NCBI GenBank assembly: GCA_036874045.1
Contig: CM072344.1
Span: 15,968,501 to 16,032,500, forward strand
Direction of reading: 5' to 3'
Source of the DNA: Cymodocea nodosa
Lineage: Eukaryota > Streptophyta > Magnoliopsida > Alismatales > Cymodoceaceae
Length of the DNA: 64,000 bases
Part shown: positions 1-64,000 of the stretch, piece by piece
Numbering within the stretch: position 1 is the first letter of the stretch
Layout of the letters: every line of letters begins with the position of its first letter
Position numbers and translations under genes: made by a program
The notes under the pieces: model-generated
What the model was told of the DNA's origin: nothing
The model's input: the letters and a program-made list of their open reading frames with translations, nothing else
The model's database searches: none

Positions 1-1455
1 AATTAAGAAATCAAATAATTTATTGTAGTTAATTAGTTTATTATTTACTCTAAGATAAACACAAAATATTCACAAAGATCGTTGATAATTTGCTATTGAT
101 TTTTATTATTTTTAAATTCAAAATTTATAGTTACATTCTAAATTATGACACTATTGCTATAAATTAAAACATTCATATCCTCTATTCTAATGTAGATGCC
201 AATCCTTTTTTTCTTGGTGAAATTAGCAAAGGAAGTAATCATCTAAATCAATACTCTAAGATTGATAAGATCTTACTTTAATATTAACAAATGATGAAGT
301 TTTCCTATGTGAAATTCAAGAGTTATTTTCTTTGATATTCTAGTTAATTTTTTTTGTCAAAATTCCCAAACTACTTATAAGGTGGAACCCAAGTAAACCG
401 AAGTACAACGTGAGGAGAACAAAACCGACATAGTTGTAGAAAGGTAAACTACAAATAAAGAGCTTAAAACAATCTACGTGTAGGAATCAACCATCCATCA
501 ATCCATGTCCTTTGATTTCTTTGGAGAGTTCTTCGAATTTCTCAAATATCCAGTGTCTTTTGATAGTAATGACCTCGAATTTCTCAAACATTCTAGTTGA
601 ATTTACCTTATACTCTCTTTATGAAAAAAATTAATTAAGCATTACATGCACATTATTATTATGCACTGATGTTGAAATTTAGAAGTTGAGAATAAAAAAT
701 CATATACTTCAGATGCTAGTGTAAGACTGTAATAAATAATGACATTATTGGCATTTTTACCAATTATATATTAAATACCAAGGACTAATCTGATCTGACC
801 CAAAATTTGTAGAATAAGTTGGTCTGAGAGATTGAATTAGCATGATTTTCAAATTAACCAATCCAAATAATTAAGCTTGAGCAACAGATTCATTATAATC
901 CAATCTGATCTAACCTATACGCACCCCTAATATGAACAGATTCCTTTCTAAGCTTGTTTGAGAATATAAGGGTGGCCTGTTTGAACCATAGTACATGTGG
1001 AACTTTAATATAGTCAGTTAGTTATGTTTTTAGCTTCTCAATGTTCGATGTTTAAATCTAGACAAAAACATTATCAATATAGAAAAAGCATAAACTCCAA
1101 CTCTTACCTCTTAGAGAACAATGGATGTAAGTGATTACATTCTTGCTAACACCCATACAAATGATATTTCCTTAATGAAACGTCGAACAAACCCTTCTCA
1201 CGTATGCCCATAACAAGGTCCTCTCCTTCAGAATTTATTTTCGTTGCCGAATACAGTTAATTACTCCTACTCAAATGTTATGACAATTCTTCCTTAAATT
1301 TCGCTAGCATACATTGTCAGCCAGCCGAAGAGTGGCCCACAGAAGAGGAAAAATCGTTGGCTGTTTCATAACACCTTCGATTCCCTTCTGTGATTCAAAA
1401 CTTACAGCCATGCTTCATTGATGAATGTCGTCCACATACCTTGTGCATTTGAAAG
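1..1455. other. AT-rich flank, no gene seen
   Basis: I see no convincing coding sequence, RNA gene or repeat here. The stretch just below 1,455 is the likely 3' untranslated region of the TraB-domain gene, which is read on the minus strand. Confidence 0.5.
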
Positions 1456-4400
1456 TTATCCATCCTTTTTCGAAAGGTCAGTGCTGATCTCAACAGATTG
1501 CTCCAGATGTTTCTTGATTCCAAGAATATGATCCAATCCAATAACTGCTACCACCAAAGAGTGCTCTTTCGCAATTTTGGTTAGAACAGAAGACATGTAC
1601 CTGTAGCCATATAAAAATATCACATTAATGACAACAGAAACACGCAAGTTGTACAGGTCCTTCATATGCTGAGCTACACGATCTATTTCTGGAATACTGA
1701 GAATGTGTTAGCTTTTGAACACAAGTTGTATTTCAACAAGAACTAAAAAATGCTAATTAGCAAACAACACTTAACAGATCTCGCTCATGGATAGCTGGTT
1801 GCACAAGTGTGGGAAATGTCTTCAACTCCTCGAGTTTTTTATATACAAAGCCATTGATGTTAAATACTTTGTTTTCCTGAGAAAACAGCAGCAAATTTAG
1901 AAGCACTGTTAATTTATAAGTAGTGACTTCAACGATTATGATGCTGTGTTTATTGTCTAAACATATTTTCAAGTTAATTGTGACTTTAAACATTATTTGT
2001 GTATTTTTTAATAACTGATGTGTGTGAGAAGCCTTTATTTTGTACTGTATAACAAATGAATACGTATATTATATGCAATACTTGAGTATTCTATACATTG
2101 GTTAAGAATAACAGAGAAATAAATATGGTATCTCTAAAATTATAGAATGGAGCAATACAAATTTGATGATCATACCAACCAACATAGCCACCTTTTACCA
2201 ATAACAAGCAGAATAAAGGAAATTTTCATTTATTTGATGAGAAATACAAAAGAGAAAAAAAGAAATAAGTGTGCTCATTGTAAATTAGATTTACTTGGTC
2301 CATTTTCTCGGAAAAAATGAAAAATGAATTGATAAATACTTCAAATACTAATCATAGGTCGGGACAAATGGGACACAAACATCATATTTGTTTGCTATTT
2401 TGCAACAAATTTAAAAATTATATACCATCCCTGGAATTCAACTTTGATTTTAGGTTAAAAATTGACATATTACAATAAAATATTGTCATACTGAGATATG
2501 TTGCTAGAAATATGGTAAATAAAATCACCTTTTGTTAACAAAATATATATCAAAAATTATTTTAATTTGATTTTGATAAATCAGAAATGAGAAAATAAAT
2601 TAAAATCCAGAAAAAGGGAGGCCTGTACAAGTCATAGGCAAGTTAAAAAGGAAAATAGATAATAATTGAGTTTAAGAAACCCCAAGTATCCATCAAATTG
2701 CATGGCAGATAGCATACCAGATTCTAAGTTAAATAATAGATTACTTGAAGGTCAAGTATGATTCTATATACAAGAGATTATAATTTTTCCTTAAATAACA
2801 ATAATATCATTCTATTCACTGGCAAAGATGGTTGAAAAGAAATTGCAGGGTGTTTAAAGATGTCAAGCATGATCATGAACATTTTAGGTCTAAGTGATCT
2901 CTTATTGAATGGACAAGGACTTGGAGAGCTCCAGGTACCATGAATGAGGATAAAGTCTGAATGTGGTTACTTTCTATGGTAACCTTATGAGGTGGTAGGG
3001 AAGTGGGTGCTTGTTTTCTTGTAAATGTTATACTGATTTAGTGTATGAGCATGTCATGGTTGCCTTTTATTTTGTATTTGTACCTTTGTCTTAGTGTCTA
3101 GTGGGTTTACCTTTTAAAGCTTTGAGGTCTTGTTTTGTTTTTGATCTTAAGCTTGACTACAACTTGTGCAGGCTCTTTGTTTTTACAACTTCAATGAAAT
3201 TTATCCGTTGCTGATGAAAATGTATATCTATTGAAGAGGACAAAGAAAAAATTATTGTTTTAAAACTAATGGAAAAATAGCAATGGTAGATAAAATGAAG
3301 ACTAAAATTCAAATATATACCTTACCATACTCCATGAACCAAATTAGAAGATAAAAGGACAATTTTGTGAATTCCCATAAGCGCATTGCTAACATGTCCT
3401 CCAAAATCCTCCTTACTGTAATCTATATCAAACATAACTACAAATAAGCACTTGAAATTTTTCATATTTATATTAAAACCATAAATTGAAATGCCAATGA
3501 TAGGAGTTTAAATAGTAAAACTTAGAGAGTGCTTGCAAAGACCAGCACAAAATTTAAAGAAAAGTTGTTGATATAAAGTAAGTGGATAATATTTTTATGA
3601 ATCCATAGTGGATTTCCTCAAACAGTTCTGATGAAAGTGATTGGCACAGAGTTAGCCGATGGGAATGGGGCGGGGTTATGAACTTATAATCATGGAAGGA
3701 AAATGAGAAAAAATCTAGTTCACTGTAATTTTGGTTGAGAAAATTTCTTAGAATGGAATGGAATATCTATGCCACTAAGTAGTTGACTGTGAGTTACATA
3801 TATAGAGCAGATAATTAATTCCATAGTTGATAATAATTCGTTTTAAAAAAAATATGTTCAAAAATCTGAATAATTCCATGTAAAAGAACAGAAAGAGAAT
3901 CACAGCACCTTAGAGTTCAGATTTGATTCAAAGTTTCCTTAAATAAAGTGACTACAATAAATAATGCCTAGAAAAACTCTCATATTTTAAATATCTTAGG
4001 CTTAGTGAGTCTTAGATTGTTACAGGTCAATTCTGACTGAATCATTACATATAGTATTACTGTACCAGAGATAGCTTAGCTAGAAATATGGGAACTAAAT
4101 ACCACACATAAGGAATAAGAGTCACTTTAAAATTAGTTTAACATTTAAAATATTCTGATTCCAAATTTTTGGGAGATTATTTTCCTGTTGATCATGATGT
4201 TTAATCAAAATGACATAAAGAACAAAGGTAATAAATATGCACAAAATGGGCTTAACATTGGATTTCATTGAATTTAAAAACATGAATCTTGTGGTACCGA
4301 TTATTTGATTCCTAAGGACAAGTTTCTGCTAAAAATTAAATATGAAAAGTAGTAGTAAATACAGCCAGAAAGTTCTGTGGGACAGAAATGAAAAATTGAT

Positions 4401-7400
4401 AATCAATAACTTACATGGAATGGCCGGTCACCTAATACCACCTTGGTATCATTCTGCGCTGCAACTTCAAATGTCGCATGGAACACACTATTCTTAACAT
4501 CAATTACAAACTCCTAAAATATGAGAAACAACCAAAATAAAGATCTGCATTGACTTTTTGATATACATGAAAATAAACAAAGAAGCTTCTACCTTAGTGA
4601 ACGAGTGGATAAAGAAGTAAGTCTAAAATACCAAAATTAGGTTAACAACTTGAAATATAAGAACATTAACTAGTAAGAGTATAAAATTAATAGATATAAT
4701 GATAAAAAGTAAAATTAACATATTATAATTGCAAGAAATTAAATAGACGAGAGAGAAATCTACGTTAATTGAGAATAGTAAGTTATAAATTGTAATATAT
4801 AAGAAAAGAAAAGATAAGTATAAGAATAGGTTTTGATTAACAATTGATAAGAGTTTAAAAGATGATGCTGTTGTGGCAATAAAGATAGAAGATAGAATTA
4901 TAATGATTAAACTTATGATAAAAAATGAGATAGCTAATATAATTAGTGCATATGTTCTATAAATAAGTTTAGGAGAAGCTATTAAACAGAAATTTTAAAA
5001 AGCTTTGGATTAGTTTAGTTCATGATTTACTTGTTAGTGAAAAGTCCTTCATTGGAAGGAATCTAAATGGTCATGTAGGAGAGCAAAATATAGGATATGA
5101 AAGAAACCATAAAGGATTTAGTTTTAATAATAAAAATGAAGAAGAAAATTCAATTTTGAACTTTAGCATAGCTTGAGACCTTTTAATAGCTAACACTATA
5201 AGAAAAGAGAGGTGCATTTGATTACATTGAGAAGTGGTTTAAATGTTAAGCCAAATAGATTTTTTACCTACTAGAAAAGTAGATAAAAAATGTGTAAAGA
5301 TTATTTCAAGAGAGAACTTAACAATACTATAGAGATTTTTAGTATTTGATGTTAATATAAAAATTAAGAAAAGAAAGACTAAAGTAGATAGGAACCCAAG
5401 CATTACTCGGTGGAATCTAAAAGTAAAAAGAAAATGATATTTAGAGAAAACTTTGAAAGAAAGAATACAAGAAAACATAATTATACAACATAGGATGCTA
5501 GTATTAAATGCTAATATCAATATTAGAAAAAGAAAAACTGAAGTACATAGGAACCCAAGAATTAGGTGGTGAAATCTAAAAAGTGAAAAGAAAATGATAT
5601 TTATAGATAACTTTAAAAGAAAGAATAAACCAAGATGGAGAGGTAAATAAAATTTGGAATGAAAAGACTATTTGAATTAAAAAAATAGCTAGGAAAATTT
5701 TGAAAGAGTTTTACAGGGTAACTCCATTAGATAAAGAAATATAATGGTGGAAATAAAATGCATAAAAGATAATAAGAGAAAGAAAAGAATGTTATAAAAC
5801 CTATCATAAATGTAGAAAGGAGGAAAATTTAGAGAAGTATAAGTTAGCAAAACAGAATGCTAAGAAAATTGTTAGTGAAATTAAAAATTAGCTTTATAAA
5901 GAATTATATGATAATTTGAATATAAAACAAAGAGAAAATAAAATATATAAATTCAATAAGGTAGTTATTTAATTTATAAAAGTGAGACTTTTAAATGTTT
6001 AAGATCTATAATAAGTAGCAATGGGAAAATTATAGACACGTTATTCATAGGATTAAAGTAAGGTGGATGAAGTGGAGTAAGTAAGGTGGATGAAGTGGAG
6101 AAATGCTTTTGAAGTGTTACGTGATAGGACAATATTTTAAAATTAAAAAGAAATTTCTATAAAATTACCATTCACATGGTTATATTTTATGATTCAAAAT
6201 GTTAACTTGTAAAATATAAACATATGCAAAAAGTTAGCATTGTAGAGATACAAATGCTTAGATGAATGAGTTATTGTAGTATAAAGAATAAATTGAAAAT
6301 TGACTTTATTAGGAATAGTATAGGTGTTATACTAATTCAAGATGAGGTAAGAGAAATCAACTAAAGTAATTTAGTTATATCTTTAGAAGGTCAAAGAATG
6401 CACTAGTTAAGAGAGAAAAATTAATTAGTGTAAAAGGAATTAAAAGAAGTAGATGAAAGTCTAAAACTACGTGGTTAAGAAATATGAGAAAAGATTTAAA
6501 TTTATGTAACTTAACTGAAGATTTGAATGCAAATAAAAATACATAAAAGAAAAAAATTCATGTGGCTGACCCTACATAGTAGGATTATGGCTGAGATTGT
6601 TGTTTTTTGTTGTTATTGGATTGCAAAATGTGGCACTATTGAGACAATGAGTACGCATGAAGGAGACAAAATAGTAATTAGCAAAGCGAAAGAAAAACCT
6701 TCTCTTGTAAGTGTCATGCACCTGATGTTTTTGCACAACCACTTGGCGATGTTCACATAACTCCAGAAACACAACCTACACTTGGTCAAATATAAATAAA
6801 TCAAGCAACACAGGCCAACCACTGAGACAAATGAAATAAAAAAGGTTACCATGAACTCAGTAAAATAACCTGTTAAGACAATCACACATTGTAGATGCCA
6901 ATGCAAGAGAACAAAATGCATCTTGGATTGAAACTTTTAGCAAGGAAGAAAATGAGAAGAATCAACAAAAATAAATGTACCTCTGGCTTCAAGTGATTAA
7001 TGATGTCTTCAACTACTTGGGAAGATTTCTGCAGAAACAAAAATTAATGAAGGATCAATATATAAAGATCAATTATTTCAACATTTCCAGGAGCAAGATT
7101 AGTACAACTTTAGGACTTACAAAATGCATCGTATTTATTTATGTAAAGGAACCTCATAAGCTCTTGCATTTGTATATCCACTACTAAACACGAAAGATTA
7201 GGCAATTGCAAATGTCCATAGGCTCTCCAATTTGAATTTTGTTTACCATATTCCATGCTGGTGTATTTTCAAATATGATAGAGATGATTCTCTAAGAGAT
7301 AACAAAGGATTTGTGTTGGCTGTAATGGAAACAATTCAGTTTAACTCATTTATGTCAATGTTATCGCCAGTGATTCTACAAATTCTAATTTTTTTTGTTT

Positions 7401-8633
7401 CATTAAAAAGAAAACTAAGGTGTTGAGCAAATTAAAGAAGCATCTCTTTTAATACCAGTTTTGCAAAGAAAAGAATAGTGACAATATCTGAAAAAATCTA
7501 TTATATTAAGGAAACTCCACTCTCTCCACCCAATGGACAAGCCTAATTAGTGAAAGGCCAAGAAGAGTCATAAATTCATTCTAAATTCTTAATCAATTTA
7601 TTGAATTTGAATTTCAAAAAATAAAACTTTCCTGAATAAAATCTACACAATCAATTCCTAGTGAAATCATGCACTAAATTCCTCTCATTCTTCCTTAATT
7701 TGTTAAGTAATCCTTCCTGGTACATTCTTGAAATACTAATAATAATAAATAATAATAATTATAATTTGAAATAAGTTCTTTGACACGAAGTTAGAATTTG
7801 CAGCTGGCACATGCATTTCACCAGTACTACCCTAAACAAATCATTCCTATGCAAACGAAGCTCCGATGCATTCTTTAAATGATTAAGTAGAGATTATTTT
7901 CATTGACAAACATATGAGAAAACAGAAGAAAAGACCTTTTAAAAAATTGAAACCAAGAAGTACTGATTAGCGTGAAAACTCTACAGCTATATGACAAGTA
8001 TAAGAAAAGAAGATACAAAACGAGTCAAGGTTTTGACCGCGCATCCGGGGGTATACCAAAATACGATCCCTGCCAATATCATAACCGGAAGATTCTGTCC
8101 AGAGGAGTGATAACTTATATATAGGCAGCAAGATAGAGTTGGAATGTTAAACATCTCACCCTATCACGCGGACGGACACCAACAAGGTACACGTTGCAGG
8201 AACCGCACTCCAGGTGCTCGACGGTTTGCCCCGAGTGCTGCAGCAGCAGCAGTAGATCTTCTGCCGCCGGTAAAGGAGAAACTCTCTTCTCATTTGTCGA
8301 GAAGATGGGCGAATCTGACGGAGGACGGCGGTAGTCGACGACGTAGTAAGAGACGTCGGAATCGTCCGAGTTGGCGTAGCACTTGAAGGAAGTGAATGGA
8401 TCGGAGGTTTGAGCAACTTCTCCTTCTTTTGTCGTGTCGGCGGAGAAGCTTGAGAGTAGGCGGAGGGTCCGAGTTCGTTGGAAGAAGATGGGGGTGTGGC
8501 TGGGGTGCGGCCGTGGTGGAGGTGTGGGAGGATGGGACTGGCGGTGGCGCGTGAGGAGGCGGAGAAGACGTGGAGGTGGCTTCGGGGAATGCGGCGAAAG
8601 AACCCGAAGCAGCGATCGTCGTATCATCGTCAT
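1456..8633 (-). CDS. TraB-domain protein, split gene (partial exon model)
   Basis: Plant TraB-family protein. Known relatives in Arabidopsis (TRB1/TRB2) are outer mitochondrial membrane proteins that tether ER to mitochondria through VAP27; that this copy does the same is inference. Exons visible on the minus strand, all with GT-AG borders: 8633-8180, 7028-6981, 6775-6722, 4622-4593 (only 30 nt), 4513-4415, 3422-3326, 1876-1776, 1600-1456. Family signatures, in order: VYLVG at the end of exon 1, SSQVVEDIINHLKPE, VVFLELC, VVLGDRPFH, ITVRR, FPTLVQPAIHERD, and GLDHILGIKKHLEQ near the C-terminus. The first 60 or so residues are rich in Arg, Pro, Ser and Leu and poor in acidic residues, as in an organellar targeting sequence; ATGs at 8633 and 8627 are equally possible. 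Phases show one exon missing from my model between 8180 and 7028 (expected to encode the TAHVS-like motif) and one between 3326 and 1876. About 30 residues usual in the middle of the family are also not seen, nor is the usual C-terminal membrane segment. Two LINE remnants lie in introns. Confidence 0.72.
2818..3235 (+). mobile_element. L1-type LINE 3' fragment in TraB intron
   Basis: The plus-strand frame from about 2,818 begins WQRWLKRNCRVFKD, which resembles the C-terminal end of plant L1 reverse-transcriptase polyproteins. It is followed by a T-rich untranslated stretch ending near TTCAATGAAATTTATCC (about 3,190), typical of plant LINE 3' ends. It lies opposite to the host gene, inside an intron. 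Only the last few hundred bases survive. Confidence 0.5.
4790..6620 (+). mobile_element. RTE-clade LINE remnant in TraB intron
   Basis: Degenerate plus-strand frames match the plant RTE endonuclease/reverse-transcriptase protein in order: an endonuclease part near 4,790-5,300 (the NLNGHVG stretch near 5,070), the linker with its 'NPRIRWW'-like segment near 5,390 and 5,555, and the extreme C-terminus near 6,440-6,600 (TWLRNM... KKIHVADPT), ending in a TTG-rich tail near 6,600-6,620. The central reverse-transcriptase domain is absent, with the jump near 6,030-6,050. A segment of about 160 bp (from near 5,350 and again from near 5,510) is tandemly duplicated. There are many stops and frameshifts in every frame; this is an old copy. 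Confidence 0.7.
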
Positions 8634-9214
8634 CGATTTCGAGATCCGATGAAAAGCCGAACGGCGTACCGGTGGTCCAACACGTACATTTCTTTTCTTT
8701 TCTTTTTTAATTAATACCTTTTCATTCATTTAAACACATTTCTTTAAATTAAATTAGCCTTTCAATTTGAATTCAAAATCATTAATATTCCTTTTACGAC
8801 AGTTATCAACTCTAAACAGACGATTTCTGAGGTGATCGGTGGATGCAAAATCAAACATTACGTAAGCAAAATGAAGAAAAATAAAAATCCAATCATTTAG
8901 ATCGGGGATAACATTTAATGATATCATGAAAAATCCTTTTAATTAGCGTTATTTTCAAAATATATTCTAAAGTAAAAGGAGATTTCTATATATCATCTAA
9001 ATTTAATACCTAACTACCTACTAAAATAGAAAATTAGGTTGATTTTGAAATAACATTCCAATGCTACTTCAAAGATTTTATAAGAGGTGTAGAAAAATTT
9101 ATAAATCGATCAGTGGATACATATATTTGTTAAATATTTATTGATTACATGTAACTTTCATGAATAAATTATCTACCTGTCAAAAATAAATATGTATATC
9201 AAATATTTTATTTA
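8634..9214. promoter_or_regulatory. 5' flank of the TraB-domain gene
   Basis: This region lies upstream of the TraB gene and next to copia-1. Base composition falls from GC-rich exon 1 to very AT-rich here. No clear TATA box can be singled out and no other gene is seen. Confidence 0.3.
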
Positions 9215-9219
9215 AATAA

Positions 9220-10799
9220 TATTGAGTATTTTGTTTTGATGATGTGTGTTGAATGAAAATAATCATATTTACTCAATTACTATTGCTTGTGAAAAGAAAT
9301 TAAAATAATCAATTAATACAGAAAAAGCTTACTGATATAATACTTGTTTGTATTTGATTTGAAATTATTCTAAGTTAATAACTAGTCATTTCGTTGTATT
9401 AATTTCTCATTTAATTAAATGTTAAGTTAACGTGTGTTTTTAATGAAAAACATGATATGTTTTAAAGTTATATTTTCTGTATCATGAATAGTGCACGTTT
9501 AGACAACTCGTTAAGTTATAGTTTTGTTCGTATAGAGGTCACGTGAGAACTCGTTAAGTTAAATGCTTAAAGGTTAAAATAGGTCACGTGAGAACTCGTT
9601 GAGTTAGTGAGTAAAAGAAGAAAATAACTCGTTAAGTTAGTGTTGTACACGTGGTGAAATTATAAGTTACGAATGTTATATTATATCACGTGAGGTGCAC
9701 ATGTTTAACTTGTTAAGTTAACATAACTAAACGCATTGAGTTGCTATATTAAATACTAAGGCAACGTGTTAGGTTAGCGTTAGAAAACTTAAGTTGTTAT
9801 TTTTGCACATGGTAAAATTCTTATTATAAAAACATTTGTTTATTATTGGTTCGTTAAGTTATTTGTAACACAACAGAGATAGTTCGTTGAGTTAGCTACA
9901 GTACTTGTCACGTGAATTGACACATGAGGAATTCGTTAAGTTAGAAACGTTAAGTTATATATCTACTTGCGTTATTCGTTTAGTTAATATTAAAGTAACG
10001 ATTTCTTATTATACTTGATGAAAAATTTTGGAAGAGAAAGTTTATTTTGTAGGAAATTTTTTAGAGATTTAAGATTAATGATTAAAGAAAATTTGAAATG
10101 TAAACGTGTGTATTTTGATGAAGGAAAAAGAAAAGACGTGAAGAAGTGGAAAACTGGTAGTAATTAAATGTGGAGGATATGTATGAAATGAAGATACAAT
10201 ATAAAAGGCATAGAATTCTCGTTGATCAGTTATCCCTGCACACCAAAAGAAAAATCTTTTTAAAGATTAAAAACACCTCTTCGGGAAAAAGCTCTTAGGT
10301 GGAAGAAAATTCAGTGAAGCATAAAAAGGTAAGATATATGTCACTGAAGATTTGAAGTATCAGATGGAAGAAAATTCAGTGAAGTAGAAAAAGTCAGATT
10401 TATATCATTGAATATCTGAAGTATCAAGAGAAATCAAAATTCGGTGAAGTAGAGAAAGACAAAATATTCGTCACTGAAGAATTGCTGAAGAAGAAAAAGA
10501 AGAAGAAGAAGAAGAAGAAAAAGAAAGATCTCAAACAGGGAGAAATGTTTTAAATTCCGCATATTAGTTTTCTCTATTTGTAGTTATGAAATTGTATAGA
10601 TGAAATATGGTATCGATATATAATTGCATCTACAATTTTTGAGGAGAATTGAATTGTATATTGTAATTGAAACCTTGAATAAAAATGATTTTATGAAAAT
10701 AGTGTCTCGACTCGTTTTTGAGTTTTAAAGTTTCAATTATATTCGAAAATGTTGAAAAACACAATTCACTCCTCTCTTGTGTAGCCATACGATCCTACA
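9220..10799 (+). repeat. copia-1 5' LTR
   Basis: Direct repeat of 22,893-24,447. The first dinucleotide is TA where the 3' copy has TG. It holds many CTCGTTAAGTTA-type motifs (for example near 9,509, 9,552, 9,593 and 9,626) and several CACGTG G-boxes. A purine-rich GAA tract lies near 10,485-10,530. Confidence 0.93.
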
Positions 10800-10801
10800 A
10801 G

Positions 10802-10813
10802 TGGTATTAGAGC
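10802..10813 (+). other. copia-1 primer-binding site
   Basis: TGGTATTAGAGC starts two bases after the 5' LTR. Plant Ty1/copia elements prime on initiator methionine tRNA with TGGTATCAGAGC; one base differs. Confidence 0.85.
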
Positions 10814-10998
10814 TTTGTTAATAATCTTTGATATAAAATCGATACCAACTTATTTAATATCATTACTTATTCTGCCTTCATTGTTTTTAAATAGAAATTA
10901 ATATCTGAGCATACGTTTAACTTTCTTGATACAAAGCTCAAATTGTTTTATCATTTTAGACTGTTTAAAATCAAATAGGTTGAAAAATCTAAGGTAAG

Positions 10999-13900
10999 AT
11001 GGCTACTGGAAATGTTAATTTTTCTTTGTATGAAGGCCAAAATCTTAATTGTCCTCCTTTATTTGATGGAATACATTTTGAATATTGGAAATATAGGATG
11101 ACATTTTTTCTTCAAAGTATAGATCATAAGTTGTGGTTCATGATTTTTAAACCATATACTACGTTATCTACCCCTTATAATACTTAGACAATTACTGAAA
11201 AAGAAAATGAAACTCTGAATGCCAAGGGCTTAAATATTTTATTTTATACATTGAGTTATGAACAGTTTAATAAAGTGTCAGCATATAAATTTGCTTATGA
11301 GGTGTGACATGCATCAGAAGTTTTACATGAATGTACTTCTCAAGTTAAAGAGACAAAGATAAACATGTTAATTCATAAGTATGAATTCTTTAAGATGCAT
11401 GAAGATGAAAGTATTTTTGAGATGTTTTCCAAATTTCTTGATATCATAAATTCTTTAAAATGCTTAGGAAAGAATTTTGAATAGAAGGATTTGGTGAGGA
11501 AAATTCTCAGATCCCTAAGTTCTAAATGGTCTTAGAAAGTAACACCAATTGAGGAATCATAGGATTTAAATGTTTATACTATGAATGAACTTATAGGAAA
11601 CTTAATTGCTTATGAAGTTCAATTAAATGAATCACTGAGTCAAAACAAACTAAAAATGAAGAAAGAAATAGCCTTTGAAATTAATTTAGATTTTGATATA
11701 TCTACTGATTCTGATGAGGATTTGATCTTGCTGATTAGGAAATTTAAGAAAGCATGGAAAGCTAGGAAACAACAAAGGAACAAAAATGATAAACCCTCAA
11801 CATCAAAATCACTAAATGACAAAAATTCTTCATCTAGAAAGTATGTATGTTACAAGTATAAGAAACCTGGACATCTTTCTCTAGATTGTCCTATAAGGAA
11901 AAATGAAAAGTATAGTAGGACAAATTAGAAGAAGACGGCTCAGAAAACTCAGAAAAAGTTTTACAAGAAAAGGGCTTTGAAGGTCACTTGGGATGATATG
12001 TCAGAAGAGTCTGAATTTGAGGAATCATCATCAAAATCTTCACATTCAGAAGGAGAACCAGAGTTAGCAAACGTTGCTCTTATGTGCTTCATGACAAATG
12101 AGTCTAAGGTAATATCTGATCTTGAAAGTTATTTAGATTTTAACTTTGATGAATTATTATGTGCTTATCATACATTATTACAAAAACTTAAAGTTTGTAA
12201 ACTGGAAAATAAGAATATTAGAAACTCTTTGTCCATTGTGGAAGAAGAAAATTGTTTCCTATCTACTACTTTAGAAAAGTTTAAATGTGATAATGGAAAT
12301 CATGCTAGAGATTTGCATAAATTTAGATTTAATGAATGTGTCTTGCATGAACAAATATAGAATACAAATGCTGAAAAATTAAAGATAGAATTTGAAAATG
12401 AAGTGTTGAGAAAAAATATAAATGATCTTGAGTTAGAGATTGATAAATTAAAAATGAGAGAGTTAGATTTAAATTCTACCATTGAGAAATGGAATTTAAC
12501 TAGTACCCCTATGGTGTCATATAAATTTGGCTTAGGATTTGATTATCCTAAATATCCTGAATCTCAAGCCAATAAAGGATTTATTAGTTATAGTTCAAGT
12601 AAATCTAAGACTAAAATTCTTTTTATCATGAAACAATGTAATAAATATGTAGAAGTAGGTAATTCAAGGGATGAATCATGTAGTAATAATATAAATCAAT
12701 GTGATTTGTCTAAATGTACTTCTAACATAACTATTAATGTGTCTAAAAATCTTGTTTCTTGTTCTGGAAATTCAGTTTCTAAAATTTCAGACAATTGTAG
12801 TAAACTGAAAATTCAGAAACCAGAGCATGTAATTCAAAACACTAGTGTTAGACTAATTACTCATTCTACATGTGATAAATCTGAAAATTCTTATGCAGAA
12901 AAAGATTTGTATGTACTAAAAATTCAAATACGAGTACAAAATCTTGGTATGAACTTATTGAAATGTATGAGCATGACCAAAATAAATTAACATCTGATAA
13001 AAATCGGTTTGGTCTTGGTTATACTACATCTGAAAACAAAAAAAATGATTATAAGAGCAATAATGCTATAAGTATGATGCTAATGATAAGTCTATAGTAC
13101 TTACAACTAATAAGAATGCAAATGATAATGTTAAACTGTTTTTAAACAAAAAGAAGAAATATGCATTTAAAGAACTTGGTCCTCAACAACGTTGGGTACC
13201 AAGAAAAAGTTTTTCTTAATTTGTTTTGTAGGAGGAAATAACATCAAAATAGATATTGGACAGTGGAACATCAAGTCACATGACCGGACAAAAAAGTCTA
13301 CTACAAAATTTTACAAATACCATGAAAGGAAGTGTAACATTTGGAAACAAAAGCAAGGATAAATTCATAGGTATGGATAATGTTCAGGTAACTCCAACTT
13401 GTGTTATTTTGAATGTACTATATGTAGAAAACCTAGAATTTAATTTGCTGAGTGTTATAAAATTAATTGAGAATGGATACTATGTAGTGTTTGAAGATAA
13501 TGTATGCAAAATTATTGATAAAAATACAGATGAAATTAAGTTTATTGCTAAAAGAAAAGGTTCTGTATGTATTTTATCTTTATCTTCTAGTGTAGTTGAT
13601 TTAAATTCATGTTTGCTAGCTGAAACTAGTGATGCATATCTGTGGCATAGGAGGATCGGGCATATAAATATGAAACTGTTACATAAACTATTTAGAAAAC
13701 ATTTAGTGAGAGGTTTACCAAAGATTAAATACTCAAAGGACTTTATGTGTGATACATGTGACTTAGGTAAACTTCACAAAAACTCTTTTAAATCCAAAAC
13801 TGATATTTCAAGCAAGAGAGTTTTAGAACTTATACATATGGATCTATTTGGACCAACAAGAATCATGAGTCTTGGTGGTAAACGGTATGTATTTGTTTTA

Positions 13901-16334
13901 GTAGATGACTTCTCTAGATACACTTGGATATATTTTCTAGCATCTAAGACATAAGTTTTTGAAAAGTTTAAAATGTTTTGCAATCTTGTTCAAAATGAAC
14001 AAAGTGTCTCTGTTCAAAAACTTAGGAGTGATCATGGTACTGAATTTGATAATGATTAGATGAATAATTATTGTATAGATCATGACATTGATCACAGATT
14101 TTCTTTTCCAAGAGCACCGTCTCAAAATGGTGTTCTTGAGAGAAAGAATAGATCACTTCAGGAAATGGCCAGAACTATGTTGAATGAACATAAATTACCT
14201 TAAAATCTTTGGGCTGAAGTAGTAAATATAGCTTGTTATGTTATTAACAGAAGTCACTTAAGACCTCATGTTAATAAAACTCATTTTGAAATTATGTTTA
14301 ATAAGGTTCCAAAAATTTCCTATATGAAACCATTTAGCTGCAAGTGTTTTATTCTTACTACTAAGGATAAAAGAGATAAATTTCAAGCCAAAGCAGATGA
14401 AGGAATTTTTGTAGGTTATTCTACTAAAAGTAAAGCCTATAGAGTATATAACAAGACTTCTAGAACTATTGAAGAAACCCTCCATGTAAGCTTCAATGAA
14501 AATTCTTTTAGAGAATTTCAATCTAAAGTTGATAATGATGATATGATCAATTTCCCAAAAGAGTTAGAGATCAATAGAGAGATTGAAGATTTATCTGAGA
14601 AAAGCAAAAATATGAACTTAAATGATCAAACTAATGATGAAAGTGACAAACTTTTAGATGTTGATGAGAATATTGAGGAAAATCAAAGAAATTGGCGTTA
14701 TTCTTCATCACATCCCATTACTCAAGTCATTGGTAATATTAATGAGGGAGTTAAAACTAAAGCTTCAGCAAATTTAAGTAGTATGTGTATGTTTGTTTCT
14801 ATGGTGGAACCAAGGAATATAGAAGAAGAATTATCTAATGAAAATTGGATAGTGGCAATGCAAGAAGAACTAAATCAGTTCATCAGAAATGATGTTTGGG
14901 AATTAGTCTCTCCACCAGAAAATCAGTCCATAATAGGTACAAAATGGATCTTTAGAAACAAAACAAATGAAACTGGTCAAGTTATAAGAAACAAAGCTAG
15001 ATTAGTTGCACAAGGGTATACACGGGAAGGACTAGATTATGATGAAACATTTGCTCCTATGGCTAGGTTAGAAAGTATTAGAATATTATTGGCCTATGCT
15101 TGTTATATGGATTTTAAATTATATCAAGCGAATGTAAAGAGTGCATTTCTAAATGGTTTAATTAATGAAGAAATCTATGTAAAACAACCACCTGGATTTG
15201 AAGATATTAAAAATCCTAACTTTGTGTATAAATTGAAAAAAACCTTATATGGTTTGAAGCAAGCACCTAGATCATGGTATGAAAGATTATCTACTTTTTT
15301 AATAGAACAATGTTATATCGTGGGAAAAGTAGATCATACTCTATTTATCAAGAGAGATGGTAAAGATTAGATTGTTGTTCAAATATATGTGGATGATATA
15401 ATCTATGGAGCAACTTTTGAAAAATTGATAAAAATATTTTCTGAAGAGATGACTAGTTAGTTTGAAATGAGTATGATAGGAGAACTTTCATATTTTCTAA
15501 GACTTCAAATTAAGCAAATGGATAAAGGTATATTTTTAAATCAGGAAAAATATGCAGATGAAATGCTTAAGAAATTTAATTTTAATGATACAAGGATTCG
15601 AGGAACTCCTATGAGTACTTCTTTAAAGTTAGATATTGATGACATAGGAAAATCAATAGATCAAAGAAAATACAGAAGTATGATTGGTTCTTTACTTTAT
15701 TTGACAATTAGTAGACTTGATATTATGTTTGCTGTGTGCTTGTGCTAGATTTCAATCTAATCCTAAAGAATCACACTCAAGTGTTGTTAAAAGAATATTC
15801 AGATATATACAAGGAACTAAAAATTTCAGACTGTATTATTCTAAGGATAGTTCAATAGATCTTATAGGATATACTAATGCTGATTATGTAGGATCTAAAT
15901 TTGATAGAAAGAGTACCAGTGGCACATGTCAATTATTGGGAAATAATTTGGTGTCATGGTTTAGTAAAAAGCAAAATTGTGTAGCACTTTCTACTACAGA
16001 AGCTAAATATGTTGCTATTGCACTGTGTTGCACTCAGATTCTGTGGATAAGGCAAACTTTAGAAGATTTTGGATTATCTTATGATACAACTGAGATTTGT
16101 TGTGATAGTAGTTCAACAATAAATCTTTCCAAAAATCCTATATTACATTCTAGAGCAAAGCATATAGAGGTTAGACATCATTTTCTAAGAGATAACGTAA
16201 TTAAAGGAAAAATTAAATTAGGATTTGTGTCTAGTAAAAATCAATTAGCTAATATATTTACAAAACCTCTAGACGAAAATACATTTTGTAACATAAGACT
16301 AAATTTGGGTATTTGTAGGCTATGTGATGTGTAA
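10999..16334 (+). pseudogene. copia-1 gag-pol region (fossil)
   Basis: Gag spans about 10,999-12,990: an N-terminal copia gag segment (LNCPPLFDG...YWKYRM), a CCHC-like knuckle (CYKYKKPGHLSLDC, near 11,850) and a coiled-coil stretch. Protease starts near 13,250 (DSGTSSHM). The GAG-pre-integrase signature LWHRRIGH is near 13,640, and the integrase core (HMDLFGPT, VLVDDFSRYTW) runs near 13,830-14,250. Reverse transcriptase spans about 14,830-15,700 (GTKWIFRNK, ARLVAQGY, QANVKSAFLNG) and RNase H about 15,750-16,330 (TEAKYVA, HIEVRHHFLR, IFTKPL). Domain order is that of Ty1/copia. The region carries several breaks and encodes no full-length protein as it stands. Confidence 0.92.
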
Positions 16335-17690
16335 AATGCTTAAACTCCACAAAAAGATAAATATTGTTGATGATGTTGTTCACCTCATAGGTATTATATA
16401 CTTATCATAAATATCTAAGTAATATCTAAACTACTACTTAAGATACTATGTATTTATTGTAAAATCATAGTAGTATCTTATTGATTTTAAGTGGGTAATC
16501 AATTTTAATGGTTTTCACGATTTTAAGTGGAAGTGTAAATGAAAAACATTAAATATTTCTGAAATTCTGAAATTTTGATTAATTGTTTTCTTTGAATCAA
16601 GGAAATTGCATATGATCATGCATAAATTTGACTTGATTGATTAAACTTGTAGAATAATTTATATGTAAATCATCTTAAATTGTTAATCAAAAGTATGAGC
16701 TTATTGAAACTAATTCATATTTTCAGTAAAATCATAGAAGTAAAAATTGTATGAGATTTGTGTTTTATTACATATGTATTAATGGAATACATATATACTG
16801 TGCTTAAAATGAAAAGTGCTTATAAAGTAAAAATCTTTGAGAGTTTATTGATCAGTTTGATCACAAGTCTTTTATACTTGAGCAAATAGGTATGTAAGGA
16901 TTGTTGTCCTAAAAAGGGATTCTTTAAATCTGGCAACCTAAGGTCCTAATCAGATTTGGGATTGTTGACTGAAAGCTCATTACATGGGTACATTAGAAAG
17001 CTCTTGTATGATTCAAGCTTTTCAAACTAACTTTTAAAGAAAATTATCTATATTTACTGTTTTGAAAAGAAAAAGTTGTTTCATTAATTATAGATATCTT
17101 TGAATCAAATATAGTTTCTACCAATATGACTACTGATTTATTGAATCAACATTAGTACTTTTGAAAACGTTTATTTGAGATACATTCTTTTATTCTCCTT
17201 GAATTAATCATATTGACTTCAAAGTTGTGTTTTGATTCATATACAGTAGGAATTGATTTTGGAAATCATTTTTGATGAATTCAGGATAATAGAAGTTTCT
17301 GAAAAAAAATTTAAAAGAATAGTTATACTTAACATCTATTGTTATACAAGTATATTTTGTATGTTATTGAATATATAAGAAGTATATTTGTAGGGGGAGG
17401 ATTAACAATGTCCAAAATAGATTAATATAATTCAAAATACAAATCTTGGTTAATCTGAATTTAAGTCCTCTTAAGATCTTGATGAAACAATTTAAGAAGA
17501 CAAACAAACTATTTTAGATTCATAAGAAGAGAATGTTAAAATAGTTTACAATGTTCTCAAGATAATGTTAAGTATACCATGTGTGTTATCTTTGGAAGGA
17601 AACATCCGAAACTTTTTTTATAGTAAAGTGTACTAACTAAACGTTATGTTATATAAGGTAACGTGTAAAACTGCCTCTAGATAGCATTTT
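16335..17690 (+). other. copia-1 spacer after pol, with internal PPT-like tract
   Basis: AT-rich and without a plausible coding frame. A purine tract GGGGGAGGA near 17,393 looks like an extra or central polypurine tract, as reported in some large copia elements; that role is inference. Confidence 0.45.
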
Positions 17691-17691
17691 A

Positions 17692-17830
17692 CTTGTTAAG
17701 TTAGTTAACTCAACGAGTTATACTTGAATAATTCGAGTACCTTGATTGAATAAACTATATTCAATACTCATTTAAAATCCAAACCAAACTTATACAAGTT
17801 GAGTTATTCGCCTAAAAACCCTATTTAAAC
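17692..17830 (+). promoter_or_regulatory. Motif cluster and TATA-like box before the copia-1 accessory frame
   Basis: An inverted pair TTGTTAAGTTA / TAACTCAACGA lies at about 17,693-17,716, another GTTGAGTTA near 17,798, and a TATTTAAAC box at 17,822-17,830 preceded by CGCCTAAA. The accessory frame begins at 17,866. The minus-strand leader of the gypsy accessory frame has the same CGCCTAAA then TATTTAAAC arrangement (56,440-56,467). A promoter role is inference. Confidence 0.5.
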
Positions 17831-17865
17831 ACTTATTACACAGGCACTTAGGTTATTCGTAAACT

Positions 17866-19966
17866 TTGTCTGAAAATCTTTCCCGCTTGTTGCTGTTACA
17901 ACCTGCAATGATGGTCTCTAAGTTCTACAAGGGTCATAGTAGAGGAAAAGGCAAAAGTAGAGGAGATGCAAAAGGAAAAGAAATAGATACTAATGAAGTT
18001 CCACATACTTGGTTCAAGAAAATACTTCGAGTAGACAAAAAGTTAACACAAATTTACAGTGAATACTTCTTTCCTCAAGGAATACTAGATGAAGTTAGAC
18101 AAAAGCTTCAAAATACTGATGAAAATATTACATATATGGGTATTCGAAGTAAATATGATAGAGAATACAGAATGAAATGTGTTGAAATTGCATTTTTAAA
18201 ATAGTATGCAAAATATTTGGAAAAAGGTGTTGGTACATCAACTAGAATTCCTCAAATACTTATAAATGGTACAAGATTACATGCATTTGAGGAAGAACAT
18301 GAATCAGCTATCCCTACTCCTTTGTATTCAAAATAAGTAGAATCAAATATTGCTGTAGATAACAGAAAAGTTGACAGTCTTCAAAAGACTATAGCAATAA
18401 AAAGTGCTTTTGAAGAATTAAAGCAGAAAACTTTTATGGAGCAATTTGAAAAGAAAATAACAATACTTGAAGATGAGAAACATAAATTTTATAGAAGGAA
18501 AATCAGAAAAATTATGACTAAGGAAACAAAGTCTGCTGAAAAAGGAAAATCAGATGAACATTTATTTCCAAAGGATAATGTATGTCTAGACATTGTACCT
18601 TATAGTGCATTTGATAAACTCATCAGTTCCGAACATACTGAAACTGATGAAGATAATGAGACTTTATTTTCCCTTGCTAGAAAACTTGAGAAGAAATTGA
18701 AGTCAAATATGAGCTCAAGTTTTTCTATTAGTTCAAGTCTTGATGATGCAGAAATTGACAAATCAGAGCATCAGACACCTGACATTGAACAAGTTATTGC
18801 AGATATAATTGACAATGTTGAGGCAGTAACTAGTTCACAAGCTGAATTGTTTGGAGTAGCAGATATCGAAAAAGTTAAGACTCCAGAAGAGCTAAACGTC
18901 AACCTGCCTTCTTCAAAATCTATAGAAGTAGAGTATGAGAATTCACAGCATGTATCAATGGAGATATCTGTTGAACAAAATGAACAATTACAAATAGATA
19001 CACCGGTTGTAGAATTTGTGGAAAAATTGAACTCTAATAATTTTATAGAGACTGAACAGATGAATGTTGAGCATAATGAAGATGTTCCTTACACTGTTGA
19101 AGTTGAAGAATCAAGCTTACCTAAGCAGCTTCAAGAAAATATTTTCGTAGAGGAACAACATGACATTCATTTTGAAGAAGAAGTTCCTGAAGATGAATTA
19201 AACTCTGAATCACGGCTTTAGGTATCACCTTCTTTGTGTACAGTATTACAAATTCAAGGTAATTCAATTCATTTTAGATCTAAGGAAGCATTGTAGAAAT
19301 ACAATAATCTGATTACATGTCAAATTCTACATGCTCGTCCAATAAAATTCAGAAATTTGATGAAAATAAGAGATCTATTTGAGTTTTAAGGCCTCATTCA
19401 ATTCTTGCCAGTTGGAATGAAATGGAAGCATTACATAGAGCTTATTGTAGCTTTTTATAGCAATCTGGTCAAGAATGAAAATATACTGAAAACTCAAATA
19501 AATAAATAGGAGTTAATATTATCTCCTGAAATAATTTTTGAAGTTTTGAGATTAAAGAATGAAGGTGTTGTTGTTACAAACAGATTTGACATGATTAGAT
19601 AACTAGAATGGAACATTCAGTCTTTATCAAAAATTACAGATGTATATACTAAAATGAGATTAATGGAAAATCTGAATGCAGAGGCAATGTTTATTGCAAA
19701 TATATTGCATGCCAATTTATTTCAGAGAGTTGTACACAATATGGAAGTCAGCAGAAGTTCTTTATATGCAACTTATGGTCTGCTGAATAGAATTCAAATC
19801 AATTGGTTTGATGTTTTTACTTCTCAACTACAACATATGAATTTAAAGTTATTTTATGGTGATGTTGTATGTAGACTCCTTGCAAGCCAATTGAATTTAT
19901 CCGACTAGTCCTCTGAAACTAAAGGCACAAGAGATTTTAGTGTAAATGATTTGTAAAAATTCTAGG
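17866..19966 (+). pseudogene. copia-1 post-pol accessory reading frame (fossil)
   Basis: Frames downstream of pol on the same strand encode a basic N-terminal part (KGHSRGKGKSRG), a long acidic middle rich in Glu, Asp and Ser (18,436-19,221) and a more conserved C-terminal domain with DLFEF near 19,372 and NRIQINWF near 19,786, followed by KLFYG. A frame of the same layout and with these same motifs occurs in the gypsy element at 54.1-56.4 kb. Frame remnants resume after solo LTR A at 22,162-22,360 with a Gln-rich stretch and a short helical C-terminus. No transmembrane segment is evident, so I do not call it env. It may belong to the 'putative plant transposon protein' group, but that is a weak suggestion. 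The copy carries a few breaks. Confidence 0.7.
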
Positions 19967-19971
19967 CTATG

Positions 19972-22161
19972 TGTTTGTGTTTTCCCAGCACTACATCAGA
20001 AAAACTTGGATTTTTTACTTAGTTAATTTATCTTTATGCCTATTCTTTCTTTTAGAAGTAAACAAACAACCTTTAATACAATTTAGATATTAATTCCAAT
20101 TTGTACTTTAACTGCAAGTGCACAGTGTCTATTGTATCAGTGTGTAAGTACAGGTCGATCCCACAGGGAATTGCTGAAGAATTTGAGAACTGTTTGTTTG
20201 TTAACAATCAAATTTGTATTTTCAATAAGCCCTCCGTTGAATTACAGTTAACTTAACAAACAAAGTTCATTGAGTTATGGCTAACTCAACGGACTAACCT
20301 CGTGGACTTCAGTTAACTCCACGAGCCTGTCTTTTCTTTTTAATACTGCTATTTACAAAGGAATTCAGTCAACCATTGGGCGATTCCACAGATTGTAAAT
20401 AACATCAATTAAGCTCTTTAATATTAGTTAACATTGGATTTATCATTAAGCAATACTAACATTTAGATAATTCAAACAGTAACCATTAAAATCTTTAAGT
20501 CTTTTGAACGAACCAATTTCAGTAAACTGTAAAACTAAAATAAACATAAAACAATCACAACACTAATAAAGATAACATTAATCACGATACAACACAAACA
20601 ATACAACACTCAAATACAACATACAAACATAGATAAATTGTTTTTGGTATTTTTGTTTTAATATGAACATGGAAATGGGCGAAAGGTGAAATGTAAAGTA
20701 ATCTCACTTGACAGTAAATACTTCTGACACTACTTGCAACGTGATTACACCACTGAAAATTAAACCACATACAATTCTGTCTCCTCTCCCTATAGAATCG
20801 CGAGTCCAGAATTGCAAGATGATCTCCTCTTCAGCATACAGGCATCAACTTGAAGCCAAGGCTAAAAGCTTTACGATCTCTTGAAATATGAGTCGGCGCT
20901 TGGTGAAAATGACTTCCCTTCCTACGACACGATCACTCCTCACAATGATTGTCAAGCATTGTGTTTGGCTCGAAATCAACCCGACATCAAGAAAGTATTC
21001 TCACAGACCTCCGATGGTTGGTGATTGTGGTAGTGGTAATGATGGTTGGTGTGGTACTTTGGAGAATTGCCGATACTGCCTGCAGAAAGCTCGGTGCTCT
21101 TCCTCTGTACACACTGGCCGTCCATCGATCACACCCTTTTCTTCTTTTTCTTCTTTTCTTTTATATTTCTTTAGTAGTAACTACTTCTGCTTGAATGGTC
21201 AGTTGGATTTCCTTCATTCATATCAATGGCGATGCTTTCTTCTCCCTGCGCGATACGTGTAGTCGTGGTTTTTCTTCCAACTGTCCTATTTCTACAACCG
21301 CTACAGTGGCATATTAGAAAATAAATAGTCCGTGGAGTTACAGATAACTCAACGGACTTTCTTCGTTGATTTAACTATAAAATACGTGCATAAATTTAAC
21401 TATCCGATGCTCAGGTGCATTTTGGATACTTATAAACTTAACTATCCGATGCTTAGATGCATTTCAGATAGTTACAAATAACTCACCGATATATAACTTA
21501 AGTAAATCTACCAGATCTCGACACGTGTCAGCAGTAGCTTAATAATAAAAGAAACATTTCGGAGAGTTACAGGTCTAACTATCCGATGCTCAACTGCACT
21601 TTCGGATAGTTAGAGATAACTCACCAAAAATCCACTTAATTCACTTTTCTAAAACATGACACGTGTCCTCAGCTATTTTATAAATAAAAAAAGATTTCGG
21701 AGAGTTACATATATAACTGTCCGATGTCCAGCTGCAATTTCGGATAGTTATAGATAACTCACCAAAAGTTCACTTAAGCCATACATTATGGTTTTGACAC
21801 GTGTACTTTAGGAAATAATAAAATATTCTTTCAAAACTTAACTGTTCGGTAATTTAAACATAACTATCCGACATGTTCGGTTTGTTAAACATAACTGTCT
21901 GAAATATGTCCGGTATGTTAAACATAACTGTCTAAAATATCAGAAAATTCGGATACTTAAGAATTTCACATCCTGCAACTTACCGACAGTTCAAAAATGT
22001 ACTAAATTAACATTAATTTCCCAAAATTATGCAGATTCTTCAATTAAAGCATATAACAGTGCAATTATAACATAATAGCTTAATTCTCATATGATAAGCT
22101 AAATATTATGCAATTAACCATCATTTAACTGTTAATAATATGCACTTTTTCATTCTAAACA
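19972..22161 (-). mobile_element. Solo gypsy LTR A, nested in copia-1
   Basis: A 2.19-kb solo LTR with a perfect target duplication CTATG at 19,967-19,971 and 22,162-22,166. On the minus strand it runs TGTTTAGAATG...AAACACAAACA, the same family as solo LTRs B and C and related to the LTRs of the gypsy element at 50.5-62.8 kb. It split the accessory frame of copia-1, so it is younger than that element. It contains several CGGATAGTTA / TAACTATCCG and CGTTGAGTTA / TAACTCAACGG motif pairs. Confidence 0.92.
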
Positions 22162-22878
22162 CTATGCATCAACCTCAACAACAACAACTTGATTGTACAA
22201 ACCATATACAACAACAACCAAGTTATTTAGTTCAAGCAGAATAGCAACCCCAGCTACCTCCTGACCTAGATGATGTGCTTAACGACATCAGAAATGATAT
22301 TAGGCATCTAGGAGATAAAATATGTAATACTATAAGTGATATACTTAGAAGAAATAGATAACTGTCTGTTTGCTTGTATCTGATTACAAAATGTAATATT
22401 TGTATTCATTGTTTGATTCATTGAATAATACATTTTTCTGTAAATGTTTACAATTCTTATTCTTGTTTACAAAAAGCGTTGTTGTAAATATATCTCTTAA
22501 TATATATATTCTATGTAATTATCTTTTTGATTAATGACAAAAAGGGAGAGAAAAAGATGATTATGATTTTAATTGTATATATTATAAAGGGAGATGATAT
22601 TTATATGGTTATTGTAATCTGACAAATGATAATGTAATCTGAAAGAAAATTATATGGTTATTAAATTATATAATGAAAGGAAGAGAAATGATACTTATGT
22701 AATTATTGACATCTGAAAGTTTTATTTCTGAGAGGTGAAATTTACACAAACAATAGAAATAAGCTTGAGTGAACTTAAGTCAACAAACTTGTTTGTTGAA
22801 TTAAAAGTTAACCCAACAAAGGTGCTTTGTTGAGTTAAATATATTTCATAATTGATTTAATATGATTTTTTCATCACC
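22162..22878 (+). other. copia-1 distal internal region
   Basis: Holds the end of the accessory frame (Gln-rich, to about 22,360) and an AT-rich untranslated stretch that includes GTTGAATTAAAAGTTAACCCAAC near 22,796, one more inverted motif pair. Confidence 0.6.
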
Positions 22879-22892
22879 AAAAAGGGGGAGAT
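22879..22892 (+). other. copia-1 polypurine tract
   Basis: AAAAAGGGGGAGAT directly abuts the TG start of the 3' LTR. The same tract is used by copia-2 (47,476-47,489, minus strand). Confidence 0.9.
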
Positions 22893-24447
22893 TGTTGAGT
22901 ATTTTGTTTTGATGATGTGTGCTGAATGAAAATAATCATATTTGCTTAATTACTATTGCTTGTGAAAAGAAATTAAAATCATCAATTAATACAGAAAAAG
23001 CTTACTGATATAAATACTTGTCTGTATTGGATCTGAAATTATACTAAGTTAATAACTAGTTGTTTCGTTGCATTAATTTCTCATTTAACTAAATGTTAAG
23101 TTAACGTGTGTTTTTAATAAAAAGCATGATATGTTTTAAAGTTATATTTTCTGCATCATGAACAGTACACGTTTAGACAACTCGTTAAGTTAGAGTTTTG
23201 TTCGTATAGAGGTCACGTGAGAACTCGTTAAGCTAGTGAGTAAAAGAAGAGAAGAACTCGTTAAGTTGGTGTTGTACACGTGGTGAAATTATAAGTTACG
23301 AATGTTATATTGTATCACGTGAGGTGCACATGTTTAACTTGTTAAGTTAACATAACTAAACGCGTTAAATTGTTATATTAAACACTAAGGAAATACGTTA
23401 GGTTAGCGTTAGAAAACTTAAGTTGTTATTTTTGCACGTGGTAAAATTCTTATTATAAAAACATTTGTTTATTATTGGTTCGTTGAGTTATCTGTAACAC
23501 AACAGAGATGGTTCGTTGAGTTGTCTGTAACACAATAGAGATAGTTCGTTGAGTTACTTATAGTATTTGTCACGTGAGTTGGCATATGAGGAACTCGTTA
23601 AGTTATATATCTACTTGTGTTACTCGTTTAGTTAACATTAAAGTAATGACTTCTTATTATACTTGATGAAAAATTTTGGAAGAGAAAGTTTATTTTGTAG
23701 GAAATTTTTCAAAGATCCAGGATTAATGATTAAAGAAAATTCGAAATGTAAACGTGGGTCAGAACGTGTGTATTTCGATGAAGGAAAAAGAAAAAACGTG
23801 AAGAAGTGAAAAACTGGTAGTGATTAAACGTGGAGGTTATGCATGAAATGAAGATATAGTATAAAAGACATAGAATTCTCGTTGATCAGTTATCCTTGCA
23901 CACCAAAAGAAAAATCTTTTTAGGGATCAAAAACACCTCTTTGGGGAAAAACTCTTAAGTGGAAGAAAATTTAGTGAAGTATAAAAAGATAAGATATATG
24001 TTGCTAAAGATTTGAAGTATCAGATAGAATAAAATTCAGTGAAGTAGAAAAAGTCAGATTTATGTCACTGAAGATCTGAAGTATCAGGAGAAAACAAAAT
24101 TCAGTGAAGTAGAGAAAGACAAAATATTCGTCACTAAAGAATTACTAAAGAAGAAAAAGAAAAAGAAGAAGAAAGATCTCAAACAGGGAGAAATGTTTTA
24201 AATTATGCATATTAGTTTTCTCTGTTTGTAGTTATGAAATTGTATAGATGAAATATGGTATCGATATATAATTGCATCTACAATTTCTAAGGAGAATTGA
24301 ATTATATATTGTAATTGAAACCTTGAATAAAAATGATTTTATGAAAATAGTGTCTCGATTTGTTTTTGAGTTTTAAAGTTTCAATTATATTCAAAAATAT
24401 TGAAAAACGCAATTCACCCACCTCTTATATAGCCATACAATCCTACA
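22893..24447 (+). repeat. copia-1 3' LTR
   Basis: Direct repeat of 9,220-10,799, beginning TGTTGAGTATTTTG and ending CCTACA, followed by the target duplication AATAA. It shows the same arrays of CTCGTTAAGTTA-type motifs and CACGTG boxes. Confidence 0.93.
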
Positions 24448-24452
24448 AATAA

Positions 24453-26222
24453 CATATTTTTTATCACAAGTCTTTTCCTTTCTTCTTTTTACCTCTTCTT
24501 CCTTACCTTTTTCTCTCTCATGTGTTCTTCCCCCACTTCTTGTTTCTCTTTCCCACGCATGTTTTCCTTACATATCTTTTCTATTTTTGATCTTAAATAA
24601 TATTTGTTAAATTTACATCGATATGTATACAATTTTTGGGCATAATGCCATCCATCTCTTCTCTTTCCTCTTTCCTTTATAATTAATAGTGTAAGTAGAC
24701 AAATGCATTATAAATTGATATAAACAGATGACTATGCTTATTCGACAATAGAAAGAAACAACAATCAAAATTGCTATATTTATTTTGCCAGAAACCCCAT
24801 ATTTATCCAAATATCTACAAAAATGTTTTTATTTATTTATTTAAATGATGGTTTCAACAAATTATAGTTCTCTCATATGAACGAATATTAAAAGAAAATC
24901 ATAGATTCAAAGCTATAGCTTACATTTTTAGATTCATCCAAACATGTGGCAACTAGCTTAATTGGTTAAGAGAGTTTGATTGCTTACTTTCACAAAGGTT
25001 CTATTTTGTCGATTGTCATCCCAAATGTAGTGTAATGGAACTACATTACTTAAGTAAATCACAATTCCTCACCTGAAAAAATTAGCCAAAATAATAAAAG
25101 CCAATATGATGGTGAGAATTGAACTATCATAAGAAAGAAACATATTGTAGACTTGAATGTGCAAAATAGAACTTCCAATCAGCCAAGATAATTACATGAC
25201 TTATCCAATATCATAAATTGTTGGTACAATTATTCAAATATCTTGCATAACGTGGAGACATCGGCATTTCATATTTGTTAACATGTAGCATGTACAAGTG
25301 TAAAACTATATATAATATTATCCAAGATTTCGTTACACATTATACTTGAAAGTGTAGGGTCCTCACAACTTGTAATCTATGATACTATTCATGCTTAACG
25401 AGAATAAATTCACTCACAATACCTTCACTATGGTTATTTATAAATTAAGCATCGCCTTAAAAATTGCTGGCGAGGATATATACCCTAATTAGGAAGAGCA
25501 TAATAACGACGATATATATGTTCGCTATTTTTCACAAAACGTTAACTGTGTTACTTGTTTAAAAAATTGATTAAAGAAAACAAACCTTAAATTCTAATCC
25601 TAAACCTTAAACCTTAGGTTTAAAGAAATGTTTGCGTAAAACATGATCTGAAGAAATGTTTATTTATTTTTCCGGTTACCATGATCATCACAAGAAAAGT
25701 CGCACCAGAACTTCCCTCGTTGGTTTGTCTCTTTCAAGCTTAAAATATTAGCGTGCGTACCACACCCCAACTACATTTGAAGGATTATATATACATATTT
25801 ATCTCTTCGGAAAACACCATCGCAGCCGCAAACATGCTTTCAACCCAAGCGAATCACAGAGCCCAGTCGTCGATCACCATCCACCAACCCACAATAAACA
25901 CCCTTAATTACGACGTCTCCCTCTTCATCCAATTCCAACAACCTTGTTGCCTCTGCTGGTGCTGAGACTAGCCATTCCTCCTCCTTCCTCTTCGATCTGC
26001 TCCTCTTCCTCTACGGCAAGAGCCACCGTCCCATTGGCCCAGCCTCCGCTCAATAATTAACCCTTGGAACGACGACCATCACTACTCCAGGATAATTAAT
26101 TAGCTCGGTCCGTGGAAGCGTCCGCGCGTGGCAGCAGCAACCCACACCGCGATTAATCATCGGGCCGGCCGCCGGCGCGCACGTATCATTGACAGGTATT
26201 TCTTATATATACATAAGAAAGG
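24453..26222 (+). promoter_or_regulatory. Upstream region and leader of the GAUT gene
   Basis: AT-rich to about 25,700 with no gene seen. A TATA-like TTATATATACAT lies near 25,785, followed by a C- and T-rich leader and a GC-rich stretch near 26,100-26,190. Another TATATATA at about 26,206 lies only some 15 bases before the ATG and is unlikely to be the core promoter. Which start is used is inference. Confidence 0.45.
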
Positions 26223-29200
26223 ATGCAGCTGCACATATCGCCCAGCCTTCGGCACGTGACGGTGCTGCCCTCATCCTCCAAGGCCGGCGGTGGGGTGAGG
26301 GAGTACTTGGTGAGGATGAGGTTGGGGTCCAGATTTCTGCCCTACCGCATGCTGCTCTACGTTCTCCTGCTACTCCCTTTCCTGCTCAGGCTCGCCTTCC
26401 TTATCACCGCCATGCCCACCATCGACCTTGCTGCAGCAGCCTCCGACTGCTCCTCGCCCATGGGTACGTCAAATAAATTTGTTCCAATGTTTTTTGATAA
26501 TATCGATCGATTTAATCCATTGTTCCATACACGTACAATTAATTATCATAACATAGCTAGTGCGAATATATATATACGCATGACAATTCTTTCTAGCTAG
26601 CATTAAATTTTAATTTCATGAAAATAAATGAATGCATGATTGGATTAAACGTAATTACAAATAAATAACTGTAACTATAAACGTAAAGCTAGTTGACTAT
26701 GTTTTTTAGTAGTTAATATACCAGGAAATTAATCAACACATTATAATGACATTCTTTTTAAGTGGTATAGTATATGTCAAGTATTCTAGGAGGAATGATT
26801 AAGTTTTTTTTTTCCTTAGGAAACGACCGTTACTTTCGGATGTACCGTTTTAATGGCGACAGCATAGTAGTAGTAAAAGTTGGCACTGCTTTCCATAAAC
26901 TAAACCACATATTTTGGATTCTTACATTCTTAATTCATGTCTGGATGCTTTATACATATATGTGGGCGAATTAATTGAGAGCTAATTGTACGTAGCGTGT
27001 ATTTATGTTGAGATTTCACAATCGATGATGGATAATCTCGTTTGATCAATATTGCAAGTACGTTGGACTTTCAATTTTTTGTTAGGTAGAGATACCGACT
27101 CGTAGTGCATATATTAACATTCGCTGGATTTAAACATGCATGGATTTTCATGAACTTAGTTTTCATTTCACGTCTCCCACCAAACACAGCGTATATATGC
27201 GACACGACCTTTCGCTTTAATTATCTATCAGATGTCAAGTGGCTAATCACTTTACGTATGTGCTTGAGATATATGGATCGATGTTCTAGATGTAATTTTT
27301 TTTATAGTATGTTCTAATCTTAAATATTAGTAGAAAATGACATTTTACGTATGTTTGAATCGATACAGCTAACAAGTCCTTAGTTACGTCAACCAATCAA
27401 TTATTATATGTATTGTCCCTAATGCAAGATGATATACAAGTAAAGCACCTGGGACAGACCTCTTAGATTACTTGTAATTAGTTAACTACATGCATGTTTT
27501 TGTTGGGAATGTTATATGTGGCAATTAACCGTACGTAGAAGGTGGGACAATGATGTACCAACTCAGAGCTCGTCAGATTAACTACATGCATGTTTTTGTT
27601 GGTTGCAAGGTCCTTTTCTTAATTGGTTTCGTGCCTTTGCATGTTCTCCATCGCAGCTGGGAACTGATATCTTTAATTGGTACTACGTACATACAACAAG
27701 AAATTTTTTAATATATTTCACCAAAATGAAGAAAAAACGTTCAACCAATTGGATTTCTTTTATATCATAATATCAAAAATGGCTAGAGTGCTTTTCATGA
27801 GTGTTAATCTATTATGATGTTCTGTTTTAATTAATGAATAGTTCATATACATATATACATTCATGAATATATATATATATATACATTCATATATATTACG
27901 TGCACGTGATGATATGTAAATGTGTTTAGGTTGCATGGGGAGGATCCTAAACCCGAGAAGCTGGGGAGGGAGGCCTGAAGCCTTGGTAAGTGACAACTAA
28001 ATTCATGCATTTTCTTGATTGCCTGCCTCTCTCCCTATATATTTACGTTTTACTTCAAAATTTGAGTATGCATGGATATATATGAATTCTACGTACGTAC
28101 GCATGCAGCAGGCAATTCCCGAAGAGATGTACAGCATCTTTGTGGTGGGAGACGACCGCCAAGTCCCCGACGCCGACGTCCCCAAATCCTTGGATGAATT
28201 CCTCCTCCAGATGAGGAGCCGCAGACACGACCTCAAGACCTTCGCCCTCAAATTAAGATCCATGGTAAAAGCAATCATTTAATATAATATAATATATATT
28301 TATATATCATTATTACGTACATTTTTCCTAAGTTCGAGGATCAAATATTATAAATATTGCTACAAAATAATCATCATCGTGTTTTAGGTGTCGCTGCTGG
28401 AGGAAAGGACGAGAATGGCGAAGATCCAAGAGTATCTGTACCGTCACGTGGCGTCCAACAGCATACCGAAGCAGGTCCACTGCCTCAGCCTCGCTCTGGC
28501 CGACGAGTACTCCTCCAACGCCGCCGCCCGCCTCCAGATTCCGTCCCCCGAGCGTGTGCCCGCCCTCGTCGACCCCTCCTTTCACCATTTCGTACTCGCC
28601 TCCGACAATGTCCTCGCAGCATCGGTGGTGGCCGCCTCCCTCGTCCGAAACTCCATCCGTCCCGACCGCGTCGTCCTCCACGTCATCACTGAGCGGAAGA
28701 CCTTCGCTGCCATGCACGCGTGGTTCTCCCTGCACACGCTGGACCCGGCCATCATCGAGGTAAAGGGGCTCCATCACTTCGACTGGTTCGCCAGAGGGAG
28801 GGTCCCTGTCATGGAGGTGATGGAGAAGGACAGGACGGTGAGATCCCAGTTCCGGGGAGGCTCATCAGCTATCGTGGCCACCACCAAGGAGAAGCCCTAC
28901 GTCGTCGCAGCCAAGCTGCAGGCTCTCAGTCCCAAGTACAATTCCGTCATGAACCACATACGTATCTACCTGCCTGAGGTAATGAATGAATGAATTAATT
29001 AGTACGTACGTACTTAAGTGCATTAATTAATTGTACGCGTGCAAGAGCATGTCTACCAGCTAGTTAGTGGATTACGATCGATGTAATCGGCAATTAATTA
29101 AATAATTAGTAAATCTTAATAATCAATCAACATATACATGGACATATGCATCCTGCGTGCAGTTGTTTCCCAGTCTGAAGAAGGTGGTGTTTCTGGACGA

Positions 29201-29866
29201 CGACGTGGTCGTGCAGGCGGACCTGTCCCCGCTTTGGGACATCGATATGAAGGGCAAGGTGAACGGGGCAGTGCAAACGTGCCGGGGAAGCGACAGGTTC
29301 GTGATGTCCAAGCGATTCAGGAGCTACCTCAACTTCTCCCATCCGTTGGTAGCGGAGGCCTTCGATCCACAGGAGTGCGCTTGGGCTTACGGCATGAACA
29401 TCTTCGACCTCCAGGCGTGGAGGAGGACCAACATCAGCCAGACCTACCACCACTGGGTTAGAAAGGTAGGCGCGTGGACCGTGGATGAATTTTGAACAAT
29501 ATTTAATATATATATATAATATATAATAACAATAATATATATATATATATATATATTGCTAAATTAATTGGTGCGCGCGCGCAGAACTTGGAGTCGGAGC
29601 TGAGCCTGTGGCAGCTGGGCACTCTGCCTCCGGGTTTGATCGCCTTCCACGGCCACGTCCACATCATTGAACGCTACTGGCACATGTTGGGGCTGGGGTA
29701 CCAGGAGAACACCAGCGTCACGGAAGCGGAGAGTGCGGCCGTGGTTCACTTCAACGGACGAGCGAAGCCGTGGCTCGACATAGCATTCCCGGAGCTACGG
29801 GTCCTCTGGTCCAAGTACGTCGATGCCTCCGACAAGTTCATCCGAGCCTGCAACATAAGACCATGA
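26223..29866 (+). CDS. GAUT13/14: Galacturonosyltransferase, GAUT13/14 type
   Basis: Golgi type II membrane glycosyltransferase of family GT8, which adds galacturonic acid from UDP-GalA to homogalacturonan; the GAUT13/14 pair matters for pollen-tube wall pectin in Arabidopsis. Six exons: 26223-26463, 27930-27985, 28109-28264, 28388-28978, 29163-29465, 29585-29866, giving 542 residues and stop TGA. Arabidopsis GAUT13/14 have about 533. The start is fixed by the conserved MQLHISPSLRHVTVLP. A membrane anchor follows (MLLYVLLLLPFLLRLAFLI, residues about 40-60), then a stem with AKIQEYLYRHVASNSIPKQ. The catalytic domain shows FHHFVLASDN, the metal-binding DxD site in VFLDDDVVVQADLSPLWDID, SLWQLGTLPPGLIAFHG, and the HFNGRAKPW motif near the C-terminus. 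All introns are GT-AG and no reading-frame damage is seen. Exon 3 has tandem acceptors (AG at 28,108 and 28,111), so one Gln may be optional. Exons are far richer in G and C than the introns. Confidence 0.96.
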
Positions 29867-31565
29867 TCTTGAGCGACAAACTTATAATTTTTTTTTCGAG
29901 AGCTGCATACGTACGTGTACAGAGAAGACTTTTTCAACCGATTATATAAGGAATTAATTTAGTCAGCAAGCTAGCTCAATGAAATAAGTAACAAGGACTG
30001 ATCGATGATACATACTAGAGGGATCGAGGCACATAGGGAAGAGGGGGTAGAGGGAGATGGAATGACGCATCCAGCTTGACTTCTGCAGTGCTTCCTTCAT
30101 GAGCAGAAATGGAAGCGACATGAGCTTGTCTTGAGATTAGTTTAGTGAGTTGTCTCGTTTCGTGCCGTGCATGCGTGGAAACTGAAATTAACCTTCTACG
30201 TTTTTGATTTGTTTGAGAGGAAATTGAGCCTTTGAATTTGTACGTGTATGAATATTAACGTCCCTAATTTTTTTTAATATTATCAGCGATATATTTAATC
30301 TTGTTTTAAAAATTCAGAACCGGATGTGATCAAATCCCTTTATACGTTGCACACAGACCTGGTACGTGTGTACGAAGAGCACATATGCAGTTTCATGCAT
30401 ATATGCGGTTTTATACATGATGGTGACGTGTGAATTACTGTATCTTTTCGCATTATGTAATTATTTATCCCATTGATTTTCAAAAAATAGAATTTAGACG
30501 TAATAAATATGAAAAAAGAATGAACCATTGCTGAAATGCATGAAATATTAAAAGAGTTGAAAAACATGCATGAAGCATATCATGTTAATTGTCTCTGTGA
30601 TTAGTGTTTTAGTATTTTAGTGTAGCTCCATGAGTATCTCAATGGTTTGGTATTGGTAATACTCAATCCGAAAAAATTGTAATTAAAAGCCTCATATAGT
30701 AAATCACTCATTTTCTAACTACTTCCAATTAATGTTTTTAGGCGATGCTGCTAACCAAGGTTGATTCATCAATTCTACTTGATACCAGTATATTATGCAT
30801 GATATTAGACGTAGATGATTTTAGACATATTTGTATTACAACTCAAACTCAATTTTAATTTACTTCACAGCCGCCAGTTACCTATATATCTTCCACTTAA
30901 TTATGGAACAAAGAAGAACTATATAATTAGTGGCAACGTAGGTATGCTCATGAAGATTACTTTCTGCACGACACACTCAGATTGAAATTTATGCATTTAG
31001 GAAAATAAAGCTAGATTATCATATTTTCCAAGTAGACTTTGCGTCCTCATTCCATTTGGTTGATACGACTAATGACCATGAATTGGTGGATTGCATATGA
31101 ACATATAAGTTCTACTTCGTATATAGATAACGTTACGTACATTGAAGTTTTAGATATTGAATCCATAGTCTCTTTGTTGACTAAAGACAGTTGTGCTAGA
31201 TCTTTACCTTTCTTTAGAATTCAAATCATGGAAAATACAAAAACATTACCATTATGAAAAACACATGCAAAAAGCATATAAAAGATAAAAGTGAAAAGCT
31301 ACATACAAAATAACCGACGTGTAGATTTGCAAGTATTTAATTTAACTTAATATACTTTAGTATTTCATCCCAAATTTCAACTTGGAAATGGATGAAAATC
31401 TTTGCATTCGAATGCTTTTGTTGTCCTTGTTTGTAGATAAAGAAAAAAAAAATGCTAGACACATATATTTAACTCCTTAATTTCCTTTATAAGTTGGAAT
31501 GGGAAACAAACGTTTGTGGCTGTAGGAAATGTTATCGCCATCATTGTCGTCTTCTTCTTCTTCTT
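29867..31565. other. Intergenic region between convergent GAUT and RIC genes
   Basis: The 3' ends of both genes face this AT-rich stretch. A short weak frame at 31,039-31,257 shows no recognisable family. Nothing else is supported. Confidence 0.5.
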
Positions 31566-32653
31566 TCATGAGTTGACTTGGATCTCATCTTGCAATCCTT
31601 CCGTAGTTCTTTCTGCGCCATTTGCGCATCTTGGCCTTCCCTTTGATGACCTTGAGGAAGATCTTGTTGACGACGGAGATGATACTTTGGGCTTCCTTCG
31701 CTTCACTTTCTTAGACACCTTTGGTGAGTTAGAGCAGGGCTCTGTAACTAATGACAGCAAGGTTTTCATATGATCAGGCAATTTAACTATCATGTTTATT
31801 CCTTAAAAAAGGTGATTTATTTAATTATATATGTTGGTTACGTAGCTCTTATAAGTTATGTTGCTGCTTTATTAAGATTATCAGGCTCAACAATACTCTT
31901 AGAGTATGTATTTATCTCTGAATTGTTGTTATGATCTAAACAAGACTTTTTTTCATTAAAATATAGAAACAAAATTACTTTTTTGAGTTTATTTTCTTTT
32001 CTATTTATGTTATTTTCTTTAATTAGCATATATAGCTAGTGAGATTTTTTAAAAAATACGATGCCATCCATAGAATTTGGCTACCAAAATCCTTTATAAA
32101 TTAATAAATACATACGTGGAAGATAAGATTTATTTGCTTTCAATAAAAAAGGGAGGGCAGCATTAAAAGAAAAGAAAATGATTTACCTTCTTCGGAAGCC
32201 CATGAAACATCTCTTGATTGTCCGAAGTCGCTGACAGTCGCTGTTGCCGAGAATTCACTTGTCGTCTGGAACTGCGCCATCTACGCACGCGAAGGAGGAC
32301 GCACGATTAATTAGTATTCAGAAGAAAATGAGAAACCAGTCATGCATGCTACTTATCAATGCAATTAAGTTGTGACTGTGATCGATACATATATACATAC
32401 AACACATATATATGCATTACGTACCCAACTTGGAGAATTTACAGATCCACCGTCCCATCCAATGTGGGCAACGTGGCGCACGTCCGTCGGGTGACCGATC
32501 TCCATCTCATGGTCTTTGTAAACTGCGACGAAGAAATTCCTTTCAGTCAATATTCAAGGATTTGGAAGAAAAGTATACGCGCTCACGTACGTACGTACCA
32601 AACATGTTGGATATGTTCTTTATTCCCTTGAACAAGCCTTTCATCTTTGCCAT
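31566..32653 (-). CDS. RIC: ROP-interactive CRIB motif protein (RIC family)
   Basis: Small plant effector that binds active ROP (Rho of plants) GTPases and links them to the cytoskeleton or exocytosis at the plasma membrane. Four exons on the minus strand: 32653-32599, 32522-32425, 32280-32187, 31741-31566, with consistent phases, 140 residues and a stop at 31,566. The start fits the usual RIC N-terminus ([18 protein letters not shown]). The CRIB motif [17 protein letters not shown] matches the consensus I-S-x-P-x(4)-H-x(2)-H-x-G in its key Pro and His residues. It is followed by SPSWMAQF, typical of RIC10/11-like members, and then a Lys/Arg/Ser-rich tail (KKVKRRKPK). Exon 3 itself begins with ATG, so an ATG there is internal. 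The acceptor of exon 2 was chosen because it alone keeps the frame from exon 1. No damage is seen. The exact RIC subgroup is uncertain. Confidence 0.9.
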
Positions 32654-33177
32654 GAAAAGAATAACGTGGGGTATCGTAGGATGATGTTGAACTGATGGTA
32701 CGATGATCCGAATCAACCTCCCCCCTAATGCACAACTGAGAGAGCAACAGCCATCAAATTATGCATGCTGACATGCGCGTACGTCATTAATATTTATACA
32801 TGTCGAGAATGATCGATCTATGGTCACATCCGCTACCATCGATCGGCCGGTGAGTCGAATATGTCCGAACACCGGGTCCTCGGCGTCAAGCTACGGCCCT
32901 TATGTCGATGTGCGTGAGCGTGCTTGGGGGGATCCGGCAGGGGGCCGAAGAGGGACGGGTCGTGCTGACGACCATACGCACGTACGTAAGATCCCCGGCC
33001 GTAACAAACGGGAGGTAGCAATCGTTTCCTTCACTGGTTTTAGGGTTAAATATGTATAGATCGATCGAGAATTATGCGCACCGTACGTGGCTGCTTCTGG
33101 CTCCAACCACTTATTTCCCCTTTCCTCCCTCCCTTCTCACCATAACCTATATATATATATGTATATATATAGTGTGC

Positions 33178-33180
<3 letters not shown>
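32654..33180 (-). promoter_or_regulatory. Upstream region of the RIC gene
   Basis: Contains a GC-rich, CpG-dense island near 32,830-33,020 and repeated ACGT cores (for example CGTACGTAC). The frames here show no recognisable family. It probably holds the RIC promoter and leader; this is positional inference. Confidence 0.35.

Positions 33181-33245
<65 letters not shown>
33178..33245. repeat. (TA)n(GA)n microsatellite
   Basis: About 30 bases of TA repeat run directly into about 35 bases of GA repeat. It is likely to vary in length between individuals. Confidence 0.9.
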
Positions 33246-33248
<3 letters not shown>

Positions 33249-33299
33249 ATATGATATGATCAATGGGTTTACAATTCAATAGATTAACCATGTGGCGAA

Positions 33300-33851
33300 A
33301 TGTAGTAGTCAGCCAATTTAGAAGAGGAGGACATCCTGAGGGCTTTGTCCTCGCTTTCTACGCGACAAGAAGGGACTTTCTACAGACCTAGAGGTACTCG
33401 CCTTTTTGCTTGTAGGGTGGCATCGACGACGGCAAGCAGTGGAACCGAAGGACCTTACGATTATAGGCGTGGCAAATAGAGGTGTTGTTGTGCATGAAGA
33501 AACGTGAGATTCCTAACGTTTGTGCAGATCGGAAAGTGTGTATTTATACTAGAAACTTTCCAGGGAAAGTCTTGAAAGATCGCATCTCGGAACTTTCCGT
33601 CCTCCGACCCTCCGAAAGGCGAGGAAAGCCCGAGCACTCCGACCTCTCGAAACCCTTCTCCATTATTCCGACCTCCGAAGGTCGCTCCAAAACCCATCTC
33701 CACCCCTTGTCGTCGAGTCCTGTTGCTTCATCTGGACGGCCTGCGCATACACGGCGTGCAACCCTTCCGACCTTCGAAAGCCGCTTCGAAACCCATCTCC
33801 GCCCATTGTCATTGGGTCCCGTTACTTCATCTGGACGGCCTGCGCATAGAT
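33300..33851. repeat. GC-rich repeat block with 99-bp tandem duplication
   Basis: Segments at about 33,668-33,750 and 33,767-33,849 are imperfect direct repeats with a period of 99 bp, both ending GACGGCCTGCGCATA. A TATAAATA box on the minus strand near 33,545 gives the block an LTR or promoter look. The repeat family is not identified. Confidence 0.5.
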
Positions 33852-34020
33852 CTCCACTTCATCAGTTCCATCAGCGCAATGTGAGCCTCCTCTAGTGGCA
33901 ACAGTCGGGTGATCAACTTGTCGACGTCCTTCTCCTGCTCCAGCGTCAGGCACTTGAACGGTGGGAGATACTTGCCGCTGCTTGCGTCCCTCATCAAGTA
34001 AAACGGATCGAGTATGAATG
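33852..34020 (-). pseudogene. hAT-type transposase fragment
   Basis: The minus strand reads, in one frame, AFILDPFYLMRDASSGK, then LPPFKCLTLEQEKDVDK, then AHIALMELMKW. This resembles the C-terminal half of plant hAT (Ac/Tam3-like) transposases, recognised from memory of the family. The frame is closed by a stop upstream and runs into the duplicated repeat downstream. Only about 55 codons remain and no terminal inverted repeats are visible. Codons end mostly in G or C, unlike nearby sequence. Confidence 0.5.
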
Positions 34021-34084
34021 CCTAATCTTTCCCTGATCTTCGAGTTTTTTTGTAGTTACCTTTCCAACAATGGTAATGTCCCTA

Positions 34085-34700
34085 ATCTTTCCACTGAAAA
34101 ATTAGTTGGTTCTAATTTTTGGAACTACAGATTTTGTTATTTTTCAGTGGACTTTTTTACTTCCTTATGTGCCTGAAATAGCTTATACACCTGATACAAT
34201 TGTTGTCACTTTTCTTGTTCATCTTCCAATTCAAACAATTTTTATTATGAATAAGGACTATTGTCGTGTTTGTCCTTTGAGAAAGATTACTAAACCTTTT
34301 CCTGTTCGTTCTCGATTCATGTGGTTCTATTCAGTTGAAAATAAATACGACATTCCTATAATTTTTACCTTTTTTTCAAATTCATTGAGAATCAATACAA
34401 TATGTTTGTGAAATTGATACAAACTAATGGTGGAGGGGAATTTTCTAACACCTCTTTCTGCAATTTACTTGAACAAAAAGGAATTTGTCATCAGTTTACT
34501 TATCTCCATACTTTTGAGCAGAATAGAGTTGTTGAATAATGTCAAAATTGATTTATCTACTAGATGAATTTATCTTTCTCAAAATGTTCTTTTTGATGAA
34601 TCGTCTTCCCCTGGTGTTGCTTCTGGAACTTCTTCAACTTCGCCTATATGCTACATTTGGCATTTAGTTCAAGATGTAGCAACACCTGATGTCAATGGAA
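34085..34700 (+). mobile_element. Ty1/copia integrase fragment (fossil)
   Basis: Plus-strand frames resemble the copia integrase core, including QTNGGGEFSNTSF near 34,425 and HQFTYLHTFEQNRVVE near 34,490. It is a short old fragment with several breaks and no LTRs nearby; the lineage is different from copia-1 and copia-2. Confidence 0.65.
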
Positions 34701-34974
34701 CACGATAAAGAAATATTTAGTATACTTAAGCATTTTTGTGGTCATGTTTTTACTTTTGTTTTGCTTGTGCATTGTTAGTATTGGAGTTGTCAAATATTTT
34801 CTTTTGCATGATATTGTGTATATTTCTAGTCTTCACCAATATTTGTTTACACCGTCCACTTTTTATTCTAGACAAGTTTGTATTGTGTGTTAGATGTCTG
34901 TAAAATACACTTGAGAATCAAAATTATCCTTTTTATGCTTTTTGTTTATTTAAAACCTAGCTTTTATGTATTAG

Positions 34975-35250
34975 TTTTTTTTTTTTGATACTCTAGGAGT
35001 ATCAATAAAGGTGATAACATGTGAGTCTTAATGAACACTCACTAAGGCAATACTTGCAATATTAACACGTGAATTGAGTAAATGATGCACACACCTATAA
35101 CTTGCCAGCACTTAAGCACCCATCCTAGTTCATAAGCATTGCACGAGAACTTCCTAGATGGTTACCCATCCTGGTTCTGCTATCGCCCAAACATAGTTAA
35201 CTTTAGAGTTTTTACAGGAGTCGGTGCTTGATAGTAGGTGTAAATGCACC
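34975..35250 (-). mobile_element. 5S-rRNA-headed SINE, copy S1
   Basis: On the minus strand the repeat starts at about 35,250 with a 115-base segment resembling 5S rRNA (35,136-35,250: GGATGGGTAACCATC, with a decayed A-box region). It continues through a short body (GATAACATGTGAGTC on the plus strand) and ends in a 12-base poly(A), seen as T at 34,975-34,986. Flanks TTATGTATTAG and TTTGTGTTTAG may be a decayed target duplication. Confidence 0.7.
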
Positions 35251-35822
35251 TCATTTGTGTTTAGTTTAATGATGGTAAAAAATGAAAAAATAGAAGCCAA
35301 TTGTAAAATATTTGTGCATCTATTACGATAGAGAAGTCTTCCATGTTGATCTAGGAATATATATGTTTTGTGTTCATCTAGGAAAATTGTATATATATAT
35401 ATATATATATATAATTTTTGGATGAATATATATGATGTTATATATAATTTTTGGGGGAATTCACCCAACAATTATAATTGTCGAGTGAAAATATTCAACT
35501 ACATATGCTACTTGAAGGAATCTAATCTATGGGAAATTTTTCTGTTCTTCCTTTGTCCTTGATTATTTATTTTTGTTGTTTTTTCTCCTATTAACCAATT
35601 GAGTTAATATGCTACTTTGTATGACCCGCTTTATGTTTGAACAACAATCATCTTTATCCTTCTTAAAAAGGACAAAAATTTTGATCAATTCTGTACAATA
35701 AATGTACTAAGAGGAGTCTTTTTTCACCAAACATCTCAGCGCCCATTTAGATCAAGGAATAAATTCTACTTTGTACACTAGAATATAGAATAGATTAGAT
35801 AATCCAAAAGAAAACAATATAG
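35251..35822. other. AT-rich spacer with TA microsatellite
   Basis: A (TA)n run lies at about 35,390-35,413. No gene or recognisable repeat is seen otherwise. Confidence 0.5.
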
Positions 35823-35827
35823 AAGAG

Positions 35828-37684
35828 TGTTTAGAATGAAAAAGTGCATATTATTAATGGTTAAATGATGGTTAATTGCATAATATTTAGCTTATCATAT
35901 GAGAATTAAGCCATTATGTTATAATTGCATTGTTATATGCTTTAATTGAAGAATCTGCTTAATTTTGGGGAATTAATGTTAATTTAGTATATTTATGAAC
36001 TGTCGGTAAATTGCAGGCTGTGAAATTCTTAAGTATCCGAAAATACATCTGAGCATCGGATAGTTAGACCTATAACTCTCCGAAATGTTATTTTATGTTT
36101 AAATTGCTACTGACACGTGTCGAGATCTGGTAGATTTACTTAAGTTATAACTCGTTAAGTTAGCATAACTGTACGCGTTGAGTTGCTATATTGAACACTA
36201 AGGCAACACATTAGGTTAGCGTTATAAACTTAAGTTGTTATTTTTGCACGTGTTTTATAGTTAAATCAACGAAGGAAGTCCGTTAAGTTATCTATAACTC
36301 CACGGACTATATATTTTCTAATATGCCACTGTAGCGGTTGCAGGAACAGACAGTTGGAAGGAAAAACCACGTTTGCACGTATCACGCAGGAATTCAATCA
36401 CGTAGGGAGAAAGAAATCATCGCCGTTGATCTGAAGAAAGGAAATCCAACCGACCATTCAAGTAGAAGCAGTTACTACTGAAGAAATATAAAAGAAAAGA
36501 AGAAAAAAAGAAGAAGTGTGTGTGATCGATGGACGACCAGTGTATACAGAGGAGGAGCACTGAGCTTTCTGCAGACAGTATCGGCGATTCTCCGAAGTAT
36601 CACACCAACCATCGTTATCACCATCATAATCACTAATCATCGGAGGTTTGTGAGGATACTTGCCTGATGTCAGGTCGATTCCGAGCCAAACACAGTGCCT
36701 GACAACCACTGTGAGGAGTGATCGCGTCGCGGGAAGGGAAGACATTTTCACCAAGCGCCGACTCATATTTCAGGAGATCGTAAAGCTTTTAGCCTTGGCT
36801 TCGGGTTGATGCCTGTATGCTGAAGAGGAGATCATCTTGCAATTTTGGACTCGCGATTCTATAGGGAGAGGAGACAGAATTGTAAGTGGTTTAATTTTCA
36901 ATGGTGTAATCGCGTTGCAAGTAGTGTCGGAAGTATTTACTGTTAAGTGAGATTACTTTACATTTCACCTTTCGCCCATCACATCAAAACAAAAATACCA
37001 AAAATAATTTATCTTTGTTTGCATGTTGTATTTGAGTGTTGTATTGTTTGTGTTATATCGTGATTAATGTTATCTGTATCAGTTTTATGATTGCTTTATG
37101 TTAGTTTTAATTTTACAGTTTACTGCAATTGGTTCGTACAAAAAACTTAAAGATTTTAATGGTGACTGTTTGAATCATTTGAATGTTAGTATTGCTTAAT
37201 GATAAATCCAATGTTAACTAACATTAAAAAGCTTAATTGATGTTATTTACAATCTGTGGAATCGCCCAATGGTTGGCCGAATTCCTCTGTAAATAACAGT
37301 ATTATAAAGAAGAGACAGGCTCGTGGAGTTAACTTAAGTCCACGAGGATAGTCCGTTGAGTTAGCTATAACTCAATGAACTTAGTCTGTTGAGTTAACTG
37401 TAACTCAACGGAGTGCTTATTGAATATAAATTTGAATTGTCCACAATCAAACATTTCTTAAATTCGTCAGCAATTCCCTGTGAGATTGACCTGTACTTGC
37501 ACACTGATACAATAGACACTATGCACTTGCAGTTAAAGTACAAATTGGAATTAATATCTAAATTGTATTAAAGGTTGTTTGTTTACTTCTAAAAGAAAGA
37601 ATAGGCATAAAGATAAATTAACTAATTAAAAATAGAAGTAACAAATCCAAGTTTTTCTAGTGTAGTGCTGGGAAAACCCAAACA
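35828..37684 (+). mobile_element. Solo gypsy LTR B (mosaic)
   Basis: A 1.86-kb solo LTR, TGTTTAGAATG...CCCAAACA, with a perfect target duplication AAGAG at 35,823-35,827 and 37,685-37,689. It is the same family as A and C but in the opposite orientation. Positions about 36,150-36,250 match the copia-1 LTR instead of the gypsy LTR and replace a longer segment present in A and C. Confidence 0.92.
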
Positions 37685-37864
37685 AAGAGGTTAAGTGATT
37701 TCAAGCTTGAGTCTTGCATGTTATGAAGTATATTTGGTGTTGCTTAGGAACATATTTATATTATGCTTGGATTATTTGTGTCATGTTGTATTATTTGTGT
37801 ATATTATGCTTGAATTTATTGTATAATGTTATGAAATATATGTTATTTTGAAATATGTGTTTTG

Positions 37865-40523
37865 TTTTTTTTTAATCCTCTAGAGGAGTATCCATGGAGG
37901 TGATAACATGTGAGTCTCAATGGATACTTGTTTGTGTTTTCCCAGCACTATACCAGAAAAACTTGGATTTGTTACTTCTGTTTTTACTTAGTTAATTTAT
38001 CTTTATGCCTATTCTTTCTTTTAGAAGTAAACAAACAACCTTTAATACAATTTAGATATTAATTCCAATTTGTACTTTAACTGCAAGTGCACAGTGTCTA
38101 TTGTATCAGTGTGCAAGTACAGGTCGATCCCACAGGGAATTACTGAAGAACTTGAGAACTGTTCGTTTGTTAATAATCAAATTTATATATTCAATAAGCT
38201 CTCCGTTGAATTACAGTTAACTCAACGGACAAAGTTCGTTGAGTTATGGCTAACTCAACGGACTAACCTCGTGGACTTAAGTTAACTCCATGAGCTTGTC
38301 TTTTTCTTTTTAATATTGCTATTTACAGAGGAATTTGGCCAACCATTGGGCGATTCCACAGATTGTAAATAATATCAATTAAGCTCTTTAATGTTAGTTA
38401 ACATTGGATTTATCATTAAGCAATACTAACATTCAGATAATTCAAATAGTAACCATTAAAATATTTAAGTCTTTTGAACGAACCAATTTCATTAAACTGT
38501 AAAACCAAAACAACATAAAATAATCACAACATTGACAAAGATAACATTAATCACGATACAACACAAACAATACAACACTCAAATACAACATACAAACATA
38601 GATAAATTGTTTTTGTATTTTTGTTTTAATATGAACATGGAAATGGGCGAAAGGTGAAATGTAAAGTAATCTCACTCGACAGTAAATACTTCTGACACTA
38701 CTTGCAATGTGATTACACCATTGAAAATTAAACCACTTACAATTCTGTCTCCTCTCCCTATAGAATCGCGAGTCCAGAATTGCAAGATGATCTCCTCTTC
38801 AGCATACAGGTATCAACCCGAAGCCAAGGCTAAAAGCTTTACGATCTCCTGAAATATGAGTCGACGCTTGGTGAAAATGGCTTCCCTTCCCGCGACGCGA
38901 TCACTCCTCACAGTAGTTGTCAGGCACTATGTTTGGCTCAGAATCGACCCGACATCAAGAAAGTATTCTCATAGACCTCCGATGGTTGGTGATTGTGGTG
39001 GTGGTAACGATGGTTGGTGTGGTACTTTGGAGAATTGTCGATACTGTCTGTAGAAAGCTCGGTGCTCCTCCTCTATATACACTGGCCATCCATCTATCAC
39101 ACACATTTCTTCTTTTTCTTCTTTTCTTTTATATTTCTTCAGTAGTAACTACTTCTGCTTGAATGGTCAGTTAGATTTCCTTCATTCATATCAACGGCGA
39201 TGGTTTCTTCTCCCTACGCGATACGTGTAGTCGTGGTTTTTCTTCCAACTGTCCTGTTTCTGCAATCGCTATAGTGGCATATTAGAAAATAAATAGTCCG
39301 TGGAGTTACAGATAACTCAACAGACTTTTTTCGTTGATTTAACTATAAAACATGTGCATAAATTTAACTATCCGATGCTTAGGTGCATTTCGAATACTTA
39401 TAAACTTAACTATCCGATGCTCAGATGCATTTCAGATAGTTACAAATAACTCACCGATATATAACTTAAGTAAATCTACTAGATCTCGACACGTGTCAAC
39501 AACATTTTAATCATAAAATATCATTTCGGAGAGTTACAGGTCTAACTATCCGATGCTTAGATACATTTTGGATAGTTAGAGATAACTCACTGAAAATCCA
39601 CTTAAGTCACTTTCCTAAAACATGACACGTGTTCACAACTATTTTATAAATAAAAAGATATTTTGGAGAGTTACACATATAACTATTTGATGCCTAGTTG
39701 CAATTTCGGATAGTTATAGATAACTCACCGAAAGTTCACTTAAGTCATGCATTATGGTTTCGACACATGTACTTCAGGAAATAATAAAATATTCTTTCAA
39801 AACATAACTGTTCGGCAATTTAAACATAACTATCCGATACATGTTCAGTCTATTAAACATAACCATCTGAATATGTTCGGTATGTTAAACATAATTGTCT
39901 AAAATATCAGAAAATTCGGATACTTAAGAATTTCACAGCCTGCAACTTACCGACAGTTCAGAAATATATTAAATTAACATTAATTCCCCAAAATTAAGCA
40001 GATTCTTCAATTAAAGCATATAACGGTGCAATTATAACATAATGGCTTAATTCTCATATGATTAGCTAAATATTATGCAATTAACCATCATTTAACCGTT
40101 AATAATATGCAATTTTTCATTCTAAACAATACTCAAACTACTTGATATACACCAAGATTATCCAAAGAGGCGAAAGCTTGTAGGAGGCCTTGCTAGACTC
40201 CAACATGGTAGATTTCTCCAAGTATCATACACTTTGTCCTGTAGAAATTCCCAACTAGTTGGGGGTACTCTAAGTGGCCCCATTCACCAACTTAGTTGAA
40301 ATTACTAAGTGAGGCAATGTCTACAATATTGGCACGTGAATTGGGTAAGTGGTGCATACACCTACAACTTGTCAAGGCTTGAGCAAAGCTAGCACTACTA
40401 CCTATAGGCATTACACGAGAACTTCCCAGATGGTCACCCATCTTGATTCTGCTCCTGCCCAAACACTGTTAACTCTAGAGTTCTTAGAAGAGTGAGTGCT
40501 TGGTAATAGGTGTAAATGCACCT
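37865..40523 (-). mobile_element. 5S-rRNA-headed SINE, copy S2, split by solo LTR C
   Basis: The outer limits are an exact 14-base target duplication AAATATGTGTTTTG at 37,851-37,864 and 40,524-40,537. On the minus strand it begins with the 5S-like head (40,408-40,523; GATGGGTGACCATCTGGGAA is the preserved C-box region), then the body, and ends in a poly(A) (T run from 37,865). Solo LTR C lies inside the body. Confidence 0.85.
37929..40128 (-). mobile_element. Solo gypsy LTR C, nested in SINE S2
   Basis: A 2.20-kb solo LTR with a perfect target duplication ATACT at 37,924-37,928 and 40,129-40,133. Nearly collinear with solo LTR A throughout. The insertion point falls in the tandem-repeat part of the SINE, which is uninterrupted at the matching place in copy S3. 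Confidence 0.93.
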
Positions 40524-40537
40524 AAATATGTGTTTTG

Positions 40538-40994
40538 TTATCTTATTGTTTCTTGTATGATATTAGAACAAGATCTTAGTCAATCATATCTATCATAAGT
40601 ACTAGAAAGGGTGGAGGATGAAGTTACACAAGTTGGAGTGCAGTAGATGATGAACTTAGTTAAAATAGTTTGTATGAGAAATTAAACGAAGGAAATGATA
40701 GATCTATTGATGAAAAGATAAGAATTGATACTTAAGATAAAGTTATTAAAGAATACAAAGATAACGTAGAATGTAGTATTACAAGAAAAAATGTAAATAG
40801 TCATACAAAGACCTAGCGATTAATGTATAAAAATTACAAAAAGATTTTAAGTCAATGTAGATGGGGTTGAGACTATTTAAATGGATATACTAATATACTT
40901 AAAGAAATATGGAAAGAATTTGGGAGGTGTAGTGGTTTAAGTCTCATGCACCTAGGGTTAGGGTTAGGGCAAGGGCTAGGGTTATGGTTTAGGA
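40538..40994. other. Unassigned AT-rich stretch ending in telomere-like repeats
   Basis: No recognisable coding frame. From about 40,953 to 40,994 the plus strand reads TAGGGTTAGGGTTAGGG and degenerate variants, close to the plant telomere unit TTTAGGG. Confidence 0.55.
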
Positions 40995-41419
40995 TTTTTT
41001 TATTTTTTTTATTTTTTAAAGGGTACTCCTTAGACACTCAAACAGTTTGGTGAACACCAGGAGTATCTTTAGAGTTGATAGAAGGTGAACCTTCATGGAC
41101 ACTCAAACAGCCTGGTATACACCAAAAGTATCCATGGAGGTGATAACATGTGAGTCTCAATGGACACTCAAACAACCTGGTATACACCAGGAGTATCCAA
41201 GGAGACGAAAGCTTGTAGGGGGCTTTGCTAGGCCCACTTTGGTAAGTGGTGCACACAACTACAGCTTGTTAATGCTTGAGCAAAACCAACACTACTGCCC
41301 ATAGGCATTGCACGAGAACTTCCCAAGTGGTCACCCATCCTGGTTCTGCTCCCGCCCAAACACAGTTAACTCCAAAGTTTTTATAGGAGTCAATGCTTGG
41401 TAGTAGGTGTAAATGCACC
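40995..41419 (-). mobile_element. 5S-rRNA-headed SINE, copy S3 (uninterrupted)
   Basis: On the minus strand: a 5S-like head at 41,305-41,419, with GGATGGGTGACCACTTGGGA (C box) and GAGTTAACTGTGTTTGGGC (A-box region); a body; about three tandem units of 58-60 bp (41,034-41,190, each with ACACTCAAACA...TATACACC on the plus strand); then an A-rich tail seen as T-rich 40,995-41,018. Preserved internal RNA polymerase III promoter boxes explain how such a repeat could be transcribed. Telomere-like sequence flanks both sides. Confidence 0.82.
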
Positions 41420-42190
41420 TAGGGTTTAGGATTTAGGGTTTAGAGTTAGGGTTTAAGGATTTTTTTATTATTAAAAAACTCTATCCTTTAAATTCATCAA
41501 GGGATAGTCCTGCAAATATATTAGAAAATCAAATAAAATTTGGTTGAATTGCAATAGATACAACTCTCAGAAATTCCTTTAATTGTGTAAAGATAATTGA
41601 TCAATAAGAATTCTATGCTTTTTATACTAAATTTCCATTTTATGCATATCCTCCATGTTTATCTTGGTGAATTCTTGTGAAAATATGCTAGTATGACTAA
41701 GAAATTTCGGTGAAACTGAAAAATTAGACAGGTCGATGACTTAACTTGGTTCAATTGAAAAAAGTTCTGATCTGACTGAAATTGGTTCAACTGAAGATGG
41801 TTCTGGTCAAACCGATAGTAGTGGTTTTGATCTGATGGGCCATGGTTCAATCGAAAAAAGTTTTGGTCTAACTAACTTTGATTCAATCGAAAAAAGTTCT
41901 AGTCAAACTGACATCAGTTTTTCCAATCTAATTGAAGATTCAGATTGTTAAAGAATCAGTCATACCGAATTTCAATTTAACCAAAAAAAATTTCGGTCAA
42001 ACCAAAATCCAACTAAATCAGTTAGACCAAATTCGGTAAAATCATGAAATTTCCAATGAAGCTGAATTAAAATGCACTTTGGCTGCAAACGGTGTGACTG
42101 TGCCTTTAGTTCGGTTTGACTGAAGGAGTTTGGTCTAGCCGAGCTAAGTTACGGTTTGACCAAAAATTGCATCACATTCTGACATGTTAT
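41420..42190. repeat. Telomere-like tract, then region dense in TTCGGTCAAACCGAA-type motifs
   Basis: Positions 41,420-41,460 hold degenerate AGGGTTTAGG repeats. From about 41,690 to 42,140 variants of TCGGTCAAACCGA and GGTTCAATCGAAAAAAGTT recur many times on both strands. A similar motif cluster lies inside the gypsy element at 56,690-56,850. The region may be an old LTR or LINE 3' end; no boundaries could be fixed. Confidence 0.45.
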
Positions 42191-42199
42191 TAGAACGTC

Positions 42200-45100
42200 A
42201 AAAGCGGTGCTCAGAATAAAGTAGCACCCTTTCCGAAAAATAAGTCTTTTGTATGTAGGATAATAATGATGTGACCAGATAGAAATATTAAAGTAATTCC
42301 TCTCGAATTCTGTTCGATCCGACGAGTAGATTGTGGTGAAATCAGAATGTATAACCCATATTCATTGCTGAAGTGAGACCAAGAAAGCACCAAGAATTGT
42401 GCATTGTTTTATAGGAAAATAATGCAGTTGTGGCGGAAATGCATAATAGCTTTTGACGTGGTAGTAGCTTATCCCAGATTACATCTAGAGAGATCCTTCT
42501 ATTATCCTTTAGATGCTTTGAATAATTGTATAAAATGACTAATTGTCCCCATTAAATTAGAAATATTTGGTTGACTGTTGTGAAAAATAATATCACACCT
42601 ATGATTCCATATACTCTATAAGGAAGTTGCAGCTAAATATTTGAGAAAATTCATCTAAGAGGATTTTTTCTGAGAATTAATTGTGTCTACTCCATTCTTC
42701 CCAGTTGATAACCTGTTGAAGATTGAGAAGATTGTTTAGCCAAATTACCAAATCTTGAACAAAATTGCAGTCGTAAAAAATATGTTGAATTGTTTTTGAA
42801 GATTTTCTGCAAAATCCACAAAAGGAAGATGATATCCGACCTTGGTACGAATATCATCTACTGGAATGATATTTCTATTTAATTTCTAGAGAAAAATAGA
42901 CATTTTAGTAGGAATCTGATTAGACCACATGCCTTTAAGTTGTTTATTTTAATGATGATGTATTCTCATCGAATTCTAAGATGTTTTGATAGAAAATTTC
43001 TACCCATGTAATGAACCTACTTCCTGTAATAAATGTTTGTATTTTCTCCAGTTGTTATTCAACATTCTGCCAATATTGTTGTTGTTACACTTATCTGCTA
43101 TATGATCCAAAGATCCATATATAGCAATAATGGCCTCAGCCCAAATACCTTTTTTATCTATAATTTTTTTGATTTGCTTTAATCTGAAAGCTATGATCTG
43201 ATCTCTCGTGTTTTTGATATCAAGTCCATTCTCTATGATAGGTCTAGCTATTTTGCTCTAAGAAAGTCAATGAAAATTCTTTTTGGTGTTATCTTCTAGC
43301 TAAAAGAATTGAGCACAAATGGAATTGATTTTGTTAATGATACCAAACAGAAGAGGAATAGCTGATAAAGTATGTATAGGTATAGAATTAAGAACATGCT
43401 TTATAAGCATTAATCTACCTCTTTGATTGAGGAATCTTGCTTTCTATCTTGTCATTTTATTCTGTATCTTATCAATCAGATATTGGAAATATTTTATTCG
43501 AGGTTGCCCTTGATTTGTGAACTTTTTGTTAGGCGACACCAAAGAACTTGTTCGGTTTGTGAAAAGTTCTGTGATTTGTTTTTATGCTTATATTAATAAA
43601 TTCTTTTAGAAGTAAACAAACAACCTTTCACACAGATTAGATGTTAAATCCAATTTGTATTTTTAACTGCAAGTACATAGTGTATATTATATTTGTGTGC
43701 AAGTATAGGTTGATCTCACAAAGATTGAGTAAGAATTGTGTACTATTCTAATTTTTATATTGAAGTTTATATGTGTTTAGTTAAGCACTCCGTTAAGTTA
43801 CAATTAACACAACGGACTTAGTTTATGGAGTTATGGTTAACTCAACGGACTAACCTCGTGGACTTAGGTTAACTCCACGAGCCTACCTTTCTTGTTAAAT
43901 ACTGCTATTCACAAAGGAATTCAGCCAACCATTGAGCGGTTCCATAGAGTGTAAATAACATCAATTAAGCTCTTTAATGTTAGTTAATATTAGATTTATC
44001 ATTAAGCAACTCTAACATTCAGATATTTCAAACAATAATCATTAAAATCTTTAAGTATCTGGATGAATCAATTTCAGTAAACAATAAAACTATTTTCTAT
44101 TTTTCTGAATCAAACAAACATAAAACATTCACTATATTGACAATGATAACATTAATCATGATACAATACAAACAATACAACACTTTAATACTAAATGTAA
44201 ACACAAATAGTTTGTTGTTTTTGGTATTTTTGTTTTGATATGTTCCTGAAGATGAGCGAAGGGTGAAATATAAAAATCTCTATCAACAGTAAAAACTTCC
44301 ATCACTACATGCGACACGATTACACTACGGAAAACTTAATCACTTACAATCTTGCCTCCTCTCCCTATAGAATCGCGAATCAAGAATTATAAGATGATCT
44401 CTTCTTTAGCATACTGACATCAACTTAAAACCAAGGCTAGAAGCTTTATGATCTCTTAAGATATGAGTCAGTGCTTGGTGAAAATGACTTCCCTTCCCAC
44501 GACGCGATCACTCCTCATAGTGGTTGGTGATTTTGGTGGTGGTGTGGAGCTTCAGGGAACTTCCGATGCTTCCTGCAATTAGTGTGGTTCACCACTACAC
44601 ATGTTTTCTTTGTCTTTCTCCTCTTCTTTTATATTTCTTTCAGTAATAACTATTTCTGTTTAGATGATCGGTTGGATTTCCTTCATTCATATCAACGATG
44701 GTGATTTCTTCTTCATTCAACGAGTGAATTCCTGTGTGATACGTGCAATTGTGATTTTCTTAGGGGACTCCCCTAAATTAGAAGTGTGCATCATGGAGAC
44801 AAAAGGATTCTTCTTACGTCTTCTGTTGACCACAAAATAGAAGTAAGCAGAGTTGCAGTCTCCTTCCTTGAGCCACCGCACTCTAGCCTTCTGGCAAAGG
44901 AAGATCTCACGACACTTGTCATTAAGAGCGATTTGCCTTTTAAGCTCACCTAATCTAACAACAAATGCCTCATCCCACTCTTAAGAAATAGAAACTTCTA
45001 AATTCTCAATTTGCTGAAGGAGCTGCTCTTTCGCAACAATGATATTTCCAAAAGTTTCTCTATTTCACCTTTTAAGATCAACCTTAAGCCTTCTTAACTT

Positions 45101-45890
45101 AATGCTAAGGTTCTTGAGGGGACAAGAGGAAACCCTATCCTCCCAAGAATCCCACACCACATGAAAAAACTACTCATGGGTAGTCCACATACATTGAAAT
45201 CGAAAGGAGGGTCGTCCCCAAGTAGTTTGAGCCCTAGAGGAGAGGATTATGGGGCAATGATCGAAGAAAATTAGTAGACCAAAAAAAGATGATATATTCA
45301 TGTCTTGCATGGCTCTGTTATTGAGTAACACATGGTCCAGGCGGCGATAGATCCTACCAAGACCTTTCCTATTATTGCACCACGAAAAGTCGTATCCAAC
45401 AATAAGAAGATCAACCAATTGACAAGCATCAATAAAATTATTGAACTCCTCCTATGGCACACCTCCCCTCAAACTTTTTGAAATCCCCCTAATAACCCAG
45501 CTAGAATTGCCCACATTAGACTTGATCTATAGAAGTTGGTCCAACAAACTTCGTCTTAAGGCACGGTCACAAGCAACATAAATGAAAGATAAGTGAGTAG
45601 GGTTATCCACATGCCACGAGCTCTTAACTGAGATCGCTTGCTCATGGACAATCCAATCAGAAAGTTGAAGATGATCTTGCCAGAAGATCTAAATCTTCTC
45701 ACCATTAGTGAAAACATGGTCAAACTTTAGGTGCATAGCAACTTTAGTTGCATGTTCATTAGCTATAAAAGGTTCAAGAATTGTACAAAGGGTCACCTTA
45801 TGCTTCCTAATCATATCAAGCAAGTGACGTTGGGTACCAGGGTTACCCAACCCATGACAATTCCAGATAATTATGTTTTCCATAACTAAT
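42200..45890 (-). mobile_element. L1-type LINE remnant, minus strand
   Basis: The ORF2 start is visible at about 45,883 (MENIIIWNCHGLGNPGTQRH, the usual start of plant L1 apurinic endonuclease). The endonuclease C-terminal part is at 45,170-45,420 (GYDFSWCNNRKGLGRIYRRLDH), then the linker to about 44,770 and the end of the reverse-transcriptase region with the zinc-binding domain at about 42,600-43,550 (LNRNIIPVDDIRTK; FLNQRGRLMLIKHVL). The palm domain with its YxDD motif is missing. LTR fragment D occupies the gap. Many stops are present. The left end is not sharply defined. Confidence 0.75.
43567..44761 (-). mobile_element. Gypsy LTR fragment D within the LINE
   Basis: Matches about 1.2 kb of solo LTRs A and C but is clearly more diverged, with neither terminus intact. 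It replaces the central part of the LINE. No target duplication is visible, so insertion was followed by deletion. This is the oldest member of the LTR family in the window. Confidence 0.75.
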
Positions 45891-46036
45891 AAGTGACAAT
45901 AAAAGAAATAATTGAAATATAAATATGAGTGCGTACCATAGATTAGGAATACGATCTTAGCCGGGTTCAGTTACGCTTGCTCCCAACCTCGGATGATCTA
46001 CGAATGGATAGTAAATGTCTTGACGCACGTTCTATG

Positions 46037-47475
46037 TGTTAGGATCGATAGGCTTACTAGAGGAGAGGTGAATGGTGAAGGTGTGTAAGTTTTACTTCTT
46101 TTAATTTAGAACCGACTGATTCTATTAAACAGAGAGTTGAAGTAATTTAAATGGATGCAAACAGTAAGTAGAAAATAACACACAACAAAATTTTAGGTGG
46201 TTCACTAACTCGGCTAGTCTACCCCCAAGATACACTTGGGCTTCACTAAGTAGACAAGTACTTACAACACTTGCTTTCAGGTTGAAGCAAGAACCAACAC
46301 TTAGAGCTTTCAGGTATAAGCTCAATAACCAACCTTTCTTCGAGCTTTCAAGTTAAAGCTCTCAACCAACAATAAGTTTTCAAATTGAAACTCCTGAACC
46401 AACAGCTTTGAATTTTTCTATCAGAGTTTTAGCACAGGGAGCTTTTCTGCTACAGTGAATCTTTAAGAGTATTCTTGAATGTTGTAGACTTGAGAGTGTA
46501 TTTGGAATTTTTTTGTAGCTCACAGCATGATATGATTATTATCTCTATCTGATATTCTCTTCACTTCTTATATTTATACCAAAAGGTATAACGATCATAT
46601 TTTTCTTCCAACGGATGTATTCTACTGTACTTGCTAAGAAATCAGACCTAAATATGGTAAGTTACCATTCAGGAAGGTATTTCAAGATACCCTTCCGATT
46701 TTCTCAAACTTTCGGATAGTTAGTTGTATAACTTTTCGAAGGATGTTTGTAACTTATCGAAAAATCACTTAAGTCTTTTTGCCATGTAGGATTTCAGATC
46801 GTACATATCAGCTGTCATTTGATTGGATACTTGTAACTATAACTTACCGAACTGTCCTTTGACTGTCGGATAGTTAGCTACAGTAACCCATTGAAATCGT
46901 TCTTTAAGATTTCGACTACTTTCTTATTTCAGCACGTGCATAAAAGAATAACTTAAGTTTTGGATAGATAAGTCTGTAACCTTCTGAAAATTCCTGTTTT
47001 TCGGATAGTTAGCTTTCTAACTCACTAAAAAATTCTTTAGACTTTAGTTCTGGATTTCTGCACGTGGAAAATTAAATGACTTAAGTTTCGGATAGTTAGG
47101 CTTTCTAACTTTCCAATTTTCCTTGATCTTTCGGATAGTTAACTCTTTAACTTTCTGATCATTCAACTAACTATCTTTCATAACTCTTCGAAGGCCTTAT
47201 GATTTCGGATAGTTATTCTTCTAATTGTCCGATGGTATTTATGTTACTTTTTACTCTTTAGATACTTAAGCCTGTAACTTATCGAAAATTAACTTTCTTC
47301 TAGATATTTAGGCTTGCTAACTATCCAATTTTATTGTAGCTTTATAGCAGTAATTTCTGAACTACCTATATCTATTTATCTACCTTCCGATCTTTTGCTG
47401 CACTGTCTTATCTGTGAAATACAATATGTTTCCTCACACAAGTTTTTGCATTATCAAAATACTAGAGTCCTAACA
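46037..47475 (-). repeat. copia-2 3' LTR
   Basis: Delimited by TG and CA and by the adjoining PPT on its right side. It contains at least seven copies of CGGATAGTTA or close variants (46,731-47,330), most followed within a few bases by TAACT...CGA in the opposite sense. Confidence 0.88.
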
Positions 47476-50400
47476 ATCTCCCCCTTTTTGATAATGACAA
47501 AATCATTTACATTTAATTACATGTATTTCACTCCTTAGATTGTTTCTATATATTCAGTCACACAAAAACTAAGTAAAGCAAAGATTTACAAGGAATACAA
47601 TAATGTGGAGTTAATTCCTTCCCTTGACTGTGTGCTGGAAATGGTGTAATTTCCATACTCTTCTCCCCCTGTCTTTGTATTGGGATTTTTCTCCCCCTTT
47701 TTATATTTCTCCCTCTGTTTGTGTTGGAAATATTGTAATCTTCTCCAATTTCCATATTCTTCTCCCCCTTTTTGTCATTATATAAAAAGGTGACTAATAT
47801 CTGTAAAACTGATATCTAATTTGTTCTACACGAGTACATGTTAGCAGAAAGCAAGCTCCCATATGGTGAGCTTTAGGAATAATAGATGAAAGCATTTAAA
47901 GATCATGTAATGAACATATGCCTAGATTTCTTCTAATATGATTAAAGGTTGATTCATTTAAGGGTTTTGTGAAAATATCTGCAAGTTGATTTTCTGTTGG
48001 AACAAACTTGAGTGAGATGTTCCCTTTTTCCACATAATCTCTTAGAAAATGATGTCTGATCTCAATATGCTTGGCTCTGGAATGAAGTTCTGTATTCTTA
48101 GATAAACTTATTGCACTACTGTTATCACAAAGTATGACTGTATTTTGAATTTTCAGTCTGTAGTCTGCTAAAGTTTACTACATCCAAAGAATTTGAGCAC
48201 AACACAGATCTGCTACAATATATTCGACTTTAGTAGTAGATAATGCAATACAGTTTTGTTTCTTACTAAACCATGAAATTAATGAATTTCGAAGTAGTTG
48301 GCATGTGCCACTAGTACTTTTTCTATCAGATATACTGCCTGCATAATCTGCATCACTATAGCCTGTTAATGTTAGGCTGCTGTTAGCTGAGTAGTATAAT
48401 CCGAAATCTTTAGTTCCTTGTACATATTTGAAAATTCTTTTTACTGATTTCAGATGAGATTCCTTTGGTGATGCTTGAAATCTAGCACACAAGCATACAC
48501 TAAACATAATGTCTGGCCTACTTGATGATAGATACAACAAAGATCCAATTATGCCTCTATATTTCTTTTGATTTACTGCAACACTTGAATCATCAATTTT
48601 AAGTTTAGTGCTTGAACTCATTGGAGTATTTGCAGATTTGATGTTTTCATAGCCAAATTTCTTTAACATCTCTTTGTAGTATTTCTCTTGGTTGACAAAG
48701 ATGCCATTTTGCACTTGATGGATCTGTAAACCTAAGTAAGACTTCAATTCTCCCATCATGCTCATTTCAAATTTATTTTTCATCAAATTTTGAAATCCAT
48801 GACAGTTTTTTGATGTAGCTCCAAAAACTATATCATCAACATATATCTATACTATCAAAATGTGCAAATCAAAAGTTTTGATAAACAAAGTGCTGTCCAC
48901 TTTGCTTATAGAGAAATTATTTTTAGTTAAGAACTTTTTCAGTTTCTCATACCATGCCCTAGGTGCCTGTTTTAGACCATATAAAGCTTTGTTTAGTTTG
49001 TAGACATGATCTGGCTTGACTTCATCTTTAAATTCGGGAGGTTGTTTAACAAAAACTTCTTCTTGAATTTCCCCATTCAAGAATGCACTTTTCACATCTA
49101 TTTGAAACAATTTTATTTTCATACTGCTTGCAAAGGCAAGCAACATTCTGATAACTTCTATTTTAGCTATAGGTGCAAAAGTTTCTTCATAGTCAATACC
49201 TTCTTGCTGATTATAACCCTGTGCAACCAGTCAAGCTTTATTTCTGAGTATGTTTCCTTCTTCATCTAATTTGTTTCTGAAAATCCATTTAGTTCCAATG
49301 ATGGATTTTCCTACAGGTTTTTCCACTAATTTCCAGACATTATTTTTCTGGAATTGATTTAATTCTTACTACATGGTCATTGTCTAGTAAATATCCTTAC
49401 AAGCTTCATCTACTGATTTTGGCTCTAATTCTGACACAAATGCATAGTAATTGCAAATATCTTGTGCTTTGCTTCTAGTTTGTACTCCTTTGGTTATATT
49501 TCCAATTATTTGTTTCATGGGATGATCAGATTTGAACTTCCAACTGTTTTGATTCTGATCTAAAGCTTGGGGTTTGAGTTTCTGCTTACATCTACCTTTT
49601 TCCAAAGATTCATTTTCACTATCACTATCAATCTTCAAATTTTTGAAATTCTGTATTAGATTTTCATCAAACTGAACATTTATACTTTCCTCTACTCTTC
49701 TGTCTTTAGTAAAGTATACTCTGTAAGCTTTGCTTCTAGATGAGTATCCAACAAGTATGGCAGGTTTAGATTTTGCATCAAACTTGTCTTTAGCATTTCT
49801 AGTGTTTAAGACAAAGCATTTGCATCCAAATGTCTTAAAGTAACCAACATTTGGAGTCTTGTCAAACCAAATTTCAAAAGGTGTCTTATTTATCATAGAT
49901 TTGATGTAAGTTCTATTGGAGATGTGACAAGCTGTTCCTACAACTTCAGCCCAAAGAAATTTTGGCAGATCAGTGGCATTCAACATAGTTCTAGCCATTT
50001 CTTGCAATGTCCTATTCTTTCTTTCCACTACTCCATTTTGAGCTGGAGTTCTAGGGCAAGAGAATTCATAAAAATTTCCAAATGAATTGCAAAGATTTTC
50101 AAACTCATAGTTTTCAAATTCTCCTCCATGATCACTTTTGATTTTCTTCACTATGAGTTCCTTCTGGTTTTGAATTCTAATGCAAAAATTTTGGAATTCA
50201 CTACATGTCTCATTTTTGTGAGTCAAAAATATTACCCAAGTTAATCTAGAAAAATCATCTACAATAACAAGAGTATATTTTCGACCTCCAAGGCTTGAAA
50301 TTTGAGTTGGGCCAAACAGATCCAGATGTAAAAGTTCCAATGGCCTTTTGGTGGTAATTTCATATTTGCTATGAAGAGAAGTTCTCTTTTACTTTCCTAG

Positions 50401-50548
50401 CATACAGTCACTACACACCCTGTCTTTCTTGAATATAAGTTTAGGTAGTCCCCTGACAAGATCACCCTTGGATAACTTTCTAAGAGTCTTCATACTAATG
50501 TGACCAAGTTTTTTATGCCACAACCAATCATCTTCACTAGATGCTACC
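46037..50548 (-). mobile_element. copia-2: Ty1/copia element, interrupted by the gypsy element
   Basis: Minus-strand copia of the same broad lineage as copia-1. The 3' LTR is 46,037-47,475 (TGTTAGGACTC...GATCCTAACA on the minus strand) and the PPT 47,476-47,489. RNase H and reverse transcriptase span about 47,900-49,300 (SWFSKKQNC; QIDVKSAFLNGEI; YGLKQAPRAWYEKL), integrase about 49,380-50,340 (LDLFGPTQISSLGG; VIVDDFSRLTW; PAQNGVVERKNRT), and the pre-integrase segment reaches 50,548, where the gypsy element begins. The upstream half lies beyond that insertion and outside the window. A few breaks are visible. Confidence 0.9.
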
Positions 50549-51165
50549 TGCTTGGATTTTCCCAACACAACACTAGAAAAACTTTGATTTGTTACTTCTA
50601 TTTTTATTTAGTTAATTTATCTTTATGCCTATTCTTTTCTTTTAGAAGTAAACAAACAACCTTTAATACAATTTAGATATTAATTCCAATTTGTACTTTA
50701 ACTGCAAGTGCACAGTGTCATATTGTATCAATGTGCAAGTACAGGTCAATCTCATAGGGAATTGCTTAAGAACTTGAGAATTGTTCGTTTGTTAACAATC
50801 AAATTTATATATTCAATAAGCCCTCCGTTGAAATACAGTTAACTCAATGAACTTTGTTAACTCCACAAGCCTGTCTTTTCTTTTTAAAACTGCTATTTAC
50901 AAAGGAATTCGGCTAACCATTGGGCGATTCCACAGATTGTAAATAACATCAATTAAGCTCTTTAATGTTAGTAAACATTGGATTTATCATTAAGCAATAC
51001 TAACATTCACATAATTCAAACAGTAACCATTAAAATCTTTAAGTCTTTTGAACGAACCAATTTCAGTAAACTGTAAAACTAAAACAAACATAAAACAGTC
51101 GCAACACTAACAAAGATAACATTAATCACGATACAACACAAACAATACAACACTTAAATACAAAA
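50549..51165 (-). repeat. Gypsy 3' LTR, truncated (E)
   Basis: About 617 bp that match the LTR end next to the PBS in the 5' copy. It abuts the copia-2 pre-integrase sequence on the left, where CTACC (50,544-50,548) would be one half of the target duplication. On the right it runs directly into the F-box-like frame. Confidence 0.85.
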
Positions 51166-51169
51166 TACC

Positions 51170-51670
51170 CTATTTTCCTATAGGTCTCCAATAATATAAT
51201 TTTTCAGGAATTGCAGAAGTTTTATCAGAAAAAATCAAAGCCGATCCACAATTTACAGTTGGTACTTCAAATCTATTAGGTCTTCCTATATTCCATTCTT
51301 CTCTTGTTATAGGATTTCTTATCAAAATATTAGGTAATAATAAACTTGCATACCTTGGTTTCGTCCTGTATATGATTAATCCTTCATCTATCCCCATAAT
51401 ATGATCTATTCCTTCTAATGTATTGGGTGGAATTCTAGTAGTTTCTTCCTTAGCCAGATATTCATGGGTATTTGAACTACGATTAAATGACCTCCATATA
51501 AATCCATCTCTAATCTTAGTCATTTTTACAGCTTGTAGTCTTTGAAAATATTTTTCTTCAATACAGTCTTTAATTTCCTTTGATATACAATATAGCCTGC
51601 ACAGATCTTTAGCTGATAAGTTACTCAGTACTTCCCTTAGTGCATCCAACGGTAATTGCATCAATTCCAT
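51170..51670 (-). CDS. F-box-like reading frame inside the gypsy element
   Basis: 166 residues, uninterrupted from its ATG. The N-terminus MQLPLDALREVLSNLSAKD, then LCRLYCISKEIKDCI, fits an F-box, which docks on SKP1 in SCF ubiquitin ligases. The following part (GIDEGLIIYRTKP; ILIRNPITREEW) resembles the start of an F-box-associated domain, which is then cut short: full plant F-box proteins of this type have 350-400 residues. The stop lies at the junction with the truncated LTR. It shares strand with the element. Upstream are a TATA-like run (51,822-51,840, minus strand) and two inverted GAGTTA / TAACTC pairs (51,729-51,798). It looks like a captured host gene fragment; expression is unknown. 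Confidence 0.65.
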   Translation of the reverse strand: MELMQLPLDALREVLSNLSAKDLCRLYCISKEIKDCIEEKYFQRLQAVKMTKIRDGFIWRSFNRSSNTHEYLAKEETTRIPPNTLEGIDHIMGIDEGLIIYRTKPRYASLLLPNILIRNPITREEWNIGRPNRFEVPTVNCGSALIFSDKTSAIPEKLYYWRPIGK

Positions 51671-51728
51671 TTGTCGATTCTGTATAACACAAACAAAAAT
51701 TTAGCAGAGACAAAAATTAACATAACTA

Positions 51729-51840
51729 CTGCACACCCTCGTGGAGTTAAGGCATAACTCAACAGACTAAGTTCATTGAGTTAAGGATTAACTCTATGAT
51801 ACTATTAACTATAAATAAAAAACATATATATATACTGATA
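51729..51840 (-). promoter_or_regulatory. Motif cluster before the F-box-like frame
   Basis: On the plus strand: CGTGGAGTTA...TAACTCAACAG and CATTGAGTTA...TAACTCTATG, two inverted pairs, and a TATATATATA run. It lies 60-170 bases upstream of the ATG at 51,670. A regulatory role is inference. Confidence 0.4.
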
Positions 51841-51860
51841 GTTGCTTTAGTTATGCTGCT

Positions 51861-53507
51861 TCATTCAGCTACCCTCTTAGAAGAGGTATCAATTTTATTA
51901 ACAGATCTATTGACAAGGTTAGGTATTACTTGTATTTGCAATCCTCGTGTAGGTCTAACTTCCATTGGTTCCTTCTGTCTAAGTGGTATATTTCTATTCT
52001 GATTTTGAATTGCAGCATTTCCAAATACAAAATCTAGACGATTGTTTAATTGTTGAATTATCTTTTCTAATTTCTCTATTCTAGATCCTTGTTCCAGTAA
52101 TGCTTCATAACTTATATTCTTCTCATTTACATTTTCTCCTCCCTGAAAATTGTTGTTTCTCCAAGATAAATTCGGGTGATTTCTCCAATTAGGATTATAA
52201 GAATTTCCCAAGTTATCTCTCTGGTTTCTAGCATAAATAATATCTAAATCATTTATGTTTGTATTCTTTCTACTAGCTTTTGATTTAATGATAACTCTTC
52301 TATTTTCTTTGTTAATTCAGTTAATTTCACCTCAAGCATAGTACTTGAATCCATTTCATACATTCCTCTTGACAATATTTTTTTATCTGCAATAGCTTCA
52401 GCCGAGTTTTCCCACTGTGTAGTTCTTTTTGCAAAGTTTTCTAAATATGCCCATGCTTCTTCACTACATAATTTTAAAAATCCATTTTGACAAGTAGATT
52501 CTAATAAAGATATTGTTTAAACATCTATGCCTTCATAAATTATACCTATTAATTGTGCATTACTCATTGCATGATGTGGACATTGAGTCAGTAAATCTTT
52601 AAATCTTTCAAAATATTTCCAAAATGATACACCCTGTTTTTGGCTACACATTAATATTTCTTTCTTCTTTTTAATTGTTTGATGTGTTGGATAATATTTT
52701 TCCAGAAAAATAGAGTAAAATTCAGTCCATGTAGAAATTGAATCATGCGATAGAGTATATAACTATCTCTTAGCTGTCTTTTAAAGAAAAAGGGATATAT
52801 CTAAGTTTAATAGCATCTATACTCATGTTCGACATTTTCATCATTTGACAAACTTCATTAAATTCTCTAAGGAAATAATAGGCATCCTCTCTTTCTAATC
52901 CATGAAAATGTGGCAATTGACTTATATAATTAGATTTTAGTTCAAACCTATCTCCCTCAAAGTTTGGCAATTGAATACATGAAGGTTCATCAACTAATTC
53001 AGGATACAGAATCTCTCCTAATGGTTTTTCTACTAGAGCATCCATTTCTACGTTATCTTTTAAAGAAAGGTTAGCTACACCCCAAAGAATTTCGTTAAAG
53101 TTCAGTTCAAAAAAATTTTCAGTACTCCGCTGTGATGAAAATTCCTAGGTAAGTGTTCTTACTAATCGTTTAGTGCTTAGAGAACGGGTCTATGTGCTCA
53201 TAAATAAATAGCAGAAGATTAATTACATACCAGTCTGAAGCTTTCCATTCAATAAATATTTGTTGTCGGATGAAGTTGAATCAACTACTTCTCCTTCTAG
53301 TTCCTCCAACACATTCTCCTTTCTTTTAAAAGTGCTGGTAACTCGTAAATAACATTCTATTTTATATATATAATGCACATCCATAAAGTAAATTAATCTC
53401 GTTGCAAGAACGTGTCTTACAACGTGCATTGTGGTTCCTATTTTTATGGGTACGTGTACCACTACTAATTTCAAATTTTGGTAACCGCTAAACCGACGAA
53501 GTTTCAT
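51861..53507 (-). pseudogene. Gag-core-like block after pol in the gypsy element (fossil)
   Basis: Minus-strand frames resemble Athila/Tat gag: LPNFEGDRFELKSNYI and AIKLRYIPFSLKDS at 52,770-53,045, the ERFKDLLTQCPHHAM-like centre near 52,580, and NPNWRNHPNLSWRNNNFQ with a coiled coil at 51,861-52,211. Gag normally lies between PBS and pol, but here this block is on the far side of pol and of the accessory frame. A short frame (53,223-53,507) precedes it. It contains several breaks. Confidence 0.7.
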
Positions 53508-53531
53508 TCGTGGTTAAAAGAATAACCGCTC

Positions 53532-53722
53532 TGCTTAATCCACGAACTAACCTCGTTGAGTTACAGATAACTCAACGGAACACAGTCGGTTACTGTTGCT
53601 AACTCCACGGACTAACTTCGTTGAGTTACAGATAACATAACGGAGTAACCTTATATTATATTACTAACCTCGTGGAGTTACGTTTAACTCAACGAAGTAA
53701 GTTAGTTGAGTTAACACTTGGC
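53532..53722 (-). promoter_or_regulatory. Motif cluster before the displaced gag block
   Basis: Three inverted pairs in about 190 bases: CGTTGAGTTACAGATAACTC, a close repeat of it near 53,611, and CGTGGAGTTACGTTTAACTC near 53,661, plus single copies. The next ATG on the minus strand is at 53,507. This is the densest cluster outside an LTR. Confidence 0.5.
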
Positions 53723-54153
53723 AACCTCTAAGTTTTACTCCTCGTAAGTTCCTCTCTGCTTTTTTTTCTTTTTCATTCTACTTAACTGAAATAAAGTTAA
53801 ATCTATATCATTAATGCATCATTCTAATCAAAATTCGTTTAAATCTGAACATTATATAAAGATTTAACTTGCAGGTCATTTTATGTTATGCAGAATTTAC
53901 ATTTTACCTTGCAACATGCAGAAATTTTTAAGCATTTATCCTGTCATTCAGGAAATTGTAAATCTGTTAAACATTCATTCATAAAGTTCCACAAATTATA
54001 TATAACATTCAATACATTCCATTCATTTCTCATTCAAAACACGTATGAAAATTGCATCTGAAAAATTTATGCTCATTAATATGAATCAATTTACAGTACA
54101 AGTACATCATACAATTTTCATACAATTTTATACAAGTAGACGAACAATACAAT

Positions 54154-56378
54154 TTAATCTCTATTCCTAAGTTCATCTACTTCCTTCTGGAGTTTTTCTA
54201 ATTGAAGCTCTAATTGATTAATTCTTTCTATGGCTTCTGAAATTCCTCCAAACGATACAGCTATTTCTACAGCTACAAAATTTCTGTATTCTTTCACTGA
54301 AATGGTTCTGGATTTGATCCTTTTTGATGCCCATTTCGTGAAATCAATACAATCCACCATCAGCAGTGGAATCAAATATCCATAAAATAATTTTTTCTTT
54401 AATGTTTTCAGCTTGGAGATAAAAACTATAAACCAATTTATTTGAATCCTATTTACAACTGCAAACGTGGCCCATTTGACAGATTGACTTAATTCTATGT
54501 CATGGCCTTGTCGTTGATAGACATTCTTAATCAGAATGTTAGCTACCATGTGTGCTTTACCATTTAGATGCTACAGTCTGTTTAATAAAGGCACACCAGG
54601 ATTGATAGCTAAACAATCTTTGATTTCCTGTTCTGTCCAATCAACTACAGTTGTGTCTTTCAAAATTTTTAGTCCTTCATTCTTTAATCCAAAAATGTTG
54701 TGGAGAAGCTCTGGTGTTATCTATACATCTGCTTCCTCCACGTTGGAAATTAATCTTCCTTCACCTTCTCTTAAATTTGCATAAAAACAGGACACTAAAT
54801 TCTCATATACTGCATGCCCTCTTTCTTGAGAAATGAACTTCAGTAGACCTTGGAATTCAAATAAATCTTTAATTTCTTGTATTCCATCCCAATTTACTAG
54901 TCTACTGTAAATAATATCGTAACTCCTAATCTCTTGATATTTGATATAAGCTTCCTGACTCCAAAAATGTACTTCATTCAAAACTGTTGTTTCAGTTGGG
55001 TCAGGAATGTGACTTTGTTGTTCCAGAGGGGTTTGTTCTTGATCTTCCTCTTCTATGGGCTGCATTTGAACATTCTCTACAAATTCCTGAATTTCTGATT
55101 CTGCTTCTGTCTGTGGTGGTGAGCCGGTAGAACTCTCCACTCTATCTTGAATTCTTTCCATAAATTGCTGAAGAGTTTCTTGCTCTTCAGTGGAATTTGT
55201 AAAGTTATTTTTGTCTAAATGGCTTCTTTTAGCCTCTTCATTTTCTACTCTTTCTCCTTCCTCCTGACTACCAATCTGCTCTGTCACTGTTCTTTCTGAT
55301 TCTATAACAGATTGGGATGGAGTCACTAGTAATTCAGTTTCTACCCTAATTTCTGTTTCTTCTTGTACAGGCTGCAAACTAATTTCAGCCTGTTTTTCTT
55401 CTTGTCTTTGCTCCTACTCCTCAGAATCGGATAACAAGTTTATAAAAATTTGCTCCACAGGCCCTATTGAAATTGGTACTTCAGATTTAATTTCCTCTCT
55501 ATATTCAGGCACTTTCTCTTTTCATTTCCTTTTTCTGATTAATTGTGCCTGTTCTTCCTCTTCTTCTTCTGAAATTAAATCTACAAAAGTAGTCTTTGCA
55601 GGCCTTCGAGCCACAGGTACTAGCTCTTCCTATTTAATTCTCTTTATAATTATTGATCTCGAAGGACCAGCCTCTCCTGCAGCACTTGATTTAGTTGCTG
55701 CCTGATGCTGTTCAACTTTTATTTTGTACTGGATCCTCATCTTTTCTTCGACCCTTTTTTTTCTTAATGGCATCATATAAAATATGTGCCTTAGCCGTAG
55801 CTATTTCTTAAGTATCACCTTGGTCTCTTGCTGTTTTGACCAAGCTAGTAAATTCTTTCTCTTCTTCTTTAGTTCTCGGCCAAGCAAATGCTACTTGTGG
55901 CAATGGCTCTAATGGCTGAACTAGAGGTCCTGACTGCTGTTCCTCAGGAATAGGTCTTTCAGTAGTCGGTTCTTCCTGTTCTCCTACTCGTTGTTACTCC
56001 CATATTATCCAGCTTCCTCGACCAGCAATGCATTTTTTAAACCACAATCTGGCTTTACGCTGAATTAGCTCTAGGGCTACTTCATTGTTTGTCCGGATTT
56101 TTCTTTCTTTACTTATTGCAATTTCAGTTGCCACTCTAATTCGTGTCTCCATTATCTATGGTATTTGTATTTCTAACTCAACCAAAACTTTCCTCAAGTT
56201 AAAGAGTTCTGATTCTACCTTTTGTAGCTCTTTCTCTCTTGTTATATTCCGAATCTTTTGCTGCATGTGCCATTCTTCTGATTCCTTCAAAAGCTGTGCG
56301 GTGTCAACTGCATCTTCCCAGAATTCAGGTGTCATCTTCCTCATCGTGGAGTTACACAACAGCACGGAATCACTCTGA
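54154..56378 (-). pseudogene. Gypsy post-pol accessory reading frame (fossil)
   Basis: Same layout as the copia-1 accessory frame: an N-terminal segment with a helical part (near 56,160-56,365), a long Glu-rich middle (54,721-55,800), and a C-terminal domain with KDLFEFQGLLKF, NRIQINWF (near 54,453) and KLFYG, ending in a short leucine-rich coiled coil (LELQLEKLQKEVDELRN, near 54,170). No membrane segment or signal peptide is evident, so an envelope role is not supported. It carries a few breaks. Confidence 0.7.
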
Positions 56379-56439
56379 TTTCTACTGTTCTAGATTCTAA
56401 ATGATTTACCAGATAATGCCCCTAAAACCCTAGGTTTTA

Positions 56440-56880
56440 GTTTAAATAAGCCCTAAGTTTAGGCGGATAATCAGGTCATTTCCCGAACCAACTATTACTA
56501 TTTTATCTGCGGTCTTAGCTACAGTACTCCGTTGAGTTACAGTTAACTCAACAGAATAAACTCGTTGACTAACTCAAGACTGAATGGAGTAAGCTCTTTG
56601 AGTTAAGCGTAACTCAACGGACTTCCGATACAAACTAATATAATAATAAAAATACTACAGATAATAGTTTTTCTATTTTTTTACCGGTTTAACCGATACG
56701 ATGTTTCGGTCAGACCTAATTCTTTTCTAGTTGAATTGATACTATGTTTCGGTAAAACCAACATTTTTTTTTGAAAATTAATATTCATATTTTTTTTATA
56801 TTTCGGTCATACCGATGGATCTAATCGGTTGAACCACAACACTTTTTATATTTTATATTTTTTTAATATTTTTTTTTATA
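56440..56880 (-). promoter_or_regulatory. Leader of the gypsy accessory frame
   Basis: On the minus strand, from far to near: TTCGGTCANACCGA-type motifs (56,690-56,850), several inverted GAGTTA / TAACTC pairs (56,526-56,625), CCGCCTAAA (56,458-56,466) and TATTTAAAC (56,440-56,448), then the frame. The last two elements have the same order and close spacing in front of the copia-1 accessory frame. Confidence 0.5.
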
Positions 56881-56999
56881 TATAAAAACATAAAAACTGA
56901 TTTCTTACTAAGTAAAGCTCGAGTAGTCCTCTACTCTGACTTCTTCCATAATTCCAAAGGAGCTTTTTGGTGTTTTCAGAATAGGTCTAAGTTTTTGTC

Positions 57000-59900
57000 C
57001 ATTTACTTTAAATAAATTCTGATTTTTCGGATTTTCAATTTCAATAGCTCCATAAGGATAAATATTTCAAACTATGTAAGGTCCTGCCCATCTAGATCTT
57101 AATTTTCCTAGATGGTTATGGAGTCTAGCCATATAAAGATATACTTCTTGTCTTATTTCAAAGCTTTTTGGAATAATTTTTCTATCATGCCAAAATTTCA
57201 TTTTCTCTTTTTCTCTTACAATCTTCGAATAAGCTTCATTTCTAAATTCTTCTAATTCAATTAATTGCATTTTTCTATTTTCAGCACCTTGATTTAAATT
57301 AGTGTTCAAAGTTTTTAATGCCTAATAAGCTTTATGTTCTATTTTAGCAGGTAAATGACAACTTTTTCCATATACTAGCCTAAAAGGTGACATACCTAAG
57401 CTCGTTTTATAAGTAGTTCTATAAGCCTCGAGTCATCTATCAATCTATTAGCCCAATATATTCTAGTAGGATTTACTACTTTTTCTAAGATTAACTTAAT
57501 TTATTTGTTTGCACTTTCTACTTGTCCACTTGTTTGCGGATGATATGATGTTGCAATTTTGTGGTTTACTCCATATTTCTTCATTAAGGCTTCAAAACTT
57601 CTATTACAGAAATGAGTTCCTCTATCATTGATAATAACTTTAGGTATTCCAAATCTGGCAAATATATTTGTTCTTATAAATTGTATTACCACTTTGTTGT
57701 TATTAGTTTTAGTAGGAATAACTTCTATCCATTTAGATACATAATCCACCCCTAACAATATGTAATTAAATTGATTAGACATAGGAAATAGACTCATAAA
57801 ATCTATTCCCCACATATCAAAGATTTCAACCTCAACAATAGGATTAAGAGACATCATATTCCTCTTTGATATTCTTCCTATTTGTTGACATCTTAAACAA
57901 CTTAAGCAATATTTATGAGCATCTTTGAATAGTGTTGGCCAATAAAACCCACATTGTAGAATTTTTGCAGCAGTTTTCCTTGAACCAAAATGCCCTCCAC
58001 AAGCTTAGTCATGACAGAAAGATAATATGCTTGGATATTCAATTTCTGGAACACACCTCCTTAAAACCAGATCAGGACACTTTTTAAATAAGTATGGGTC
58101 TTCCCAATAGTAATATTTTACTCTTGAGAAAAACAATTTCTTATCCTGTCTACTCCAATCCTTAGGTGTTAGACTAGTAACTAAGTAATTAACTATATCT
58201 GCGTACCAAGGTGTTGTGTTGATGGTCATTAATTGTTTATCAGGAAAATTATCCTTAATTTCAATATTTGATTTTTCTATTTGTAATCTTGATAAATGAT
58301 CTGCTACAACATTCTCACAACCTTTTTTATCTTTAATTTCTAGATCAAATTCTTGTAATAATAATATCCATCGGATAAATTTAGGCTTAGTCTCTTTTTT
58401 CTTTATTAGATGTTTTAGAGCTGAATGATCCGTGTATACTATTACTTTAGCTCCAATCAGATATGATCTAAACTTTTCTAAGGCAAACACAATAGCTAAT
58501 AATTCTTTTTCACTAGTTGTGTAATTAACTTGAGCATCATTTAAGGTTTTGCTTGCGTAATGAATCACTCTAGTAGATTTTTCTATCTTCTGTCCCAACA
58601 TTGCTCCTACAGCAAAATCAGATGTATCGCACATTAATTCAAATGGATGGTTCCAATTAGGTGCTTGAATTATAGGAGTTGAAATTAAGCTAGTCTTAAG
58701 TCTGAAAAATGCTTCCTTGCAATTTTTATCAAAGTTAAATGGAACATCTTTTAATAGATTAGTGAAAGGTCTAGCTATCTTGCTAAAGTCTTTAATAAAT
58801 CTTTGATAAAAACCAGCAAGTCCTAGAAATGATTTAATATCTTTTACTGATTTAGGTTCTGGTAGATTAGAAATTACTTCTATTTTAGCTTTATCTACTT
58901 CCAACCCTTTCTTAGAAACAACATGCCCTAAGACTATTCCTTGTTTAACCATGAAGTGACATTTTTCCTAATTTAAAACTAGATTTTTTTCCACACAACG
59001 TTTTAATATTAGGTCTAAATTTTTTAAACAGACTTCATATGAGTTGACATATACAGTAAAATCATCTATAAATATTTCTAAAAAATCTTCAGTCATTCCA
59101 GTAAATATGCCCTACATACACCTTTGAAAGGTAGCTGGTGCATTGCATAATTCGAATGGCATTCTCTTAAAAGCATAAGTTCCATTAGGACAGGTGAAAG
59201 TTGTTTTCTCTTGATCCTCTAATGCTACTGGAATTTGATTATAACCTGAATACCCATCTAGGAAACAAAAATATTCTTGCCCTGCTAATCTTTCTAGCAT
59301 TTGATCTATAAAAGGTAAGGGAAAATGATCTTTCCTAGTCACAACATTCAACTTTCTATAGTCTATACATACTCTCCAGCCTGATTGAATTCTAGTAGGT
59401 ATCAAGTCTTGACTTTCATTCCTAATAACTGTTAATCTTGATTTCTTGGGAACTACATGGATTGGACTAACCCACGAGCTATCAGAAATCGGATAAATTA
59501 TGTCATTATCTAACCATTTCACTATTTCCTTCCTGACTACTTTAAGGTTTGGATTTAATCTCCTCTCAAGAATTCTAACAGGTTTAGCATTCTCTTCTAA
59601 ATATATGTGGTGACAGCATAAAGTTGAACTTAACCCTTTTATATCAGTCATAGTCCATCCTATTGCTTCTTTATAACTTTTTACTACATCTTTTAATTTA
59701 GCTATTTGATCCTCTTTTAAATCTGAAGCAATAATGATTGGACAGGTTCGTTTATCTTCTAGAAATATATAGGTTAATTCAGGAGGTAAAGGTTTTAATT
59801 CTAAATGTTGCCCATCAGAAGCTAGAGCTCCTAATTGAACATCATCATTTTCTAAATGAGTTTTTTCCTGATCTCCTTCTATATTTATGCTTTCACTTTC

Positions 59901-60340
59901 TTCTAAAGTTTTAGAATTGATTTGCCTATTTAATTCTTCTTGAATCACATCATCTAACATATCTCCTTCATCTTCTAAAAAGTATATGTTATGTAAGGAC
60001 ATTTCTAACTTCTCAAACCTTTCTGGTTTGAAAATATTTAATTGAGTATCCTCATTACCATATGCTAACTTCATTACTCTAGTTTTACAATTTATAATAG
60101 TCCCTGATGTTGCTAAAAATGGCCTTCCCAAAATTAAAGATGTATCACTATTTTTATGCTTAATTTGTTGAGAATCCAAGATTACAATATCAATAGGATA
60201 TATAAAATTTTTTATTTTAATTAAAACATCTTCTATTTTTCCTCTAGGGTATCTTATACTTCTATCAGTTAATTGAATAATCATACTAGTAGGAGTTAAG
60301 CCTTCTAATCCTAAGGATGCAAATATATCACTTGGCATAA
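57000..60340 (-). pseudogene. Gypsy pol region (fossil)
   Basis: Protease near 60,340-60,100 (LGLEGLTPTSMII; LILGRPFLATSGT). Reverse transcriptase about 59,620-58,950 (WRVCIDYRKLN; YSGYNQIPV). RNase H about 58,680-58,400 ([29 protein letters not shown]). Integrase about 58,000-57,070 (zinc-binding remnant, WGIDFMSLFP, DRGTHFCN, YHPQTSGQVE, WAGPYIV). Order and motifs are those of Ty3/gypsy, Athila lineage. A few breaks are present. Confidence 0.9.
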
Positions 60341-60428
60341 CATTTATACCTGCACCTAAGTCTATTAAGGTTCTTTCTAGAATGGTATTTCCTATGGTGC
60401 ATGATATAACAGGGATTCTAGGACCAGA

Positions 60429-61640
60429 TTACTTTTTAGGAATTTGTGGTAGAAATAAGGAACTACTTTGCTCAGCTAAAAAGACCTTTCTAAGAATTTT
60501 TCGCTCTCTTTTCTTAGTACACCAATCCTTTAGAAATTTAGCACAATGTGGCATTTTCTGCAATAGATCTAACAAAGGAATGTTAGCTTGTACTTTTTCA
60601 AAAATTTCTCTGATTTTTTCTTGTTTTTCAGGTATTGTTTGTTGTAATCTTTCAGGATAGGGTGCTAAAGATTGTGATTTAAGAGATTCTTTTTCTTTCG
60701 GTTGATTTGTTTGATCATTTTTAGCTTCATTAGCAAATTCAGATTGTTCTTTAGTGATTTCTAGATTTTCAACTATTACATTTTCATTATCATTTTGATT
60801 TTTACTCTTATCCACCTTCATATTATTTTCATTTTGAGTTCTTGGTGGTATATCAATTCCAGATCTTAATGTTACACATACATCTTCCAGATTTTCGTTA
60901 CTCTCATAATGTTTTTGTATATCATTTTCATGATTATGATCTTCAATTGTTTTTAGTTTTAAAGTGCATTCTCTAAATTCTCTTGCATTAGTGTTTTTTG
61001 TTTGTTGTATATTTTGCAAATTATGCAGGTTTATAACATTATAATTTTCATCGTCCTGTTGCATAACTTGTATTTTCATTGTATATTTGTCTAATGCTTT
61101 TAGTTTTCTTTCCAAATCATCTAATCTCATTGCATTCAATTTTTGATCAATTTTATTTATGGTTTTTTCAGTTTCGTAAATTATATCCTTTTTAGGTTCT
61201 GAATATGCTTCCCTATAGTTTAATTGGTTGACTTCTTGTTGCTGACACATAAAGTGTTCTAATTTGTCTAGGTTTTTCTCTATACTACGCTCCAGTCTGT
61301 CATACCTATCCCAAACTTCAGTGTCTCTCAACATATTACACATTCTATACTGACCATCAGTTGGGTAAACTATAGGATTCTCATACTCGTCTCCATTATA
61401 CTGAGGATAATTCATTTGTTGTTCATGGGATCTAACCATCTATAAATGTCTCAGTTTCAAACAGTCAAAATTGTTGTGTCCTTCAGAATTGTAGAATTCA
61501 CATATGCTAATTACAAGTTTCAGAAATCTTTGAGCATAAGCATATGCCATATTCTCAATTATAGAAGAAAACAAATAACTCTGGCTATTAAAACGAAACA
61601 GCTCTAACAGTTGCTTATATCTATTCAATTCTATTCAATT
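60429..61640 (-). pseudogene. Gypsy 5' gag-derived segment (fossil)
   Basis: Directly after the PBS a short frame (61,440-61,628) contains CEFYNSEGHNNFDC, a decayed CCHC zinc-knuckle-like motif. It is followed by a 336-residue frame (60,429-61,439) rich in Asn, Glu and Lys with coiled-coil stretches, ending LPQIPKK before the protease. The usual gag core before the knuckle is not here. Confidence 0.6.
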
Positions 61641-61657
61641 CCCCAGCAACGATGCCA
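61641..61657 (-). other. Gypsy primer-binding site
   Basis: TGGCATCGTTGCTGGGG on the minus strand, seven bases from the LTR end. It matches the Athila/Tat-type site TGGCGCCGTTGCCGGGGA at most positions. Confidence 0.75.
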
Positions 61658-61664
61658 TAAAACT

Positions 61665-62783
61665 TGTTTGGATTTTCCCAACACAACACTAGAAAAACTT
61701 TGATTTTTTACTTCTATTTTTATTTAGTTAATTTATCTTTATACCTATTCTTTTCTTTTAGAAGTAAACAAACAACCTTTAATACAATTTAGATATTAAT
61801 TCTAATTTGTACTTTAACTGCAAGTGCATAGTGTCATATTGTATCAGTGTGCAAGTACAGGTCGATCCCACAAGGAATTGCTTAAGAACTTGAGAACTAT
61901 TCGTTTATTAACAATCAAATTTATATATTCAATAAGCCCTCTATTGAATTATAGTTAACTCAACGAACTTTCAAGTCTGTCTTTTCTTTTTAATACTGCT
62001 ATTTACAAAGGAATTCAGCCAACCATTGGGCGATTCCATAGATTGTAAATAACATCAATTAAGCTCTTTAATGTTAGTAAACATTGGATTTATCATTAAG
62101 CAATACTAACATTCAGATAATTCAAACAGTAACTTTTAAAATCTTTAAGTCTTTTGAACGAACCAATTTCAGTAAATTGTAAAACTAAAACAAACATAAA
62201 ACAATCACAACACTAACAAAGATAACATTAATCACGATACAACACAAACAATACAACACTCAAATACAAAATACAAACAAAGATAAATTGTTTTTGGTAT
62301 TTTTGTTTTAATATGAACATGGAAATGGGCGAAAGGTGAAATGTAAAGTAATCTCACTCGACAATAAATACTTCTGTCACTACTTGCAACACGATTACAC
62401 CACTGAAAATTAAACCACTTACAATCCTGTCTCCTCTCCCTATAAAATCGTGAGTCCAGAATTGCAAGATGATTTCCTCTTCAGCATACAGGCATCAACC
62501 CGAAGCCAATGCTAAAAGCTTTACGATCTTCTGAAATATGAGTCAGCGTTTGGTGAAAATGGCTTCCCTTCCCTCGACGCGATCACTCCTCACAGTAGTT
62601 GTCAAACACTGTGTTTGGCTCAGAATCAACCCGAGATCAAGAAAGTATTCTCACAGAGCTCCGATGGTTGGTGATTGTGGTGGTGGTAACGATGGTTGGT
62701 GTGGCACTTTGGAGAATTGCCGATACTTCCTGCAGAAAGCTCGGTGTTCCTCCTCTGTATACACTGGCCATCCATCGATCACA
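61665..62783 (-). repeat. Gypsy 5' LTR, cut by another LTR (F)
   Basis: Shares with E the end GGGAAAATCCAA[A/G]CA (minus strand), which differs from A-C (AAACACAAACA). About 1.1 kb is present; the remaining outer part is replaced at 62,784 by an unrelated LTR start. Confidence 0.87.
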
Positions 62784-64000
62784 TGTTAAGCTATATTTTT
62801 AGCTCAAGCTTTACTGCAAGTGCACAATTCTTTTGGTGTACATGGCAAATACAGGTTATTCTTCCACAAGGATTGTGTTTATGACTTAATCAACTATTAC
62901 TCAACTTGTTCTTCAAGCTCTTAGGTATACTTCAGTAAATTAATGACATGTGAATGTAGAATAATCAAAATTAACACAAGCTCAAAAATCATGCAGTTTC
63001 AAGGCAATGTGTAGTGGAAAATGGTGATGTGAATCAATTTCTTTACTTGTAAATCTATCAACTCATTCAATTATAACATGCACACAAGTTCCACGTGATT
63101 TCAGAAGTGATATCAATGCATCAATATTGAGGAAAGAAAAATAAAACAAGAAGGTTCAATAGACTATACTACTCTATTCTAATTTATACTAAATGCATGC
63201 AACTATGCTATTTGCTAATCTAGCTAAACTATACTATACTACTTGCATTAAAAATTCTTTTTGGAGATTGATTAGGACAAAATGTGATCAATATAAGATA
63301 TAACAAACTCAATTAACTACTGAAATTAAAATTAACAACTAGATATAAGTCATAGGTTCTTCATTCAAGTGAACATCAACACTTATTTTCTTCTTCTTTC
63401 AATTCACACCTTCTTCTCAAATGCGCTAAGCCACCATTGGTGAGTGTCATTCACTCATGTGAAAGCCTCACCAACATCCCCAACAATACACGTGAATAGA
63501 GGATGCAAATTAGGAGTTGAAAAGAAGAATTAAACATTCATATACATTCATTAGAACTCTATCTAGCTAAGAAGACAAATAATTGAGATGTTCACCACCA
63601 TTTCTCATCAATTCTTCCTTCTATACAAGAAAATAATAAACTCTAAGAGTTGTCACTACCTTAGGAGCTTCTTATCTTCTTCTCTAGAGCTTTGAATTCA
63701 ATGGAACTTGGCAGCAAACCCACCTCCAAGCTTGGACGTCTTCTCCTTAGCCCTTGGAATGGTGAATAGCATGAATGGATGGTCTCTCTTTGGAAGCATA
63801 AGCCTCACCTCCAAGCTTCTTCTCCTCTTTCTTTCTCTCGTTGGAAGCACCAAGTTGTTGGCCAAAATTCCTCTCCCCTTATATTTATGTTGTTTTGTCT
63901 TTTCTCTCTTTGATGTGGCACCTTAGTTTTATCACCAAGCCAATAAGATGCCATAGATCTAGGAGGGCCGATAAGGTGTTGGCATGTCCTCTTCTTTAAA
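62784..64000 (-). mobile_element. Further LTR element, running off the window
   Basis: The plus strand begins TGTTAAGC exactly where LTR F stops. Near its edge it has CTGCAAGTGCACAA...TACAGGT...CCACAAGGATT, the same signature order as the end of the gypsy LTRs, but the rest is unrelated. A TAAATATAAGGGG box on the minus strand near 63,885 suggests a minus-strand LTR promoter. Orientation implies a 3' LTR whose internal part lies beyond 64,000, or a solo LTR. Confidence 0.6.

Follow-up and report, generated by a model that had tools for sequence, protein, structure and literature searches.

The locus studied here raises the question of how retrotransposons of two superfamilies came to carry a similar additional gene, and what this gene may do. 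In the 64,000-nucleotide stretch of Cymodocea nodosa DNA that was analysed (the window), a Ty1/copia element on the plus strand (copia-1) and a Ty3/gypsy element on the minus strand both have an accessory open reading frame (aORF) after pol. The initial annotation ascribed one layout to the two frames, together with a shared leader, and proposed that a cassette of leader plus frame had moved between the elements.

The two elements and their accessory frames

We found copia-1 to be one complete, old Sirevirus insertion with its own LTRs, PBS and PPT and with the AATAA duplication at both ends. Its parts were located as follows:

9220..10799, plus strand: 5' LTR, preceded by the AATAA target duplication and followed by AGTGG and the PBS TATTAGAGC
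13256..16334, plus strand: pol in decayed pieces (GAG-pre-integrase, integrase core and RVT_2 by Pfam, and an RNase H region)
17392..17399, plus strand: upstream copy of the Sirevirus PPT AGGGGGAG
17908..19971, plus strand: first part of the aORF, starting with ATG at 17908, with in-frame stops and 15% D+E
19225..19962, plus strand: shared C-terminal domain, copia copy
19972..22161, minus strand: solo LTR of a gypsy-type family inside the aORF, with the CTATG duplication at 19967-19971 and 22162-22166
22167..22361, plus strand: remainder of the aORF, with a Gln-rich stretch, a helical tail and one in-frame stop
22883..22890, plus strand: terminal PPT, 10 bp 5' of the 3' LTR
22893..24447, plus strand: 3' LTR, with AATAA directly after

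The two LTRs share 92.8% identity outside gaps and differ by 95 transitions versus 13 transversions, an excess of transitions that is expected for methylated plant DNA. The PBS, set off by the five-base spacer AGTGG, is one transition away from the Sirevirus PBS TATCAGAGC, and the terminal PPT is followed by AT and then TG. The linker has two PPT copies (17392 and 22883); PPT and PBS marks, including more than one PPT, are used as Sirevirus criteria, and the accessible text of PMC2829016 gives four as the mean PPT number. The segment 15717-16334 had no Pfam match and was named RNase H from its position after RVT_2.

The copia frame had been placed at about 17.7-20.0 kb. An aORF is indeed present there, but it ends only at 22361 and is split after 19971 by the 2.2-kb antisense solo LTR, which is related to the LTR of the window gypsy element. 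Since the tail picks up again at 22167, past the solo LTR, copia-1 owned its aORF before this insertion. The same Gln-rich and helical tail was read 3' of the domain at the host loci L024 and L014, and the tail was also found at L022. The possibility that the copia-1 copy is simply an inserted piece of a gypsy element was ruled out: copia-1 is complete in itself, and the sole gypsy DNA found inside it is the solo LTR, flanked by a CTATG duplication of its own.

The gypsy element, read on the minus strand, comprises the following parts:

54154..56344, minus strand: gypsy aORF; in-frame stops, frameshift near 55.7 kb
54157..54978, minus strand: shared C-terminal domain, gypsy copy, with a coiled-coil-like tail; PF20167 at 21 bits
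57504..61439, minus strand: pieces of integrase, RNase H, reverse transcriptase and gag, the first three by Pfam
61640..61657, minus strand: PBS, tRNA-Asp-like, TGGCATCGTTGCTGGGGA

The Pfam matches were RVT_1, RNase H and integrase, and the segment 60432-61439, whose match was sub-threshold, was named gag from its position. The element's own LTR is a partly lost remnant at 61661-63000. The PBS resembles, with transitions, the tRNA-Asp consensus, and it may be of the Athila/Calypso type. For the Calypso group, the PBS is described as lying a few bases past the LTR and as complementary to tRNA-Asp (PMC1142308). The window further contains an F-box domain frame (51173-51670, minus strand) flanked by the gypsy accessory frame and a gypsy-type LTR fragment (50546-51168), a second gypsy-type solo LTR (37929-40128) with an ATACT duplication on both sides, which adjoins an inverted related LTR (35826-37685), and a Glycosyl transferase family 8 piece (28388-28990), which probably represents a host gene or what is left of one.

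The shared C-terminal domain and its spread in the host genome

The copia segment 19225-19962 (plus strand) and the gypsy segment 54978-54277 (minus strand) aligned without gaps over 234 aa at 32% identity (blastp E 2e-43, in a one-sequence search space). The Smith-Waterman score of the domain was 370, in comparison to 34 +/- 6 for shuffled sequences (maximum 63, n=500), and tblastn of the domain against the whole window gave about 1e-38, with no third copy in the window at E up to 1. The motifs DLFEF, NRIQINWF and KLFYG occur in this order in both copies, as had been reported, with a stop codon after DLFEF in the copia copy; the similarity is not limited to these motifs and covers the domain of ~234 residues. 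The acidic middle was likewise seen in both frames. An accessory coding module is common to elements with separate pol genes.

The proposed common layout held for the C-terminal domain, the motif order and the acidic middles, but the similarity of the N-terminal and middle parts stayed within shuffle range (alignment score 86 vs 59 +/- 11, maximum 95, n=200). Profile comparison of the N-terminal parts gave a probability of 0.2%, that is, no detectable relation; for the domain it gave 100%, a value that is not independent because both profiles had gathered copia and gypsy copies alike. As to the leader, its words have 3 occurrences each in the window (both strands), at a spacing of 5 vs 9 nt, and include a TATA-like word:

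17822..17830, plus strand: TATA-like word TATTTAAAC, about 88 nt 5' of the copia frame and at the same place in 3/3 copia copies
56440..56448, minus strand: TATA-like word TATTTAAAC in the gypsy leader, with TATTTATA instead in 7/11 gypsy copies

Exact CGCCTAAA was present in 2/3 copia and 2/11 gypsy copies, and exact TATTTAAA in 3/3 copia and 2/11 gypsy copies. Leader homology was dropped, as blastn at E 0.01 gave no mutual leader match and the words are poorly kept across copies. To judge from the sequences, what the copia-1 and gypsy frames share is one domain and not a leader-plus-frame cassette, since the N-terminal parts have no detectable kinship and the leader match reaches barely beyond the TATA-like box; the idea of such a moved cassette was not borne out.

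Kinship of the domain with Transposase_32 (PF20167) is clear, while the window copies stay short of formal membership. The window gypsy copy scored 21.2 bits (E 2.8e-4) against a curated cut-off of 45 bits, the window copia copy had no Pfam match, and an open copia copy (L045) reached 24.1 bits (3.8e-5), also under the cut-off. Six members of a seven-member alignment (five copia copies, L012 and the window gypsy copy) matched PF20167, the best at 2.4e-11, and the genome search gave 14 matches, the single one passing the cut-off being the L012 locus with 45 bits. Protein database searches yielded no relative among 655 and 814 candidates, and the viral contigs searched gave none either. Among solved structures there was nothing convincing; the best match, at E 0.083, was a designed protein.

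Both frames belong to abundant families: the host genome (375 Mb) contains no fewer than 150 close copies of each. All 150 scored copies matched the copia domain query at 82-87% identity (11,755 first-look candidates), and 150/150 matched the gypsy query at 85-91% (12,109 first-look candidates), the window's own copies excepted. Many of the scored copia frames had no stop and were open up to 787 aa. The domain recurs beside both kinds of pol. Twelve further copia copies were chosen by us from along the 150 listed, with 641 bases fetched for each, and copia RNase H was found at the expected upstream distance in eight (82-91% identity); the remaining four showed a gypsy gag in one case, another copia gag in one, and nothing in two. 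Around the 14 Pfam loci, taken with 10 kb around, near same-strand gypsy pol pieces lay upstream in nine. The other five were L012 with distant gypsy pol, L024, where copia gag is followed by pol pieces and then the aORF, and L014, L020 and L022, which were nested or unresolved. A further candidate copia family, L051/L023, was suggestive at most, since RNase H was not found between RT and frame.

In the copia domain, dN/dS was 0.16-0.60 (28 pairs from 8 copies, stop codons skipped), indicating that the domain has been kept as a protein. The RNase H yardstick gave 0.33-2.80 (21 pairs with very low dS) and was too little diverged to inform. Measured between one pair of copia copies (L045 and L047 against L035 and L036), synonymous divergence was higher in the accessory domain (0.080) than in RNase H (0.016), as though the accessory gene and pol differed in their history. 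Long open Transposase_32-like frames were also seen at L052 (2723-4900) and L053 (3456-4943), with no match to the copia or gypsy pol queries in the 5-kb stretches that were fetched; they could belong to other transposons or to a host gene.

Palindromes in the LTRs and beside the accessory genes

Two repeated palindromic motifs, RM1 and RM2, were found in these elements, RM1 also beside the accessory frames:

17694..17715, plus strand: RM1 palindrome 5' of the copia aORF, with 2 mismatches and a 2-bp gap; 3/3 copia copies have a similar one at -214 to -217
56528..56621, minus strand: RM1 palindromes with a 4-bp gap, upstream of the gypsy aORF
53555..53713, minus strand: RM1 palindromes downstream of the gypsy aORF
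46712..47215, plus strand: copia-2 LTR region with RM2 (half-site TCGGATAGTTA); no aORF is seen in copia-2

RM1, CGTTGAGTTA-N4-TAACTCAACG, has 8,305 exact copies in the genome, with 0 for the control, and often recurs in 33-bp steps among the matches listed. It marks the LTRs and aORF flanks of copia and gypsy families. Counted with up to 1 mismatch and set against the mean of 60 shuffles, its half-sites numbered 17 vs 0.18 in the copia-1 LTRs, 4 vs 0.07 in the copia linkers, 17 vs 0.23 in two gypsy-type solo LTRs and 14 vs 0.15 in the gypsy linkers; each gag-pol had 1 or 0, and none was counted in copia-2 or in two stretches beyond the annotated elements. With a 9-base half-site and one mismatch, copia gag-pol held 3 of 97 sites, copia-2 held 2, and 4 lay elsewhere. 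Six RM1 sites fetched from contig 1 were all in or between gypsy-type LTR pieces, and the window gypsy LTR remnant (61661-63000) contained one RM1 palindrome.

An RM1 palindrome (gap 2-4, up to 5/20 mismatches, seen in at most 2% of 100 shuffles per copy) was present no more than 400 nt upstream of the aORF in 15/15 copies whose start could be read (3 copia, 12 gypsy). Downstream, RM1 was found within 1.2 kb in 12 of 13 copies, including 10/10 for gypsy. On the copia side the downstream RM1 was poor: L024 had none, that of L014 was at 1.15 kb, and the matches of copia-1 lay inside the inserted solo LTR.

RM2, TCGGATAGTTA-N0..10-TAACTATCCGA, has 814 copies in the genome, again with 0 for the control, and its gap is mostly 6 among the matches listed. 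It was also present at 21397-21871 and 39365-39837, in gypsy-type LTRs, and its half-sites numbered 30 vs 1.5 for shuffles in two gypsy-type solo LTRs and 14 vs 1.0 in the copia-2 LTR region, with no exact half-site in the window gypsy LTR remnant (61661-63000). By these counts, each motif is common to one copia family and to gypsy-type LTRs. As copia-2 has RM2 in its LTR and no aORF, the motifs need no accessory gene in the same element, and our earlier statement that copia-2 was free of palindromes was withdrawn. Also withdrawn was L022 as a second copia family with gene and RM2; it is a copia-2-type element beside an aORF fragment, with the RM2 array in the LTR. The RM2 of L060 falls in copia-2-type LTR sequence as well.

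Palindromes in LTRs and upstream of an ENV-like gene are known from Sireviruses (Bousios 2010), and RM1 has both placements. In the accessible part of that paper, linker palindromes occurred in 9/9 of the palindrome-bearing Sireviruses with ENV and in 0/4 without (13 elements in all), nearly all of them upstream of ENV, while six ENV-bearing Sireviruses were without such palindromes (PMC2829016). Unlike those motifs, RM1 has no CGG-CCG core, and both RM1 and RM2 also occur in a gypsy family each; RM2 (TCGGAT...ATCCGA) does have the core. Two CGGT-ACCG palindromes akin to the published Sirevirus motifs were seen at 56685-56814, between gypsy pol and the accessory frame. In the openly available literature on env-like genes and palindromes in Sireviruses and Athila elements (subscription papers lay mostly outside), no palindromes common to copia and gypsy elements were reported, and we found no earlier report of a sharing such as that seen here for RM1 and RM2; Transposase_32 in an Athila accessory frame has been reported before.

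Origin and possible role of the accessory gene

A tree was built from 25 copies, with one copy of 64 residues left out; a single branch (100/95) divided the copia-linked from the gypsy-linked domains. In a second tree, also of 25 rows from this one genome, to which seven wider relatives without known pol and one row gypsy-like by identity were added and from which 8 main-group rows were removed, the copia and gypsy groups were sisters (99/97). L022 and L023:1-526 were labelled from neighbours later seen as nested or doubtful, and several other rows from identity to the window copies; L022, labelled copia in both trees, has its domain in the copia group whatever its neighbour. As the groups are separate sisters, the event is old and not a local swap. 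A shared origin of env-like genes has reportedly been proposed in print already: Du et al. 2010 (Plant J 63:584) are said to have argued for a single ancient origin, the copia genes being derived from gypsy. In 2012 the accessible text of the MASiVEdb paper called the origin of the env-like gene of Sireviruses and some gypsy elements unknown and its function unproven (PMC3414828).

The LTRs also share a stretch of sequence across the superfamilies:

9706..9811 (also 23335-23440), plus strand: ~106-bp block in the copia-1 LTRs, common to a gypsy-type LTR
36148..36252, plus strand: ~106-bp block in the gypsy-type LTR 35826-37685, 87.7% identical to the copia-1 block

The block was not found in the solo LTRs 19972-22161 and 37929-40128; whole or in part, it occurs in or adjoining gypsy-type LTR sequence of L026, L028, L029 and L031, and also in the copia locus L024. 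The simplest reading is that DNA passed between LTRs of the two superfamilies, which are usually kept apart; a single gypsy subfamily may instead have inherited the block as a nested fragment. A recent jump of leader plus frame between copia-1 and the gypsy element could appeal to this passage, to the common domain and to the coinciding leader words. For the present copy it is contradicted by the leader and N-terminus without detectable homology, the identity of only 32% and the separate sister groups, and we give it hardly any credence. Separate capture of the domain by each lineage from a host gene or another transposon, which concerns origin and not function, gains from the other Transposase_32-like frames of the genome, with L052 and L053 long, open and without matching pol queries; it is nevertheless unlikely, as the copia and gypsy groups are mutually closest (99/97) among the 25 rows of this genome. 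The sequences thus point to a domain that was probably exchanged between the superfamilies long ago rather than captured in parallel.

As to function, we tentatively regard both frames, with a probability of about 0.4, as 3' accessory (env-like) genes of Sirevirus and Athila-like gypsy elements whose homologous domain belongs to a putative RM1-binding regulator. The protein would be made from its own promoter adjoining the frame, would enter the nucleus, and would pair into a dimer through its helical tail; the dimer would bind RM1 palindromes in the LTRs and beside the frame. By analogy with VANC of VANDAL transposons, the bound protein would increase the transcription of its own element or keep it from being silenced, and it could serve copia and gypsy elements alike. 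Nuclear localisation was predicted for a PF20167 frame of Athila (PMC11728184). The ORF(+) of sunflower Athila 14 resembles the present frames in its domain, in lying after pol and in being read in the sense direction, as far as it is described in PMC11728184; the domain reported here is also in a Ty1/copia Sirevirus, and the window copies are below the Pfam cut-off. VANC proteins are described as binding short repeated motifs (PMC5735166), and the proposed likeness lies in an element-encoded protein and short motifs repeated in noncoding parts. The VANDALs differ in being DNA transposons with domains DUF1985 and DUF287, for neither of which the accessory frames had a Pfam match, and no sequence kinship was found. 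Against a regulator of this kind, both elements use RM1 despite unrelated N-terminal parts, and the palindrome gap before the frame is 2 bp in copia and 4 in gypsy. The RM2 of copia-2 and the six ENV-bearing Sireviruses that have no such palindromes (PMC2829016) count against it as well.

It is nearly as likely that RM1 and RM2 are targets of a host transcription factor, the elements having gained or swapped these sites for expression in the same tissues, and that the accessory protein does other work, e.g. in the particle, in import or in silencing suppression. This would fit the presence of RM2 in gypsy-type LTRs and in copia-2, which shows no aORF, and the finding of mainly stress-factor sites in Sirevirus palindromes, as given in the accessible part of Bousios 2010 (PMC2829016). 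It fits less well with RM1 upstream of the accessory frame in 15/15 copies, or with Sirevirus motifs that vary among host plants (Table 3, PMC2829016, in its accessible part), although a common CGG-CCG core is stressed there. Palindrome-rich LTR regions of maize Sireviruses are described as small RNA hotspots (PMC5311732), which agrees with the accessory-protein and the host-factor readings alike. A true envelope or movement protein for cell-to-cell transfer, suggested by the place after pol and by the tradition of env-like naming (as described in PMC7264820), seems very improbable in view of the Transposase_32 similarity and of a hydropathy never above 1.33 in either frame (19-residue windows; the copia tail 22167-22361 was outside this test). 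The initial annotation had likewise noted no membrane segment, and the MASiVEdb authors, in the text available, say that the gene may not be a true envelope (PMC3414828). Sirevirus ENV-like genes are described in the same source with transmembrane domains, none of which was seen here, the comparison being one of descriptions. The ENV-like gene of SIRE1, ToRTL1 and MtRetro3 likewise lies between pol and the 3' LTR, with palindromes upstream in some, according to the accessible text of PMC4093653.

One accessory gene type on unrelated retroelements is also described, in the accessible part of PMC5408684, for the extra ORFs of bdelloid rotifers, which differ in protein families and hosts. The domain and the palindromes together suggest that elements of very different kinds may be under a common control system. 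With at least 150 copies per superfamily, a common domain and matching palindromes at the gene and in the LTRs, this one host genome turns the vague question of the env-like gene into a simple question of binding.
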